Part shown: positions 1 through 64,000 of the stretch, piece by piece | Layout: each line of letters starts with the position of its first letter | Position numbering within the stretch: position 1 is the first letter of the stretch | Assembly: GCA_964035545.1 (NCBI GenBank) | Contig: OZ037773.1 | Coordinates: forward strand, 1,122,751-1,186,750 | Length of the DNA: 64,000 nt | Source of the DNA: Bugula neritina | Lineage: Eukaryota; Bryozoa; Gymnolaemata; Cheilostomatida; Bugulidae | Direction: 5' to 3' | Notes under the pieces: model-generated | What the model was told of the DNA's origin: nothing | What the model saw: the letters and a program-made list of their open reading frames with translations, nothing else | The model's database searches: none | Translations under genes and position numbers: made by a program

Positions 1-837
1 AGTAGTTAGTTTTGCGCTACTAGTCAGTTGTGAATAGTGTAGTAGATTAAATAGACGTGTGAATTTGTGAATGTTTCTGTATCGTTTTATTATGTATCCT
101 TGTACTTAAAATATACTCTTAGTAACACGACTTATCCTGGTGAAGTTCTCTAGCAATAAATAGACTCTCTTGATTACACATCAACCCAAATTCTAGAAAT
201 TACAACAATATTATTATATCACCATTATTATATGGGTTACTGTCTATACAAAATGGTTGTTTCGCACACAAACTGCTGAACACAAAGTGAATAATAAAAT
301 AACCCCAAACCTCAAACCCTGTACCCTAAATCTAAATAACAAAAAATTGGGAAACTATGTATTTTGGTTGATTTAATGTAATATTGATGTGTAGCTGAAT
401 GAAACGACCTGCCAATCACCTTTGAATACCTTGGAAAACACAGAACACTTGGAAACACTAAAGGCTATAGAAGTGCATCCTTCTTTTTACAGTGCGGCTA
501 AAGGTTGGTAATTGTGGTAATTTTTCTATCTGGACCCTCTGGTGTCTAATGGTTCTTGGTGAGAAGCTAGTATAGTAGGCTACACTTCTGAGTTTACATA
601 AATGAATGTTAGTTCACCGCAGGCAGTAGACCTAGTAGTTATTGCCATATTTTGGTGATCTCCTGTGATTTTATTGTATACCATTGCTAATATTGTAATG
701 GATTTTAACGCTCTAGTAATTATGTCGCGTCACTATTATAATGGACTTGGCGTAACTTTGTAAATACTGTTAAATGTTGTAATTATAGCTAAGCTCCTTG
801 CGTAGCTTTCTAATGCCTCAAATATTGTAATTATAGC
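1..837. other. Left flank of the LTR element, no gene seen
   Basis: AT-rich sequence with many stops in all frames; I recognise no gene. Bases 778-804 carry a unit containing TTGTAATTATAGCTAAGCTC. Its start recurs at 821-837, directly before the LTR, and its remainder continues after the 3' LTR at 11273-11293. The LTR element therefore sits inside the second copy of a local duplication. A 14-base match to the LTR start (TGTAATGGATTTTA) also occurs near 694-707 and may be an older LTR scrap or chance. Confidence 0.6.
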
Positions 838-1258
838 TGTAATGGATTTTAGTAGTGCAGTTAGTGCTAGTTATTATATAGAAAGGGTCGACTCTATATT
901 GTATGCTATTGTGGAGATCGACTATACATCGACCTCCAGCGACTTGTATCTATGGTCGACAGTGGCACCACTAGTAACAACCAATCAGGACTGACATACT
1001 AATTGATAGCAGGTGGAGCTAGCTACTCGTAATGGAAGCGCGCTGAGTAGCTAGCCGGGGAAAGCAGATTGGGACTTCATTTAGAGTAGTTGTGTATAAA
1101 TGCTCACTTATTATGTAATTGTTTCAATTCATGTTAGCAGTAATTAGAACTTCTTGTATCTTGTAAATAATAAACTTATCATAACGTAAATAACCTGGTG
1201 TAGTGGCTTTGTTTAAGTTGACCCACATATAATATAGTGAATTGCGAAATTCACTACA
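838..1258 (+). repeat. 5' LTR (421 bp) with TATA box and poly(A) signal
   Basis: Direct repeat of 10851-11272, bounded by TGTAATGG and CACTACA. It contains TATAAA at 1095-1100 and AATAAA at 1169-1174, a normal LTR promoter and poly(A) spacing. Several GTCGAC palindromes lie in the upstream part. Confidence 0.93.
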
Positions 1259-1259
1259 G

Positions 1260-1277
1260 TGGTGGCAGCGGTGGGAT
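1260..1277 (+). promoter_or_regulatory. Primer-binding site, tRNA-Leu type
   Basis: TGGTGGCAGCGGTGGGAT begins one base after the 5' LTR. It is complementary to the 3' end (ending CCGCTGCCA plus CCA) that I recall for eukaryotic tRNA-Leu. The position fits minus-strand priming of an LTR element. The tRNA assignment is from memory, not from a search. Confidence 0.8.
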
Positions 1278-1319
1278 CCCACTTAATACAAATGCGCCTA
1301 GCCAGGGAGTAGAAAGAAG

Positions 1320-2100
1320 ATGGCCGACAAGGACGACACGCCCAGACAGGAACCGGCAGCAGTAGAAGAGGATCACATAAGCGGCCCAGCGCTGCCTATG
1401 GACAGGTACCACTTGCGGGCTCCCATCTTCTCAGGGGAAGAAGATGTGGAGCAATTCATCACTGAGTTTAGTGATGTGGCAGCCATCTGCAGATGGCCGA
1501 ATAGGGTTACTCTGATCCAGCTGCAGTTATGTCTGACAGGGCCGGCTAAACCCTTTGGGATAGGCCAGAATGTCGGTGACATATTTGAAGCATTACGAGC
1601 CCGGTTTATATTAACCGCTCGAGATGCTCGCGTGCAACTCCAGGGACTTAGGAGAAATCCTAATAGTCGACAGAGCCTAGCACTGGATGCATTCCTCCAG
1701 TCTATAAAACAATCTCGGTCTGAAACAGCATCTGCTGGTGGCCGAAGTTGAGACTATGGAAAGAGCTCTAAGGCTTGGGAATGCCTATTTCCAAGCCGAC
1801 AGTGCGAGTCGACCTGGTGCGACAATACAGCAGGTCGGAGCAGACGACGACGTGTCGACATCGCCGGCGAAGACAGCTGTACATGTCGCCTCGGCAGCAG
1901 CAGACGAATCGACTAGCTTGACCACAAGCTTGGATTGAGAACTGCTAGCCGAGATCAGGCAACTGCGCCAGCAGTCGACAGCCGAGCGACCCAGAAGGTC
2001 GTCGGTAGCTGTCGACGACAGGCGTCGCCCCATATGCTGGAGCTGTGGTAGTGGTGGGCACTTCACACGAAGTTGCCCCCGCGGTAATGGGAGACAGTTA
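1320..2100 (+). pseudogene. gag relic with CCHC zinc knuckle
   Basis: An ATG at 1320 opens a 143-codon frame whose middle (residues about 30-125) looks like a retrotransposon capsid: a small acidic N-terminus, then helical sequence with RNP-like contacts. The frame breaks around 1711-1740 and continues in another frame from about 1738. An in-frame stop follows at 1936-1938. The same second frame then encodes a CCHC zinc knuckle (C-x2-C-x4-H-x4-C) at 2035-2076, the nucleocapsid signature. The reading frame shifts again before protease. At least two breaks and one stop make it non-functional. Confidence 0.85.
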
Positions 2101-2291
2101 AACAACAAAGGCCCACGGTAACTTCCGCCGACCGTGGGCCCCAGTTTAACCCCCCAAGGCAGAGGCCAAGGCCAAAACCCCACCGGGTGAGGAGGCCGCC
2201 TTCGCCAGAGTGGCAAGCCCCAAGGAGAGCTAGTAGGCCGTAAGGCCCACCAAAACCTCCGGCTTGGGCACTCAAAAACCGCTTTGAAGGT

Positions 2292-4503
2292 TTGGTTGAT
2301 GAGGAAGTGAACAACGAGTGGGAGCAAAACAGGGATTTTCCTCGGTTGCCCACACGAGCATCAGTCCGAGAATTCACTCGGCCGCCCGTGTGTGAGCGAA
2401 ACCGAGACGTAACCTGCCTGCCCACGCAACATCGACGACCCCCTCGCAACCGAAAAGCACCGGTGCATCCCCAACTCCATGCACATGAGGTGTCTCCTCA
2501 AGAGACGAACCGCTCAGTGAGCGCTCAGCCATATGAAAGCAGCTATTTCCTCCCCGGCAAACTTGCTGGCAAAGCTGTCACATTCCTGTTGGATACTGGG
2601 TGCACCACAAATCTACTGAGTCGGCGTCTATTCGACACTCTCAGTGCCAAGGACAGGGCTAGCCTAGAACCATATGAAGGGGAACACGGCACGTTAGCGG
2701 ACGGGTCGTGTATTCCTTTCTATGGGGTAATCCAGTTGACTGGTAGAGTCCATGATTAGACGATCAGTGAGACCTTCATCATCAGTCAACTCAAGGAGGA
2801 CGCCATCTTGGGCATGCCATTTCTGAAGCGACACGGGTGCTACATCCACTTTAGCAAGTCGGCGGTGGTGATGGCCGGGCGTGAGCTGGCCTGTGTCGAC
2901 AAATTTGGCCGACCCTTAGTGGGGGGAGTGCAGGTGGTACAGCGTTGCACTGTACCTTGGCGCTCCCGGACTACAGTTCGCTGCAGAGTGAACTGTAGAG
3001 AAATCTCCGAGTTAGGAGTGGTGGAAGGTGCACTGGCGGGCGTCCAGCTCGCTAACAGTCTGAATAGGCTGGATGAGCGGGGGGAGTTTCTAGTCCAGTG
3101 CGTAAACCCTTTCACGGAGCCGGCAGAATTGCCGGCTGTGTCTCTAGTGGGGAAGTTCCACTCCGTACAGGAGGAGGATGTAGGGCCCGCGCTGGAGACG
3201 GCGGACGAAGCCCGTGGGGTACCCACTAGAGACGGCAGGGGGCCGGTGCCTGAACACGTAGCGGAGTTGTACGAGGATGCCTGTGATGGCTGTGGGAGCA
3301 AGCGCGAACGCCTGGTGATGGCGCGGCTACTCTCTGAGTACAAGGACGTGTTCAGTTGCGGCGACCATGACATGGGTCTGACTAAGACTGTCTGTCATGA
3401 GATACCCCTGGCGGCGGGGACGGCGCCCATCCGGCAGCCGACCCGCTGGTTAGGTCCTGAGAAGGAAAGAGAAGTGAGCCGTCAGGTGCAAGACCTTCTG
3501 AACCGGGACCTGATTGAGCCAGGCCATGGGGCCTGGAGTTCTCCAGTCGTCCTGGTTTGAAAAAAGAATGGGAGCTGGAGGTTTTGCGTTGATTATCGCA
3601 GGCTGAACAGCGTGACCATTCAGGACGCTTACCCTCTTTCTAGGATCGATGAGTCGCTCGATGCCTTAGCTGGTAGCAAATTCTTCAGCACGTTGGACTT
3701 GTTAAGCGGGTATTGGCAAGTGCCCCTGAGTCCTGAAGCACAGGACAAGGCCGCGTTTGTAATGCGGGATGGGCTCTGAAAATGGAAGGTGCTGCCATTC
3801 GGACTTACGTCCGCACCGGCCACCTTCCAGCGACTCATGGAGCAGGTCCTGAGTGAGCTGCACTGGAAGAGCTTGCTCATTTATCTCGATGATGTCATTG
3901 TCATCTCTCCCGACTTCGACACACATGTCAGTCGACTCAGGGAGGTGTTTGACAGACTTCGAGCTGCTGGTCTGAAGCTCAAGCCCTCTAAGTGTGCATT
4001 ACTGCAACGCGAGGTCAGGTGCCCGGGCCATGTAGTTGGTCGAGACGGGGTCGCCACTGACCCTGAGAAGGTACGGGCTGTGAGGGACTGGGCTGTTCCG
4101 GTCGACCTCCCTGAATTGTGGGCATTTCTGGGACTGGTAGGGTACTATCGTCAGTACATACCAGACTTCGCCGAAATTGCACAGCTGTTGAATCGGCTGA
4201 CAGCAAAAGGGGTGCGATGGCAGTGGACACAGGCCGAGCAGAAGGCATTTGACCACCTGAAGGATCGCCTGGTGGAAGCGTCCATCTTGGCGTATCCTGA
4301 CCCTGCGAAGGAGTACATTTTGGATACTGATGCCAGTAACCATAATGTGGGGGCTGTGCTGTCGCAAGTCCAAGATGGTTGCGAGGTGGTGGTGGCTTAC
4401 TATAGCAAAGCCCTGTCGGCGCCTGAGAAGAACTACTGTACAACCAGGAGGGAACTCTTGGCAGTAGTCAAGGCGGTCAAACACTTTAGACCATATCTAT
4501 ATG
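2292..4503 (+). pseudogene. pol relic: aspartic protease, reverse transcriptase, RNase H (5' part)
   Basis: The aspartic protease active site DTG is encoded at 2592-2600. The frame is stopped at 2757-2759, resumes from about 2808, is stopped again at 3558-3560 and again near 3777-3779. The reverse transcriptase palm motif YLDD lies at 3882-3893, with typical flanking blocks (primer-grip and thumb region up to about 4150). RNase H begins near 4310 with an acidic DTDAS block. The reading is cut at 4503 by the nested DNA element and resumes at 7080. The in-frame stops are all TGA or TAG. Domain order and motifs are clear Ty3/gypsy; the copy is dead. Confidence 0.92.
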
Positions 4504-7079
4504 CACAGTTAGTTTAAGGTCACACTTTTCATTTTCTGGCTCTTTGCCAGGTGCTTTATGTTCTATATGAACAATGTTCCACTGATAGCTCAAACAGGTT
4601 GAATGTCACAGGAACAAAAAAAATATGAAAAGATAAAGAAACTTATGTTCTCCAATATACTTTTTTATTTTTTTCAAAAACCAATTCATGTTTAAGTTAT
4701 AGCTTGTTGAAAAACATAGTCCCCCTTCCACATTCTTTTCAATTTATACGCTCCTGACTTGTTATTGCGTCTCAATATGCCTTGTATTTGAGTGCTAGTT
4801 AGTCTCGCTTCACTAACTTTGCCTATACTTCACAAGTGCCAGTGCTGCTGGCTCAAAAGCTAAATGTTATAAACTTTCAGCTAAAACCCAATCTTGTATT
4901 CCTAGGTTGGTTGGCCTAAATAAAACAATAGTCAAATCATGATTTCATGTTTTAAAAATTTACTCTATTCTAACCTGCTGCCTAGCTATAGTTCTATTTT
5001 TGATGTATAATTACAAAATTTGTGATACATTTTTTTGGCAACCATGTGATTTATAAAATGCAGTAATGGTACTTATAATATTATATTATTATCATTATAA
5101 TATATTATATAGTATTATGTGTGTTTTTATTATACTGCATAATATCTATTTTATTATTGTTGTTGTGCAAACAAGTGCAATTAACCTAGTTTTCAAAATG
5201 TACCTCTAAATTATCAGAATATCAGTTTAGATATGTTCATGCTTTGTAAGGTAAACCTAAAAAAAGAGGCTGTATTCCCAAAGTAAAGGGTGTTGAACTA
5301 TGAACTGTATTAGATTAGCCACTCTGCTACCAAGTGCATCAGTATAATATTATATGAATAGCTCTGATGCTTTGTCTCCGGTGGCTGGCTGCGATATGAT
5401 AACTTGGCCAACTTCCAAGAGTTTAAAATTGGCGCAATTATTCAAGAGGTTACATACTGCACAGAGCTAGCAGTGATAGTAACCTTGCTATTGACAGTAC
5501 TTATTACAACTGCCAGCATATAAGCTGCATTGTAGAATGCCGTTGGGGTAGGCTAGTAAAACCAAATTCTGCTCTCTAATATACCTTAGACACAATGCAG
5601 CAACACAGTTTTTAGTTTCAAATTACATTTGCCACCCTTACATGAGCTGTGGGCTTCATAAAGATTCATATGATTAGAGATTTATGCTATAGGCCCTATC
5701 TGTGCTAGTGTATGATGAAAATAACACACCATTGTCAAAGTTAACTTCAAGTATGTTGTTTTCCAAAAACTCAGTAATGTCCATTTATCTCTCGCATACA
5801 AATACTTATGTAATACCATACAGTTTAAGTTTTATTTTAGAGCACATCTGCAAACTCTACAATAAGAGCTTGCTTTACCAGTCTATTTCAGACCTGTTTT
5901 TGTAGCTAGTAATACGCAAGCTACTTATTTTTAAACTTTTGGGTTATTTGTTCAAAACCATTAGCTTTGCTAGTAACCCGAGACTATTGCAACAGTTGAC
6001 TGCTATCAACATGAATTGACAGCCTAATAATTATAACCCTTTTGCGCGCGAAATATTTATGTAATGATAGTTACTCATATAGTGCGCGTCTTATTAACGA
6101 TGACTGCGTGGTCTAGAGGTTAGAGGCGTCAGCGAGGAGTTAGTTGGTTATGGTTCAACCCTGTTTTGTCGCAATTTTTTTGTCAACTTATGCAAATCCT
6201 ACGCATGTATAATAAATATGGCTATAATTGTAAAGTTTTTTTTAACTTTTGTTCAACAGTAAGACAACATACATGCATAATAATTAGATACTGAACACTG
6301 GACTAAACCTTAAATTGATCTTATAGAATACAATGTACTTAAAATAATCATATGTGAATTAGAGAAACTGAAAGTACACCTGCTGCTCTATAGACAGACC
6401 TTTACTGACAAGACTGCAAAGTGAAGTGATTTAGCTGAAATTAACTCTGCCAAACAAACAAAGAATTATGTTGTGCTGAGGCATTTTCAATATATTATTG
6501 TAACATAGTGAGATGATTCAGCTAAGTGCTAATGTAAAACAGGGAACATTATATTGGCAGAAATCCAATAGACTGCCAATTTGTGCGAGAGGGTACTATA
6601 TGTTATTGTGATAGCGCAGAGCGGCAAACGTACTAGGAATGTTATAATTAGTCACAGGAGCGTAGCTAGAACCACCATATGAAGAATTTAGAAAATTGCA
6701 GTGAAACTTGCAAAATGGTGTATGTTTTTACCAAATTGTGAAGAGCATAAACAGAATTTTAAAAAACAAAGAAAGTATATTAGAGAAAACATATCAAGGA
6801 ATGTCAAGTTTAACTTTTATACTTTATAAAATGAATCCCCTGTGCTACAGCAGTGGAACATGGAGGGTGTAAAATTTTACTTATTATGCAACAACTTTCT
6901 CAAAAAACTTTTTATTGAAAAATTAAAAAAGTATATGAAAGAGGAATGCAAGAGCTATCTTTTCATGTAAAATTTGTTAATGTGAGACAAAAACTGTTCG
7001 AGCTATCCCCTGGAAACCGTTTATATATAACATAAAGCAGTGCCTGAATCTGGAAAGTAATGACCTTAAACCAACTGTG
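4504..7079. mobile_element. Non-autonomous terminal-inverted-repeat DNA element nested in pol
   Basis: The ends are inverted copies: CACAGTTAGTTTAAGGTCA at 4504-4522 and the reverse complement of CACAGTTGGTTTAAGGTCA at 7061-7079, one mismatch in 19. Weaker inverted similarity continues to about 68 bases inward (TGCTTTATGTT...TATAT near 4551 and its inverse near 7038). The insertion interrupts RNase H between codons that are adjacent and in frame without it, with a TG on both sides (4502-4503, 7080-7081), consistent with a 2-base target duplication. CAC ends with a 2-3-base duplication recall CACTA/EnSpm-like elements, but I see no transposase in the 2.6 kb, so superfamily is uncertain. Confidence 0.85.
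6100..6172 (+). repeat. tRNA-like SINE head inside the DNA element
   Basis: TGGTCTAGAGGTTAGAG resembles an RNA polymerase III A box and GGTTCAACCCT a B box, spaced as in a tRNA. The same head type starts the SINE copies at 28033-28267 and 33740-33965. No SINE body follows, so this is a truncated copy or a tRNA-derived relic. Confidence 0.6.
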
Positions 7080-9160
7080 TGGGCGTACATTCCGGCTTCG
7101 AACGGACCATGCGCCTTTGATATGGCTGTGTCGACGGGCGGAACCATCAAGCCAAGTAGCGCGCTGGCTAGAGATCCTGACAGAGTTTTCTTATTGAATT
7201 GAACATCGACCCGGTAAGAAACACGGTATTGCCGATGGACTCAGCCGCCGCCAGGCAGATGGGTGTAAGCAGTGCCAGAACATTGAGCGCAGGGATGGTG
7301 GACCCCCTCGCTCGGACGTTGAAGCGCAGTTGGGGAAAGCGGGTGTATACAGCTGGGAAGAAGGGCAACTCCTGTCCAAATCTTCTAACGAAGCTGTTAA
7401 CAACCTTCACGCAAACCCCACGTTGCTCAGGAACGTCAGGGAGCTATGTCGGCTCCAGGCAACGCTACCAGGGGTAGTAGCTGACCTAGTTCGGGCCAAG
7501 AAGGAGGGACGGTGGCCGAGTGAGGCCGAACAGCGGGTGAAGAGCGCAGAGTTTAAGTACTTCTGTGACCACTGGGACTCCCTCCGGTTCAACCTTGATG
7601 GGCTGCTAACGATAACGTTGGCAGCCGGCACCAATTGCAGGGAACGAGAGAGGGTAGTCTGCCCATCCGCTCTGAGGCGGGAGTTTATCTGGGACACCCA
7701 TAAGCAAGCTCACGCGGGAGCTAGCCGGGTGATTAGGTGTCTTCAACTCCAGTGTTTTTGGCCCGGTATGACCCGGGATGTCCGACTCCGGGGGCGGAAG
7801 TGCGAGGTATGCCAAGCTAGCGAGCATAGCCGCCCCACTGAGACCGCAGGGAGGTGTCGCCTCCATGCCGGTCGTCCGTGGCAGGTAGTTGCTGTAGATC
7901 TGGTAGGCCCCATGCCCACAACAGCAAGAGGTAATAGCTGGATACTGGTACTAACTGACCATTTCACGCGGTGAGCTGATGCACTGGCTATTCCAGATGC
8001 GTCGACCCCCTTGGTGGCCAGAGCCTTGGATCAGCAGGTGTGCTGCTACTTCGGCTTGCCGGAGCAGATACACTCTGATCAAGGCGCCCAGTTTCAGTCG
8101 CAACTTATGAGCGATCTCTGTAAAATGTGGGGGTAAACCAGAGTCGGACGACCCCGTATCACGCGCAAGGGAACGGGGTTGTGGAGCGGAACAACCGAAT
8201 GCTAGGGGACTCTCTGAGAAGCCTGCTTATCGGTAGGAGCCAAGAAGAGTGGGACTTGGTGTTGCCGCAGATCATGCGAGCGTACCGTAGTACCCCTCAC
8301 TCCAGTACACTGGAGACCCCTAATTTTCTCATGCTGGGGAGAGAAACAAGGGTTCCTGAGCACGTAACCTATCATGTTCCGACTCCCGAGAGCAACGTCC
8401 ACGATTACGTGGACAAGCTCGTAAAACGCATGGGGACAACTCACGAGGTGCTACGTGAGCAGCAATGGCAGGTCAGAAGTGGTGACTCTGACGACCCCCC
8501 CCCCCCTTATACAAGGTGGGAGACTGGGTCTGGATGACCAGTCATCGCCGGCGGCGCGGACAGGCAGCCAAGTTGCAGCCGAAGTTTGTAGGCCCCTACT
8601 GCGTGATTGAGGTGATGCCAAATCACACCTATAAAGTGGAACGGTCTGGACAAGTGTCAGTCCAGAACGAAGCACGGCTGAAGCCTCATTGGGCGAGTCC
8701 TGATGCAGCAGGTCAAGCACCTCCCCTCTTAGAGCCCGCTAGACGCCCTCTTATGAGGGGGCGAGGCATGGCGTATATAGAGGTGGAGGAGACACTGCAA
8801 GATCAGGACGGGGCGGCTGACGCGCCGCCTGACCCGCCCTGGCCTCCTCCACCCCAGGAGGAGGTGGCCGACACACCAGAAGACCTGTCTGAGCCGGCCC
8901 CACCACCTGTGGAGCCGGTCGACAGGCCCATCGCCCCGAATGAGATGGAAATTCCTCATAATCATGAGGAAGAGGCAGCTGAGGGAGGACCACCCGTACT
9001 GGTGGACCCCCCCAGACTGGCGACACCACCCGTGGTGCAAGAGTCACCAGTCGCAGCAAATTCCCCGGTACCGTTGGACCGCAGCCAACGTACCAGGGCG
9101 CCACCATCTTATTTACGAGACTTCTTGTGTGACTTGGTCGACATGCACAGTATTCTGTAG
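7080..9160 (+). pseudogene. pol relic continued: RNase H end and integrase with GPY/F domain
   Basis: RNase H resumes at 7080 with the conserved TDH block. Integrase follows. A zinc-binding histidine pair region lies near 7697-7720 with CEVC at 7801-7812. The first core Asp is near 7893, the second in HSDQG near 8077, and the Glu at 8184-8186, giving DD35E spacing. A stop breaks the frame at 7972-7974 and a one-base shift occurs in the G run near 8130. A third frame from about 8516 holds a GPY/F-type C-terminal module (KFVGPY... near 8580-8690) and a proline- and acid-rich tail ending at 9160. No chromodomain was recognised. Confidence 0.9.
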
Positions 9161-9596
9161 CATGTCAACATGCACAAAGAAGTCTGGGGGAGCGAGGTAA
9201 TTGATAACATGCTACCCAGTGGCAGATTGAATAGGTCAGCCGGGGGTCAGCAGAGCGTAGCCAACTCAACAGCGTATAGGGTATTACATAACCTCTCTAG
9301 CTGTGAGCGCTCTTTTCAATTGCAACCAGCAAACAGGCAGCACGTCTTTTGCAGTAAACAATTTGGCTATCTACGAGCCCTAAGAAAACAGCAGCAACAT
9401 TATGTCTAATGCAGCAACTGTTTTGGGGGGTAAGTCTACTAGAAATTCTATAATAATTAATTTAATTAATTAGAATTTATTCTGGTAGCGACAGCAGTCT
9501 CACTTTATCATAATGATGAAGTTGAAACTCCTGACATCAGACGATATTTGATAGTTAGAGTGGGACGGTCGACTCAACTGATTACGCGATCAGTGA
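9161..9596. other. Spacer between integrase and the extra ORF
   Basis: No coding sequence recognised. An AT-only imperfect palindrome lies around 9443-9480 (TTAATTTAATTAATTAG core). The region could carry a splice acceptor or subgenomic signal for the downstream ORF, but I see no decisive site. Confidence 0.4.
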
Positions 9597-10615
9597 GTGA
9601 CAGACTGTGAGACTCAATTATTAGTATCGTTTGGAACGGGAGTCCCACGCATAGAGTGTGATTCAGATGAATTTAAATACTCTATTGCAGGTGAGACTGA
9701 GTCTGTATCCGACGAGATACAGGCACTACTCGACACACCAACGACTAACTGGGACAGCATGTCAGAGGCAGGGGTAGACATGCTGTCCGACGTACACCTG
9801 TCAACATTGACGGACTCACCGACAGTAACTGACAGACATACTGCAGTGCAACTGGACATCGCCGACTTGACTGAAACCACTGACAAGACGATAGCACTGC
9901 CCCAAGCACTACTTCGACGGACGAACTGGACTACTCGACGGACTCGTACACTAATCCAAGCACTGATAGGGACAGACGACAACCGACAATGCGCTGAATG
10001 CAGACGGACTTTATCGACCATGAAGAGACTAAAAATACACATTCCACAACACTTCACTGTGACTTTCTGCCCCTGTGGAATCCACCATTTCTGCAGGGAT
10101 ACCATACTACGCCACCAGAGAACTCAAGACTGTTATGTAGGACACCTATATGAAGTTGACGCAGACTTTTACACCGAATTTCGAGACCTAATCCTACCCC
10201 ACGTGACTGACCCGGACCGACGACAGACTCTCCTAGACCACTTCCCGGCTACCCGACCCACAGTAGAGAGTGACTCCAACGCAGACCCCCAACCCACAGA
10301 GACGACGACACACACCTCCGACGTAGCTACTCAACTCCTACGTGTTATTGTAACCCGTGCTGGACGCACTGTAGCCGACGACTCACACCTCCCCCCCCAA
10401 CGACGACGATCTCCTATGTACCCCGACACACTCGCAAGAAGAGGAAGGGTGCTAGCAACACACCCCGAGATGACAGCGACCCTGACCAGTCCCTACTAAC
10501 TGACATTAAGAAAGTGCAACGGCGTATGGCTTGCCTCAGTAAGGGACAGAAGCGAGCGGCCACTGAGCTGGCTAAGTTGCAGACTCGACTGGAGAGACGA
10601 CTGGCCAGGAAGTGA
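9597..10615 (+). pseudogene. Accessory ORF of the LTR element, Cys/His zinc-finger-like, one frameshift
   Basis: The ORF lies downstream of integrase, in the same sense as gag-pol. The open frame from 9597 has a stop immediately upstream, and its first ATG is at residue 55. Residues 1-130 are acidic and Ser/Thr/Asp-rich. Residues 132-183 hold a dense Cys/His block: C132, C135, H147, H152, then C158, C160, C166, H173, C179, H183, resembling paired C2H2-like fingers. The tail is proline- and threonine-rich. The frame ends at 10499, but just after a C homopolymer near 10390-10398 the +2 frame gives a basic KKRK patch and a helical, Lys/Arg/Leu-rich C-terminus to a stop at 10613-10615. A one-run length change there likely broke the end. 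It is otherwise far less damaged than gag-pol. No family recognised; env and known antisense proteins do not fit. Confidence 0.7.
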
Positions 10616-10850
10616 TAGAGGTGCGACTCCCCCCACGTTAGACGGAGTAATGTAAATAGATAAGTATTGCGGACTATGCGAGTAAAGACTCGGTTATTCT
10701 ACTTATACTATTCTGTAATATATATATTCTTTTTCCAGTTTTTGTTATTTAGTTGTAAAACCCTATGTTGTTTCCAATCGTGTTGTTATCTTTTTTTTGT
10801 TATTGTACAGACACTAACTATAGAGTGTACCTTTCGATAGGTGTGGCGAG

Positions 10851-11272
10851 TGTAATGGATTTTAGTAGTGCAATTAGTGCTAGTTATTATATCGAAAGGG
10901 TCGACTCTATATTGTATGCTATTGTGGAGATCGACTACATCGACCTCCAGCGACTTGCATCTATGGTCGACAGTGGCACTACTAGTAACAACCAATCAGG
11001 ACTGACATACTAATTGATAGCAGGTGGAGCTAGCTACTCGTAGTGGAAGCGGCTGAGTAGCTAGCCGGGGAGAGCAGCTTGGGACTTCATTTAGAGTAGT
11101 TGTGTATAAATGCTCACTTATTATGTAATCGTCTCAATTCATGTTAGCAGTAATTAGAACTTCTTGTATCTTGTAAATAATAAACTTATCATAACGTAAA
11201 TAACCTGGTGTAGTGGCTTTGTTTAAGTTGACCCACATATAATAATTATAGTGAATTGCGAAATTCACTACA
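10851..11272 (+). repeat. 3' LTR (422 bp)
   Basis: Near-identical to the 5' LTR, with TATAAA at 11105-11110 and AATAAA at 11179-11184. Differences from the 5' copy are scattered substitutions plus three short indels. It is followed directly by the TAGC target duplicate. Confidence 0.93.
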
Positions 11273-11413
11273 TAGCTAAGCTCTTAGCGTAGTGAATAGC
11301 GTAATAATTGTGAATTGCCTTTCTATTTTTATTGTTTGTTTTTAAGTTACTGTAATAGTTTTTGGAGTTATGTTTCCCCGCCACGTTTTCTTTGTATGTT
11401 AAATAAATATATA

Positions 11414-11690
11414 TGTGAGCCGAAGCTCGTGCGAAGTCGGAGGCCGAAGGCGCGATGTCGGAGGGGCCTGTCCGAGATCGGACAGGATCCCCTCCGATGT
11501 CGGTCGGCGGAACTCCGAACTTCGTACGAGTTTCGGATCCCCACCAGTGACGGGGACTTTTGCAGTATATAGGTGCGAGTTTTTCCAGTCTAAATCAGTC
11601 TAACACTGGAGCTCGCAGAGGAAACTACTACATACATCAATAAAGGCTATTAGAATCAATATTTTACCAAGACTTTTATTTAACAATCAC
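11414..11690 (+). mobile_element. LTR-like segment with large GC-rich hairpin, TATA box and poly(A) signal
   Basis: A GC-rich island stands out from the AT-rich surroundings. It folds back on itself: CCTGTCCGA GA TCGGACAGG at 11467-11486, flanked by TCGGAGGGG and CCCCTCCGA, with outer arms CCGAAGCTCGT (11420-11430) and ACGAGTTTCGG (11526-11536). A TATATAG follows at 11566-11572 and AATAAA at 11639-11644, the spacing of an LTR U3-R unit. TGTGAGCC at 11414 could be the start; a CA end near 11681 is possible, but I found no target duplication. It may be a solo LTR or a promoter-bearing short element. Confidence 0.4.
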
Positions 11691-11779
11691 AAGTATTGGC
11701 ATGCAGACTACTTGTCTATTTTATTAAACCCGCAAAATCATAACAATATTGAATGAATTGTTCTTTTTCTTACAGTATT

Positions 11780-12075
11780 TTCACGAGAAGATCTAGTCAG
11801 TGAGTCCTGCGTTTCTGTTTGAGAGGCTAAAGGCCAAGCTGAGAACATGGGTCGGTAACACTTTCTCGTCCCTTTAATCCAGCAATAAAGCTTACTGCCT
11901 TGTGCTCTAACATTTCCAGAAACTCAGTGTCTTTAGCTACTGTTGGATCCCATACGATATCTACGTACTCAAAAATGGGACAGATTAGTGTAGGCCTGTA
12001 GCTTACCTTCTCTGGGGGCATCATGTAGAACATGTTCAAGTGCTCCCAGAATTTTTGAGGCCTTTTCCTTTTCAA
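11780..12075 (-). pseudogene. LINE reverse transcriptase C-terminal relic
   Basis: The minus strand reads a degraded version of the block typical of the end of non-LTR reverse transcriptases: R-P-x-x-x-x-x-x-E-Y, then V-W-D-P, then LE-x-x-x-x-x-A-x-x-F and an S-V-T-x-x-x-x-x-L-G region. The open stretch is about 82 codons and ends in a stop. No upstream RT domain remains. This is a 5'-truncated dead copy. Confidence 0.7.
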
Positions 12076-13124
12076 ATGTAATATGATTGCTGTAGTTGTA
12101 ATTTAATAATTACATTTAGTGGCTAGCTTTGGCTGGCATTTGATATTGGCTGTCTGCATAATATGGAATAGTATTGTTATCTGTATAAACTTCAGACTGC
12201 CATTGCCCTACCAACAGACAGCCCATATCAATAAGGTAAATAGATGAATAGACACATTTCCATTTAGTATTGTAACAGCTTGACTTTACTCCTTATAATT
12301 TGGATTACGTAATCATTAATGCATTAAGCTATATGAGTGAGGGCTAGCTCACTTGAGGCTTGACAATACCCCTACAAACAAAATTTTGTGCAATAAAAAT
12401 ATTATACAGGTTGTTCATGTACTATAGTATTGACCTTGACCTACGATATAGCCTTTGATTAAAGTAGAAAGGTTAGCTCTTCTATATCAATATTTACCCA
12501 GCATGGAAATCCTTGTTTATCTTTGAGTTAGACTAGAATTGATAAGCAGATTTTTGTGGTAGAAATATTATTATATTGAGCTGAATCTGCTGCTATGTAC
12601 AACAACCTCTGGAAGACAACTCCTATGCTAGAGCTAATGGTACACATAATATGGAGCTTACAAACCAGTTAATCAACAGACCATTAAATGGTATTTATAC
12701 ATACTGTATTGGCAAATTAAATTAATTGAAAAAATTAAAGCTAAGGGACGGATGGCAGACATTAAAGGCTAAAGATTGAATTACCCGATCAAAAGCTGAG
12801 AAAATATTATTGAAACTTAGGCTAAAAATGTGGAAATTCAATACAAATACTGGTAATGTAGTATTTTGATTAGATTTCAGAAGCACATAAACATAACATT
12901 TAAGGCATAACTAAACCTCCAAAGTTATAAGAGCAGTATGAGTGTCAGAGGACAAGCTGCAGTGTTAGCTGTCTCCCCCTGAAGTCAGATGTAAAGAGGA
13001 ACACTTGATGTCACAATTCAGGCAGTCCCCAGTTACGTAATACTAAGCGTGTCGGTTGTAACGTGTCGGGTGTAACGTGTCAGGTGTAATGGAGATGGAA
13101 TCAGCTCATCCTAGTATCAACCTC
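12076..13124. other. Intergenic, no feature recognised
   Basis: AT-rich sequence without a coding frame I can support. Three short degenerate GTGTCGGTTGTAACGTGTC-like tandem units lie at about 13050-13090, just past the TBCB stop codon. Confidence 0.5.
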
Positions 13125-16100
13125 TCAAAACTCATCTAAGTCATCGTCACTGAATCCTTCCTCTGGAAAGTTGCCAACTTCAACTGACTCTACCTTCACG
13201 AATCCACCATACTTGGGTGGACATTCAAAGTATCTCTTTCCCTGCACACTGAAACACACCACACCTTTCATATTCTAAAGAGTCTAAACTTGCGGGTCAA
13301 ACAGTGCAGAGTTACATCATTGTTAGTGACCTTGTCATTACAACGATTATAAAATCATATTTAGTGTGCATCCCTAATACATCAAAACTACTATATTATA
13401 ATGAAGGGTTTGTGAATTTAGAAGATTTGAGCATACCAGGTGCAGCAAGTCTTTTTTGATAAGCACTCACCAAGTTAATTACTAATTACAGTCACTTTGT
13501 CATTCCACACATTACAGTCCACGGGAGTTTACAATGACAACCAAGATAAGGTACTGTCTAAAGCTGACAGATAAAAAAAGCTGTCAAATTAGCAAAACTC
13601 ACAGGCCATCATTCTTGCCGTGAGGTTCGTCATACTTAACTCCTACCCAAACACCCTCTTTAAACTCCGTCTCTCCAACGTACATGATGGTGCCACGCCT
13701 CTTGGGGTTCCCAGCTACCGTTATTTCACACCTTACAAATACAACTCAGAAATAAAATTCAAACAGACAAAATAATGTAAAGTGTCATTATGATGTCAAG
13801 AATTATACTCAGTGATAGGCTAGAATCTAGATCATTGCTAGAAAATTATAGGGTAGTAATAGCATAGTAATAATATAGTAGTAATAATATAGCAGTAATA
13901 ATATAGCAGTAATTATATAGCAATAGTAATATAGCAGTAATAATATAGCAGTAATTATATAGCAATAGTAATATAGCAGTAATAATATAGCAGTAATAAT
14001 ATAGCAGTAATAATATAGCAGTAATAATAATATAGCAGTAATAATATAGTAGTTATAATATAGTAGTAACAATATAGTAGTAATAATATAGCAGTAATAA
14101 TATAGCAGTAATAATAATATAGCATTGCTCCCACCTATCACCGACATTCATGACACTAGCCAACGCCTTTTCTTTCTCTTCTTTCAATCTCCTAGCCTCT
14201 TCCTGTCTTTGAACTTCTTCGGGCTGCTGCTCAGCGAACCTCCCTAATTTCATTCGCTGTTTAAATGCTCTAAAACAATTAAAATTCCATCTTTAGCTCT
14301 TTGAATCTACTGAAATATCGTGAATGAGCAACGGGAACTGCAACGACACACTTATGATAATCTTCATGTGGTGTCTATCACAAGGTCAGCACTATATAGA
14401 CTGAGGCCATACCGTACAGAATCTGTGCGCTTATTGTATTCCTCCTTTGAAATTTCAAATTTCTCTACTTTAGATACGTCTTCAAACTCTCCAAGCTTCT
14501 TAGCAGGATCGGTGACCTAGATATTGAGTAAGTAAGTAGGTCACGGAAAATAAAACTATAATAGAGCATCTTAGATGCTTTCTGTTGCATTAAGCAGTTC
14601 AATTACTATCTAAATACATACCTATCCAATGAATAGGCTTAATAGATAACAGATATAGGTCATGTAACTCTGCATCATATGTTCAGTCATATTTCATACA
14701 ACATGCCTTCGGCATTGTCTAACAATGTACTACTTAAACCAATTGAAGGGAAAGTCTGAGAAACTCCACCATCTAACTTAAAAGTTGATCAAATAAATTG
14801 GAAGAATTTACTCCGGAAAAATCTAATAAAAGTTTGAGATTCATGAAAACTTGGAAAATCTATGTCATCACAGCATCATGGAATACCAACATAATTACAA
14901 CGCCTGAAATTTAATAGCAAACAACACTAACATGTAGCCTCATATCATTGTCCACTGGGTATGAGCCAAAAAGGGCATCGTCATCATCCAGCCGACAAAC
15001 CAGCTTGTCGTGTTTATCATAAATTTCTAGCTTCATGTGAGCTGAGCTGCATCCCGTTTGTAGCTCCAACTTACTCTAAAATTGACACATAGAATAAAAT
15101 GTGATTATTATCATTGAAACTAAATACAAAATAGAAATAACCCAGTTAAAATGGCATCATTTTTCATAGTTGAGTTATATTAGAGTATAAGTACCTAATA
15201 GTTAAGCACAAGTAGAAACTAATCACATAACCATACACCATGTTGTTGTTGCTGAAGCTTTATTCTTAGGTGGTATGGTTGGCCATGAGTTGAATAATTT
15301 TTAGTAAACACTGTTATATATGCACACAGATTATTCCAATCCATTCAAATCATTGTGAAAGCACTTTGAAATAAAAATAATTTAAAAATCATCATTTATT
15401 TGAAGTTGAAAATATTCAAATAGTTTCAAAATGAAAATAAATAAAACTCCTTAACTTTTAGTCAAAATTATTGAATAAATAGATTCAAAATCTACTTAGT
15501 GGGTGCATCTCAATTGAGAAAATTGAAAATTATGTAGACTAAAACCATGGTTATTTAATGCCTGGTAGCCACTGGTTGACAGTGTTACCATAATTACATA
15601 GTATAAGCAACAATTGTAAATGCTAGTTTGAGCCATTAAAATGAGAATGAGTAGTAAATGAGCTGTCAGACACTGATAGAGACACCACAATGACAATTTT
15701 TAGGCTGATAGTTTCTCATCAGGTTTAACTAACTTGAAGTAGACTAAGACTACAAAAATTTTCTGTTACTCACCTAAAAGTAAATGATTTTAATTACTAA
15801 TTTAAATTAATAGCATGAGTATTACTAGCACTAATAGTAGGTAATACTAATACTATTACAGCATTACTAATACTAATAGTAATAGTAATACTCACTTAGA
15901 GCTAGTTTTACATATTTACAAATAACTAATAAGATTAAGTGGAACTTCAACTTCGAGAGCAACTGCAAGCTATACTAATACTCAAAGTCAAAGCTAAAGT
16001 TATGCATATCTTTTGACTTATACTAATACTTAGTTACAGTAACTTATTGACTAGTGACAAACAACTAGCTCTATGGGCTATGAGTATGTCTAGTGACTAT

Positions 16101-16301
16101 TCTTACACTTACAGTTACTCTCACTCGGATTTAGCTTTAGCTTGCGTTTCACTTTTAGTTTTACTTTTACTTTTAGCTTACCTTCAACTCAACGATTTTG
16201 CAATCTTTAGGAACTTTTCTTTCTGAAAGAAACGATGTTGCATTACTAGAAACTTTTACGTGAACTATTGATTCTGTTATAACTGAAAATTCCCCAGCCA
16301 T
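13125..16301 (-). CDS. TBCB: Tubulin-folding cofactor B (tubulin-specific chaperone B), six exons
   Basis: TBCB binds alpha-tubulin after CCT and, with TBCE, helps assemble or dissociate the tubulin heterodimer in the cytosol. Coding exons (minus): 16182-16301, 14932-15075, 14413-14516, 14135-14269, 13603-13731, 13125-13248; phases agree throughout and give 251 residues against about 244 in human. Residues 1-100 form a ubiquitin-like domain (KLEL...[14 protein letters not shown]). A charged coiled-coil with [16 protein letters not shown] follows at about 125-160. A CAP-Gly domain occupies about 165-235 ([45 protein letters not shown]). The C-terminus is DDDLDEF, keeping the acidic, aromatic end used by CAP-Gly partners. 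The start ATG at 16299-16301 opens MAGEFSV. Intron 4 carries a TAATATAGCAG-type repeat. Confidence 0.94.
13838..14125. repeat. AT-rich tandem repeat in a TBCB intron
   Basis: Irregular tandem copies of an about 12-base unit, TAATATAGCAGTAA, with variants TAGTAGTAA and TAGCAATAG. It sits entirely between TBCB exons 4 and 5. Open frames read through it are artefacts of the repeat. Confidence 0.85.
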
Positions 16302-18480
16302 TGTGATTGTGATGGTTTATTTTTTAGCTTACAGTTTCAAATAAATAACTGCGACTTGGTATAACTATAAGTATTAGTATAAGTTTAAGTATAACATGTA
16401 TTGATTTGGAAGTAGAAAGAATAAAACATTTAGCCCGTAGTACCATGTACGTGACACATATCTTTCAATCATTTGTATGGGTCGGTTAAGCCTTTGATTT
16501 TGAAAACTGTCCATCAGGTTTTGACTATAAACAGCCGATCCCGTTAAATACTTTCTTAAACATTTTGCATCGCGATAATGAATGGTTTTACTAGCAGCTC
16601 GAAATTAAAAGTGACGGAGTGCAATAATTTGGAATTCTCAAGTTTGAAATTGGAGTTAATTGAAATTCTTAGCTAAAAACTCGAGAGCCACAAATTACTG
16701 CGCTCAGTCACCCTCAACTTGAAGCTGCTTATAGTACCATTCTTTAATACCCGTTGGTCTTTAATTATAAGTCAGTATGAGTATTATCACTATTACTATT
16801 AGTATTAAAACTATTATGATTAATTATCAGTCAGTATATCAATATGACTCACTATATCAGTATGTGTATCACAATCGTTATGATTCTACAACTAAAATAA
16901 TAATCTTCCTCAAGCACATCTTTTTGATAATATATTGTAATCATATCATATTGTATTGTTCAATTTGACACACAGGACAGACTCAGAGATGTTATTCACA
17001 CTTATACTTATAGTTATTGTTAACTATTGAATTATCATTATTGATTATAATTATTAATAATTATTAAATTATAATATTATTATTGATAATAATTATAATT
17101 TTAATTTAAAATTTTTACTTTAATTTAACTTTTACTTATAGTTATACTAATACTTATACTTATAGTTATAGACTGTAATAATCCTTACTTATAGTTATGG
17201 TTATATTAATATTACTATTACTATTAGTTAGCAGAGTGTTCTAATTTTTACGAGGTGAGTTACTACTAGTGATTACTATTATAACTATTAGATTTAGTGT
17301 TACTCTATTAGTTGGAGTTTTAGCTTAAGCTTCTACTAGTGCTAGTGTTTCTAGTTCTAGTTGTATCTTCATCTTTAGCTTGATCATGTAATTGTCTTTT
17401 GTGGTTCACTTTTCATCAGTCGATTTAAAATACTGATTGTAATACTACTGCTAGTAGTAATAGTAATACTAAATCTAATACTAATAAACATAGTAATAAC
17501 AGTGCTGAGTTATGCTCATACTCATAGTCATAGTGGTACTAATACTGATAGTTAATGTCATGCTCACTGAATCTGATACTCATACTGATGGTCACAGTTA
17601 ATGTGATACTGATAGTCTGATACCAGGACTGGTGATGCACTTGTTATGATAAAAATTCAACGTTTAAAGTTATTGTGAACTCACTGGATAATAATTATAT
17701 TGTGTTGTAGGCTTGTAGCCTTCTGGTTAGCTAAGGTCTGTGTATCAGTATGGTTTGCTTGGCTTGGCTTGCGATCAATCTGTAGGGGGAGTTAGGACTC
17801 CAAGTTAGGGTACCGGTATTTGTTTAGTGGTACACAGGAAACTAGGATCCTGGGCTAGCACTCACTAACACACCCTAGCACATTCTATTTTATTCATACA
17901 CACAAGTTCTATCTCTATTCTCTTCTCATACACACTCTCTTTTATATGTACCACATTCATACAGGCCACACTTACACTATACCCATAGTAATGTAACTAG
18001 AACACCCAAACACAGTTGTACGCTCTCCACACACATACCAATAAGAGAAGACAACCAACTAAGTTGAACAATATGATATAACACACTGATGCAGTGATAG
18101 TGAGAGATGGTAGTAGTAATAATAATGCTTTGCTAATAGTAATATTCTAATATTAATAGACCAGTGCTCATGCTCAACTGGTCTTACGATTACTGATACT
18201 CAAACGATACTCATAGTCAATGTCATTCCCATTGTGATTGTCATACTCATAGTACCATACTCTGTCAGAGTAATGCAAAAGGTAATAGGTTGATACTAAT
18301 AGTGATACTCATACTCACATTTATACTGATAACTAGTAAATTTTATTCACACTGATAATGATAATCATAATTGCTGACTATCATAATCATAATAAATATA
18401 ATTCATATTATGATCATAATAGGCGATAGTCACTATTACTATGATATTGTCATTGATAGGGATTGTTATTATTGACTAAT
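15820..18480. repeat. Degenerate simple-sequence tracts (ACTAATACT / CTCATAGTG type)
   Basis: Outside TBCB exon 1 this region is dominated by loose runs built from TACTAAT, AGTATTAG, CTCATAGTCAT and TTATAGTTAT words, most dense at 15820-16170, 16770-17300, 17430-17620 and 18100-18480. The words are close to their own inverse complement, so both strands look alike. There is no uniform period. Similar tracts recur at 54180-54460 and 55050-55540. No gene recognised between 16302 and 18520. Confidence 0.6.
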
Positions 18481-18522
18481 TTTATTACATTTTTTTGTTG
18501 GTATAAACTTTCAGTTTCATTA

Positions 18523-18861
18523 TCAACCTATTTCTGCTACTACTAGTACTAGGCTGGGATGCATAGAACTTTTCTCAAGATGTGAGCTTATCCTAGTAAA
18601 ACTGTCGGCTGAATCAGTGTGTATTCTTGTCTCAGCTACTCTATGTAATGCTATCAAATCGACAGTCTTGTATGTAGTTCCAAGACCTCTTATTACAACG
18701 ACTTGTGTTGTTGCTTTCCAAAAGCAGGTTGTTTTAGTGCTAAGTCTTGATATTTTCTTATCTTCTCTGATTTTTCTTTTTTTTCTCAGTAATGCTTTGT
18801 ATTCCAGAACTTCTTCACCTTTCAAACACTTATGCAGATAATTAGCTGTCACTGCATGCAA
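18523..18861 (-). other. Unassigned 112-codon open frame
   Basis: A minus-strand frame of 112 codons in a region otherwise rich in stops. Residues 14-40 are strongly basic (KALLRKKRKIREDKKIS). I recognise no domain, no splice partners and no promoter. It may be an old transposon fragment or chance. Confidence 0.2.
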
Positions 18862-19351
18862 CTTTGTCAGATTCTTAATTCAGAATCTTTGAATTTGGTC
18901 TTGGTTATTGCCAGTTGAGTATTTTGCTTACTATCTTCTTCACATCAGCTACCTTAATATTTGAGTTCTCATTTCTCTCTATGTGCTCCAATTTGTTATT
19001 TGCAAATCTGAAATCTTTTGATATTGAATATATTTAATTATATAGTTTATCCTAATCGTTGTAACCATTCCCACAGCATCATTACTACTTTAATGATCAT
19101 TTTTATATTGTTTATATTCTTAAAATAGAAGACTGTTTAGGGAAATTTAAATAAGTGTATTCACATTTGGAGTGATTTGCAGCCAATCAAACTTATGATT
19201 AGCATTGTTCAAGTAAAGGTTTACGGTAATAATATTTCTATGTTGTTTGCCAGCTGCTGTGGACTAAATAAAAGTTTTGAATTTAAAGCCATTCCTCTTC
19301 CTGTAGTGCTCATTTGGCTTCCAGAGATATGAGTTCCTTAGCATGGACACT

Positions 19352-19378
19352 AACAGCCACCCACTAAGTGGGTGGCTT
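19352..19378. other. Perfect 10-bp-arm hairpin
   Basis: GCCACCCACT-A-AGTGGGTGGC is a perfect inverted repeat with one-base spacer, framed by CTAA and TTAG, which are also mutually complementary. It is GC-rich in an AT-rich setting. No terminator or RNA gene context is visible; function unknown. Confidence 0.6.
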
Positions 19379-19619
19379 AGTTTGCATTCGTTACACTGTT
19401 TGATTCCTAATTTATTTCATTTTTAGTAACATTTTATTTCCAAGCTTCTCATTACGAATGAATTTTTCATTTAATGTTTGGAAACAGTTGCATCAAATGA
19501 AACCACAATCAATTTTTTTCACCCATTTTCACCTATCTCCGCTTTGCCCTGTTTGGGTAGCGGGACGACCATAAGTTCAGTGTGATATAATCTTGTGGTT
19601 CTAACTTCTACAAAAGTAG

Positions 19620-21160
19620 CTATAACTGCTGTATTGGACCTACTATATACTGTAACTACTGTATAATACCTACTATACACTGTAACTACTGTATAATACC
19701 TACTATATACTGTAATTACTGTATACTACCTACTATATACTGTAACTGCTGTATAATACCTACTATACACTGTAACTACTGTATAATACCTACTATACAC
19801 TGTAACTACTGTATAATACCTACTATATACTGTAACTACTGTATAATACCTACTATATACTGTAACTACTGTATAATACCTACTATATACTGTAACTACT
19901 GTATGATACCTACTCTATACTGTAACTACTGTATAATACCTACTACATGCTGTAACTACTGTATAATACCTACTACATACTGTAACTACTGTATAATACC
20001 TACTACATACTGTAACTACTGTATAATACCTACTATACACTGTAATTACTGTATAATACCTACTACATACTGTAACTACTGTATAATACCTACTACATAC
20101 TGTAACTACTGTATAATACCTACTATATACTGTAACTACTGTATAATACCTACTATACACTGTAACTACTGTATAATACCTACTATATACTGTAACTACT
20201 GTATGATACCTACTCTATACTGTAACTACTGTATAATACCTACTACATGCTGTAACTACTGTATAATACCTACTACATACTGTAACTACTGTATAATACC
20301 TACTATATACTGTAACTACTGTATGATACCTACTCTATACTGTAACTACTGTATAATACCTACTACATACTGTAACTACTGTATAATACCTACTATATAC
20401 TGTAACTACTGTATAATACCTACTATACACTGTAACTACTGTATAATACCTACTATATACTGTAACTACTGTATGATACCTACTCTATACTGTAACTACT
20501 GTATAATACCTACTACATGCTGTAACTACTGTATAATACCTACTACATACTGTAACTACTGTATAATACATACTGTAACTACTGTATAATACCTACTACA
20601 TACTGTAACTACTGTATAATACCTACTATATACTGTAACTACTGTATACTACCTACTATATACTGTAACTACTGTATAATACCTACTATATACTGTAACT
20701 ACTGTATAATACCTACTATATACTGTAACTACTGTATACTACCTACTATATACTGTAACTACTGTATAATACCTACTACATGCTGTAACTACTGTATAGT
20801 ACCTACTACATACTGTAACTGCTGTATAATACCTACTATATACTGTAACTACTGTATACTACCTACTATATACTGTAACTACTGTATAATACCTACTATA
20901 TACTGTAACTACTGTATACTACCTACTACATACTGCAACTACTGTATAATACCTACTAGATACTGTAACTACTGTATAATACCTACTATATACTGTAACT
21001 ACTGTATAATACCTACTATACACTGTAAATGCTGTATAATACCTACTATATACTGTAACTACTGTATCGTACCTACTATATACTGTAACTACTGTATAAT
21101 ATCTACTATATACTGTAACTACTGTAGAACACCTAATATATACTGTAACTACTGTATATT
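19620..21160. repeat. 30-bp minisatellite, about 51 units
   Basis: Tandem units of the form TACTGTAACTACTGTATAAT-ACCTACTATA. Variants include TACTACATGC, CTCTATAC and GTATGATACC. Marker variants (GTATGATACC followed by CTCTATAC) recur at about 19903, 20203, 20323 and 20473, spacings that are multiples of 30 bp, showing higher-order duplication. One unit is shortened near 20565, shifting the phase. Because 30 is divisible by 3 the array reads as a ten-residue repeat on both strands; I regard that as non-coding. Units decay at the right end (21000-21160). Confidence 0.95.
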
Positions 21161-21169
21161 TCCCAGAAA

Positions 21170-22639
21170 CGAATGACTGCCACTGAATCAAGGAAACTCA
21201 ATAGAAATCACAGCAGCAGCATGAAGACGGAAATATGAGGAACAACTAGTAGTAAAAAAGATGAACAGACAACTCCTGCTAGAGGAAAAGAAAGTGCTAG
21301 AAAAGTCAGAGAATCACTTGAGTAACTTTGATGTGGCATTACAGCCCTAAATATAGAAGAAATCTGGAACTGTGTCAGCTCTACGTCAGTAAACAAGGAC
21401 AGCACTTTGGAGTAGCAGTGATTGTTAGATGGAGAGAATTCTGGTGTGTCCAGTTCTGCAGTTTACCATGTGTAGAATAGTATCTCTGGTTCAAGCTGAA
21501 AATTTATGTATACAATTTCTGGTAGCCTACATATATTTTAATTCAGCTGAGTTTTAGTTAATTGCTTTTTTAACACTAGGTAGTTGTCTTCTCATTGCAC
21601 ACATAATGCTCTTTTCCCATTTGCTTTGGTCAACCTAATGCCCTTTCTATACCTTAGGCTATACATGTGGAGACGATGAGGAAAAGCATGAAGTGTTCCA
21701 GTGATTAGCAGGAAACAGGATGTAATCCCACAATGCAACACCTAGGTCTTAGACTCAGCTAGAGTCCACTCTTGCAGTTATATTGTGTTTTGTATCTAAA
21801 CAGGTCCAGTCTTTAAACTGCATCCATTGTCTCTTTATGTTGTCTGTTTATATTGTATTGATACCATTCTCTACTAGGTTTGAAGAGTATTATCTTTTAC
21901 GTTCTATTGTATGGATATTGTGCTTTTTTCTCATTACAGCACAATATAAAACTTATAAAATATAAAAATTAATAAAAAGGCAATCACAATGTTTTCATTT
22001 GAAGTAGAAACGAGCATTTTTGCTAACATTATAACTATCATAAATCACTATCAGTATTCACTAGTAGCTATCAGTATTCACTAGTAATTATCAGTACTCA
22101 TTACGTATGCAAAATGTTCAGGCGTAGCTTAGCTTCATGTCTCCTATCCACAAGAGCTGATAGGTGTATATTAGACTGGACTCCTCAACAAGTATGGGGT
22201 TCCCTCCCCCTTAGCTACAGTAAGCATGGTCCTCAGTATCACCCATTCAGCCAGAGCATTAAACCCAGCACTATATGAGAGAGTGGGTTGCAGTTTGGGG
22301 ATGATGCTTGCCCTGCCACCAATTTGATAAGCACAGCCAGTTCTCTGAGGCTATTGGGAGATTTCAGATCTTTGACTAGCCAGGGGCTGCTGTGACAAGA
22401 ATACTATACAGGGTTGTGATTGTCAGCTCACACATCCATTGCACCATTAAACTCAGTTATCGACCAGCAGAAAGTTGTTTGTAAGTTGTCTTCTCTATGA
22501 CTTTAAAAGCTACAATTCTTCTGCTACAATTCCATCAGCAGATAAGTGAGTGCTGTGAAAATCTACAAATAACACATGTAAATAAATTGATCATTACAGC
22601 TGTTGTGGTTGAATTGGATTGAGTTTGTTTGTTTGTATT
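21170..22639. other. Intergenic, no gene recognised
   Basis: No supported coding sequence. Short repeats of TATCAGTATTCACTAGTA occur at 22040-22100. The stretch 22100-22600 is less AT-rich and may be part of the degraded LINE 3' region that follows on the minus strand, but I cannot show it. Confidence 0.4.
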
Positions 22640-22729
22640 TTCATCATAATAGTAGTTTGTCATAGTTTGAAAAATAGAAAAAAATCAGTGATGAGGGTCC
22701 ATATGCACAATAGCGAAGCTAGTCGAGGT

Positions 22730-22915
22730 GCTGGACCCAGAGGTAGCAGCCAGCAGAGCCCGCATGACGCGGACCCTAAATCAGTGAGTCAAGCAGGAAC
22801 TGCTTCAAGGCCACCGCAAACTCACTCCTACTTCGTATCTCCCTCAGATGTTTTGGGAGGGAGTTCCAGGCGTCGGCCATCTGATAGGTAACACTTCTAT
22901 TTGAAAAATTTACAA
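22730..22915 (-). pseudogene. LINE ORF2 C-terminal fragment
   Basis: Read on the minus strand from about 22910 the sequence encodes IVNFSNRSVTYQMADAWNSL followed by PKHLREIRS, then a stop near 22813. The block with W-N-S-L-P followed by a short basic helix is the usual C-terminal signature of Jockey/CR1/RTE-like non-LTR retrotransposon proteins. Downstream codons are broken. The adjacent duplicated block (22896-23820) would lie upstream in LINE sense and is not recognisably coding. Confidence 0.5.
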
Positions 22916-23820
22916 TTGTGTGGCCAGGTAGAAACGTGTCTACACAAGTGAATTCACTCCAGCAGTATTACAATAGCAAAACCAGAGGCATTTGTACAGA
23001 CCTTTAGGGATAACTCCAGCTTCTCTCTCTCACCATTATCAGCACTGAGCAGTTTCACTTGAGAAGACAACTACCACAATGTTTTTTTCATTGCTGGATA
23101 ATAATGTAAAGTCATTAAGTTTTTTACAAAACTGTACAAGAGCCTGTGTATACAGGTTTCCAAATCACAACACTAACATGTGAGCTGCTTTAACATATAG
23201 CCATTATGATACTTCCAGTTTGCTCTCAAACTATCAGCAAATTAACAGAAAATCTTTGCTGCTGATTACACTTTTTTCACCATTTCACACCTAATATCTT
23301 TAGACCCTGGCTGCCGAACAAATAACTGATTTAGATAGCCGCTTATGGATTGGATTGGATTGAGTCATTTGAATAATCTACAACTGTTTGGCCAGGTAGA
23401 AACGTGTCTACACAAGTGAATTCACTCCAGCAGTATTACAATAGCAAAACTCAAAGCATTTGTACAGACCTTTAGGGATAACTCCAGCTTGTCTCCCTCA
23501 CCAACCATTAGAGCGCTGAAGAGTTTCACTTGAGAAGACAACTACCACAATGTTTTTTCATTGCTGAATAATAATGTAAAGTTAATAAGTTTATTACAAA
23601 ATTGTACAAGAGCCTATGTATACAGGTTTCCAAATCACAACACCAACATGTGAAGTGCTTTAACAAATAGCCATTATGATACTTCCAGTTTGCTCTCAAA
23701 CGATCAGCAAATTAACAGAAAACCTTTGCTGCTGATTATACTTTTTTCATCATTTCACACTTCATATCTTTAGACCATGACTGCTGGACAAATAGCCGAT
23801 TTAGATAACAGCTTATGCAA
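22896..23820. repeat. Tandem duplication, 468-bp period, two copies
   Basis: The block starting near GGCCAGGTAGAAACGTGTC at 22921 recurs from 23389 with high identity (only scattered substitutions and small indels) to about 23820. Both copies share a TTTGGCCAGG...ACTTCCAGTTTGCTCTC structure. A TTGGATTGGATTGAGTC motif sits at the junction (about 23346) and a related TTGAATTGGATTGAGTT at 22610. The first copy overlaps the LINE-like fragment, so the duplicated unit may be transposon 3' sequence. Confidence 0.85.
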
Positions 23821-25851
23821 GGAAAATTTAGCCTTTTGTTCGAAAGGTCAAAAGTTCACTCAAATTGTTTTATCTAATATGCTCATATAAAGTCTCTAAC
23901 CATTGCTCTTTCTTATGTGTTTACAAAAAGCTTTCAACACTCTTAAATTTAACATTGAAAGAATATAGTGCATATAACAAAAGTTACGCAATGATTTTTC
24001 AGAAGCATGCATTTTGCACTTGAACTTGCAAACTCTTTTATAAGTAGCAGATGACAGATGATGAAGTTGATTCACACCTCTGATTGGCTAAGTTCCACAT
24101 GGCCTAATGACAATGTAAATTGTCTCTAAGTTATTATAAAGCAATTATTCATTCATTACACTTGCACAAAATGTCATATGAAAATATAACAAGCAACAAA
24201 GCTATTATTCGATACCAAGCCCTTAAAATGTTCATAGTTTAGTTTGTCTTGAGCCTAAAGACATGTAGATAAACTTCTTTGGTAGGCTTGTTTCTACGGC
24301 AACCAACACTTTTCCTATCAAAGTGTTATCAGCAACAAAAAGTATATCGGGAATAGTAAAGTTCTTATATCTGTAGCAAAAGCACAACTGCAATAAATGT
24401 TATTTTCCAACAACCTAAAATTGTTAAAGATGAAGTGCCATCTGCCACATGCAAAGCCATAATCATGCAAGACAAAATGATATCTGCAGCAAAAATTTAG
24501 AAATTAGAATAGTCTATTGTCTCAGGCAGTAACAAATGCAACAATGACAAAAGTTTTATAATATATTAATGCAGGCCCTAAACCTGTGAACGGAAAGAGT
24601 CAAGACAATTTTATTCATATTCTTTTACCTTCTAGCTCAACACAATGTTTTGGAAATCAAAATTATTTATTTTTCACATTTTTTAAGTGCTCCCTTTGTG
24701 ACCTCACCTGATCTCAAACCACATCTTCCAATGCGTGCTTCCTCAGTGGATCTTACTCCAGCAGCACTACAGTCATCTAATGCAGTCTAATTGTCATGGC
24801 AGCGTATAAACAGTCAGGTTGTCATGGCAACTCATGCGCAGCCATTATAGGGGAGAAGGCAAGAGAGACAATCTCCTCCTTAGGTGAATCCTCTAAGAAG
24901 TCTTGACGCCACTGAGAGAAACCAAGCCCATCACCATGCCACCACAACTACACAACATTTCATTTAGTATAACCATAGGCAATGTCTGCCAATTGTCAGT
25001 AAGAAGTAGCTCTTGGGTGTCATGATGCGAGATTTGACATTGTTGGTTTGAATCTAGAACGTCAAGAAACAACCAGATCATCTACTGCAATTTTCACCAA
25101 CAAGTAGACATGGTATGTAGGAAGATAACTGCCAACTTTTTTTCAAGAAAATTAGTTGGGAAAAGTTGTACTTGAATACTATCTTAACTCTTACAGTACC
25201 AATGTTCAACTACTGATTGTTCATTTATGCCATTTCAAAATATCTATAATCATTGAGTAAAAAAATATCAAAATCAAATAAAACGAACCAAAAAACTGAT
25301 AAATTGGTATCTTCATTTTAGAAAACGTTTTCACTTTTTTTTCATTTTAGCCAATGGCTGAACAGTAAGAAACATTTTAATATAAAATCTTTTGAGATGC
25401 AGAGCTAGGATGGTAACTGAATAAGTGGGAAGTAAATGGCCAGGCATCTTTATGCCTATATTATTTACCAGCCCAGCACTGCACTTTCAAACAGATATAC
25501 AGTACATGGTTGATAGCAAGCAGCCTGCACTTCCATTGAGATTCTTAGTTGTATAACTGACATCTAAGAAGGCTAACTATAGATGATAGCTATTTCTGCT
25601 CAATTGGAAGTCATTAATTAAACTGGGCCCTACTCTTCATTTTATTGGACTAGTTAAGAAGTTCTGCACACCCACCCTCAATCAGTTAGCGTAGTGGTTG
25701 TGACACCAACTAGTTGTGAGCTATGCTAATGGTTGTAGTTACCAGTTAAGAAGTGAACTGTATTTTGTATATAAGTTGCAACACTTTGTATACAGAAACA
25801 GTCATTAGCTGGTTTATCTATGGAACATCTGCTGGTGGGGTACTAGACATC
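23821..25851. other. Intergenic, no gene recognised
   Basis: AT-rich with frequent stops. A modestly GC-richer patch at 24700-24930 has no frame I can assign. The region directly upstream of 25852 should contain the promoter of the first cysteine-rich gene, but I see no convincing TATA box. Confidence 0.4.
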
Positions 25852-27565
25852 ATGGAGAAATACTCAGTTCAGGTAGACCTACACAGAAGCAGAGTGAAAG
25901 CTCTTACTGCCATGCTAGCTTTCACTTGGGTGGTATTACTAAGTTTGATAGCTTGCAATGTCATCTTCTGGCAGGCTGGCCGACTGGGCACTTGCTCTCC
26001 TGTGTCATCCTCAATAGCCAATAACACTGCAGCTGTAAGTATCTGGTAACTGGACAAATCTTAATTATTTATTAACTATTTGAATAATTAATGACTCAGG
26101 GCAAATGATGATCATTTCTTAAGCTTGACTTCAAATTTGAAATAATTTTAACATGCATATATCTTATTTCAAATGTTCTAAGAGATCTAAATTTATGCAA
26201 ATTTTTTTTGTTTTGCCATCCTACAAAATATTATATTTTTATGACTGTATTGGAATCGCTATAATAATTACTATAGGGCCTATTAAGTTGCGATTACATA
26301 TGTTTAAATGTGATTAAAAATTTTTTTTTTCTTTTTATTGCTTTAGAATGTTGAATTAGGGCAACAACTCCAGATAAAGGCAGAAGTGATAAGCAGGGTA
26401 AAGAGGGGAGATGACGATGATGACCGAGAAGTAAATACCTATATAGATTACTTTCTATTTCACGCTTTAAGCTTTCTCTTTCTTTTGCGTAATCGCTTTA
26501 AATTCTAATGAGATTTAAAAATTCTGAAACATTAATTGCAGTGTTGTTACTCAATTCCAGGGCACCTGTTAACTGAACTAAAATACTAATGTTGACATGA
26601 TTAATTTGCACATTCTTATAAGGACACTGAATAGTCCTGAGATATTATTAATTGACCTCCATTATTCAAAGAAGAAAAACCATTAAGAAAATTATTCTGT
26701 AGTAATATGGGTTGGCCTATATAGTGTCAACATGCTGGAATTTTAATTGTTATGTTGAAAGATCGCATTACACTAATGTATTATGATATTTATATACTAA
26801 TATGTAATTTTTTATTGGCAGATGACACACCTTTATTTTGAATGCTAGCTGTTTGAATACAACTTAAAAAACTGTTTTACAAGCATTATTTTGTTTTAAT
26901 TACATTAAGCTGCGCATAGCATTACTCATAGCAGTGGGTGCATCACTCCAGCCTGTGCTCTCAAAAAACCTTTCAGCAACTGAGGTCTGCAAGCAAGTTT
27001 GACTCAAAAATTGACAATAAGGCCCCAGGCTATGCCAATGATCATTATATGGCAGCTAGAGAGGAATTTAGATTGGAGAGGAATTCATCATGCAGCTGAT
27101 GTACTTGTACAACCACTTGGCATAACTTCCATGTGCCGCCCTGTAAACCTTGGAAGATATATTCAACATGTCAACATAACGCTTTCTGGCCCATGAATAA
27201 ATTAGTCATTTTTTTGCCTTCACTTGAAATTTTCTTCCATTCAGCTAAAAATTAGAATCAGTTTTTATTCACATTGTATTTCTCATAAGATAGATATACT
27301 ACTAGAGCAAAGGGAGTAGCTTTTATTTGTGTCTGGTAACTGTTCAAGATATTTTCTTTAGATCTTTGGAACTCATGGGTTTTGTCGAATTGTCCAACAC
27401 ACTTCCTGTAGTCTCTTCAGAAGAAAGAGATCTGAAGATGACAGAAAGGTATATGTATGCACTCCGTATGTCAATGAAAAATCTGCCGCAGGAGCTATGA
27501 AAGTTGGAAATGGAGTTGGGGGAGTGAGCTGCTACCCCCGTGCTATGATTGTTTGCGGAGAATAA
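25852..27565 (+). CDS. Type II membrane, furin-site, cysteine-rich protein 1 (unrecognised family)
   Basis: Three exons, all joined in phase 0: 25852-26034, 26347-26430, 27362-27565, giving 156 residues. Residues 1-16 are a short charged N-terminus. Residues about 17-40 form one hydrophobic segment (MLAFTWVVLLSLIACNVIFW) without a cleavable-signal look, so a type II (N-in) topology is likely. Exon 2 carries RVKR followed by GDDDDDRE, a furin-type site. Exon 3 encodes the C-terminal domain: C-x7-C, then basic RRKR, then VYVCTPY, a glycine-rich run, and SCYPRAMIVCGE with a second C-x7-C ending two residues before the stop. Five cysteines, an odd number, suggest a disulfide-linked dimer. Paralogues lie at 29263-31481 and 41842-43853. 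I infer a membrane-tethered precursor of a released ligand; I cannot match it to a known family. An ATG-less upstream extension is open but not shared with paralogues. Confidence 0.75.
26905..27196. other. Unexplained GC-richer island in intron 2 of cysteine-rich gene 1
   Basis: A CTTTCAG acceptor-like site at about 26970-26976 is followed by an in-phase stretch of about 40 codons with a stop near 27096. A second frame stays open from 26999 to 27196. Neither frame has counterparts in the two paralogues. It could be an alternative exon, a poison exon or a transposon scrap. Confidence 0.25.
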
Positions 27566-28032
27566 GAATAGGGCAGCAGCTGACAGTTGCTTTTTATATG
27601 ACTGAATATTATTTATAAATAGCTGATTTCTCCTCTTTTTATACATAGGTTATTTTTTCTATTTTTGCCGATTTCCATGTTTCCTAAACTTTTTGTTTTG
27701 TTAAATAAATAGCCTCAAAAATTTAACCATATTATTTTGCAGTATCTCTACACTATATCTCTTTTCTATCTCTATTTTATATATCACTATTTCACATCTA
27801 TCCTATAACTTATGTCCCATTTCTGTTCTACACTATATCTATATCAAATAGCTATTCTATTTATATTATTTCTATATCTATTCTATCTCTATTCTGTATC
27901 TAAATCATATATTTGTTTTATTCTATTAGCACATACAACTTCATTTCTTGAGTTAAAACGTTTCACAAGGTGAGGCAACTGCTATAATTCAGACTCTACA
28001 CACTAATTAAAGGTTTCAAAATCTTCTAATTA
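27566..28032. other. Intergenic, pyrimidine-rich AT sequence
   Basis: TATCTCTATT/CTATATC low-complexity sequence occupies 27740-27900. No coding sequence seen; the 3' UTR of the preceding gene probably lies at the start. Confidence 0.4.
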
Positions 28033-28267
28033 AAAACACTCACGAAAGTTTATAGTCGTTATCTCTGTGAGAAATCCCTGATGGATAGGGTTTTTGTTAA
28101 AGCAAGATAAGGACTTAATTTAAATGAGGCACAGGAGCAACTATGACTGGATGCTCTTCCTAACATCACCAATGGCCTTTGTCCGGGCTCGAACCTATGA
28201 CCCCGTGTTTACTAGGCAAACTCGCTCTAACCCCTAGGGCCTAGACCATGACAGCTCCCTCTTCAAC
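28033..28267 (-). mobile_element. tRNA-derived SINE with 12-bp target duplication
   Basis: On the minus strand the element opens with a tRNA-like head: TCATGGTCTAGG...GGTTAGAGC (A-box-like) and GGTTCGAGCCC (B box). A body with GTTAGGAAGAGCATCCAGTC follows, then a tail ending in TTTATAGTCGTT... The 12-base duplication ATCTTCTAATTA flanks it at 28021-28032 and 28268-28279. The same family is at 33740-33965 (plus) and 32240-32365 (minus). Confidence 0.88.
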
Positions 28268-28660
28268 ATCTTCTAATTAGATAAGTTTTTAAAGAAATAG
28301 ACAGCTCATTCTCAAATTAATGATTTCCAACTCAACTCACTTCGTTCTAACTGTAAAACAGCTAGACAAAACATCTAGTAAAAAAGGTATGCAAAACATA
28401 GAGCTGAGAGCATAACTCCTAATCAATATGTAGTGTAGTAAGTTAATAGTTATCTTTTTATAGCACTAGTGTGAGTTGAGTGTGTAACTTCAAGTTAAGG
28501 CTGTGTTTTGAACTTGAAGATATATAGCAAAATAAATGCAATATCATGAGATGAACCCATATTTGTTATGTAAATTTATTTGCTTATCACAAACAATAGC
28601 ATCAGCAAAACAACATGCACCTTAGCATTAAACCTGATGCAAGAAGGCTGTTTATATATT

Positions 28661-29044
<384 letters not shown>

Positions 29045-29262
29045 CAAAGTCAGTATGTCCAACTAAATCAAACCTGCGGAAAATTTATAAAAATAGCTCA
29101 AAAATGAAAAACCCTGTCATTGAATTATATTTAATCGACTGCGAAAAATTCTATTCAGTTATATGAGAGTTAATGTCTTTCAAAAAATAATTATAGTAGC
29201 ACTTTTGTACTGCTATAAATGAATGAATAGAATTAAAAAAATTAGTATAAAAGCCTATAATT

Positions 29263-31481
29263 CTACGCAGCACATGTAACTACAGCTCGGGGTATGCAGG
29301 CCCCACCCCCAACTATGTTGTTATTTTCAGTGTCATAGTTTACTGTCAACTTTTCGTCATTGTCCGCTAGAGATAAAGAAGGGCTGCAGGTAAACACTTC
29401 CTCTGGATCATCACTCTTCTGATCAGTAGATCTCCTTTTTCTGTATCCACACGCTGTTTCATAAACAACTCGGCAGGAGCGGAATGAGTTTGCCGTCTGC
29501 ATAAAAAAAGAAAAGTTTTGGCTTTCACAATACCTACTTCAATTAAGATTAGAAAGAGGTTACGAGCCAATAGTTTTCTGACATGTTAGTCTGCGGTAGT
29601 ACAAGTTCAAGGTAAAGAAGTTTTCCAAACTAAATCCAAGCAAAGTGCAGTGTAATATAAATAACAATCTATAAAATATAATTTCAAACGTAAGTTTACT
29701 CTTTACAACAACCGAAACAAGCATTTAAACTTGACACTGATAGTTAAATTAACAACACACGCAACTCCAAACTTCAAATGTCACATTATGATTGAACTGG
29801 TGCAATTTAAAAACAGACAATTTTCATTTTAAGATCAAATTTCATTGAAAATAGTTTTCAAGAAAACTGCAAGTTGACTTTTAAAAGCGTTAATCGTAAG
29901 ATGTGATATCAGAGTTTAGTTTTTGCCAGACAACTTCTGCATTATACATGTATTTCATATATACTATAAGGAATCTCACTCACCCCCCTGTCATCTTTAT
30001 CATCTCCTCTCTTTACTCTTTCCAGTATCCTTTGACCTTCTTCAAACTTATTTCTCAATTCATCTTTCTAAAAAATTGAAACCAATTCAAAAATCTTGAG
30101 AAACACATGATAATTGTAAGAATTAGATTATATGGCTGTAGCATACTAATATTATAATTGAAGAATGACTGCTTTTACCTGCAACATACTATAGTTGCAT
30201 ACTTGCTGCTTTTACCTACAGCATAGCAGTTTTAGTCTTTGCAGTAACGCTATTGTGCAAAGTATGCAAATAAAATGAGACATAAGTGCAGTTTGCCCTT
30301 ATTTTCTTTAAATATTGCCAGTTTTCTATCAACAGTATTATATTGCAGTGGTCAAATTTAGGGGGTTATAAAGGGTAGCCCTTTCTTTTTTCCTTGAGGT
30401 GCCATAAATTTAACAGTATACCCTCACCATACTACCCCACTGCATTCAATAATATATGTGGAATAAGTTATTAAATGGTGAAACTCTATGTAATGTCAAA
30501 AGCCAAAGCACACAGGCTATTATAGCCAATGCCATTAAATTCACTTTAACAGCTTCACAAATAAACAGTTTCTCCATAAACTCACCAAGTTAATTTTTTG
30601 GTTCTATGTGTGTCATTCATGCTTGCTCAGTTTGTAAAAATGTGAAGTTGTAACACAATTAATTATTTTCACCAAATGAGTATCAATACAATAATTCATT
30701 TTCTTTGTAAAAGGACTCAACAATAAACCATTTATTGCTTATAGAGATGCAATACAAACTAACTATATTTATGTTTCGTATTTTAGAACTGTCACTTATT
30801 CACTTGATCCTATTCATTTTTCTAGTTGAGTTTAGCCCTACACTTTATTAAAATTGCATGCAGTCTGAAATAAGTGACAAATTCAAATAACATGTGATTG
30901 CCCAGGAAGGTAATTTACTTTCCCCACACCCTACTTCATTTGATTGAGGAACATGTCTCCAATGCCATCTTAAGTACTAGGGTGATTATCTATTTTATTT
31001 TCAAGATTCCTCCATCATTCTTTCTAGACTCTGACCACATAATAGAGTGATAAATCTTATTCAAAGAATTTAGAGCCCAGGCTAAGCCTAAACAACCAGG
31101 TGTTGGTTTGCGGTAAATAAAATCCCCATTTTTTGCAACTTATTCTGAAGGCAACTTAAATTTCCTAATATTTTATTAAATTCATTAGAACAATGCAAAA
31201 TATTAAAAACTTAGTTTACAGAGATTGCTATCACTAACATACGAGTAGTCCACAGGAATGTGTGCTACTGTATTCTACACCATACTCACAGCTTTGTTGG
31301 TGACCAGTCTCGTTGGTGCTAGAGATATTTCCTGGCTGGAATTTGTCAAGCGCCAGTACAAATGTATGTTGAAGCCTACTAGGCAAAGTAAAGCTATCCA
31401 AGTAGCAGCTAATGCTAAATTAAGTCTTTTGACTTTCTGTTTATAGGCTTCAATTTGTGCAGAGTCTTTCTCCAAGTCCAT
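29263..31481 (-). CDS. Type II membrane, furin-site, cysteine-rich protein 2 (unrecognised family)
   Basis: Three phase-0 exons on the minus strand: 31290-31481, 29984-30067, 29263-29496, giving 169 residues. Residues about 20-43 form the membrane segment (LALAATWIALLCLVGFNIHL), clearly similar to gene 1 (TWIALL against TWVVLL, then FNI against CNV). Exon 2 is exactly 84 bp as in gene 1 and encodes ERVKRGDDKDDRG, again a furin-type site followed by acids. Exon 3 has SC-x7-C with CRVVYETAC, then RKRRS, then VFTCSPS, an acidic spacer, and GGGACIPRAVVTCAA at the end. The cysteine spacing equals gene 1: C-x7-C, C, C-x7-C. The spacer before the last pair is longer. Head-to-head with the SLC46 relic at 32014. 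Function inferred as for gene 1. Confidence 0.78.
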
Positions 31482-32013
31482 CCTCTGTTCTTTGATCTCT
31501 GTATGGACTGACTCCAGAGATATGAAGCTATGCTATTGCAGCCTTTCAACTTTTATTTGCAGTCATATACCTTTCAGTTTAGGACATCATTATCATTATT
31601 TTTACATACTAATTGCAGTGATCTAGGGGTGGAGGTAACCACTAGTAGTAGCTAAAGCTATCTAGCTAGTTTAATGGGCGACGGCACACCTTAATTGATT
31701 GCTTCCAATCTAGCTACAGATTTTAATAGGCAATGTAAAGACACGCAGTAGTATTGCATTGTCACAGCACTTGGAGTGCTATAATTAGTTGCCAAAGGCT
31801 ATAATTAACACAATAAAACTAATAGTATGACCTCAAATATATACAGTAGCTATTAACAACTTTTCAGCTGTATACTTGAATTTGTTTTGCCAAAAGTAAT
31901 ACCAGAAGTAATAACTTAAATCTTCTTCTATTCAATTGGTGCACGTATTATGTTGTTTTAAGATTTGCATTCGGTCTGCTTGCAATGTAACAGAACAGTC
32001 ACTGAGGATCAAT

Positions 32014-32114
32014 ATGACAAAACAGAATATGCATAAGCTGTTAGACCTTTGGCCAGCCAACAAACTGAGGAGATGCAAGCAGAGCCTGGCATATGGTGGC
32101 CGCATGTATGGTAT
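32014..32114 (-). pseudogene. Relic of a third SLC46-like transporter copy (exon 2 fragment)
   Basis: The plus strand GGCCAGCCAACAAACTGAGG, continuing with AGATGCAAGCAGAGCC and CATATGGTGG...GCATGTATGGTA, matches the corresponding part of exon 2 of the SLC46-like genes (35670-35760 and 39500-39590), with an internal deletion near GTGGC/CGCATG. No intact frame and no other exon is visible nearby. It has the same orientation as the intact genes. Confidence 0.75.
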
Positions 32115-32239
32115 AGAGTTAATTGGCAAAGAAAGAAATTTAAGCAAGTGATGTGAAGACTTGATAGATCCCTCAACAACTTGAATGTTTTGTGTTCATT
32201 TAAAATCTTCATCTTTGTGTTAGGAATTCTCAAGTGAGC

Positions 32240-32365
32240 CGAGAAGTATGTTGTGGCACAGAAACAATTGTGACCAGCTGCTCTTCCTGACATCATTACT
32301 AGCCCTGCCAAGATTCGAACTCTTGACCTGAGCTCTAACCAATTGACTGTTCCTATAAGAGCCAT
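32240..32365 (-). mobile_element. Truncated tRNA-derived SINE
   Basis: Reverse complement shows AATTGGTTAGAGCTCAGGTC (tRNA-head A-box side), GAGTTCGAATCTTGG (B box) and GATGTCAGGAAGAGCAGCTG, the diverged body of the family at 28033 and 33740. The 3' end is missing and the head carries deletions. Confidence 0.65.
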
Positions 32366-32459
32366 CTGCGCTCAAATGAAAAAATTGCAAAAACTGTCAT
32401 TAATTGAGATCATGTTAGTTTTAGCAATTCAGTTTGTTTGTCTAGGCTTATATACTTGT

Positions 32460-33365
32460 ATATGCTCCAAAAATACCTCCATGTGCTATATACATCAATC
32501 ATATATATGTTATATATTTTTAATATGTAATATATTATGCTTTCATATCATATATTTTATGCATATAATATGTGTAATATACTATATACTTTCATATGTT
32601 CTATTCTATGACATTTTATGTTATATAGTATATGCATAATATTATAATAATTGTTTGAACTACAAGTCATTATTAAAACACTCATGCTCAGGTTTTACTA
32701 CAGTAAGACTTTCTTTAGATTCCATAATATAGTTAATTTTAATAAAGTCTAAAGTAATTATGTGCAGTTAACAGTATGCAGGGTGTAGTGTGCAGTGTTT
32801 AACATGCAGTGTGTAAAAGTGTACTTTGTAGAGTCTATAATGTGTAGCCTGTAGTGTTTAGCGTATATTGTGTAGTGTGTAGTGTATAGTGTGTAGTGTA
32901 TAGTGTGTAGTGTGTAGTGTGTAGTGTGTAGTGTGTAATGTGTAGTGTGTAGTGTGTAGTGTGTAGTGTGTAGCGTGTAGTGTGTAGTGTGTAGCCTGTA
33001 GTGTGTAGCGTGTAGGGTGTAGTGTGTAGTGTGTAGTGTGTAGTGTGTAGTGTGTAGTGTGTAGTGTGTAGTGTGTAGTGTGTAGTGTGTAGTGTGTAGT
33101 GTGTAGTGTGTAGTGTGTAGTGTGTAGTGTGTAGTGTGTAGTGTGTAGTGTGTAGTGTCCGGTGTGTAGTGTCCGGTGTGTAGTGTGCAGTGTTTAACAT
33201 GCAGTGTGTAGTGTGTACTTTGTAGAGTCTATAATGTGCAGCCTGTAGTGTGTAGTGTGCAATGTTTACTGTACAGTGTTTAGTGTGTACTAGGTAGTGT
33301 ATAATGTGTAGCCTGTAGTGTGTACTTGGAGGTGTTTAACATGCAGTGTGTAGTGTGTAGGCTGT
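32460..33365. repeat. AT-rich tract followed by 7-bp satellite (GTGTAGT)n
   Basis: 32460-32640 is TATATGTTATAT-type low-complexity sequence. From about 32847 to 33160 the unit GTGTAGT repeats almost perfectly about 45 times, flanked by degenerate arms (32770-32846, 33160-33365) with longer units such as GTGCAGTGTTTAACATGCA that occur on both sides. The paired outer blocks (32786-32835, 33184-33240) look like a duplication of the array edge. Confidence 0.9.
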
Positions 33366-33739
33366 AGATAATCAAAGTTTTATGATATCATGAGTGACTA
33401 AAGATTTCTAAAATGATAAAGCCTCTCTATTTGAAAGCGTTGAGCAACTTTTATATGCATCTAATAAAGTCGCAGGATGCTTGTGTCTCAAGTATTCAAA
33501 GCTTCATGTAAAAAAATTAAAACAATAATAAATATTTAATATACAATAACTATGGTTTTCACATTTAAATAATTATAAAGTGACTAGCTACGGAATAGAG
33601 TTGCACTCAAAAATGAGATTTAGAAAGTTGATTGAATGCACCCACAAGTTTATCCATGACCCCTAGCAACTTATACCATGATAGCTACCAGTTGCTAGAT
33701 TAAATCTAAGTTATTAAATTCATTAATTACCACTAATAG

Positions 33740-33965
33740 AGGGAGCAGTCGTGGTCTAGGGGTTAGAGCTTTTGCTTTGGAAGGAGAAAGTCATGGGTTC
33801 GAGCCCAACAAAAACTGTTGGTGATGTTAGGAAGAGCATCCAGTCATAGTTTCTCTTGTGCCCCATCTGAATAAGTCCTTAGCCAGATTTAACAAAAATC
33901 CTTTTCTATCAGGGGTTTCTCATAGAGATAGGGACTATAAATTTTCATGAGGTTTTGAGTTACTA
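33740..33965 (+). mobile_element. tRNA-derived SINE
   Basis: GGAGCAGTCGTGGTCTAGGG then GTTAGAGC form the A-box side and GGGTTCGAGCCC the B box. The body has GTTAGGAAGAGCATCCAGTC and the tail TCTCATAGAGATAGGGACT then ATAAATTTTC. It aligns along its whole length, inverted, with 28033-28267. No clear target duplication found. Confidence 0.85.
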
Positions 33966-34283
33966 CAAGTAACTGTTTTCCTCACTATATAGCTACTGTG
34001 TGCTACATTATATACTCCCGTACTAAAGATCCGTTGTCAGTAACACCTGAAGTATATTAGATGTTGTGAAATTAAAATAAAGAGCATCAAGAACAGTTTG
34101 TTTTGACAATTTTTATTGTAGCACCTTTCAAAGCTTTAAAACATATTTTGAAAGTATATTTCGTAGAAAGAAAATATAAAAAAGTTACAGCTACAAAAAC
34201 TATCTGGCTAAAAAATATAAAAAATAATGTAAGTATGTAGGGCATGTGTTAGAGCTCAACCCTGCTAATTGGTAGACCTAAAG
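33966..34283. other. 3' flank of SLC46-like gene A
   Basis: No gene. On the minus strand this should be the 3' UTR of the transporter at 34284-36692. It is AT-rich, with no feature I can single out. Confidence 0.4.
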
Positions 34284-36692
34284 CTAGAGATTAGTGTTCT
34301 GTAATTTGTTGAGGTAAATGAAGGCAATCATTGCAAAAATATACATAGTAGAGCCTATGTCAAAAAACAGGCCTGGTGCTACAGGTAAAGTGGCGGTGTA
34401 TAGGTATTTATATATTACAGTGACTACTGCACCAGTTATAGTCTGTAGTATAGCGACGTAGGAAAACACATTCCCAAGTTCACTTTTGTCTACCAGACTT
34501 ATTTGTATGGAACGGTTGACTGCAAAAAATACTGATTGCATCCCATAAAAAGTGGCACCAATCCAAATACTGTAAGGTATGGAGTCAATCGGTATAATTA
34601 ACAGTGCAATGGACATGCTGGCAGATGCCACAAGACCTAAGCGGGGCTGGTCTAGTTTTAAGAATTTTTTGAAAACCCAAATAATAATTGGCCCCCCAAC
34701 TACTTTTATCACATATCCATATGTATTGTACAGAGAGTAAAGAGTCAACGACATTTCTTTCTCTTTTATGAAATACAGGAAGCCAAGAGAATGAGGTCCG
34801 CTGACAGCTGTGAAAGCCAACAAGTAAATTACAAAACATAAGTTTAAGGAGAGGCGCGCGTTTCCCTCTCGCTTTCTAAAAACACATTTAATGGCATCTA
34901 GCATATGATTGAGGCCAATCACATCGCGCCATGTGTACTTCCTGTCTGATTTCACGGTGATGTCAGTGACACATATTAATACAACAGGAAGAGGAAGTAG
35001 TGTAAGTGCCGAGCTGATGTACATCATATTAGCTAAACCTAAGTTGTCTATGATTGGTCCATTAATCAAATATCCTATCATAGCGCCAGCAAGAAATGTT
35101 CCTTCGGTAATGGCCATCGACATGGTCCGGTTTTCTGCTGTTGAAGTGAGTGCGATGTAGCTAAAACTTGACATCAGAACCTGTAGTGCAGGAACTCAGA
35201 ATTACAACATGGTCTAATCGTAACTTTGACTTTGTTCAATATAACTAATCAAAAAACAATTAGCTGCACCTGGAATAACATCTAGACCAACTCAAATTTG
35301 GTCTTAGCATAGTATCTAATAAAATACCCTAATCTCACTAATTTACTCCAATCAGATTTAGCCCAATCGTTTGAAGGACAAACAATTAAATTGGCAGAAA
35401 TTGTTTTTAAGCTTTGGAATATGTTAAAATCGTAGGAATTGATATAATTTTTTTTATCAACCTTTAAAGAAATTTTTTTGTAAATAAGCTATAGCTATAT
35501 TTGTTTTTCTACTTTTTAAAAAAGAATATATAATAATTTATTTCAAACAATAATAAATCTCACATACTTAGTTTTAAGATGGTTTAAAAAATAATTTAAA
35601 CATATATACCTACTAACCATAGAATATGAGCCAAGAAAACTTAGAAGAACAGAGTATCCAAGTACTGAGATCATTGGCCAGTCAACAAACTGAGGAGTTG
35701 CAAGCAGAGCCAGGTATATGGTGGCAACAGCACTACCAACACATGGCAGCATGTATGGTAGCTTATGACCAATCCTGTCACAGTAAGAACTTAGCATGAG
35801 GTTCACTATCACACAGAGTGGAAGGTAGGTGAGGACGTGATAGTTACCCCAAACAGCTACCTGGTCCTAAATTGCAAAACCATAAATATTGCATATAGTT
35901 TATATTTCTTATATACGAAAGATTTCTAAGATCTACAAAATTAAATCATATTTTATTTGCAATAATCTTACTCTGAGATTTTCTAAGAGTGATTCAAATA
36001 AGGATTGTCATGATTTATAAGTACTGATCTGAGTCAGTATAGTCATGAGTTATAAGTTGTAATGTGGGTCAGTATAGTCATGAGTCATAAGTACTAATGT
36101 GGGTCAGTATAGTCATGAGTCATAAGTACTAATGCGAGTCAGTATAGTCATGAGTCATAAGTACTAATCTGAGTCAGTATTGTCATGAGTCATAAGTACT
36201 AATGCGAGTCAGTATAGTCATGAGTCATAGGTACTCAGTTTGTATGAGAACTAAGCACAATAAAGTTTATCATGACGCTGGCTGGTTTGATTGACACATA
36301 TGAAATCTATTATGGTTAATGTGTTTTTGTGAGTTTCTGCTGCATAAACATGCCAATTGAAGAACTAACGCTGTGTAACGACAAACCTGCAGTTCTGGAT
36401 GAAGGACAGAGAAATCAGGATCCGCACACTGCGTCTGGTTTTTGTACTGGAGGTAGCATATCTTGTTGAAAAGCACAGCATCCAAACATATCAAGTTTAC
36501 AGCATATGGGATGAAGAAGAGCAGGTTGCAGACGTACACAGGATACGGAGATGGAGAGAAATTACAGAACAGACTTTTACCCACTGTATACTGTGTCCCT
36601 TCAAACTCTATGATGCTTTCCATGTTACTAGATAGTTTGTTGTTATAATCTACTTTTACCAGTTTTTCATTTGCTGGTTTCTGAGCAGACAT
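34284..36692 (-). CDS. SLC46-like major facilitator transporter, copy A
   Basis: Member of the major facilitator superfamily, nearest in my reading to SLC46 (proton-coupled folate transporter and relatives), which move solutes with protons across plasma or lysosomal membranes. Exons (minus): 36387-36692, 35618-35866, 34284-35180, phase 0 throughout, 483 residues. Exon 1 has a short cytosolic N-terminus (MSAQKPANE...), TM1 near residues 48-75 and a luminal Cys-bearing loop (NKICYLQYKNQTQCADPD). Exon 2 carries the MFS loop motif SSYCDRIGHKLPYMLP after TM2. Exon 3 encodes the remaining TMs and a central loop (DITVKSDRKYTWRDV). Exons 2 and 3 have exactly the same lengths as in copy B (249 and 897 bp). 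Start chosen because copy B also begins MS-x-Q. Substrate cannot be told. Confidence 0.87.
36011..36240. repeat. 35-bp minisatellite in intron 1 of copy A
   Basis: About six units of CAGTATAGTCATGAGTCATA plus AGTACTAATGTGGGT, 35-bp period (CAGTATAG at 36035, 36070 and onward). Minor unit differences (TGTGGGT, TGCGAGT, TCTGAGT). Confidence 0.92.
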
Positions 36693-38429
36693 TGCTAAAA
36701 TGTAGGGCAATGAAACAATAAGCATTGGACAAACTATGTATGCTTTCCTATATGCTAAAAACAGTGAAAACAGACAATTTAGCAAATTAGTCAAGAGCTT
36801 ATAGTTATAGCTCTTACCATATATTGTATGATGCAAGATGTCTTAAAAATAAACTCACATGACCAAAAGTTGAAAGTCGATTTGCACCAACTAGCAAAGT
36901 TCAAACGAAAGAATGACAGAACTTACTGGCAGGGTGACTACACGTTGCTTATTCGTCTTTCTGTAGCAAAAGCTAACCAAATATCCATGCAAGTATTTGC
37001 AGCTACTTATAGTGTTTTATATATATGATGAAATAATTTAGAAAAGATGCTTGCAAGAAGCTGAGTAAGTCAAAGCAGCTAGTTTCTAACTAAAATATAT
37101 CACCATTATAATCAGCTTCTGTATAACTAAAGGCTGCTACTGCCTGATAAAGTTTCATGTTATAAACTTTGATATTGGTTGCTGATGATAACACAAGATA
37201 AACACTTTAATCATCATTGTAATGTGAGGGGAGCTTTTATTGAATAAAATAGGCAACATTTCATCCTGGTTTGCTATATATAAATCGCAATTATTTTGCT
37301 AGAAATTTCAAAAAAACTGACTAAAACAATATTAAATTTGTCTAAAGTTTTAGTAAGGTAAAGTTCTTGTTTGACCCAAACATGGAAGCTCAATACGTTT
37401 TGCAAGATTAGAAGATTTTAACTTACTAATTCTAATAAACATAGTGCTTTGTAACGGGTAAAAAATAAAGCTGTTCTACTTGCAGGCTCTGTAAGTTAAC
37501 TAAAAACAAAGGCTAACTTGAATTGAGAACTAACTAAAACCATGAAAACTAAAAGCTCAAAATGTGTTGAACAGAAAGAGCTTAAACTCAATAAAAAATC
37601 TGAAGTTACCAAATGCTTTTAGTTTATACATAGCCTTTTTATTTGAACATCAACAGTAAATTTGCAATTGCTATCATAAATATCATAGTTACAGACCAAG
37701 TACTATATTGTAAATTAGTAGGCCATTTTAAATTTAAGATTAAACACCGAAACCTTGATGATGCATAACATAATAAAATGACAATATAGCTGCATTTCGT
37801 ACAATTTGTTATACCATATTCTAGATAAAGTAGCTGGTAATATATCCTAAGTAGCATAAAATGTCGAAAAGAAATAGTTGTGCTTCGGAAATTTAATTGT
37901 CGGTTGTATGGTTATCTACAAGTTTATATCTTGAATAATTTTTAATATAATATCATGTTTATGTGTGTGTTTTGTGTGTGTTTTGTGTGTGTTGTGTGTG
38001 TTGTGTGTGTTGTGTGTGCGCGTGTGTGCGCTTGTGTTGCGTGTGTGCGCGTGTGTGCGCGTGTGTGCGCGTGTGTGTGCGTGTGTGCGTGTGTGTGCGT
38101 GTAATATGATGATGAGGATATGTTCTGCAGCAAATCAAAATATTTGTTCTCTCATACCAAATAATTAGGCCTTCAATTAAAATGTGTCCAAAGTTTGTCG
38201 GTTGATAATTTGAATTTATACTTTTAGTGCAAAAAAAGGGCACAGTTGGCATTTAAAATTTATTTTCGTTTTTTAAAGTATAGTCATAGCAAAAATAATT
38301 CTCTATTATAAGTAGTAAAACATATTTAAAAAATAATGATGTATTACAAAATTGACAGAAAAAAGTTATTAGCATTGAAATATTTCAAAACCTATAAAAC
38401 CAAGAGAATACCGTGTAAGGAGGCTAGGG
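36693..38429. other. Spacer between the two transporter genes, with GT/GC microsatellite
   Basis: No gene recognised. A compound microsatellite of TGTGTG, TTGTGTGTG and CGCGTGTGTG units occupies 37963-38102. The rest is AT-rich. The sequence just left of 38430 should be the 3' UTR of copy B. Confidence 0.6.
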
Positions 38430-40383
38430 TCAAGCACATGTATTTTTCAACCTCATTAAACACAAAAAGACTATCATGACTAACACGAACAGTGCCGAGC
38501 AGACGTCTAAATACAGTCCCGACGAAAAGGTCACAGTTGCGGCATAAAAAGATCTGAAAGCAATTGTGGCAATGGCACCAACAACCGTTTCGAGAATTGC
38601 ATCCACCCCAAAAAGTTTTCCTAACTCATCCTTATTCACAAAACTTATCTGTAAAGATCGGGTGATAGCAAAAAATACTGATTGAAACCCCCAAAATGTA
38701 GCACCAATCCAAATGCTGTATGGTATAGCGTCAATGGGGATGATCAAATACGCTATAGACATCTCGCTTGCAGCTACAAGGCCTAAAGTCAAGTGGTTTG
38801 GCTTGAAAAATTTTTCAATAACCCAAACAAGAAGTGGCCCTCCAAAAACTTTCATGGCAAGTCCATAAGTGTTAAACACAGAGTAAAGTGTCAAACTCAA
38901 CTCTTTCTCTTTAACAAAATAAAGGAAACCAAGAGTGAGTACGCCAGAAATTGCCGAAAAGCCTAGAATGTAGATGACAAAACATAAGTTTAAAGCAAGC
39001 CGACTGTTTCCTTTTCGCTTTCGAAAAGCACACTTGAATGAGTCCGTCAGATGGCTGAGGCCAATCACATCGCGCCATGTGTATTTCCTGTCTGATTTCA
39101 CGGTGATGTCAGTGAAACATATTAATACAACAGGAAGAGGAAGTAGTGTGAGTGCTGAATTAATGTACATCATGTTAGCTAAACCTAAGTTGTCTATGAT
39201 TGGTCCATTGATCAAGCTTCCTATCATAGCGCCAGCAAGAAATGTTCCTTCAGTAATGGCCATTGATATGGTCCGCTTCTCTTTTGTAGATGCTAATCCA
39301 ACGTAGCTGAAACTTGACATCAGAACCTAAATGAGAAAATAAATTGGCAGGTTAGTGCAAAGGCCAATGAATGTATACAGCATTATTTTGTCAGTGAGTA
39401 AAAGATAACATCCATAATAGTTGCACAGTATGCAAACACTTACCATTGCATATGATCCAAAAATGCTGTATAAAACAGAGTATCCAAGTACTGTAGTCAT
39501 TGGCCAGTTAATAAACCGAGGAGTTGCAAGCAGAGCCAGGAATATAGTCGCAACAGCATTACCAACACATGGCAGCATGTATGGTAGCTTATGACCAATC
39601 CTGTCACAGTAGGAACTTAGCATGAGGTTCACTATCACACAGAGTGGAAGGTAGGTGAGGACGTGATAGTTACCCCAAACAGCTACCTGGTCCTATAAAC
39701 AAAATTGTTCCATAAAAAGTGATACAGGGTTGATAAAATTTTCTAACTCAACTTTACTGCTATGCTAAGCTAAACCAAAGCAAAATTGGCATCTTATGTT
39801 TTGCACCATTAAATGAAGACATAATTTTGCTTCAAATTGAACTTTTTTATATCATTTGATTTTAAAATAATTCTCGTTTCATATCATTAACAATAGAAAC
39901 TGTAACTCAGACCAAATTCTAAAAGTTGAATCAATACTAGGCTTCAGCAATACTAGAGCCAAGACTTGCGTCACAACAAACCTGCAGTTCTGGATGAAGG
40001 ACAGAGAAATCAGGATCTGCACACTGCGTCTGGTTTTTGTACTGGAAGTAGCATATCTTGTTGAAAAGCACAGCATCCAAACATATCAAGTTTACAGCAC
40101 AAGGAAGGAAGAAGAGCAAGTTGCAGACATACACAGGATATGGAGATGGAGAGAAGTTACAGAACAGACTTTTACCCACTGTATACTGCGTCCCTTCAAA
40201 CTCTATGATGTTTTCGTCATCTTCAGTTGTACTCGAGTCAGCTTCCACTTTTCCCATTGCTTCTCTGTTTGCTACCTGAAGTGTCTCTCGGTCTGCTACC
40301 TGAACTGTGTTTACGTCTGCTACCTGAACTGTGTTTACGTCTGCTACCTGAACCTTGTTTACGTCTGCTACTTGGACCGACAT
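38430..40383 (-). CDS. SLC46-like major facilitator transporter, copy B
   Basis: Tandem paralogue of copy A with the same three-exon, phase-0 layout: 39982-40383, 39444-39692, 38430-39326; 515 residues. Exon 1 from IIEFEGTQYTVGKSLFCNF onward and exon 2 are nearly identical to A; exon 3 is more diverged after the central loop (YTWRDVIGLSHL). The MFS loop motif YCDRIGHKLP is kept. The N-terminal tail differs from A: it consists of about five eight-residue repeats (QVADVNTV type) encoded by a 24-bp minisatellite, so the cytosolic tail is about 30 residues longer. The mix of near-identical 5' exons and diverged 3' exon suggests gene conversion over exons 1-2. Confidence 0.87.
40256..40383 (-). 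repeat. 24-bp coding minisatellite in transporter copy B
   Basis: Five tandem 24-bp units (plus strand GCTACCTGAACTGTGTTTAC plus GTCT) encode QVADVN(T/K)V-type octapeptides directly after the initiator Met; the last two units diverge to QVADRETL and QVANREAM. In frame, so copy-number change would alter tail length without breaking the gene. Confidence 0.9.
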
Positions 40384-41841
40384 CTGATGCAGCCGTTGAG
40401 TCTCTTAACAATCAAGCACCAATAAAATTATCTGCCGAACCATGATTTCACCAGGAAATGCCAACATCTGATAAGGTTTGTTGAAGACAGTGTAAAATGA
40501 TGTCGTGCGGTCTTGCAATGACATATCTACCCTTAGCCTCTTTAGAACTCTTACTGTATTTTCTCAACATGTAACTTAATGCGTCATTTTTTATATTATC
40601 CTGAAAGAGTTGATAACCATCTCAATATCCCACAGCATTGATCATGTGTTTATTTAGAGAATGATTTCAAATTAAACAAACTGATACTTCCTGCTAGTTT
40701 TGAATTTTTAGCATTGTTCAAACAATAAAATAATATAAAGTTTTGAAAAAGCATTATGAATAAATAAAGTAACATGCAGAATGCTTTTTAGCTAAACAAG
40801 TAGATATTTCACATTTCAAGTGTAAAACAGAACTTAATTCGTACTCACTTTTTCATGCACCAGGTGTGAAGTGGAAATTTTTTTCTGGCTAATCAGTAAC
40901 CAGGATACAACAGAGTATGTGCAGCTACTGTCTTAATGTGACTTCTTAAACACCCATGATGAAGAGATACCAGGTACACTTGTATATCCACTATGAAACG
41001 CGCAGCATAGCACAAGGCAGGCAGTGTGTCCTTGAGGTTGCATACATAGGCTAAATTCCTATATCCATGATACCATCGGAAGTAACTCACACCATTCCAC
41101 AATATGGAATGAAAGGAAGTAGAATGTAGTATATCTCCGTATCTATTATTGCTAACTTATCAAAACCTTCAAATAGTGGCCATGCATTATTATGTATGTT
41201 ATCTTACTAGATGGATGTTTATATAACGTTGAGATAAGATGAGTTTGCTATCTCCTCTACCCTCTGCATAGGACTTCACATTCATACACATAATGTTGTT
41301 GCTCAGGCTAAATTTATTCATACTATTCTATCACTGGTAATTTACAAAGAAATAATTGAACCTACATTGCATCTAGGAACACATTTTGTAAAGCAGAAAT
41401 ACTTGTAGTTACTTGAGAAAATTATATCAGCATTGCATAGGTTTTATTAGTGTTTTAGACAAATAACTATAATATATTAAAATGTGCACCAATAACATAA
41501 TGATGCATTTCCCTAATTGTATCACTACAAACATAGCATGTTATCGGCTAGGTACTTACTGCACTACCTTCGTGTGAACAGAAGTCTAACCTACAATTTA
41601 GTCTCAAGTAATTATTTGCTCACAAAACAGATGCACAGGAGATTAATGAGATTTTGCAGTGAATGTACATTAGGGTGTGAATATGGAATAGAGATTATAT
41701 CCCGGGATTAAATGGATTAACAACCATTAAATACCCAAGTTCTGCCAGCCACAAGTTGTGGATTCAGTCATTCACAGAGGCATGTTTACATAACATAGGA
41801 GGCAGTGGTTACTCTAGGAAATGTAAATAGAAAAGACAAAA
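40384..41841. other. Intergenic between transporter B and cysteine-rich gene 3
   Basis: The two genes diverge here, so both promoters should lie in this 1.46 kb. No coding sequence or repeat recognised; no clear TATA box. Confidence 0.4.
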
Positions 41842-43853
41842 ATGGGAGAGGAGCAGCAAAATAAACTGAGTTCTGTAAATAGCAATGTTGAGAAGTTGAA
41901 ATATGCTGCAGCAGTTAGTTGCATGCTACTAACTCTATCAGTAGCACTAAATATTACACTGCTGATAAATGTTTATGGCGGATACAGCTGGGATCAGGTG
42001 AGTGAGGCTCTGTTCTATTTCAGAAATCAAGATTTTCACAAAAAAGTCAATTATGGATTTGGAAGTAGAAACCAGCCAGTAAAGCGTCGAGTTAATCCGT
42101 GACTTATATGAGAGGATAATTCTAACATCGTAGAAAGTGGTCTAGTTGGAACCCTGCTCCTGTATAACGTGTAAAGTTACATTATTAGTTCGAAAAGCAT
42201 GTAACTGCAACCCTGTAGTTACAGTTGTAGGTGGTATGATGCTTGCTAATACGGTGGTCATGATATGATCATGCTATGCATATATTATTATGATTACGAT
42301 GGAATGGAGTAGTACAGGAATGCCATTACATCAAATGAAAACCAGCATGTTCTTATAATGGTTGCTGTTTCATTCAATTAACACTGTTCCTATTGGTCGA
42401 ATGAGAAATCCATTCCCATAATGCAAAGCATGGAGACTGTTCTCAGAACAGCCTCAACAAATTTGGACCTTGCTGTAATAATGCTGCAGTGGTGAAATGC
42501 ATCAAGCAAATGAATTAAACTTATCAAATATATTATTGAAAACCATTTTTTCAGATGCAAACATGTGACAACGCTCAAGGAGATGTACCACACTTTCAGA
42601 TGTGTGCAAGAGAGAAACGAAGCACAGACAGGCTCCAGAAAAAACTTAAGTCTAGCAAAGACCTGCTTTCCTTAGAGGTTAGACTTTGTACTCCTGTCCA
42701 CCATATGTTCTCATACTGTTGAGGTAAAAAGCTGACACTAACAAGTTATATTAAAGGAATACTGTAAACAGCTGGTTGTCCAGGTTTGTCTTGCAGTGTT
42801 AATCATCTGCTCCACGAACTAAATATATGACACTCAGTAATGCGTATTTAGGCATAGACACTTTTTATTATGTTAAGTACATGCAGCTAAAATTACTCAT
42901 CATTGACTCAGGAAGTCGAATAGAAGCTCATTGGTCACAGTCCAGGTGGTGCCAGTATAGCAGCTGACTAACTGACCTAGGTAGCAGTTTAGTAGCTAAA
43001 TAACTGACCTAGGTGTCAGTATAGCAACTGACTAACTGGCCTAGGTGTCAGTATAGCAACTGACTAACTGGCCTAGGTGTCAGTATAGTAGCTGACTAAC
43101 TGACCTAGGTGTCAGTATAGTAGCTGATTAACTTAGCTAAGCCCTGGTAATAAAGACAAACAGAATTTTGTGAAAACTCTGTAAAGCAAGTAGAAATGGT
43201 AACTGCCAATGTATTTCAATTATATTACCTAATTAGAAAAAGACTCGCCCATTTTTAAATCATAAATTTGGTTAGTGCTGCTAAATTGCTGTTTAAATTT
43301 CTGAAATCTGATAATGAATAAAAAGGTCAAACTTTTGTCAACTTTTTAAAAAACTTCAGTAAACCAGGTGTAGGCACTAAACAAATATCAGATAAGCACT
43401 AAAACTTGTCCTTTTTGCATTTCCTAAAATCCAACTGTCTCACTGAAATTATTGCAGGGTGAAGCCATTAAAAGCATTGTTTGTGTAGTGAAAGTTAAAA
43501 AAGATGGATCCGGGAGGAATGATGGCCGCCGAAGAGGTAGAGGTGGAGGCGAAGTATCAACACAACTTCGAAATTGTCGACGAGTCTTTGAAATTGTCTG
43601 TGATAGCTCAAGGAATTGGCATCATCGAATGAGAGGTAAAAAACGACGAAGAAATCAGCCAATTAAAAGAGGTCTTCCAGATAATAGCCAGAATGTAAGT
43701 AACGACGATATGGTGTGTAGAAAAGTTAGTGAGGACGTTACGACACTCAATCAAAGCATTTCTGCAAGTCAAAGTAGTTCTGTGAGCAGCAGATCGAGAG
43801 CGTCGACAAGAGGTGCCACCTGCAGAAGGGTCCCCAGAGTAATTTGTGGGTAG
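41842..43853 (+). CDS. Type II membrane, furin-site, cysteine-rich protein 3 (unrecognised family)
   Basis: Three phase-0 exons: 41842-41997, 42555-42677, 43458-43853; 224 residues, longer than its paralogues. Exon 1 (52 codons) holds one membrane segment at about residues 20-45 (AAAVSCMLLTLSVALNITLL). Exon 2 encodes CAREKRSTDR, matching the R-x-K-R furin pattern, in the position where genes 1 and 2 have RVKR-GDD. Exon 3 begins with a basic, glycine/arginine-rich stretch, then NCRRVFEIVCD (C-x7-C), RGKKRRRN, DDMVCRKV, a serine-rich linker, and GATCRRVPRVICG at the stop (second C-x7-C). The five family cysteines are kept, with extra ones in exons 2 and 3. It is the most diverged member, so the middle exon rests on splice signals and phase more than on similarity. 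Confidence 0.7.
42945..43140. repeat. 32-bp minisatellite in intron 2 of cysteine-rich gene 3
   Basis: Six units of CCTAGGTGTCAGTATAGCAA plus CTGACTAACTGG with a 32-bp period (CCTAGG at 42976, 43008, 43040, 43072 and onward). Confidence 0.92.
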
Positions 43854-44976
43854 GCAAAGCAAATGTTTCCTCAATATTTCTAAAATTAATGAAGATTAAT
43901 AGCCTTGGATTGAGTACGTTACGTCACACAGTCTAAGGGTGGGACTGACTGTAGACTTGAAGTTTGCTAATCCCTATTTGATCATTCAAGCATACTGTAT
44001 TTAGATGATCCATCTAACAGTTTATTCTGGTACTTTACTTCTTTATAGTTCTCTGTATATATCGTGTTTAAATAAAGATGCTATAATTAATCTTGAAAAT
44101 TAAGATCAGTGTGCAAGTTGTTTAATTCCTCTGACATTATTGTTACCCAGCAAAGTATATTGGCTACAGATATGTGCTAAATGTTTATTATAGAACCCAC
44201 TGCCTGTTTCAAAAGACAATATAGTCATACAATATATATCAAACCAGAAAAAGTTCATCAATGTATTTTTAGGGGTCAGCAACAAAACTGCAAGGAAAAT
44301 TTCGCTTTAATTGCCAACAATTATATTATCTGCTATAATATCAACAAGCCAAGTTGACACTAATAATAAATGAATATAAACGACTAATACTGAAGTCATC
44401 ACGAAATTCTCCTGTATTTTGCTAGAAAAGCTGAGATTGATTAAATCGACATGGCGCAATGATCTCAGGAAAACCTTAAACGATGAGGTGAGGCAAGAGA
44501 CTGAGAACAGTTATTGTATCTTTTAGTTCGAACAGAGAGAGGGAGAGATAAACCTCAACTCTTTCTGGCTGTGGTTTTCATAAGTTATACAGAGAGCTAA
44601 ACTTTATAGCAGTGAGCTTTACTTAGAAAAAGCATCAGCATTGGTTAGCAGCCCTCATTTCTAAGTTTGAAAGTTAAAGAACTAAGGCAATTAGTTTGAG
44701 GAGAAAACCAAATAAACTGAAGCATACTACTTATTGAAGTCCAGCTAACCGAACAGGACAAAGCGGAGATAGGTGAGCTGAAGATACCTTTTATTGAAGC
44801 GTAGCTAAAGGCAAGCAATAATTGATATAAATAACAATCAAGGGAATAGAAATTGGATGTAAAAACTGTATGATTAGTTAAAAAATACAATAAGCATAGG
44901 TTTAGCACCACTAACTATAAAAACCTACAGCTTTGTGTATAAATGTGATTGAACAGTTTAAGGAAAAGAGTCACAG
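43854..44976. other. Intergenic between convergent genes
   Basis: 3' regions of cysteine-rich gene 3 (plus) and gephyrin (minus). AATAAAG at about 44072-44078 fits a poly(A) signal of the plus-strand gene. No coding sequence I can support. Confidence 0.4.
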
Positions 44977-47900
44977 TCATAGCAGCATAGCATCAATAAC
45001 TGTACTAGCCGTTACCATGGTGACCTTCTCACTCCTAGGAGGTAGAATAACGAGAGCTTGCGCAGAGCACACGCTCAGCAGACGACTACTTATCTGATTT
45101 CCTGTGATGGTAGCGGAGGGCAGATGGTCACCTTCTTTCCAAGAGAGGAGAGCTCGTTGGTACTCAGGCCGTGGGTCAAGGTTTTTTATATCGGATGAAA
45201 GCTGCAACATACATTTGGTTGTCAGACCGGAGATCTCAATACTGATTATTAAGACGCTCTGAGGGAATTTTCACCAACAAAAACTAATAAATAGGGTCAT
45301 GTAAGAATACTCACCTTGACTTTCCAAAGGTCAGGCATCGGCTTGGGGTCACCCGACATGGCCCGCAGAGCAGGCAGCACAAAGAGGTTACAGGTCACAG
45401 TGGCTGACACTGGGTTGCCTGGTAACCCGAAGAACAGCTTCTTTTTCCCTTCATACACGAGAGTAGCGAATGTTGTGGGTTTCCTGTGAATTAGAGGAAA
45501 TCTAAGGTACAATTGAGAGTAAGGAGAAAGCATACAGTGCAGAGGGTATCTGCAGCTTATTGGAATAAAAGGTGTGAGTAACAGAGAGACTATCGGAATC
45601 TTCTGCAGATTGCCACACGTTATACAAACACAAGGAAATATAAATATACATGCACAGTGGAATAATGTGAACACAGGCGGGGAGAAAAACAAGTGAATGG
45701 ACAAATGTTACATGCAGACTTACAGACAGACAGGCAGACACAGTTACAAACAGATGGACAGTACAGACAGACAAACGGAAAAACAAACAGACAGATGATT
45801 GTTACCCAGGTTTCATGAAGACTCTCCCAAAATGAATGTTTGCATTGAAATCAGTCTGAAGGACTCCTTTGATTAAATCCTGTAAAATACAGATACCCTC
45901 GATAACTACAAATATCTTCAAGGCGCCAGGGGGAGCTGTTGGACAGGAAATGGAGGCTATAATGTTGACAATGTCAACTGATACTTATTTAAATTTATAA
46001 CAGTTTACAGAATTATGGCACATTGTGAACTACTTATAGAGCTACTCCATGCTGGCAAGGGTTTAATGCTTCAAAAGCCTGAATCATATGACAGACAAAA
46101 ATTCTGGCAGGTTTGAGAAAAACAACTACCCTAAATTTAAAAATGGCATTGGAATTGTTTACACGCATGAAAAGTGCTGCCATAGTTACTGATACAAATA
46201 ATGGGTGTGAAAGTGATATTCAGTTGTAAAATTATGCTTTCTTGAAATAACCCAACAAAAACACAACCCACAAGTAAAAAAAAATTAATTAAATCACAGG
46301 TTATCAGGGAAGATACAAAGTTACATCAGCCCTTCTAAAAAAAATATCAATACCCACTGGATTAGATAATCTAGCAATGTAGTTCTAGAAATTAAATTGT
46401 AATTATACTGTATTTCACTTTCATGTCAAAAACATAAAAAGTGCAGTTATTAGCATAAATATGTATATTATACCACCTTCTCTCCCATAGACACGCCCCC
46501 AGATGTCACAATAACATCACTTCCTGTGAACGCCTTGTGGAGAAGCTGCCTCAAGTCTTCTACACTGAGAGTATATACACCACATGATCATTCTTATGCG
46601 GTGGGATAGTGACATGATGTAGTAACTTTAAGGGTGAACAAACTGCCCTTCCCTTGTGCTAATTGCAGCTGTGTGAAAACTACCACTTCAGGTGTATACG
46701 TAAACCACACATGTATTTCATATTATAGGCGCAGCTTTTTCCAATAATCATTAATTTTGCGATTTAGGTTCAAAACTTTCAACTACACAGAAAATAGTAA
46801 GATTTGAGACCTTATCACTCAAATTTTGAACAGCCCTTTCAATTGAAGAATATAGTATAAGACATTTGATGAGATTTATTTATGGTAATTTATACTTATT
46901 TATAACTTGTGATGGCATGTGAATAATATAATTAACATTTTCTTACTCTTCCCCTAACGGTGCTAATGTACAAGTGAGCTCCATCAGAACTAAACAAGGA
47001 GGAGAAAACTCCTGCACAGTAAAACAACTATAGCTTACTTGTCTCTAGCAATACCGAGATCTTCAACTGGTAGCCCGTGCTCCTCCAGGAGGGTTATGAG
47101 GGTCACTCGATTACTGTCCCGTATTTTGCCGTCACCCAGTCGGCTAGCTTCTGGCTCTAGCAACTGAGAAAAAAAGAAAACAGAAATTAGGAAAATAACT
47201 ATAATTAAAATAATTTATGTTATATCTATAAAACAAATAACTTTTTTAAGCAAATTTCTGACACTATGAAACCAGGATCTCTCCATACACTACCATGTAT
47301 TGTAGCTACATGATTCCTTCTTAACAGCTATACAAATTCCTATACATAGATAATTTTTAATTATATACTAATTCACAATAATCCTTTGTAAATTACTTTA
47401 AAAAGCAGAAAATCTAATTATTGGTAATTAGTAATTAATTGGTATTATTTAGTAATTACTAAAATATACTACTCTACCACGAGTTACATATACTACTCTA
47501 CCACGAGTTACATATACTACTCTACCACGAGTTACATATACTACTCTACTACGAGTTACATCTACTACTCTACCACGAGTTACATATACTACTCTACCAC
47601 GAGTTACATATACTACGAGTTACATATACTACGAGTTACATATACTACTCTACCACGAGTTACACATACTACTCTACTACGAGTTACATATACTACTCTA
47701 CTAGGAGTTACATATACTACTCTACTACGAGTTACACATACTACTCTACTATGTGTTACATATACTACTCTACCACGAGTTACATCTACTGCTCTACCAC
47801 GAGTTACATATGCCATTCTATCAATGAGTTAGATTTACAACTCATATTGTCTGCAACCTTACTCACCTCATTTCCTGTAGACATCACGCCCACTTTGGGT

Positions 47901-50900
47901 AATCTGTAGCAGTGGACAGTTGTAACTCCTGCGGTTGCTAGGATACCAACTTCTGCAGCCTTGACCTTCATACCAGGAGAAAGAACTTGTTGACCTTTCG
48001 CAATGTCAGAACCAACAGGTCTATGAGATGTAATAGAATGACAGTGAGGCAACGTGAGAAACAATGAGAAATAGTGTGATGAAGTGAGATAAAATGAGAA
48101 ATAGTGAGATAAAGCAAGATGTAATAGAATAGTGAGAAATAGTGAGATAAAATGAGAAATAGTGAGATGCTGTGAGAAAAGACACAATAATATTAGAGCC
48201 AATGAAATACAGAGAAAAAAGGGAATTCTTGAATTTCAATATTAACTCAATTATTTTATTGTTTAATTCAATTCAATGGTGTGGACTTACAGGGTTACTG
48301 CTAATACATCACTAAAATGTGTAGTAATGAAACACCAGCTCTACAGTGCTTATCTTATACGTATGCCATTACACAACGACTCCTATAGCTTCTGAAACTT
48401 GCGGTGCAACAAAAACAGAGCTAACAAAATAGATTGAATATGTGACACTACAATATCAGTCCTACTATATACCGTATATCAAGGCCTTTACTTGGAGCTT
48501 TAAGTATTTCAACCTGCAGCTCTACTTTCCCATCTTCACTAGATTTTATTAGCTTAGTATCTTCAACCTGCACCACCGAGTCTGCACCATCAGGTAGTGC
48601 CGCCCCTGTATTTATCCTCATGCACTCTCCGCTACTCAGTCTATGACTGGGCTGAACAGACAATTGAATACGAGGCAGTCATTGCAGAGAAATGATAACT
48701 CCAAGTTATGCTAGATGTGCTCAAGTCATAACAAATACTTCTACAGTGTGAATGCAAATAAGTATTATAGCATTTAATATGTAATGAGTTACTAAGCATA
48801 TATCTTCTTCCTGGTTTCTCGTCTACAAGAGACATACTCAGTGCTTTCTGCAGAATTACGTTTGTAACTGAAGTGTATGTGACAAATGCTATGGATAGTT
48901 TCATTAAAAACTGAAATAACTGTGAAGTTGATAAACATTATAGCCTGAGAACCTGAGATACTTACCAAATCACCAGTGACAGAGCTGTCTACCACCTTCC
49001 GAACACCTGCACCATCTGAGGCTACAGGAAATAAGATACAACAAAGAACTGCTTAGAGATAAATTCAAGTTCTTGGGATAGCCGTAGAGTGGAAACAGTG
49101 TAAGACAACTACCAAAGTATATAATAAAACAGACTAAATAAATTATAGTATAGCCCTAGACTTAGTAGGTTTTAGATAAGCTGTTGGTTTGGGTCTAGCA
49201 AAGCTGAAAATAACTCTAAATACAATAGAAACTTATTAAACACTATAATCATGGCTCCACAAATTCTTTGCGTAATTTAAACAAAAACAATTTTATTAAT
49301 TTGAAAAATATTCTTGAAAATGGCAACTATATCGGTGTGTGATGAAGCAAAGGTAAACAACTTTTTACCAATAACAGCATATCCATCTTTAATCGAGGCG
49401 GGAAAAGGGGGAAGAGGCTCCGGAGCGAACACAGACTGTGATAAGATTCGTCCTCTGGCAGCTTTGTACGACAGCAACTCACTGTCGCACACTTCTGATT
49501 GGTCGAGGATGATAGATACAGCTTCCTCTACGGCAAGCATAGGCCATGGTGAGTGTCTGTGTCTCCTAGCAACCAGGTCAGGGTCAATGTTCCTAGCTAC
49601 ACCACTGTCAACTACAATACAGACCTAGCTACACCACTATCAACTACAATACAGATCTAGCTACACCACTGTCAACTACAATACAGAGCTAGCTACACCA
49701 CTGTCAACTAAATGTTTAGCTACACTACGTCAGCTACAAAACAAGGAAAGAAATAACTCTTAATCATAACACGATTCTCACACCAACAGGTAGAAAATTC
49801 TCATAGGCAACTCTGACACTAGTTTTGCTTTTGAACAGATTTGCAAATATACACTCAATTATGAGACTGCATAACATCTGTCAACAGGAGATCAGATGCA
49901 GACAACATGTCACATGACAATGTGATATATTGTCATTGGACACGCTGATGCGTAAGATATTGCCATGTGTCACATGACACTTGACATGTTGTCAAGTGAC
50001 ATACTGTCATGTGACATATCACATGTGAGATACTGTCAAATGTCACGCGATAAAATGACACTTGACATATGACAACACAGCTTATCACTAACTTGCAGGA
50101 GAATGCAGGGGGCAGACATGCCCTTGGGTGGTCTGAGTGACACTGGCATTAGGAGGAAGTGAGGCAGATGAGGCAGGTGCTTGCAAGGCTTGATGTGTCA
50201 ATTTCACTTGTGACTTAGCATCCAAAAGCACATGCAGTGCGTGTGGCAATACAGGCAAAAGGAAGGTGAAACACTCCTATACAGACATATATTATTGGTT
50301 GATAACACAAACTTTTTGCTATTTTAACAGATTGCTTGAAGAGAAAAACTTCAGTAGGACGAAGGATGAATAATGTTGTATGAAAAGTACCAATCTTATT
50401 TGCATATCTATGAAAATTTATTAAATATTCATATTTGTCAAATACTTCTCTTACTTCTGAGCCTTTTTTACTTCCTGGTAAGTTAACTATAAGAGTTTCA
50501 CCACGGACTCCACAGACGGCTCTACAAAGTTTAACATTACCTTCAGAAGACAAAGACTCAAGTTGCGTTTATACCTTCACGATTTTCAGTCGGAAAGTTA
50601 ATTTGGCCGAGTTGGAATTTCTCCGAGTTGCATTACATTGCAAAAGCCACTCGTAAAAATTTTGTATCGTAATAACTTAATCGAAGATTTCGGAATATTA
50701 CTCAAAAGCAATAAAACTCCTTGTAAACATCGTTATTTAGTTATGACTTTGACGATTAGATGGCGTACTTATATGTTAATAACTTTATTGCCTACACCTT
50801 CTCAATTATCGCTTTTATGCTGTCAAGTTCACTAATTCACGACGTTTACAAAGCGCATCAAATAGCGATTAGGCGAGTCAGACTTCACTTTTAGAAAGTA

Positions 50901-53125
50901 AGCTTCCGCATCAATATGATTTCAACGATTTTCAGTTTGACTATAAAGGGGTACCCGGACAAGCGTTAATAACTGAAACTCGGTACTTTTTTCAGCAGAG
51001 GTATAAACGCAACTTTAGACTGGTAATACACATATAAAAACATGGGAGAGGGTGAGATGAGCCCAGCCATAGTAACATACCCATGATGGACAGTAGAGTT
51101 ACAAGAGTTACAGGCAATACAAAAACTTGAGATTATAGCAACTGCAGTTGTGAGTTCGCTGGTAAATTGAGGTTTCAACTTGTATAATAAAACAACAGTA
51201 GAGCAAATATCTGCTCAGCCTCAAACAATTACAAACAGCAATGGTTTTCTGATGTGATGATAAAAAGACAGTGAATACAAGTATATATAATAGATTGTGG
51301 AATCAACATTTACCTGGAAAGAGCAGCTAAAGGTGTGACTTCTAAAGATTTTAATAACATTAAAGAACTGAGGCTAGGGGCTTCTTTCTCTATAACCATC
51401 TTTGTAGCCTGTGATAAGTCAAATATAACATAACAGTCTCAAATTAAATGCATGGCGGCAAGTATCACACGTACTGGAAAATCGTTATCTGTGTTAATAA
51501 CCCGACTTTTTAGCTTCGCGAGTCAAACTTTATTCAGTTCAACAGAGCTTGCCTAATCGCTATAGCCTGAGACTAACTTACAGCATCTCCTAAATTTAAA
51601 TCTAACTTAAAGACAATCCTAAACTAAACATGAAACAAAAAATGACTTGATAAAACAAGTATAATAAATATAAGGTAGAGCTTACTTGATTTTTTATGAA
51701 TCAAGTTGTATAACATATAAATAGACTAGATGATATGGTGGGTTAACAGGAAACAATGAGATTTACCTCGGGGGTGACATCCCGGGCACTGAAGCCTGTA
51801 CCCCCAGTAGTGAGGATTAGGTTCACGTAGTCTTGGATACACCACTGCAGCAGTTTAGTCTACAACACATATAATATGAGTGACCGATAAATTAGCAACC
51901 AAAGAAGAGAGACTACTGGATTAGCGTTCGACATTCACTAAGTTTATAATTCACTCAATGGAAACCACCACTCGAACAGGTGAAAATTGGTTCAATAGAT
52001 TTTTTTGGATAGAATAGCTCTTTGCCTCCATATGGAAAGTGGTCATCTGATTATAGTTGATTGAGTTCGTCTGTTATGGGAATAAGAATCAGCAACTGTG
52101 TCAGCAAACGTAACAAACAACTATATCTTTCATAAACTGGCTGAATTTTAATAAAAAACAATAATTTAATTACCTAATGTTATAGCTGCTACAAAGCATT
52201 TTGGAGCATTACAAGACATAGAATAAATGTATGACTATTTCACTGTGCAAACTGCCAATAAGGTTTTACTTTTAAGCATCATAAAATAACTTCACTTGCA
52301 ATATTGCGCTAGTCTTTTTAAATTGTAGAAATGTAGCAAAAACCAGAGCAGAGTGAGTGGAGTGAAAACACCATGTATCATCTGAACCAACATCAACCAT
52401 GTCTGTTTACACTATGAGGTGGCAATACTGATTGCATTTATGACTATTATAGGGCTGAGTAACTTGGAGTTGTCTTTTCAAAAAGAGGCAAACTCAGTAC
52501 AAATTGACGAGGGGAGCATGTGGTGTATGATACTGTTGAAGGAAAGTCAATTTAATACAATACAACATAAAATATTGCATATAGCATAATAAATATTGCT
52601 CAGTGTAGACATATTATTGTTGAATTAAAGAGAATTGAGTAAAATGTATAACTACCTGAATGAGTGTTGAATCATCAGGAACTGTTGTGTATACTATATC
52701 TTCATCCAGAGTGAGGCCCTTCAACCTGTAGTATAACAAAGTAACTTAGATTCCCAAAGATGAATACAGAGTAAAAAATAGATTGCATGACAAAATAATT
52801 TGCTAAAAAATATGACTTGTATTAGAAAAAAATTAATAGGTCTTTTTTGACATAATATTTATTTTCAAAGCTTTCCATAACCCACAACTTACCACTACAT
52901 AAGTAAGAAGTATGGACAAGTTTCAGTAGAAAATTTGCATCTTATTCATCAAACTTTATGAGTACAGTAAAAGTCACAAATAAAAAGTTGCATAAAGATA
53001 TCTTTTAAAATATAAAAAAGCAACCTAGCAAAACTTTTACCTTTGAGGGAACTCAGACAAGACCAGTTGTACAAGATTTGGCCCTGATGTGTCAGTTGCT
53101 TGTCCATTATAGCAGCTATCACTGA
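44977..53125 (-). CDS. GPHN: Gephyrin (MogA-MoeA fusion), molybdenum cofactor synthesis; first exon not found
   Basis: Gephyrin adenylylates molybdopterin (G domain) and inserts molybdate (E domain); in vertebrates it also scaffolds glycine/GABA receptors. Exons (minus): 53041-53125, 52656-52725, 51767-51859, 51314-51408, 50455-50521, 50093-50276, 49369-49596, 48966-49021, 48473-48651, 47867-48020, 47039-47163, 46477-46564, 45806-45879, 45315-45483, 44977-45201. All phases agree; 629 residues from SDSC onward. G-domain motifs: [32 protein letters not shown] short linker (about 50 residues, shorter than human) leads to [12 protein letters not shown]-domain motifs: [74 protein letters not shown]. 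The exon with the initiator Met and the strand before SDSC was not located. Splicing of the linker (50093 to 49596, phase 1) is the least sure junction. Confidence 0.95.
47463..47825. repeat. 24-bp minisatellite in a gephyrin intron
   Basis: About 14 units of TACTACTCTACCACGAGTTACATA with a few shortened (TACTACGAGTTACATA). It lies between the exons at 47039-47163 and 47867-48020. Its coding look on the minus strand is an artefact of a period divisible by three. Confidence 0.93.
49595..50085. repeat. 32-bp repeats and TGTCACATGACA quasi-palindromes in a gephyrin intron
   Basis: Four 32-bp units of AGCTACACCACTGTCAACTA plus CAATACAGACCT run from 49595 to about 49720, the first abutting the exon border at 49596. 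From about 49900 to 50085 the word TGTCACATGACA and its parts (TGACATGTTGTCA, TGTCATGTGACAT) recur in both orientations, a sequence likely to fold on itself. Confidence 0.8.
50559..51016. mobile_element. MITE-like inverted-repeat element in a gephyrin intron
   Basis: Terminal inverted repeats AAGTTGCGTTTATACCT (50560-50576) and AGGTATAAACGCAACTT (50999-51015) are exact complements over 17 bases. AGACT flanks both ends (50554-50558, 51017-51021) and may be a 5-bp target duplication. About 458 bp with no coding capacity. A related scrap with GCCTAATCGCTAT in inverted relation occurs at 51553-51565. Confidence 0.8.
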
Positions 53126-54943
53126 CTACAATATGCAAACTTTAGATTACTTCCTGGTGTGGCTGTATACAGTAACTACAGTAAACAGGTTCAATAAACT
53201 AGCTTTCTAGGTAACTTAAGTTAAGGAAATGGGCCAATTTTCTTAATTTAATAAAAAATTGTGGGAAGTAGTGGTCAAAATGATTGTGCAAAAAACATAA
53301 ACTCAAAATATTTATAAAATAATCATTGTAATTTGATCCCTAAATATCTAAAATTTAATATGTTTATAGTTTGGGATAATATTCACCTTGGTATTTACAA
53401 AACAAAGTTTGCTAGTTTTTTGATTGAGTGTTGGTTAAGTTGCATGCTGATATAGTTATTATATTGGTATCATCACCATGTTCCTTTTTGCAGCTGAGTT
53501 GTTGCTAATTACAAGGTTTCTTTTTCAAATTACAAAAATAATCACTTCTAAATAGTCTATTAATACAAAAAACCTTCTTTAAACACAGTGTATGCCTGAG
53601 TGCTATTACAGGTACAATTTTATCTTGCATAAACATTCAAACAACAACTAAATAAAGTTGAGTGATGAGTCACTGTCTCAACAAAACAGGAAGCGCAACT
53701 GAGCTTATTCAAATGACTAATTTATGAGAGATAATACACAAGAGAATACACACATCAGCAACTTGGTCTTTAACAGATCAATCTCCCTAATTTGCAATGT
53801 CAAATTAAATCCATCAGCACTTGCCTTTTTCTGGTACTATTACTTGTAGCAAAGGTGGGGGAGAGGGCTACTGCTAACAGCCTCCTTTTCCTAATACATA
53901 CTTTGCTGAGACCACTAGGCTTAAACCGTCCCCCTCTCCCCTTGAACTTAAATCAGCTTTTGGGCTTGCATCAGCCTTAAATCAGGAGGCGTAGCACAGC
54001 AGCCAATGAACTGACTTAAGTGGCTTGACCTTGAAATTGCAGTTTGTATTTTTATTTTAGGTTGAACATAACAATATTGATAATTATAATATAGACATGG
54101 TCTTTTCTAGTTTGTCATTATTATTGATGTTATGATTATGAATAAGGATATAATCAAATTCAAATTGAAATTTTATATCACTGCCAACGTCATAGACTCA
54201 TAGTGATACTCAATGAGTTAATCTCATAGTATTAGTCATACTCATAGTGATAGACAAGTACCAACGGATTAATAATGCAATGATACTAATACTAATAGTA
54301 ATAGTGATAGTAATACTCATACTTACACTAACCCTAACTCTAAATGATACTCATAATGATTATCAGTATCACCATCGCTATCAGTATGAGCATAATACTA
54401 ATACTCATAGTCATAGTGATAGTCATAGTCATAGTGTCATACTCATACTCATACTGACTACTGATGAGACTTGGTTTGCAATATAGGATTTTCAACTCAC
54501 AAAAACATAGCTAACACTAAAAAAAACTCAACTACAAATAGTCTGCTAAAAATGTGCTCGTATTTAAAAAAAGTAATATAAGCAATAAGTACAGCTAAGT
54601 TCAAACCCGTTAGCACTCCCACTCTGAGCTTCATCCTTATCTTGCAGAACTTATCGGGATTTTACCAACATATGTGACGCAGCAATGTTACTTTTTATCT
54701 TACTGTGGAGACGTTTTTGCGACGTTATTCGCTCGTACAGAGTATGCAAACACCAGGGCTACTCCGGCAGTAATTACGTACGCATAAAGCGACAAACTGT
54801 TATAGCGTAACAGTTGCAGACATCTCTAATTTGGACATGCGCCGTGCACGTACACCTAGAATATAATATAATTAATATTATAGTTATACTCTAATGAGAA
54901 TATTTTTCAATTTTATTTCTAGCAAACAAATATCGGTGTTTCA
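53126..54943. other. Gephyrin 5' side / Ly6 gene upstream region
   Basis: The two genes are divergent. No ATG exon fitting gephyrin was found here. A somewhat GC-richer patch at 54640-54850 with AACGTCGCAAAAACGTCTCC on the minus strand followed by a possible ACA|GTAAGA donor (about 54703) could be a non-coding first exon. Simple ACTCATAGTGATA tracts fill 54180-54460. Confidence 0.35.
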
Positions 54944-57481
54944 ATGGAGCTTTTTATGTATTATAAGTTTATGTTGTTGGTTTGCTTTGCTCAAGAAACG
55001 GTGATGCAGTCAGGTATGATATTTTAATCATCTCATTTTTAACTATTTCAAAAATGGTGACATTATGATTATTGATTATCATTATCATTATCATTATGGT
55101 TATGATTATTATTATATCACATTCAGTTTCACTATATGATTATGATATTGATAATCATAATGATAATGATATATTATCTAATATAACATTATGATTATCA
55201 TATAAGTATTAAAAATAAACTAAAAGTAAAACTTGACAATGACTATATGACTATTAGTATTAGTATTACTATTACTATTAGTGTATAAACTATGAGTATG
55301 ACTTATCATATGACTATATTGACTACTAAGAGTAAGTAATAACTACAATAAATGAATAATACCATCAATATTATTTATATTCAATTATTCAATGGAGTAC
55401 AAATAGAAGTGGTTTTGGCAATGGTTTTGATTATAATTTACTTTATGAGTTTATTAGTATTACTATAACTATAGTTATAGTTTATAAGTTAATAAGTAAT
55501 GAAGTATTATTATTAACAATATGTTATTATTATATATTGACATATATTCATATTCTTATAAAATTAAATTTTCCTTGACTTTCTAGAATATCTATAAGTA
55601 ACGTATAGACTCTAGACAGTCAAGGAATTTATATCAATATGAATTGTGATTTTTACAGTAAAGTTGGTATTGAAGCCATTTAAAGCTTAAAAATGGAAGA
55701 TGCTGAAAGAATTCATATTATATTTTATGATGCTAAGGGTAACATATGTAAATATCTTTATATAAACATAGTCAGAGTACATAAAATCAGAATTTAGCAA
55801 TAAAAAATTATACTGTTTATATGAGCTATTTATTTAAACAAGGATTGTTTTGAAATTAATGTACTTGTGATATATTCATTATACACATTTTTTAAATCAA
55901 TGAATGTAGTACATGTATGTAACATAAAACTTACAATTGAAGGATAACTTGATTACAAAAAATATTGATTGAAATGAGTCAAAAATATAATTTTTATTAC
56001 CCTGGATTTGTTAAAATTCTCTGAGATAGCAAAAATTCTCATTTTAATAACAAAAATATAGAAGGTCACCAAACGACGCATTGCTTTTTGTAGTAATCTT
56101 GCTATTGGTAAAAAGTGCAACTGTTCAGAAAGTTTGAAATGAATGCAGCTCTAGCTGTAAAACCAATTCCTTGCTGGCTGTTTTAAGCGTATATAAATTA
56201 TAGAAGGTTAGGTTTAGATGCCATGAGCTACTATTTTTGTTGCATGATATTTTTTTATCCTCAAATCTAAACAAATAGAAAAATTTTTAAAACCGTTTTC
56301 CATACGGTGTATTATTTTAGTTGAATTAACAACAAAGTCATCAGCTGAACACGCACCTAACTTGTATAAAATGGCATCGCAAAACTCAGCAGAAGCTTTC
56401 TAATTTACTATATGCCACTTTTGGGCATTTTCCCTAAATGGTATTTACAAGTAAACAATTTTACTTTGGTTTTTAAGAAGTTTATTTGCACTCGGTTCTA
56501 AGCAAACTAAAATCACTAAACTTACTTTGCAGGATGCCAAAACAATGCCTGCATTTAATATAGTTTTTAATAGAGACTTGAGCTGTCATTAAGTGTGTTA
56601 TTGACACTAGGTTATAACAAAAACATGTGATAGAGTGTTTTAACTTTTATTATTGATTGAATAATAAATCAGATGATTCCTATGTATATTTTTTGCAGAA
56701 ATGAAATGTTACACTTGTAACTATGATCTACAAACTGATCAAGTTTCGAACAAAAAGCAGGTTGGAAAAGACCATCTTGCTCCTCTGATGAAAGAAAACT
56801 GTGCTAAAGAGAGCAACCTGAAAAATTGTGCAAATGGTGTTTCAACTTGCCTCGTAGTTGCAACTGAAATAAAGTTTCGCACTACTAAAGACATTAAGTA
56901 TTTAGACAATGGTACGTAATGCTAAAATATTATAGATGTTCACGTGATAATGCCTGGATTTGTTGCTACCCTTGTCCCTATAGAAATCCTATAATTCCAA
57001 GTTATTTATGGATAGTTACTTAAGCCTTTCTGAGAGAGTTGCATTGCAAGATGCTGGCTTATACTTTGCAAACTTTGTGCAAAACCTTGAAACTTACTTG
57101 AATCTAAGTTTGTAAGCTGTCAACTTGTCTATAGACTATCTTTCTTGTTTTGCAGGAATTATTAAATTCTCTCATCAGTGTGGAAGCTCTGACGATACAG
57201 ACAAAGGGTGTCATGAGTTTTTGACTATCAGTGGAGGTGAGGATTGCTAATGCTTAGGAATTAGTTTAAATGAGTTATGATGTTGAAATTGAGGAATTTG
57301 TTTACAATATAATGCTTACTATAACACCTGATGTACACATTTTGTAGGGTATCATGCAAGATGCATTTGTGGCAATTCTGGATGCAATTCTCAACTCAAT
57401 GATGCAATTCCCCTGATGGCAAATGTCTTTCAACAGATTCTGCTTTTACTTTGTTGTCTTAGCTTAACCTTCTTGAGTTAA
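54944..57481 (+). CDS. Ly6/uPAR-type (three-finger) GPI-anchored protein
   Basis: Four exons: 54944-55013, 56699-56911, 57156-57236, 57348-57481, all junctions phase 1; 165 residues. Exon 1 encodes a signal peptide (MELFMYYKFMLLVCFAQE). The mature part starts with KCYTCNY, the usual first C-x2-C of LU domains, then cysteines at NCAK, KNCANG and STCLV, HQCG, KGCHE, and ends RCICGNSGCNSQ, where a Cys followed by Asn closes the three-finger fold. The last 20 residues are hydrophobic (FQQILLLLCCLSLTFLS), typical of a GPI-attachment signal. The protein should sit on the outer cell surface. Such proteins modulate receptors or channels (Ly6, Quiver/Sleepless types), but I cannot tell which. It lies between gephyrin and CLHC1, transcribed away from gephyrin. 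Confidence 0.85.
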
Positions 57482-57907
57482 CATTTCAGTAAACAAATTA
57501 AAATTTTTATTTACAATAAATATTAACATGAATGCATGCTGTTAATTACGTTACATCTGAGTTGACACTCAAAAATAATAATTTTGTTAGTCATCATTTA
57601 TGTTTTGGTTTTAACCAATGTATGTGATTCCACTGATGCTGATACTCAATATGTTAAATAAATAAGTCATTTTATGAATAAATACATTATTTTATGAGCA
57701 ATGAAAAAATATGGTAAACCAATGGTTATCCATAATCTGTTTAGATGCAACAGTTCACTAAAAATAATTAAATGAATTCAAATAGCAAATAATTTTAAAT
57801 TATGTCACAATCTTACTTCACGAGTGAATCTTCTAATTATATTAATTACATTAAAATGTTGCATCAGTTTGCAAGCTAGGCTGGTAGCTGTTGACACATG
57901 TTACATG

Positions 57908-60900
57908 TTAATATGTTTGTTCTGTGTTAACACCGGTGTCATGGCGGGCTTGAGAAGATGGTGATAAAGAGAAATTCAACTCAGACGAAGACTTCTCACT
58001 GAGTCCACTCGTTTCACGAGCTACTTTGATAATTTTGTTCACAGTGATGGCTGCTAGAAGTTCTATGGCAACCTATGAGACATAAATGTTTACATGGCAT
58101 ACTCCAGATATTCATTTTTAGCTTTAAATCTATTGATTATACAAGTAAAATAATTTTCACAGCTATGTTAGTTCACCAGTTGAATAATGCTCCCATGTCC
58201 ATTCAGAAATCCTAAGTGTTAAATATATGCATATTTTTCTCTTTCCTCCCCCTCCCCTTTCTTTTATGTGTATATTCATAGGTACGCATAAATGCATATA
58301 TACCTATACACACATGTCTGTATAGGTATATAAATTATACATATGGCCTATAGGTATTTGTGTTCTTTCATGCTTGAAAATATAATTTATAAGTAACAAT
58401 GTTCACTAGAACTCCAATCATCATTCTATAGCTTTTACACACAAACCTCTTCATAACCATACTCCTGAGCAACTTGTAAAATGGCGTGCCACTGACTAGT
58501 TGAAGTCATGTGATCATTATACACAGCTTGCTTCAGCCCGTTGCCTTCTTGTCCAGTTTCATCAGCACATTTTAAGTACATTTTTTGCAGAATTTGCATA
58601 GCAATATCTTCTGCCCCTGCAGAGATTAACTCCCTAAAATAAAATATTTAAAAACTACCAACAGCTGTAGGGCATTCAATACAACTAGAGAAGTTGACAA
58701 ATTGAGTCTAAAAACAATTTCATTGTTTATTTAGCAATAAAAAAACACATGGCACTTTAGTTTGATGAGAGAATTGAAAATTTTTAAAATTTAAACTAAT
58801 GTGGCTGATTTCTTTACATTCTAATGAGCGAACTAGCCTTAATTTTGCTCCCATGTCAATAAAATTTTCGGGTGTTTGCTCTTTTATGCCACTTCAGCTG
58901 AGCATTATAATAATTTTTTGATATTCAAATGGAATTTGGTGATTTTACTCATGTTAGTATACACTACATTTTGGCCTTTCTTATGTAAATTGATGGCTGC
59001 AAAATTACATTTTTTTCCTAAAATTAATTTTATCAAATTAAACCAATTAATTGAATGTTTTTTTCTTTTTGCATGTATATTTTTCACAGCTTTCAATACA
59101 TTTTTAGCCAAAAACATAGGCTTTCATAATGTTTTTGCACCGTGGTTAGTGAGCATTATTTAATTATCAAAGAGTGATAATTTTGTAAAATTTATTAATT
59201 TATATTCTACAAATATTACAGCTATTACAACTTTTCAAATAAGATACAAAATATACAATGTTTTCATTTAATAGCCAAAATTTAGGGCAACTAGCTTTTA
59301 AGGGTAGCGGATTCACAGCCACAATCAACAACATGGTAATTATTAAAAAGTGTTTTGTTGTTGCAGGATTCTCTCTCAGCATTTTTTCCTATAGGTACAT
59401 ATTTGTAATCAGCATAAAAATACTGCCACTTGTATTAATACTTTTATCACTTGAGAAATATAAATGCTTGGTCTTACTTTGCTGGTGTACTACATAATGT
59501 AAAATGTGACCTAATTCATGCTCTTAATTAGGTCATAATATTTCTGCAAAATATAATATAATAAGTACTACCTGGTAATCATTCCAACTGGAATAACTGC
59601 AGACGTGTTAGAATCATTCCTCATCTCACAGAGAGCATAACCCAACTGGTAGCTTGGGTATGCAGTCAGAATTTCTAATAGAAGAAACACAGAATTTTTA
59701 GAACAAAATTTTACCAATTAGAAAAATTCAAGTGGAAAAATAACATTTTACATTGCGTACTTGTGTTGGGTATGTCATGTATCAAACCAAACATGCTGCC
59801 TATTACTCAAATAGCTCAGCGAAGTTTTTAGTTATAACTTTTTTACTGTATTTTCCCACAGGAATCATAGCATTTCAGTAACATTTGAAATACTTGTCAC
59901 TCTGCATACCCATATAGTCAGATGTAGTGAAGTCTTTATCTGTGGCATATTGCAGAGCTCTCTGATATAGACCTTGTCTCACCATCACGTTTACCACCTT
60001 ACGGTGCGCTAAGCAGTTGCGGTAAATAGTTTCAGCCATGTCTAAATATGTCCTGTTCTTCCCCTTGCATTTCTCAGCTATTAAATCTCCTAACTTTTCA
60101 GTCACTGTCAATCTTGTAAAATGAAACAACCTAATGACTAAATTTTGAGTATAGTAAGATACTGTTATAATATAATGTGTATAGTAAGATAGTGTTATAA
60201 TATAAGGTGTATAATATAATGCATATAATAGTATAATGGTATAATATAATGTGTATAGTAAGATAATTCTATTATATAATGTGTATAGTAAGATAGTGTT
60301 ATAATATAATGTGTATATAGTGAGATGAGGTTATTATATATTGTGTATATAGTGAGATGATACGGACAGCAATGAAGTAAAGCACAATAGAAAGTTACTA
60401 GAACCGTGAAAATACAAAAGTTTACTTGTATCAAGATAAAAACATGAGTTACCTGTCTTGCGCTATCCAATGAGAAAGCAGGTCGAGTCTATTTTCCTTT
60501 AGAACACAGGCTACACACTCCAATGACATAGTGTCGCTGGGCTTCACTCCTAGAGCCAACACTGAGGACATTATTGCATCACAAAATGCCAACCATGGAG
60601 AGCGGCCGTCTTTATTTGCTTCAACACCTGAACAAAATTGAATTGTCGGTGATAACTTTATTCAATTCAATATGAATACGTATGTATGTAGGTTTTTAAC
60701 ATCAACTACTATATAGATTTAAAAATTGCACAAATTATAAACATGCCTCGGTCTTTCATATTGTAATTTATACAAATGGACAGATATAAAACTTGCATTT
60801 GAATCTGGACATTGTTTCCATGGAGCGAAGGATGCCTTTGGGACTGTTAGCTGCATGGATAGCAGCTTCTTCATACCTCCCATCTTCAAAGAGCTCATTA

Positions 60901-63900
60901 AATTTTTCTATATACTCTAAAATCATCTCCGCTTCTTTTTCTTTAGTAGGATCATCATCTTCGACATTTGTGGTACTCAGATGGTGGTCTCTGGGCAACA
61001 GATGGTGAGGATCCACTGGAGAAATATTTTTATAATATATAAGGCTTGTAACTTCTAGGGTCACTTGAGCACTCTGACTTGAGTTTACACACCTTATAAA
61101 TATTCTTAGTAGAAACATAGGTTTCTTCTAGTATAGGCTGTGGAACTGGGTCATTTTATGTACTTAATTCACTACACATTCGAGAAAATCTCTGGTTTTC
61201 GGCTATTTTTCACAAACTAGCTGCTAATGTTTATGGGTATTTTGCCCGAAAGTAACAAATACAACAATTTATTAATCAATATTTTTCTAACTGTGCATTA
61301 TTTTTATGTTTTTTCCTAACGTTTTAGTAAATTGGGATACACATGGACCTATACTGATGATTTGTTTATCACAGTCCATGGGAAGTTCAATTCTATGCTA
61401 ACCCTGAAGAGCTGCTGTACACAGATTGAGGTATATTCTACAGATATCTGTAACTCTGTTTGGTTGGTAAGAAGCTATTATGTGGATTACTTATGAAATG
61501 GTGGCTGTAGTTCAGAAATTCAAGAGCAAACAGGCGAGTATGTCTCTCATTTATCAGAAAACAGGAATAATATTAAAGCAATGCGCTGTTGGTATTTTAT
61601 ATTCACGGAAAACATAAATACATCAGTTCACCTCAGCTTAGTAATGCATGGTGCTTGCAGTTTAGAATGAAACAACTCATAGAAACTTTGGACTAGTAAT
61701 GTGATTCTATCATAGAACAGTTTGTAAGCACACTGCTAAGATGAGCATGTAGATTTACCTGCTGCTGTTTTACTTTTGGCCAAGGCCATAATTATGACAT
61801 CAGCAATCGTTCTGTACTGTGACTCTTTACTACCCACATAGGTCATAGCGGCATCATGGGCTACCTGTTTATACAGAAAAGTCAGTACATGATTAACAAT
61901 TAAATTGAAAAATCTGCAGTAACTTTATTTTAATTAAAAAAATTAAATTTTCAGTAACTTGATTTTAATTGAAAAAGTTAAATTGACAGCAGTTGAACTT
62001 AAATTGACAAATTAAATAATTAAACATCCCAATAGCTGACTCAACGAGACTAAGTTAGATGCAGAGACAAATAACTGTTGAAGAAAAAACTGTCAGCAGA
62101 TCCGTCAAGAAAAACTCAACTCACTTTCAGTCTTTTCTGTTTGGCAATTAGCCAAGTGTTCCTTTGCAGTAACAGATCTCGCTCAGTAACTTTCTTCATA
62201 AGTTTGTCCTGTTGAACACAACCACATATAAATATGTCATATATACCAGTAACTCTATTGATTTACGATATTCAGTTATAATACAATAATAGTCAGCATA
62301 ATTAACAAAATACTCTCATAATAAAAATAAATGATATGAAGAAAATTGAACAGGCAGCAAAATTTGGTAGGTTTTGTATATTTCTTTATTAATTTTCTCT
62401 CAATAAATTGTAGCCTTCCTATGTCATTTGTCATATTTATATATAACTTTTTGTTTCAATGAGTTTAGCTATCACATGATTGGTCATTTCCTGTGTATCC
62501 CAGTTACTATAATACAGCTTAGCAGTATAACATTAAGTACTTCATTATATCTTATATCTAGCATATGACTGCCATTTGAATACCTTCAGTTCTTCTTTGT
62601 GATCTCGATCGACAAATTTTGACTTTTTGCTTTCGGAGAGCTCTTTGATTGTCGCCTCAACTTTCTGAAGCTCCCGTTGCAGGGTTGACATGTCTGTGCT
62701 TTCTTGCAGTGTTAATCCTATTGTATAACACGATAGATTACTGAATGATCATGATATATCTCCAACAACATCATAAAAATTGAATGATCATTCAACAAAT
62801 TACTTTCAACTTCCTCAAACTTGTTAAACTTTGGTGTTACTTACTTTTTGTAACTAAGCAACAAGCCCACAGAGTAAGCAATACAACAATTATGAATTAG
62901 TCGACATTGAAGGAAATATAGTTACTAAGCTCTTTGATGTTTAAGGAAGGAAAGGCAGTGCAAAATGACATTGGCATTGACAACAGTTAACATTGATAAA
63001 AAGTTTTTCTGCCTAACAAACTTAGTAGATTGAATTTCTGCTATCAATCTCACAAATTCCGAGAAACAAAACTTTCTTTTAATCTTTTCATAAAATGGAG
63101 CTAATAAGATTTAGCTGACAGATGCAACAACTCATGCCAAAAGATTGTGCGCAGAAATTCAGCTGGTGCTAAACACAGGTGACAAGTGTTGACAGGTGTT
63201 AGTAACAAACATAGTAGAGTGGCAATAACCATGATCTGCTACCTTGTACAAACTTAGATTTGGGTCGTCTCTTCTTTGCTAGGGAAGGTAAGAACTATTA
63301 ATCAAACATTGCCATACATATGCAAAGATTAAACAATATTGTTTTGGCAGACAATGATTCAACATCTCTAGAATTTCCCGAAATTGGGATTTAGGCATTT
63401 TTATAGTAAGAGGGTTTAAATTATAAATTTATGTCTGGGAATTTAACAATATTGCTTTGGCAAACATTGATTCAAACTCACTAGACTGCAACGAAATTGG
63501 AATTTAGGCATTTTCATAGTAGAAGGGGTTTAAAATATGACGAGCTGATATACCTGGTATGACTCGGGAGTCTTTCTTCGGCTGTTTTTTCTGTACTTTG
63601 ATTGGCTGTTCAGATGCTAAGAGAGCAGCTTGCCTTGCATTGCTGTACTCTTTTAGTTCTTCTCTAAGACGCTGATTGTCGGCTTTGATTACCTCAATTC
63701 TACAGAATAAAACTCCTAACGTATAACAGGAAAATAGTTTACATGTAACTTCACAATATTATTCTTGCAATGTTGATCAGCTATAAAGTTTAGACCTAAA
63801 TAAAAAATATTTACAGAAAAATTATATAGATACATGTGGAAGCATTAATATCTATAAAAATTTGCAAATGACTATGTTAAACTCTTACAGAATTAACAGA

Positions 63901-64000
63901 GAACGATATTCATTTCAAACCAGAACTAAATGATGCAAAAATAACAGTACTTTGTTTACTGTTTATTGTTTCGAAAAAGTTATAATAATTTAATAATAAA
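57908..64000 (-). CDS. CLHC1: Clathrin heavy chain linker domain-containing protein 1, 5' end beyond window
   Basis: Exons (minus): 63554-63699, 63243-63278, 62584-62717, 62125-62208, 61759-61864, 60797-61015, 60453-60627, 59910-60112, 59572-59674, 58447-58633, 57908-58072; phases agree and give about 518 residues. Human CLHC1 is near 586, so roughly 70 N-terminal residues lie past the right edge. The N-terminal part is coiled-coil ([44 protein letters not shown]). The middle has the clathrin-linker-like hairpin repeat [20 protein letters not shown], followed by helical repeats ([20 protein letters not shown]). The tail is serine-rich, ending ...TEQTY. The junction at 60797 uses GC (AAAT|GCAAGT) instead of GT, the only one fitting the phase. 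Function is poorly known; I infer a helical-repeat protein only from similarity. The 58634-59571 intron holds an open plus-strand stretch that I treat as noise. Confidence 0.87.
60120..60360. repeat. AT-rich minisatellite in a CLHC1 intron
   Basis: About eight irregular units of TATAATATAATGTGTATAGT plus AAGATAGTGT, 25-35 bp apart, between exons at 59910-60112 and 60453-60627. Confidence 0.85.

Follow-up and report, generated by a model that had tools for sequence, protein, structure and literature searches.

A cluster of three Bugula neritina genes encoding putative type II membrane precursors with furin-type sites and a common cysteine frame

Gene structure and precursor layout

The window, the whole 64,000-nucleotide stretch of Bugula neritina DNA analyzed here, contains three intact three-exon genes: gene 1 at 25852-27565 (+), gene 2 at 29263-31481 (-) and gene 3 at 41842-43853 (+). 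Splicing yields uninterrupted proteins of 156, 169 and 224 amino acids, respectively, and all six introns are GT-AG and in phase 0. Genes 1 and 2 each have an exon 2 of 84 bp, gene 3 one of 123 bp. The shared exon plan, the phase-0 joins and the 84-bp exon 2 in two of the genes, as described in the initial annotation, are thereby borne out. The exon joins of gene 1 are backed by one AUGUSTUS model built with transcript hints. The exon 2 donor of gene 3, GTTAGA, is the strongest departure from the usual donor consensus among these genes. Codon-usage scoring was uninformative: in each of the three genes, the assigned frame of exon 3 was outscored by one or more antisense frames.

All three products have a common layout, with a hydrophobic anchor near the N terminus, basic sites that are predicted to be cleaved, and a C-x7-C...C...C-x7-C domain at the C-terminal end. 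Exon 1 of gene 1 (25852..26034, +) encodes a short N-terminal segment, the membrane anchor and a stalk, and is homologous to exon 1 of gene 2 (31290..31481, -), which carries the same three elements; exon 1 of gene 3 (41842..41997, +) encodes an N-terminal segment and the anchor. The hydrophobic 19-mers, at 25912-25968 (+; best 19-residue hydropathy 2.34), 31359-31415 (-) and 41911-41967 (+), have mean hydropathies of 1.89-2.34 and are preceded by 20, 22 and 23 residues. The N-terminal segment is long and conserved, as genes 1 and 2 align locally from residues 1 and 3 onward. Hydropathy and the conserved N-terminal segment agree in suggesting that the anchor may be of type II, with a signal peptide as the alternative; against a type II anchor, the deposited gene 1 model begins at residue 21 and one source labels the protein 'Secreted protein'.

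The first basic site lies in exon 2. In gene 1 (26347..26430, +) a stretch that looks coil-like by eye is followed by a predicted cleavage site, RVKR-GDDDDDR (RVKR at 26395-26406), and the arrangement recurs in gene 2 (29984..30067, -) with RVKR-GDDKDDR (RVKR at 30008-30019). In gene 3 (42555..42677, +) the counterpart is REKR-STD (REKR at 42609-42620), which precedes the coil-like stretch (also by eye) rather than following it. The RVKR-GDD-type site first ascribed to all three genes is thus limited to genes 1 and 2, and the corresponding RVKRGDD-type codon pattern has three matches in the whole genome: gene 1, gene 2 and one SVKSGDD elsewhere.

Exon 3 encodes the cysteine domain (gene 1, 27362..27565, +; gene 2, 29263..29496, -; gene 3, 43458..43853, +). 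The first C-x7-C segments are CRIVQHTSC (27383-27409), CRVVYETAC (29449-29475) and CRRVFEIVC (43575-43601), and the terminal ones CYPRAMIVC (27530-27556), CIPRAVVTC (29272-29298) and CRRVPRVIC (43821-43847). Within the loop between the second and third cysteines of this domain lies a second furin-type site, RRKR-S in gene 1 (RRKR at 27419-27430) and RKRR-S in gene 2 (RKRR at 29431-29442); the gene 3 loop holds a polybasic KKRRRNQPIKR (43638-43670) but lacks a strict RX[KR]R site. Strict RX[KR]R motifs start at residues 78 and 109 in gene 1, 81 and 111 in gene 2, and 71 in gene 3. The second site, which the initial annotation had missed, suggests a two-chain product. The predicted mature parts of genes 1 and 2 comprise 75 and 85 amino acids with five cysteines each, an odd number; six cysteines lie downstream of REKR in gene 3.

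Cysteine frame and paralogy of genes 1 and 2

The last five cysteines occupy residues 97, 105, 122, 146 and 154 in gene 1 (spacing 7-16-23-7), 100, 108, 129, 159 and 167 in gene 2 (7-20-29-7), and 133, 141, 180, 215 and 223 in gene 3 (7-38-34-7). Both C-x7-C spacings are constant; the other two gaps range from 16 to 38. As had been observed, the last cysteine falls close to the stop, with 2, 2 and 1 residues after it in genes 1, 2 and 3. In 30 Markov-1 sequences the frame arose by chance at a rate of 0.033 per 64 kb, whereas the window itself holds five matches: genes 1, 2 and 3, a frame antisense to gene 2, and another frame at 48970-49155.

Sequence comparison clearly identifies genes 1 and 2 as paralogues. 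Their local alignment score was reached by none of 2000 shuffles for each of the three exons, and in the 216-Mb genome the two genes find each other through exon 3 (E 0.0028 and 0.0043) and exon 1 (E 7.8e-4 and 8.4e-4); the strong homology proposed earlier for this pair is confirmed. At the DNA level, the gene regions share short matches only. No fourth member emerged when 264 kb (7500 bases masked) were scanned by motif and profile; since the genome searches, which omitted gene 3 exon 2, score few candidates each (1 to 4), a diverged one could escape.

Database searches and comparison with known ligand families

The three-gene alignment served as query against 5.8 billion proteins, with rows kept at E up to 1. 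Five rows among 2675 candidates were obtained: one B. neritina protein and four metagenome open frames, each of the latter matching a single exon of gene 1, 2 or 3. The deposited protein (EB796_002385, here P0001) agrees with gene 1 at 133 of 136 residues and spans exons 1-3. P0002, a relative of gene 2 exon 3, is identical at 70 of 77 residues and keeps all five cysteines and the RKRR site; none of the seven differences falls on a cysteine or the basic site, and six lie between Cys2 and Cys4. The metagenome relative of gene 2 exon 1, P0003, is identical at 57 of 64 residues, and P0005, a relative of gene 3 exon 1, at 45 of 50 aligned residues. Searched alone against the same collection at E up to 10, gene 2 retained 1 of 35 candidates and gene 3 none of 380. 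Among the 5.8 billion proteins, no relative bearing a species name came from outside Bugula; the genome searches covered that of Bugula itself, and the protein search requires shared 5-residue words, so that absence elsewhere is not proof.

Pfam, listed to E 5 with HMMER filters removing most matches above about 0.1, gave five weak matches, each failing its cut-off, for genes 1 and 2 and none for gene 3. NCBIfam, a prokaryote library, gave none for P0001, gene 2 exon 3 or gene 3 exon 3, and the PDB sequence searches up to E 10 returned 8 and 1 weak, unrelated rows (METTL14, cohesin, SSD1). Searches with the three-gene alignment and with Pfam place the genes in no known ligand family, and with no accepted Pfam or PDB match the initial annotation, which could not match them to TNF, IL-17, insulin, Spaetzle or neurotrophin patterns, is so far supported on this point.

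Several known systems nevertheless share parts of the layout. TNF superfamily ligands released by furin, such as EDA and BAFF, have a type II anchor, a stalk, a furin site and a releasable C-terminal domain, a layout that the precursors may share; the Pfam TNF profile, however, spans 127 positions versus the 75 and 85 amino acids predicted for the mature parts of genes 1 and 2, and Pfam gave no TNF match (a genome-wide TNF search was uninformative, being silent in all 14 controls). Chondromodulin, tenomodulin and other BRICHOS proteins are likewise type II precursors with a furin-type site and a C-terminal cysteine domain, but their cysteine number and spacing are unlike those of the three genes, and no BRICHOS domain was matched in Pfam. 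The insulin/relaxin superfamily resembles the products proposed here in having two chains flanked by basic sites, held by disulfides, with the last cysteine near the C terminus. It differs from their five-cysteine C-x7-C...C...C-x7-C domain, putative membrane anchor and stalk: the insulin pattern is C-x11-C in the B-chain and CC-x3-C-x8-C in the A-chain, which the last five cysteines of genes 1-3 do not fit, and no insulin family is among the Pfam matches listed for the three proteins (most above E of about 0.1 filtered). Bugula members of this superfamily are described in an in silico survey that reports 11 precursors (PMC4990251) and whose main text, figures being outside the scope, contains none of four short strings taken from genes 1 and 2. 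In the open-access literature, no title among the matches listed concerns these precursors.

Spaetzle, neurotrophin and IL-17 proteins have small, beta-rich, dimeric cysteine domains, in some members with furin-type precursor processing; they differ in cysteine spacing and in having a signal peptide rather than the apparent type II anchor seen here. A very diverged version of such a cystine-knot or beta-rich fold, invisible to sequence methods, would account for the small size, the furin-type sites and the odd cysteine count, which fits a covalent dimer. We nonetheless consider it unlikely, because none of the three families is among the Pfam matches listed (E up to 5, most above about 0.1 filtered) and the PDB sequence rows are unrelated. 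Two structure models reached mean pLDDT values of 35.1 and 52.6, below useful confidence; in both, the sole long strands fall on the two C-x7-C segments, as such a fold would have it, and a fold search of the better model gave nothing significant (best E 2.8, probability 0.09), a result that, with models this poor, does not count. They are also too weak to test the linked two-chain arrangement proposed below.

A proposed processing scheme and its alternatives

We tentatively propose that the three genes encode a small family, so far found in Bugula only, of ligand-like factors that are synthesized as type II membrane precursors and then secreted. The N-terminal anchor would tether the precursor to the membrane, and a furin-type protease would cut at RVKR-GDD (genes 1 and 2) or REKR-STD (gene 3), freeing the C-terminal domain. 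Cleavage again, within the Cys2-Cys3 loop, would give two chains for genes 1 and 2 and possibly for gene 3. The C-x7-C segments, equal in length, could then pair as beta strands, with Cys1-Cys5 and Cys2-Cys4 disulfides pinning them and holding the chains together, and Cys3 would be left over to link two such units. In favour of this scheme are the hydrophobic segment, the strict RX[KR]R sites, the constant C-x7-C spacings, the cysteines and basic site kept in P0002, the odd cysteine count predicted for genes 1 and 2, and the strands that both weak models place on the C-x7-C segments; against it are the possible signal peptide, the low confidence of the models, the uninformative codon statistics, and, in gene 3, the missing strict site in the loop, the six cysteines after REKR and the failed profile recovery. 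The initial annotation had proposed a family of membrane-tethered, protease-released ligands, which is supported in part: the sequence shows the exons, a hydrophobic segment, basic sites, the cysteine frame and the paralogy of genes 1 and 2, and from these we infer cleavage, two chains, disulfide pairing, a dimer and a signalling role. The more specific version, an undescribed, bryozoan-restricted two-chain ligand class with a double furin-like cut, a C-x7-C clamp, a fifth-cysteine dimer and three diverged members in one cluster, is a doubtful though possible extension.

A role in secreted defence, in which anchored precursors release an antimicrobial or anti-fouling cysteine-rich peptide, would suit small, cysteine-rich proteins that have diverged inside one cluster, and the part of the gene 3 product that follows REKR is strongly basic (net +21, pI 11.15). 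The mature products predicted for genes 1 and 2, however, are not cationic overall (pI 6.9 and 4.65), and this reading, too, seems unlikely.

Gene 3 might instead be an unrelated gene of similar layout beside a genuine pair. Against gene 2, its local scores were reached by 7, 413 and 21 of 2000 shuffles for exons 1, 2 and 3 and, at full length, by 19 of 1000; against gene 1, the counts were not significant (352, 367 and 611 of 2000 by exon; 347 of 1000 at full length). The leave-one-out profile of genes 1 and 2 does not recover gene 3, whose exons rank no higher than 18th, or 10th when gene 2 exon 3 is the sole query, in both cases at chance-level E-values, and its exon 2 is unlike theirs in length and in the order of elements. 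On the other side, full-length global scores were reached by 0 of 1000 shuffles against gene 2 and 1 of 1000 against gene 1. When exon 3 of gene 3 was shuffled 200,000 times, the cysteine frame appeared in 73 shuffles and its CRxV form in one, and the terminal CRxVx4C...C...C-x7-C occurs in 3 of 1027 open frames (at least 60 aa, 264 kb), all three being these genes. Exon number and phases also match, and gene 3 lies about 10 kb from gene 2. We regard an unrelated gene 3 as rather improbable; it appears to be the more diverged member, as had been suggested, with its place in the family resting on motif, anatomy and position.

That these are instead surface-acting, membrane-anchored adhesion, recognition or matrix proteins, with basic runs that are incidental or serve trimming only, is distinctly improbable: the anchor and stalk, and the one N-glycosylation sequon in each stalk of genes 1 and 2, would fit (although P0003 loses that of gene 2), but genes 1 and 2 carry strict furin-type sites at corresponding positions, with both gene 1 sites kept in P0001 and the second gene 2 site in P0002.

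The ligand-like family proposed here comes from a bryozoan, a member of a whole animal phylum from which, to our knowledge, few signalling peptides have been described. Were the genes hidden members of a known fold, they would show how far such ligands can diverge. The proposed layout, with two sites and two chains, leads to clear predictions that mass spectrometry can address, and a lineage-specific ligand family, if true, would provide candidates for the control of metamorphosis, colony growth or recognition.

Gene models and the kinship of genes 1 and 2

When spliced from the window sequence and translated, gene 1 (25852–27565, +), gene 2 (29263–31481, −) and gene 3 (41842–43853, +) encode uninterrupted products of 156, 169 and 224 amino acids, and all introns are GT-AG and in phase 0, which bears out the gene ends and phase-0 joins of the initial annotation. 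Candidate polyadenylation signals lie downstream of gene 1 (AATAAA at 27704, +), gene 2 (ATTAAA at 29135 and AATAAA at 28580, −) and gene 3 (AATAAA at 44071, +). Directly downstream of gene 2 lies a (TG)n tract of ~340 bases (28705–29045). The deposited Bugula neritina protein EB796_002385 shares 133 of 136 residues with gene 1 across all three exons, its N-terminus corresponding to residue 21 of our model. An earlier B. neritina draft genome is described as annotated by AUGUSTUS with transcriptome hints (PMC7576161), and the tag of EB796_002385 suggests that it belongs to that annotation; if so, the protein backs the exon joins of gene 1 partially, though not directly.

As judged by sequence comparison, genes 1 and 2 are paralogues, and the strong homology first claimed for them holds: their local score was reached by 0 of 2000 shuffles in every exon, and exons 1 and 3 each retrieved their counterpart and themselves, and nothing else, at E ≤ 10 in the 215.8 Mb genome (295 contigs; two candidates scored per search).

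Membership of gene 3

Gene 3 is more diverged, as had been proposed. When 4284 open frames of at least 30 amino acids over 264 kb were scored with a profile built from genes 1 and 2, gene 3 was missed, its exons ranking 27th, 28th and 200th with the full profile, and its exons 1 and 3 matched nothing beyond themselves as genome queries. Homology is favored by global shuffles, which reached the observed score in 0 of 1000 cases with gene 2 and 1 of 1000 with gene 1. Local shuffles back it at exons 1 (7/2000) and 3 (21/2000) against gene 2, and nowhere else.

The strongest evidence for kinship is the cysteine frame, C-x7-C...C...C-x7-C over the last five cysteines (Cys1–Cys5). The frame lies at most three residues from the end in 4 of 1027 open frames of at least 60 amino acids, and adding the CRxV motif at the first cysteine leaves three, exactly genes 1, 2 and 3; in 200,000 shuffles of gene 3 exon 3 the frame arose 73 times and its CRxV form once, all these figures being favorable since the motif was derived from the three genes themselves. 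We regard gene 3 as a probable distant member of the family.

Relatives, known families and neighboring features

Four metagenome open frames each match a single exon: gene 1 exon 1 (58/61 residues), gene 2 exon 1 (57/64, lacking the stalk glycosylation sequon), gene 2 exon 3 (70/77) and gene 3 exon 1 (45/50; P0005). The gene 2 exon 3 relative retains every cysteine along with the second basic site, and six of its seven changes fall between Cys2 and Cys4. P0005 diverges from the window sequence (compared over 41842–42100) at the splice donor of exon 1, where it seems to lack ~16 bases, as read by eye from the protein alone; gene 3 may be spliced otherwise or broken at this point, or the contig may be faulty.

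Pfam gave five weak matches, none reaching the cut-off; insulin, TNF, Spaetzle, neurotrophin, IL-17 and BRICHOS were absent from the matches listed at E up to 5, a list from which HMMER filters drop most matches above ~0.1. PDB sequence searches returned weak, unrelated rows, and the original failure to place the family among TNF, IL-17, insulin, Spaetzle or neurotrophin ligands stands. A Bugula peptide-hormone survey gives 11 precursors, six of them insulin-like, and its main text, the part that our comparison covered, contains none of four short strings taken from gene 1 and gene 2 (PMC4990251). The three-gene family is real and, as far as the tools used reach, undescribed; its architecture is of a known kind, and its sequence and cysteine frame are without match.

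Two similar major-facilitator transporter genes (34287–35195 and 38433–39326, −; MFS_1 matches) separate genes 2 and 3. Elsewhere in the window are a Gephyrin/MoeA-like gene (45300–49624, −), with a MoeA_N exon at 49280–49624 and a molybdopterin-binding match below cut-off at 45300–45707, and an exon with a Clathrin_H_link match (60771–61127, −). Matches to aspartyl protease, reverse transcriptase/RNase H and integrase zinc-binding domains, in three of four frames scanned at 2244–7971 (+), mark pieces of a Ty3/Gypsy-like retroelement. Three exon-like open frames at 56677–57478 (+), which include KCYTC... and ...CICGNSGCN..., resemble a Ly6/uPAR three-finger protein whose C-terminal tail is hydrophobic; the first exon alone had no Pfam match at E 0.01.

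Precursor layout and proposed processing

All three proteins share a 20–23-residue N-terminal segment, a single stretch of strong hydrophobicity, a short stalk, and basic sites. The furin site of the initial annotation is found as RVKR-GDD ahead of the cysteine domain in genes 1 and 2 and as REKR-STD in exon 2 of gene 3, but it is not single: genes 1 and 2 each encode a pair of strict furin-type sites, the second (RRKR-S or RKRR-S) lying between Cys2 and Cys3. In gene 3 the Cys2–Cys3 stretch holds a polybasic run and lacks a strict RX[KR]R. At 26395–26430 (+) in gene 1 and 29984–30019 (−) in gene 2 the first site is succeeded by an acidic run (GDDDDDR and GDDKDDR, respectively), which resembles an enteropeptidase-type acidic-basic site. 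Cleavage at both sites would yield, for genes 1 and 2, predicted chains of 30–31 residues with two cysteines and 44–55 residues with three.

Both C-x7-C segments keep their length in all three genes, in line with the common spacing first noted, and the remaining two gaps vary from 16 to 38. The sole long strands of both structure models (mean pLDDT 35.1 and 52.6) sit on these segments; this placement and the constant spacing suggest, as a lead only, a pair of strands that lie together and are joined at either end by a disulfide. Foldseek with the second model gave nothing significant (two rows, best E 2.8).

A role as defense peptides is the less likely one where the predicted product is near neutral or acidic, as in genes 1 and 2, but may apply to the strongly basic gene 3. 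A signaling role is a guess from layout; secretion and cleavage are moderately likely. The best reading is that of a membrane-tethered precursor from which furin-like proteases would release a factor of two disulfide-linked chains; it may be dimeric, since genes 1 and 2 are each predicted to give a mature product with five cysteines.
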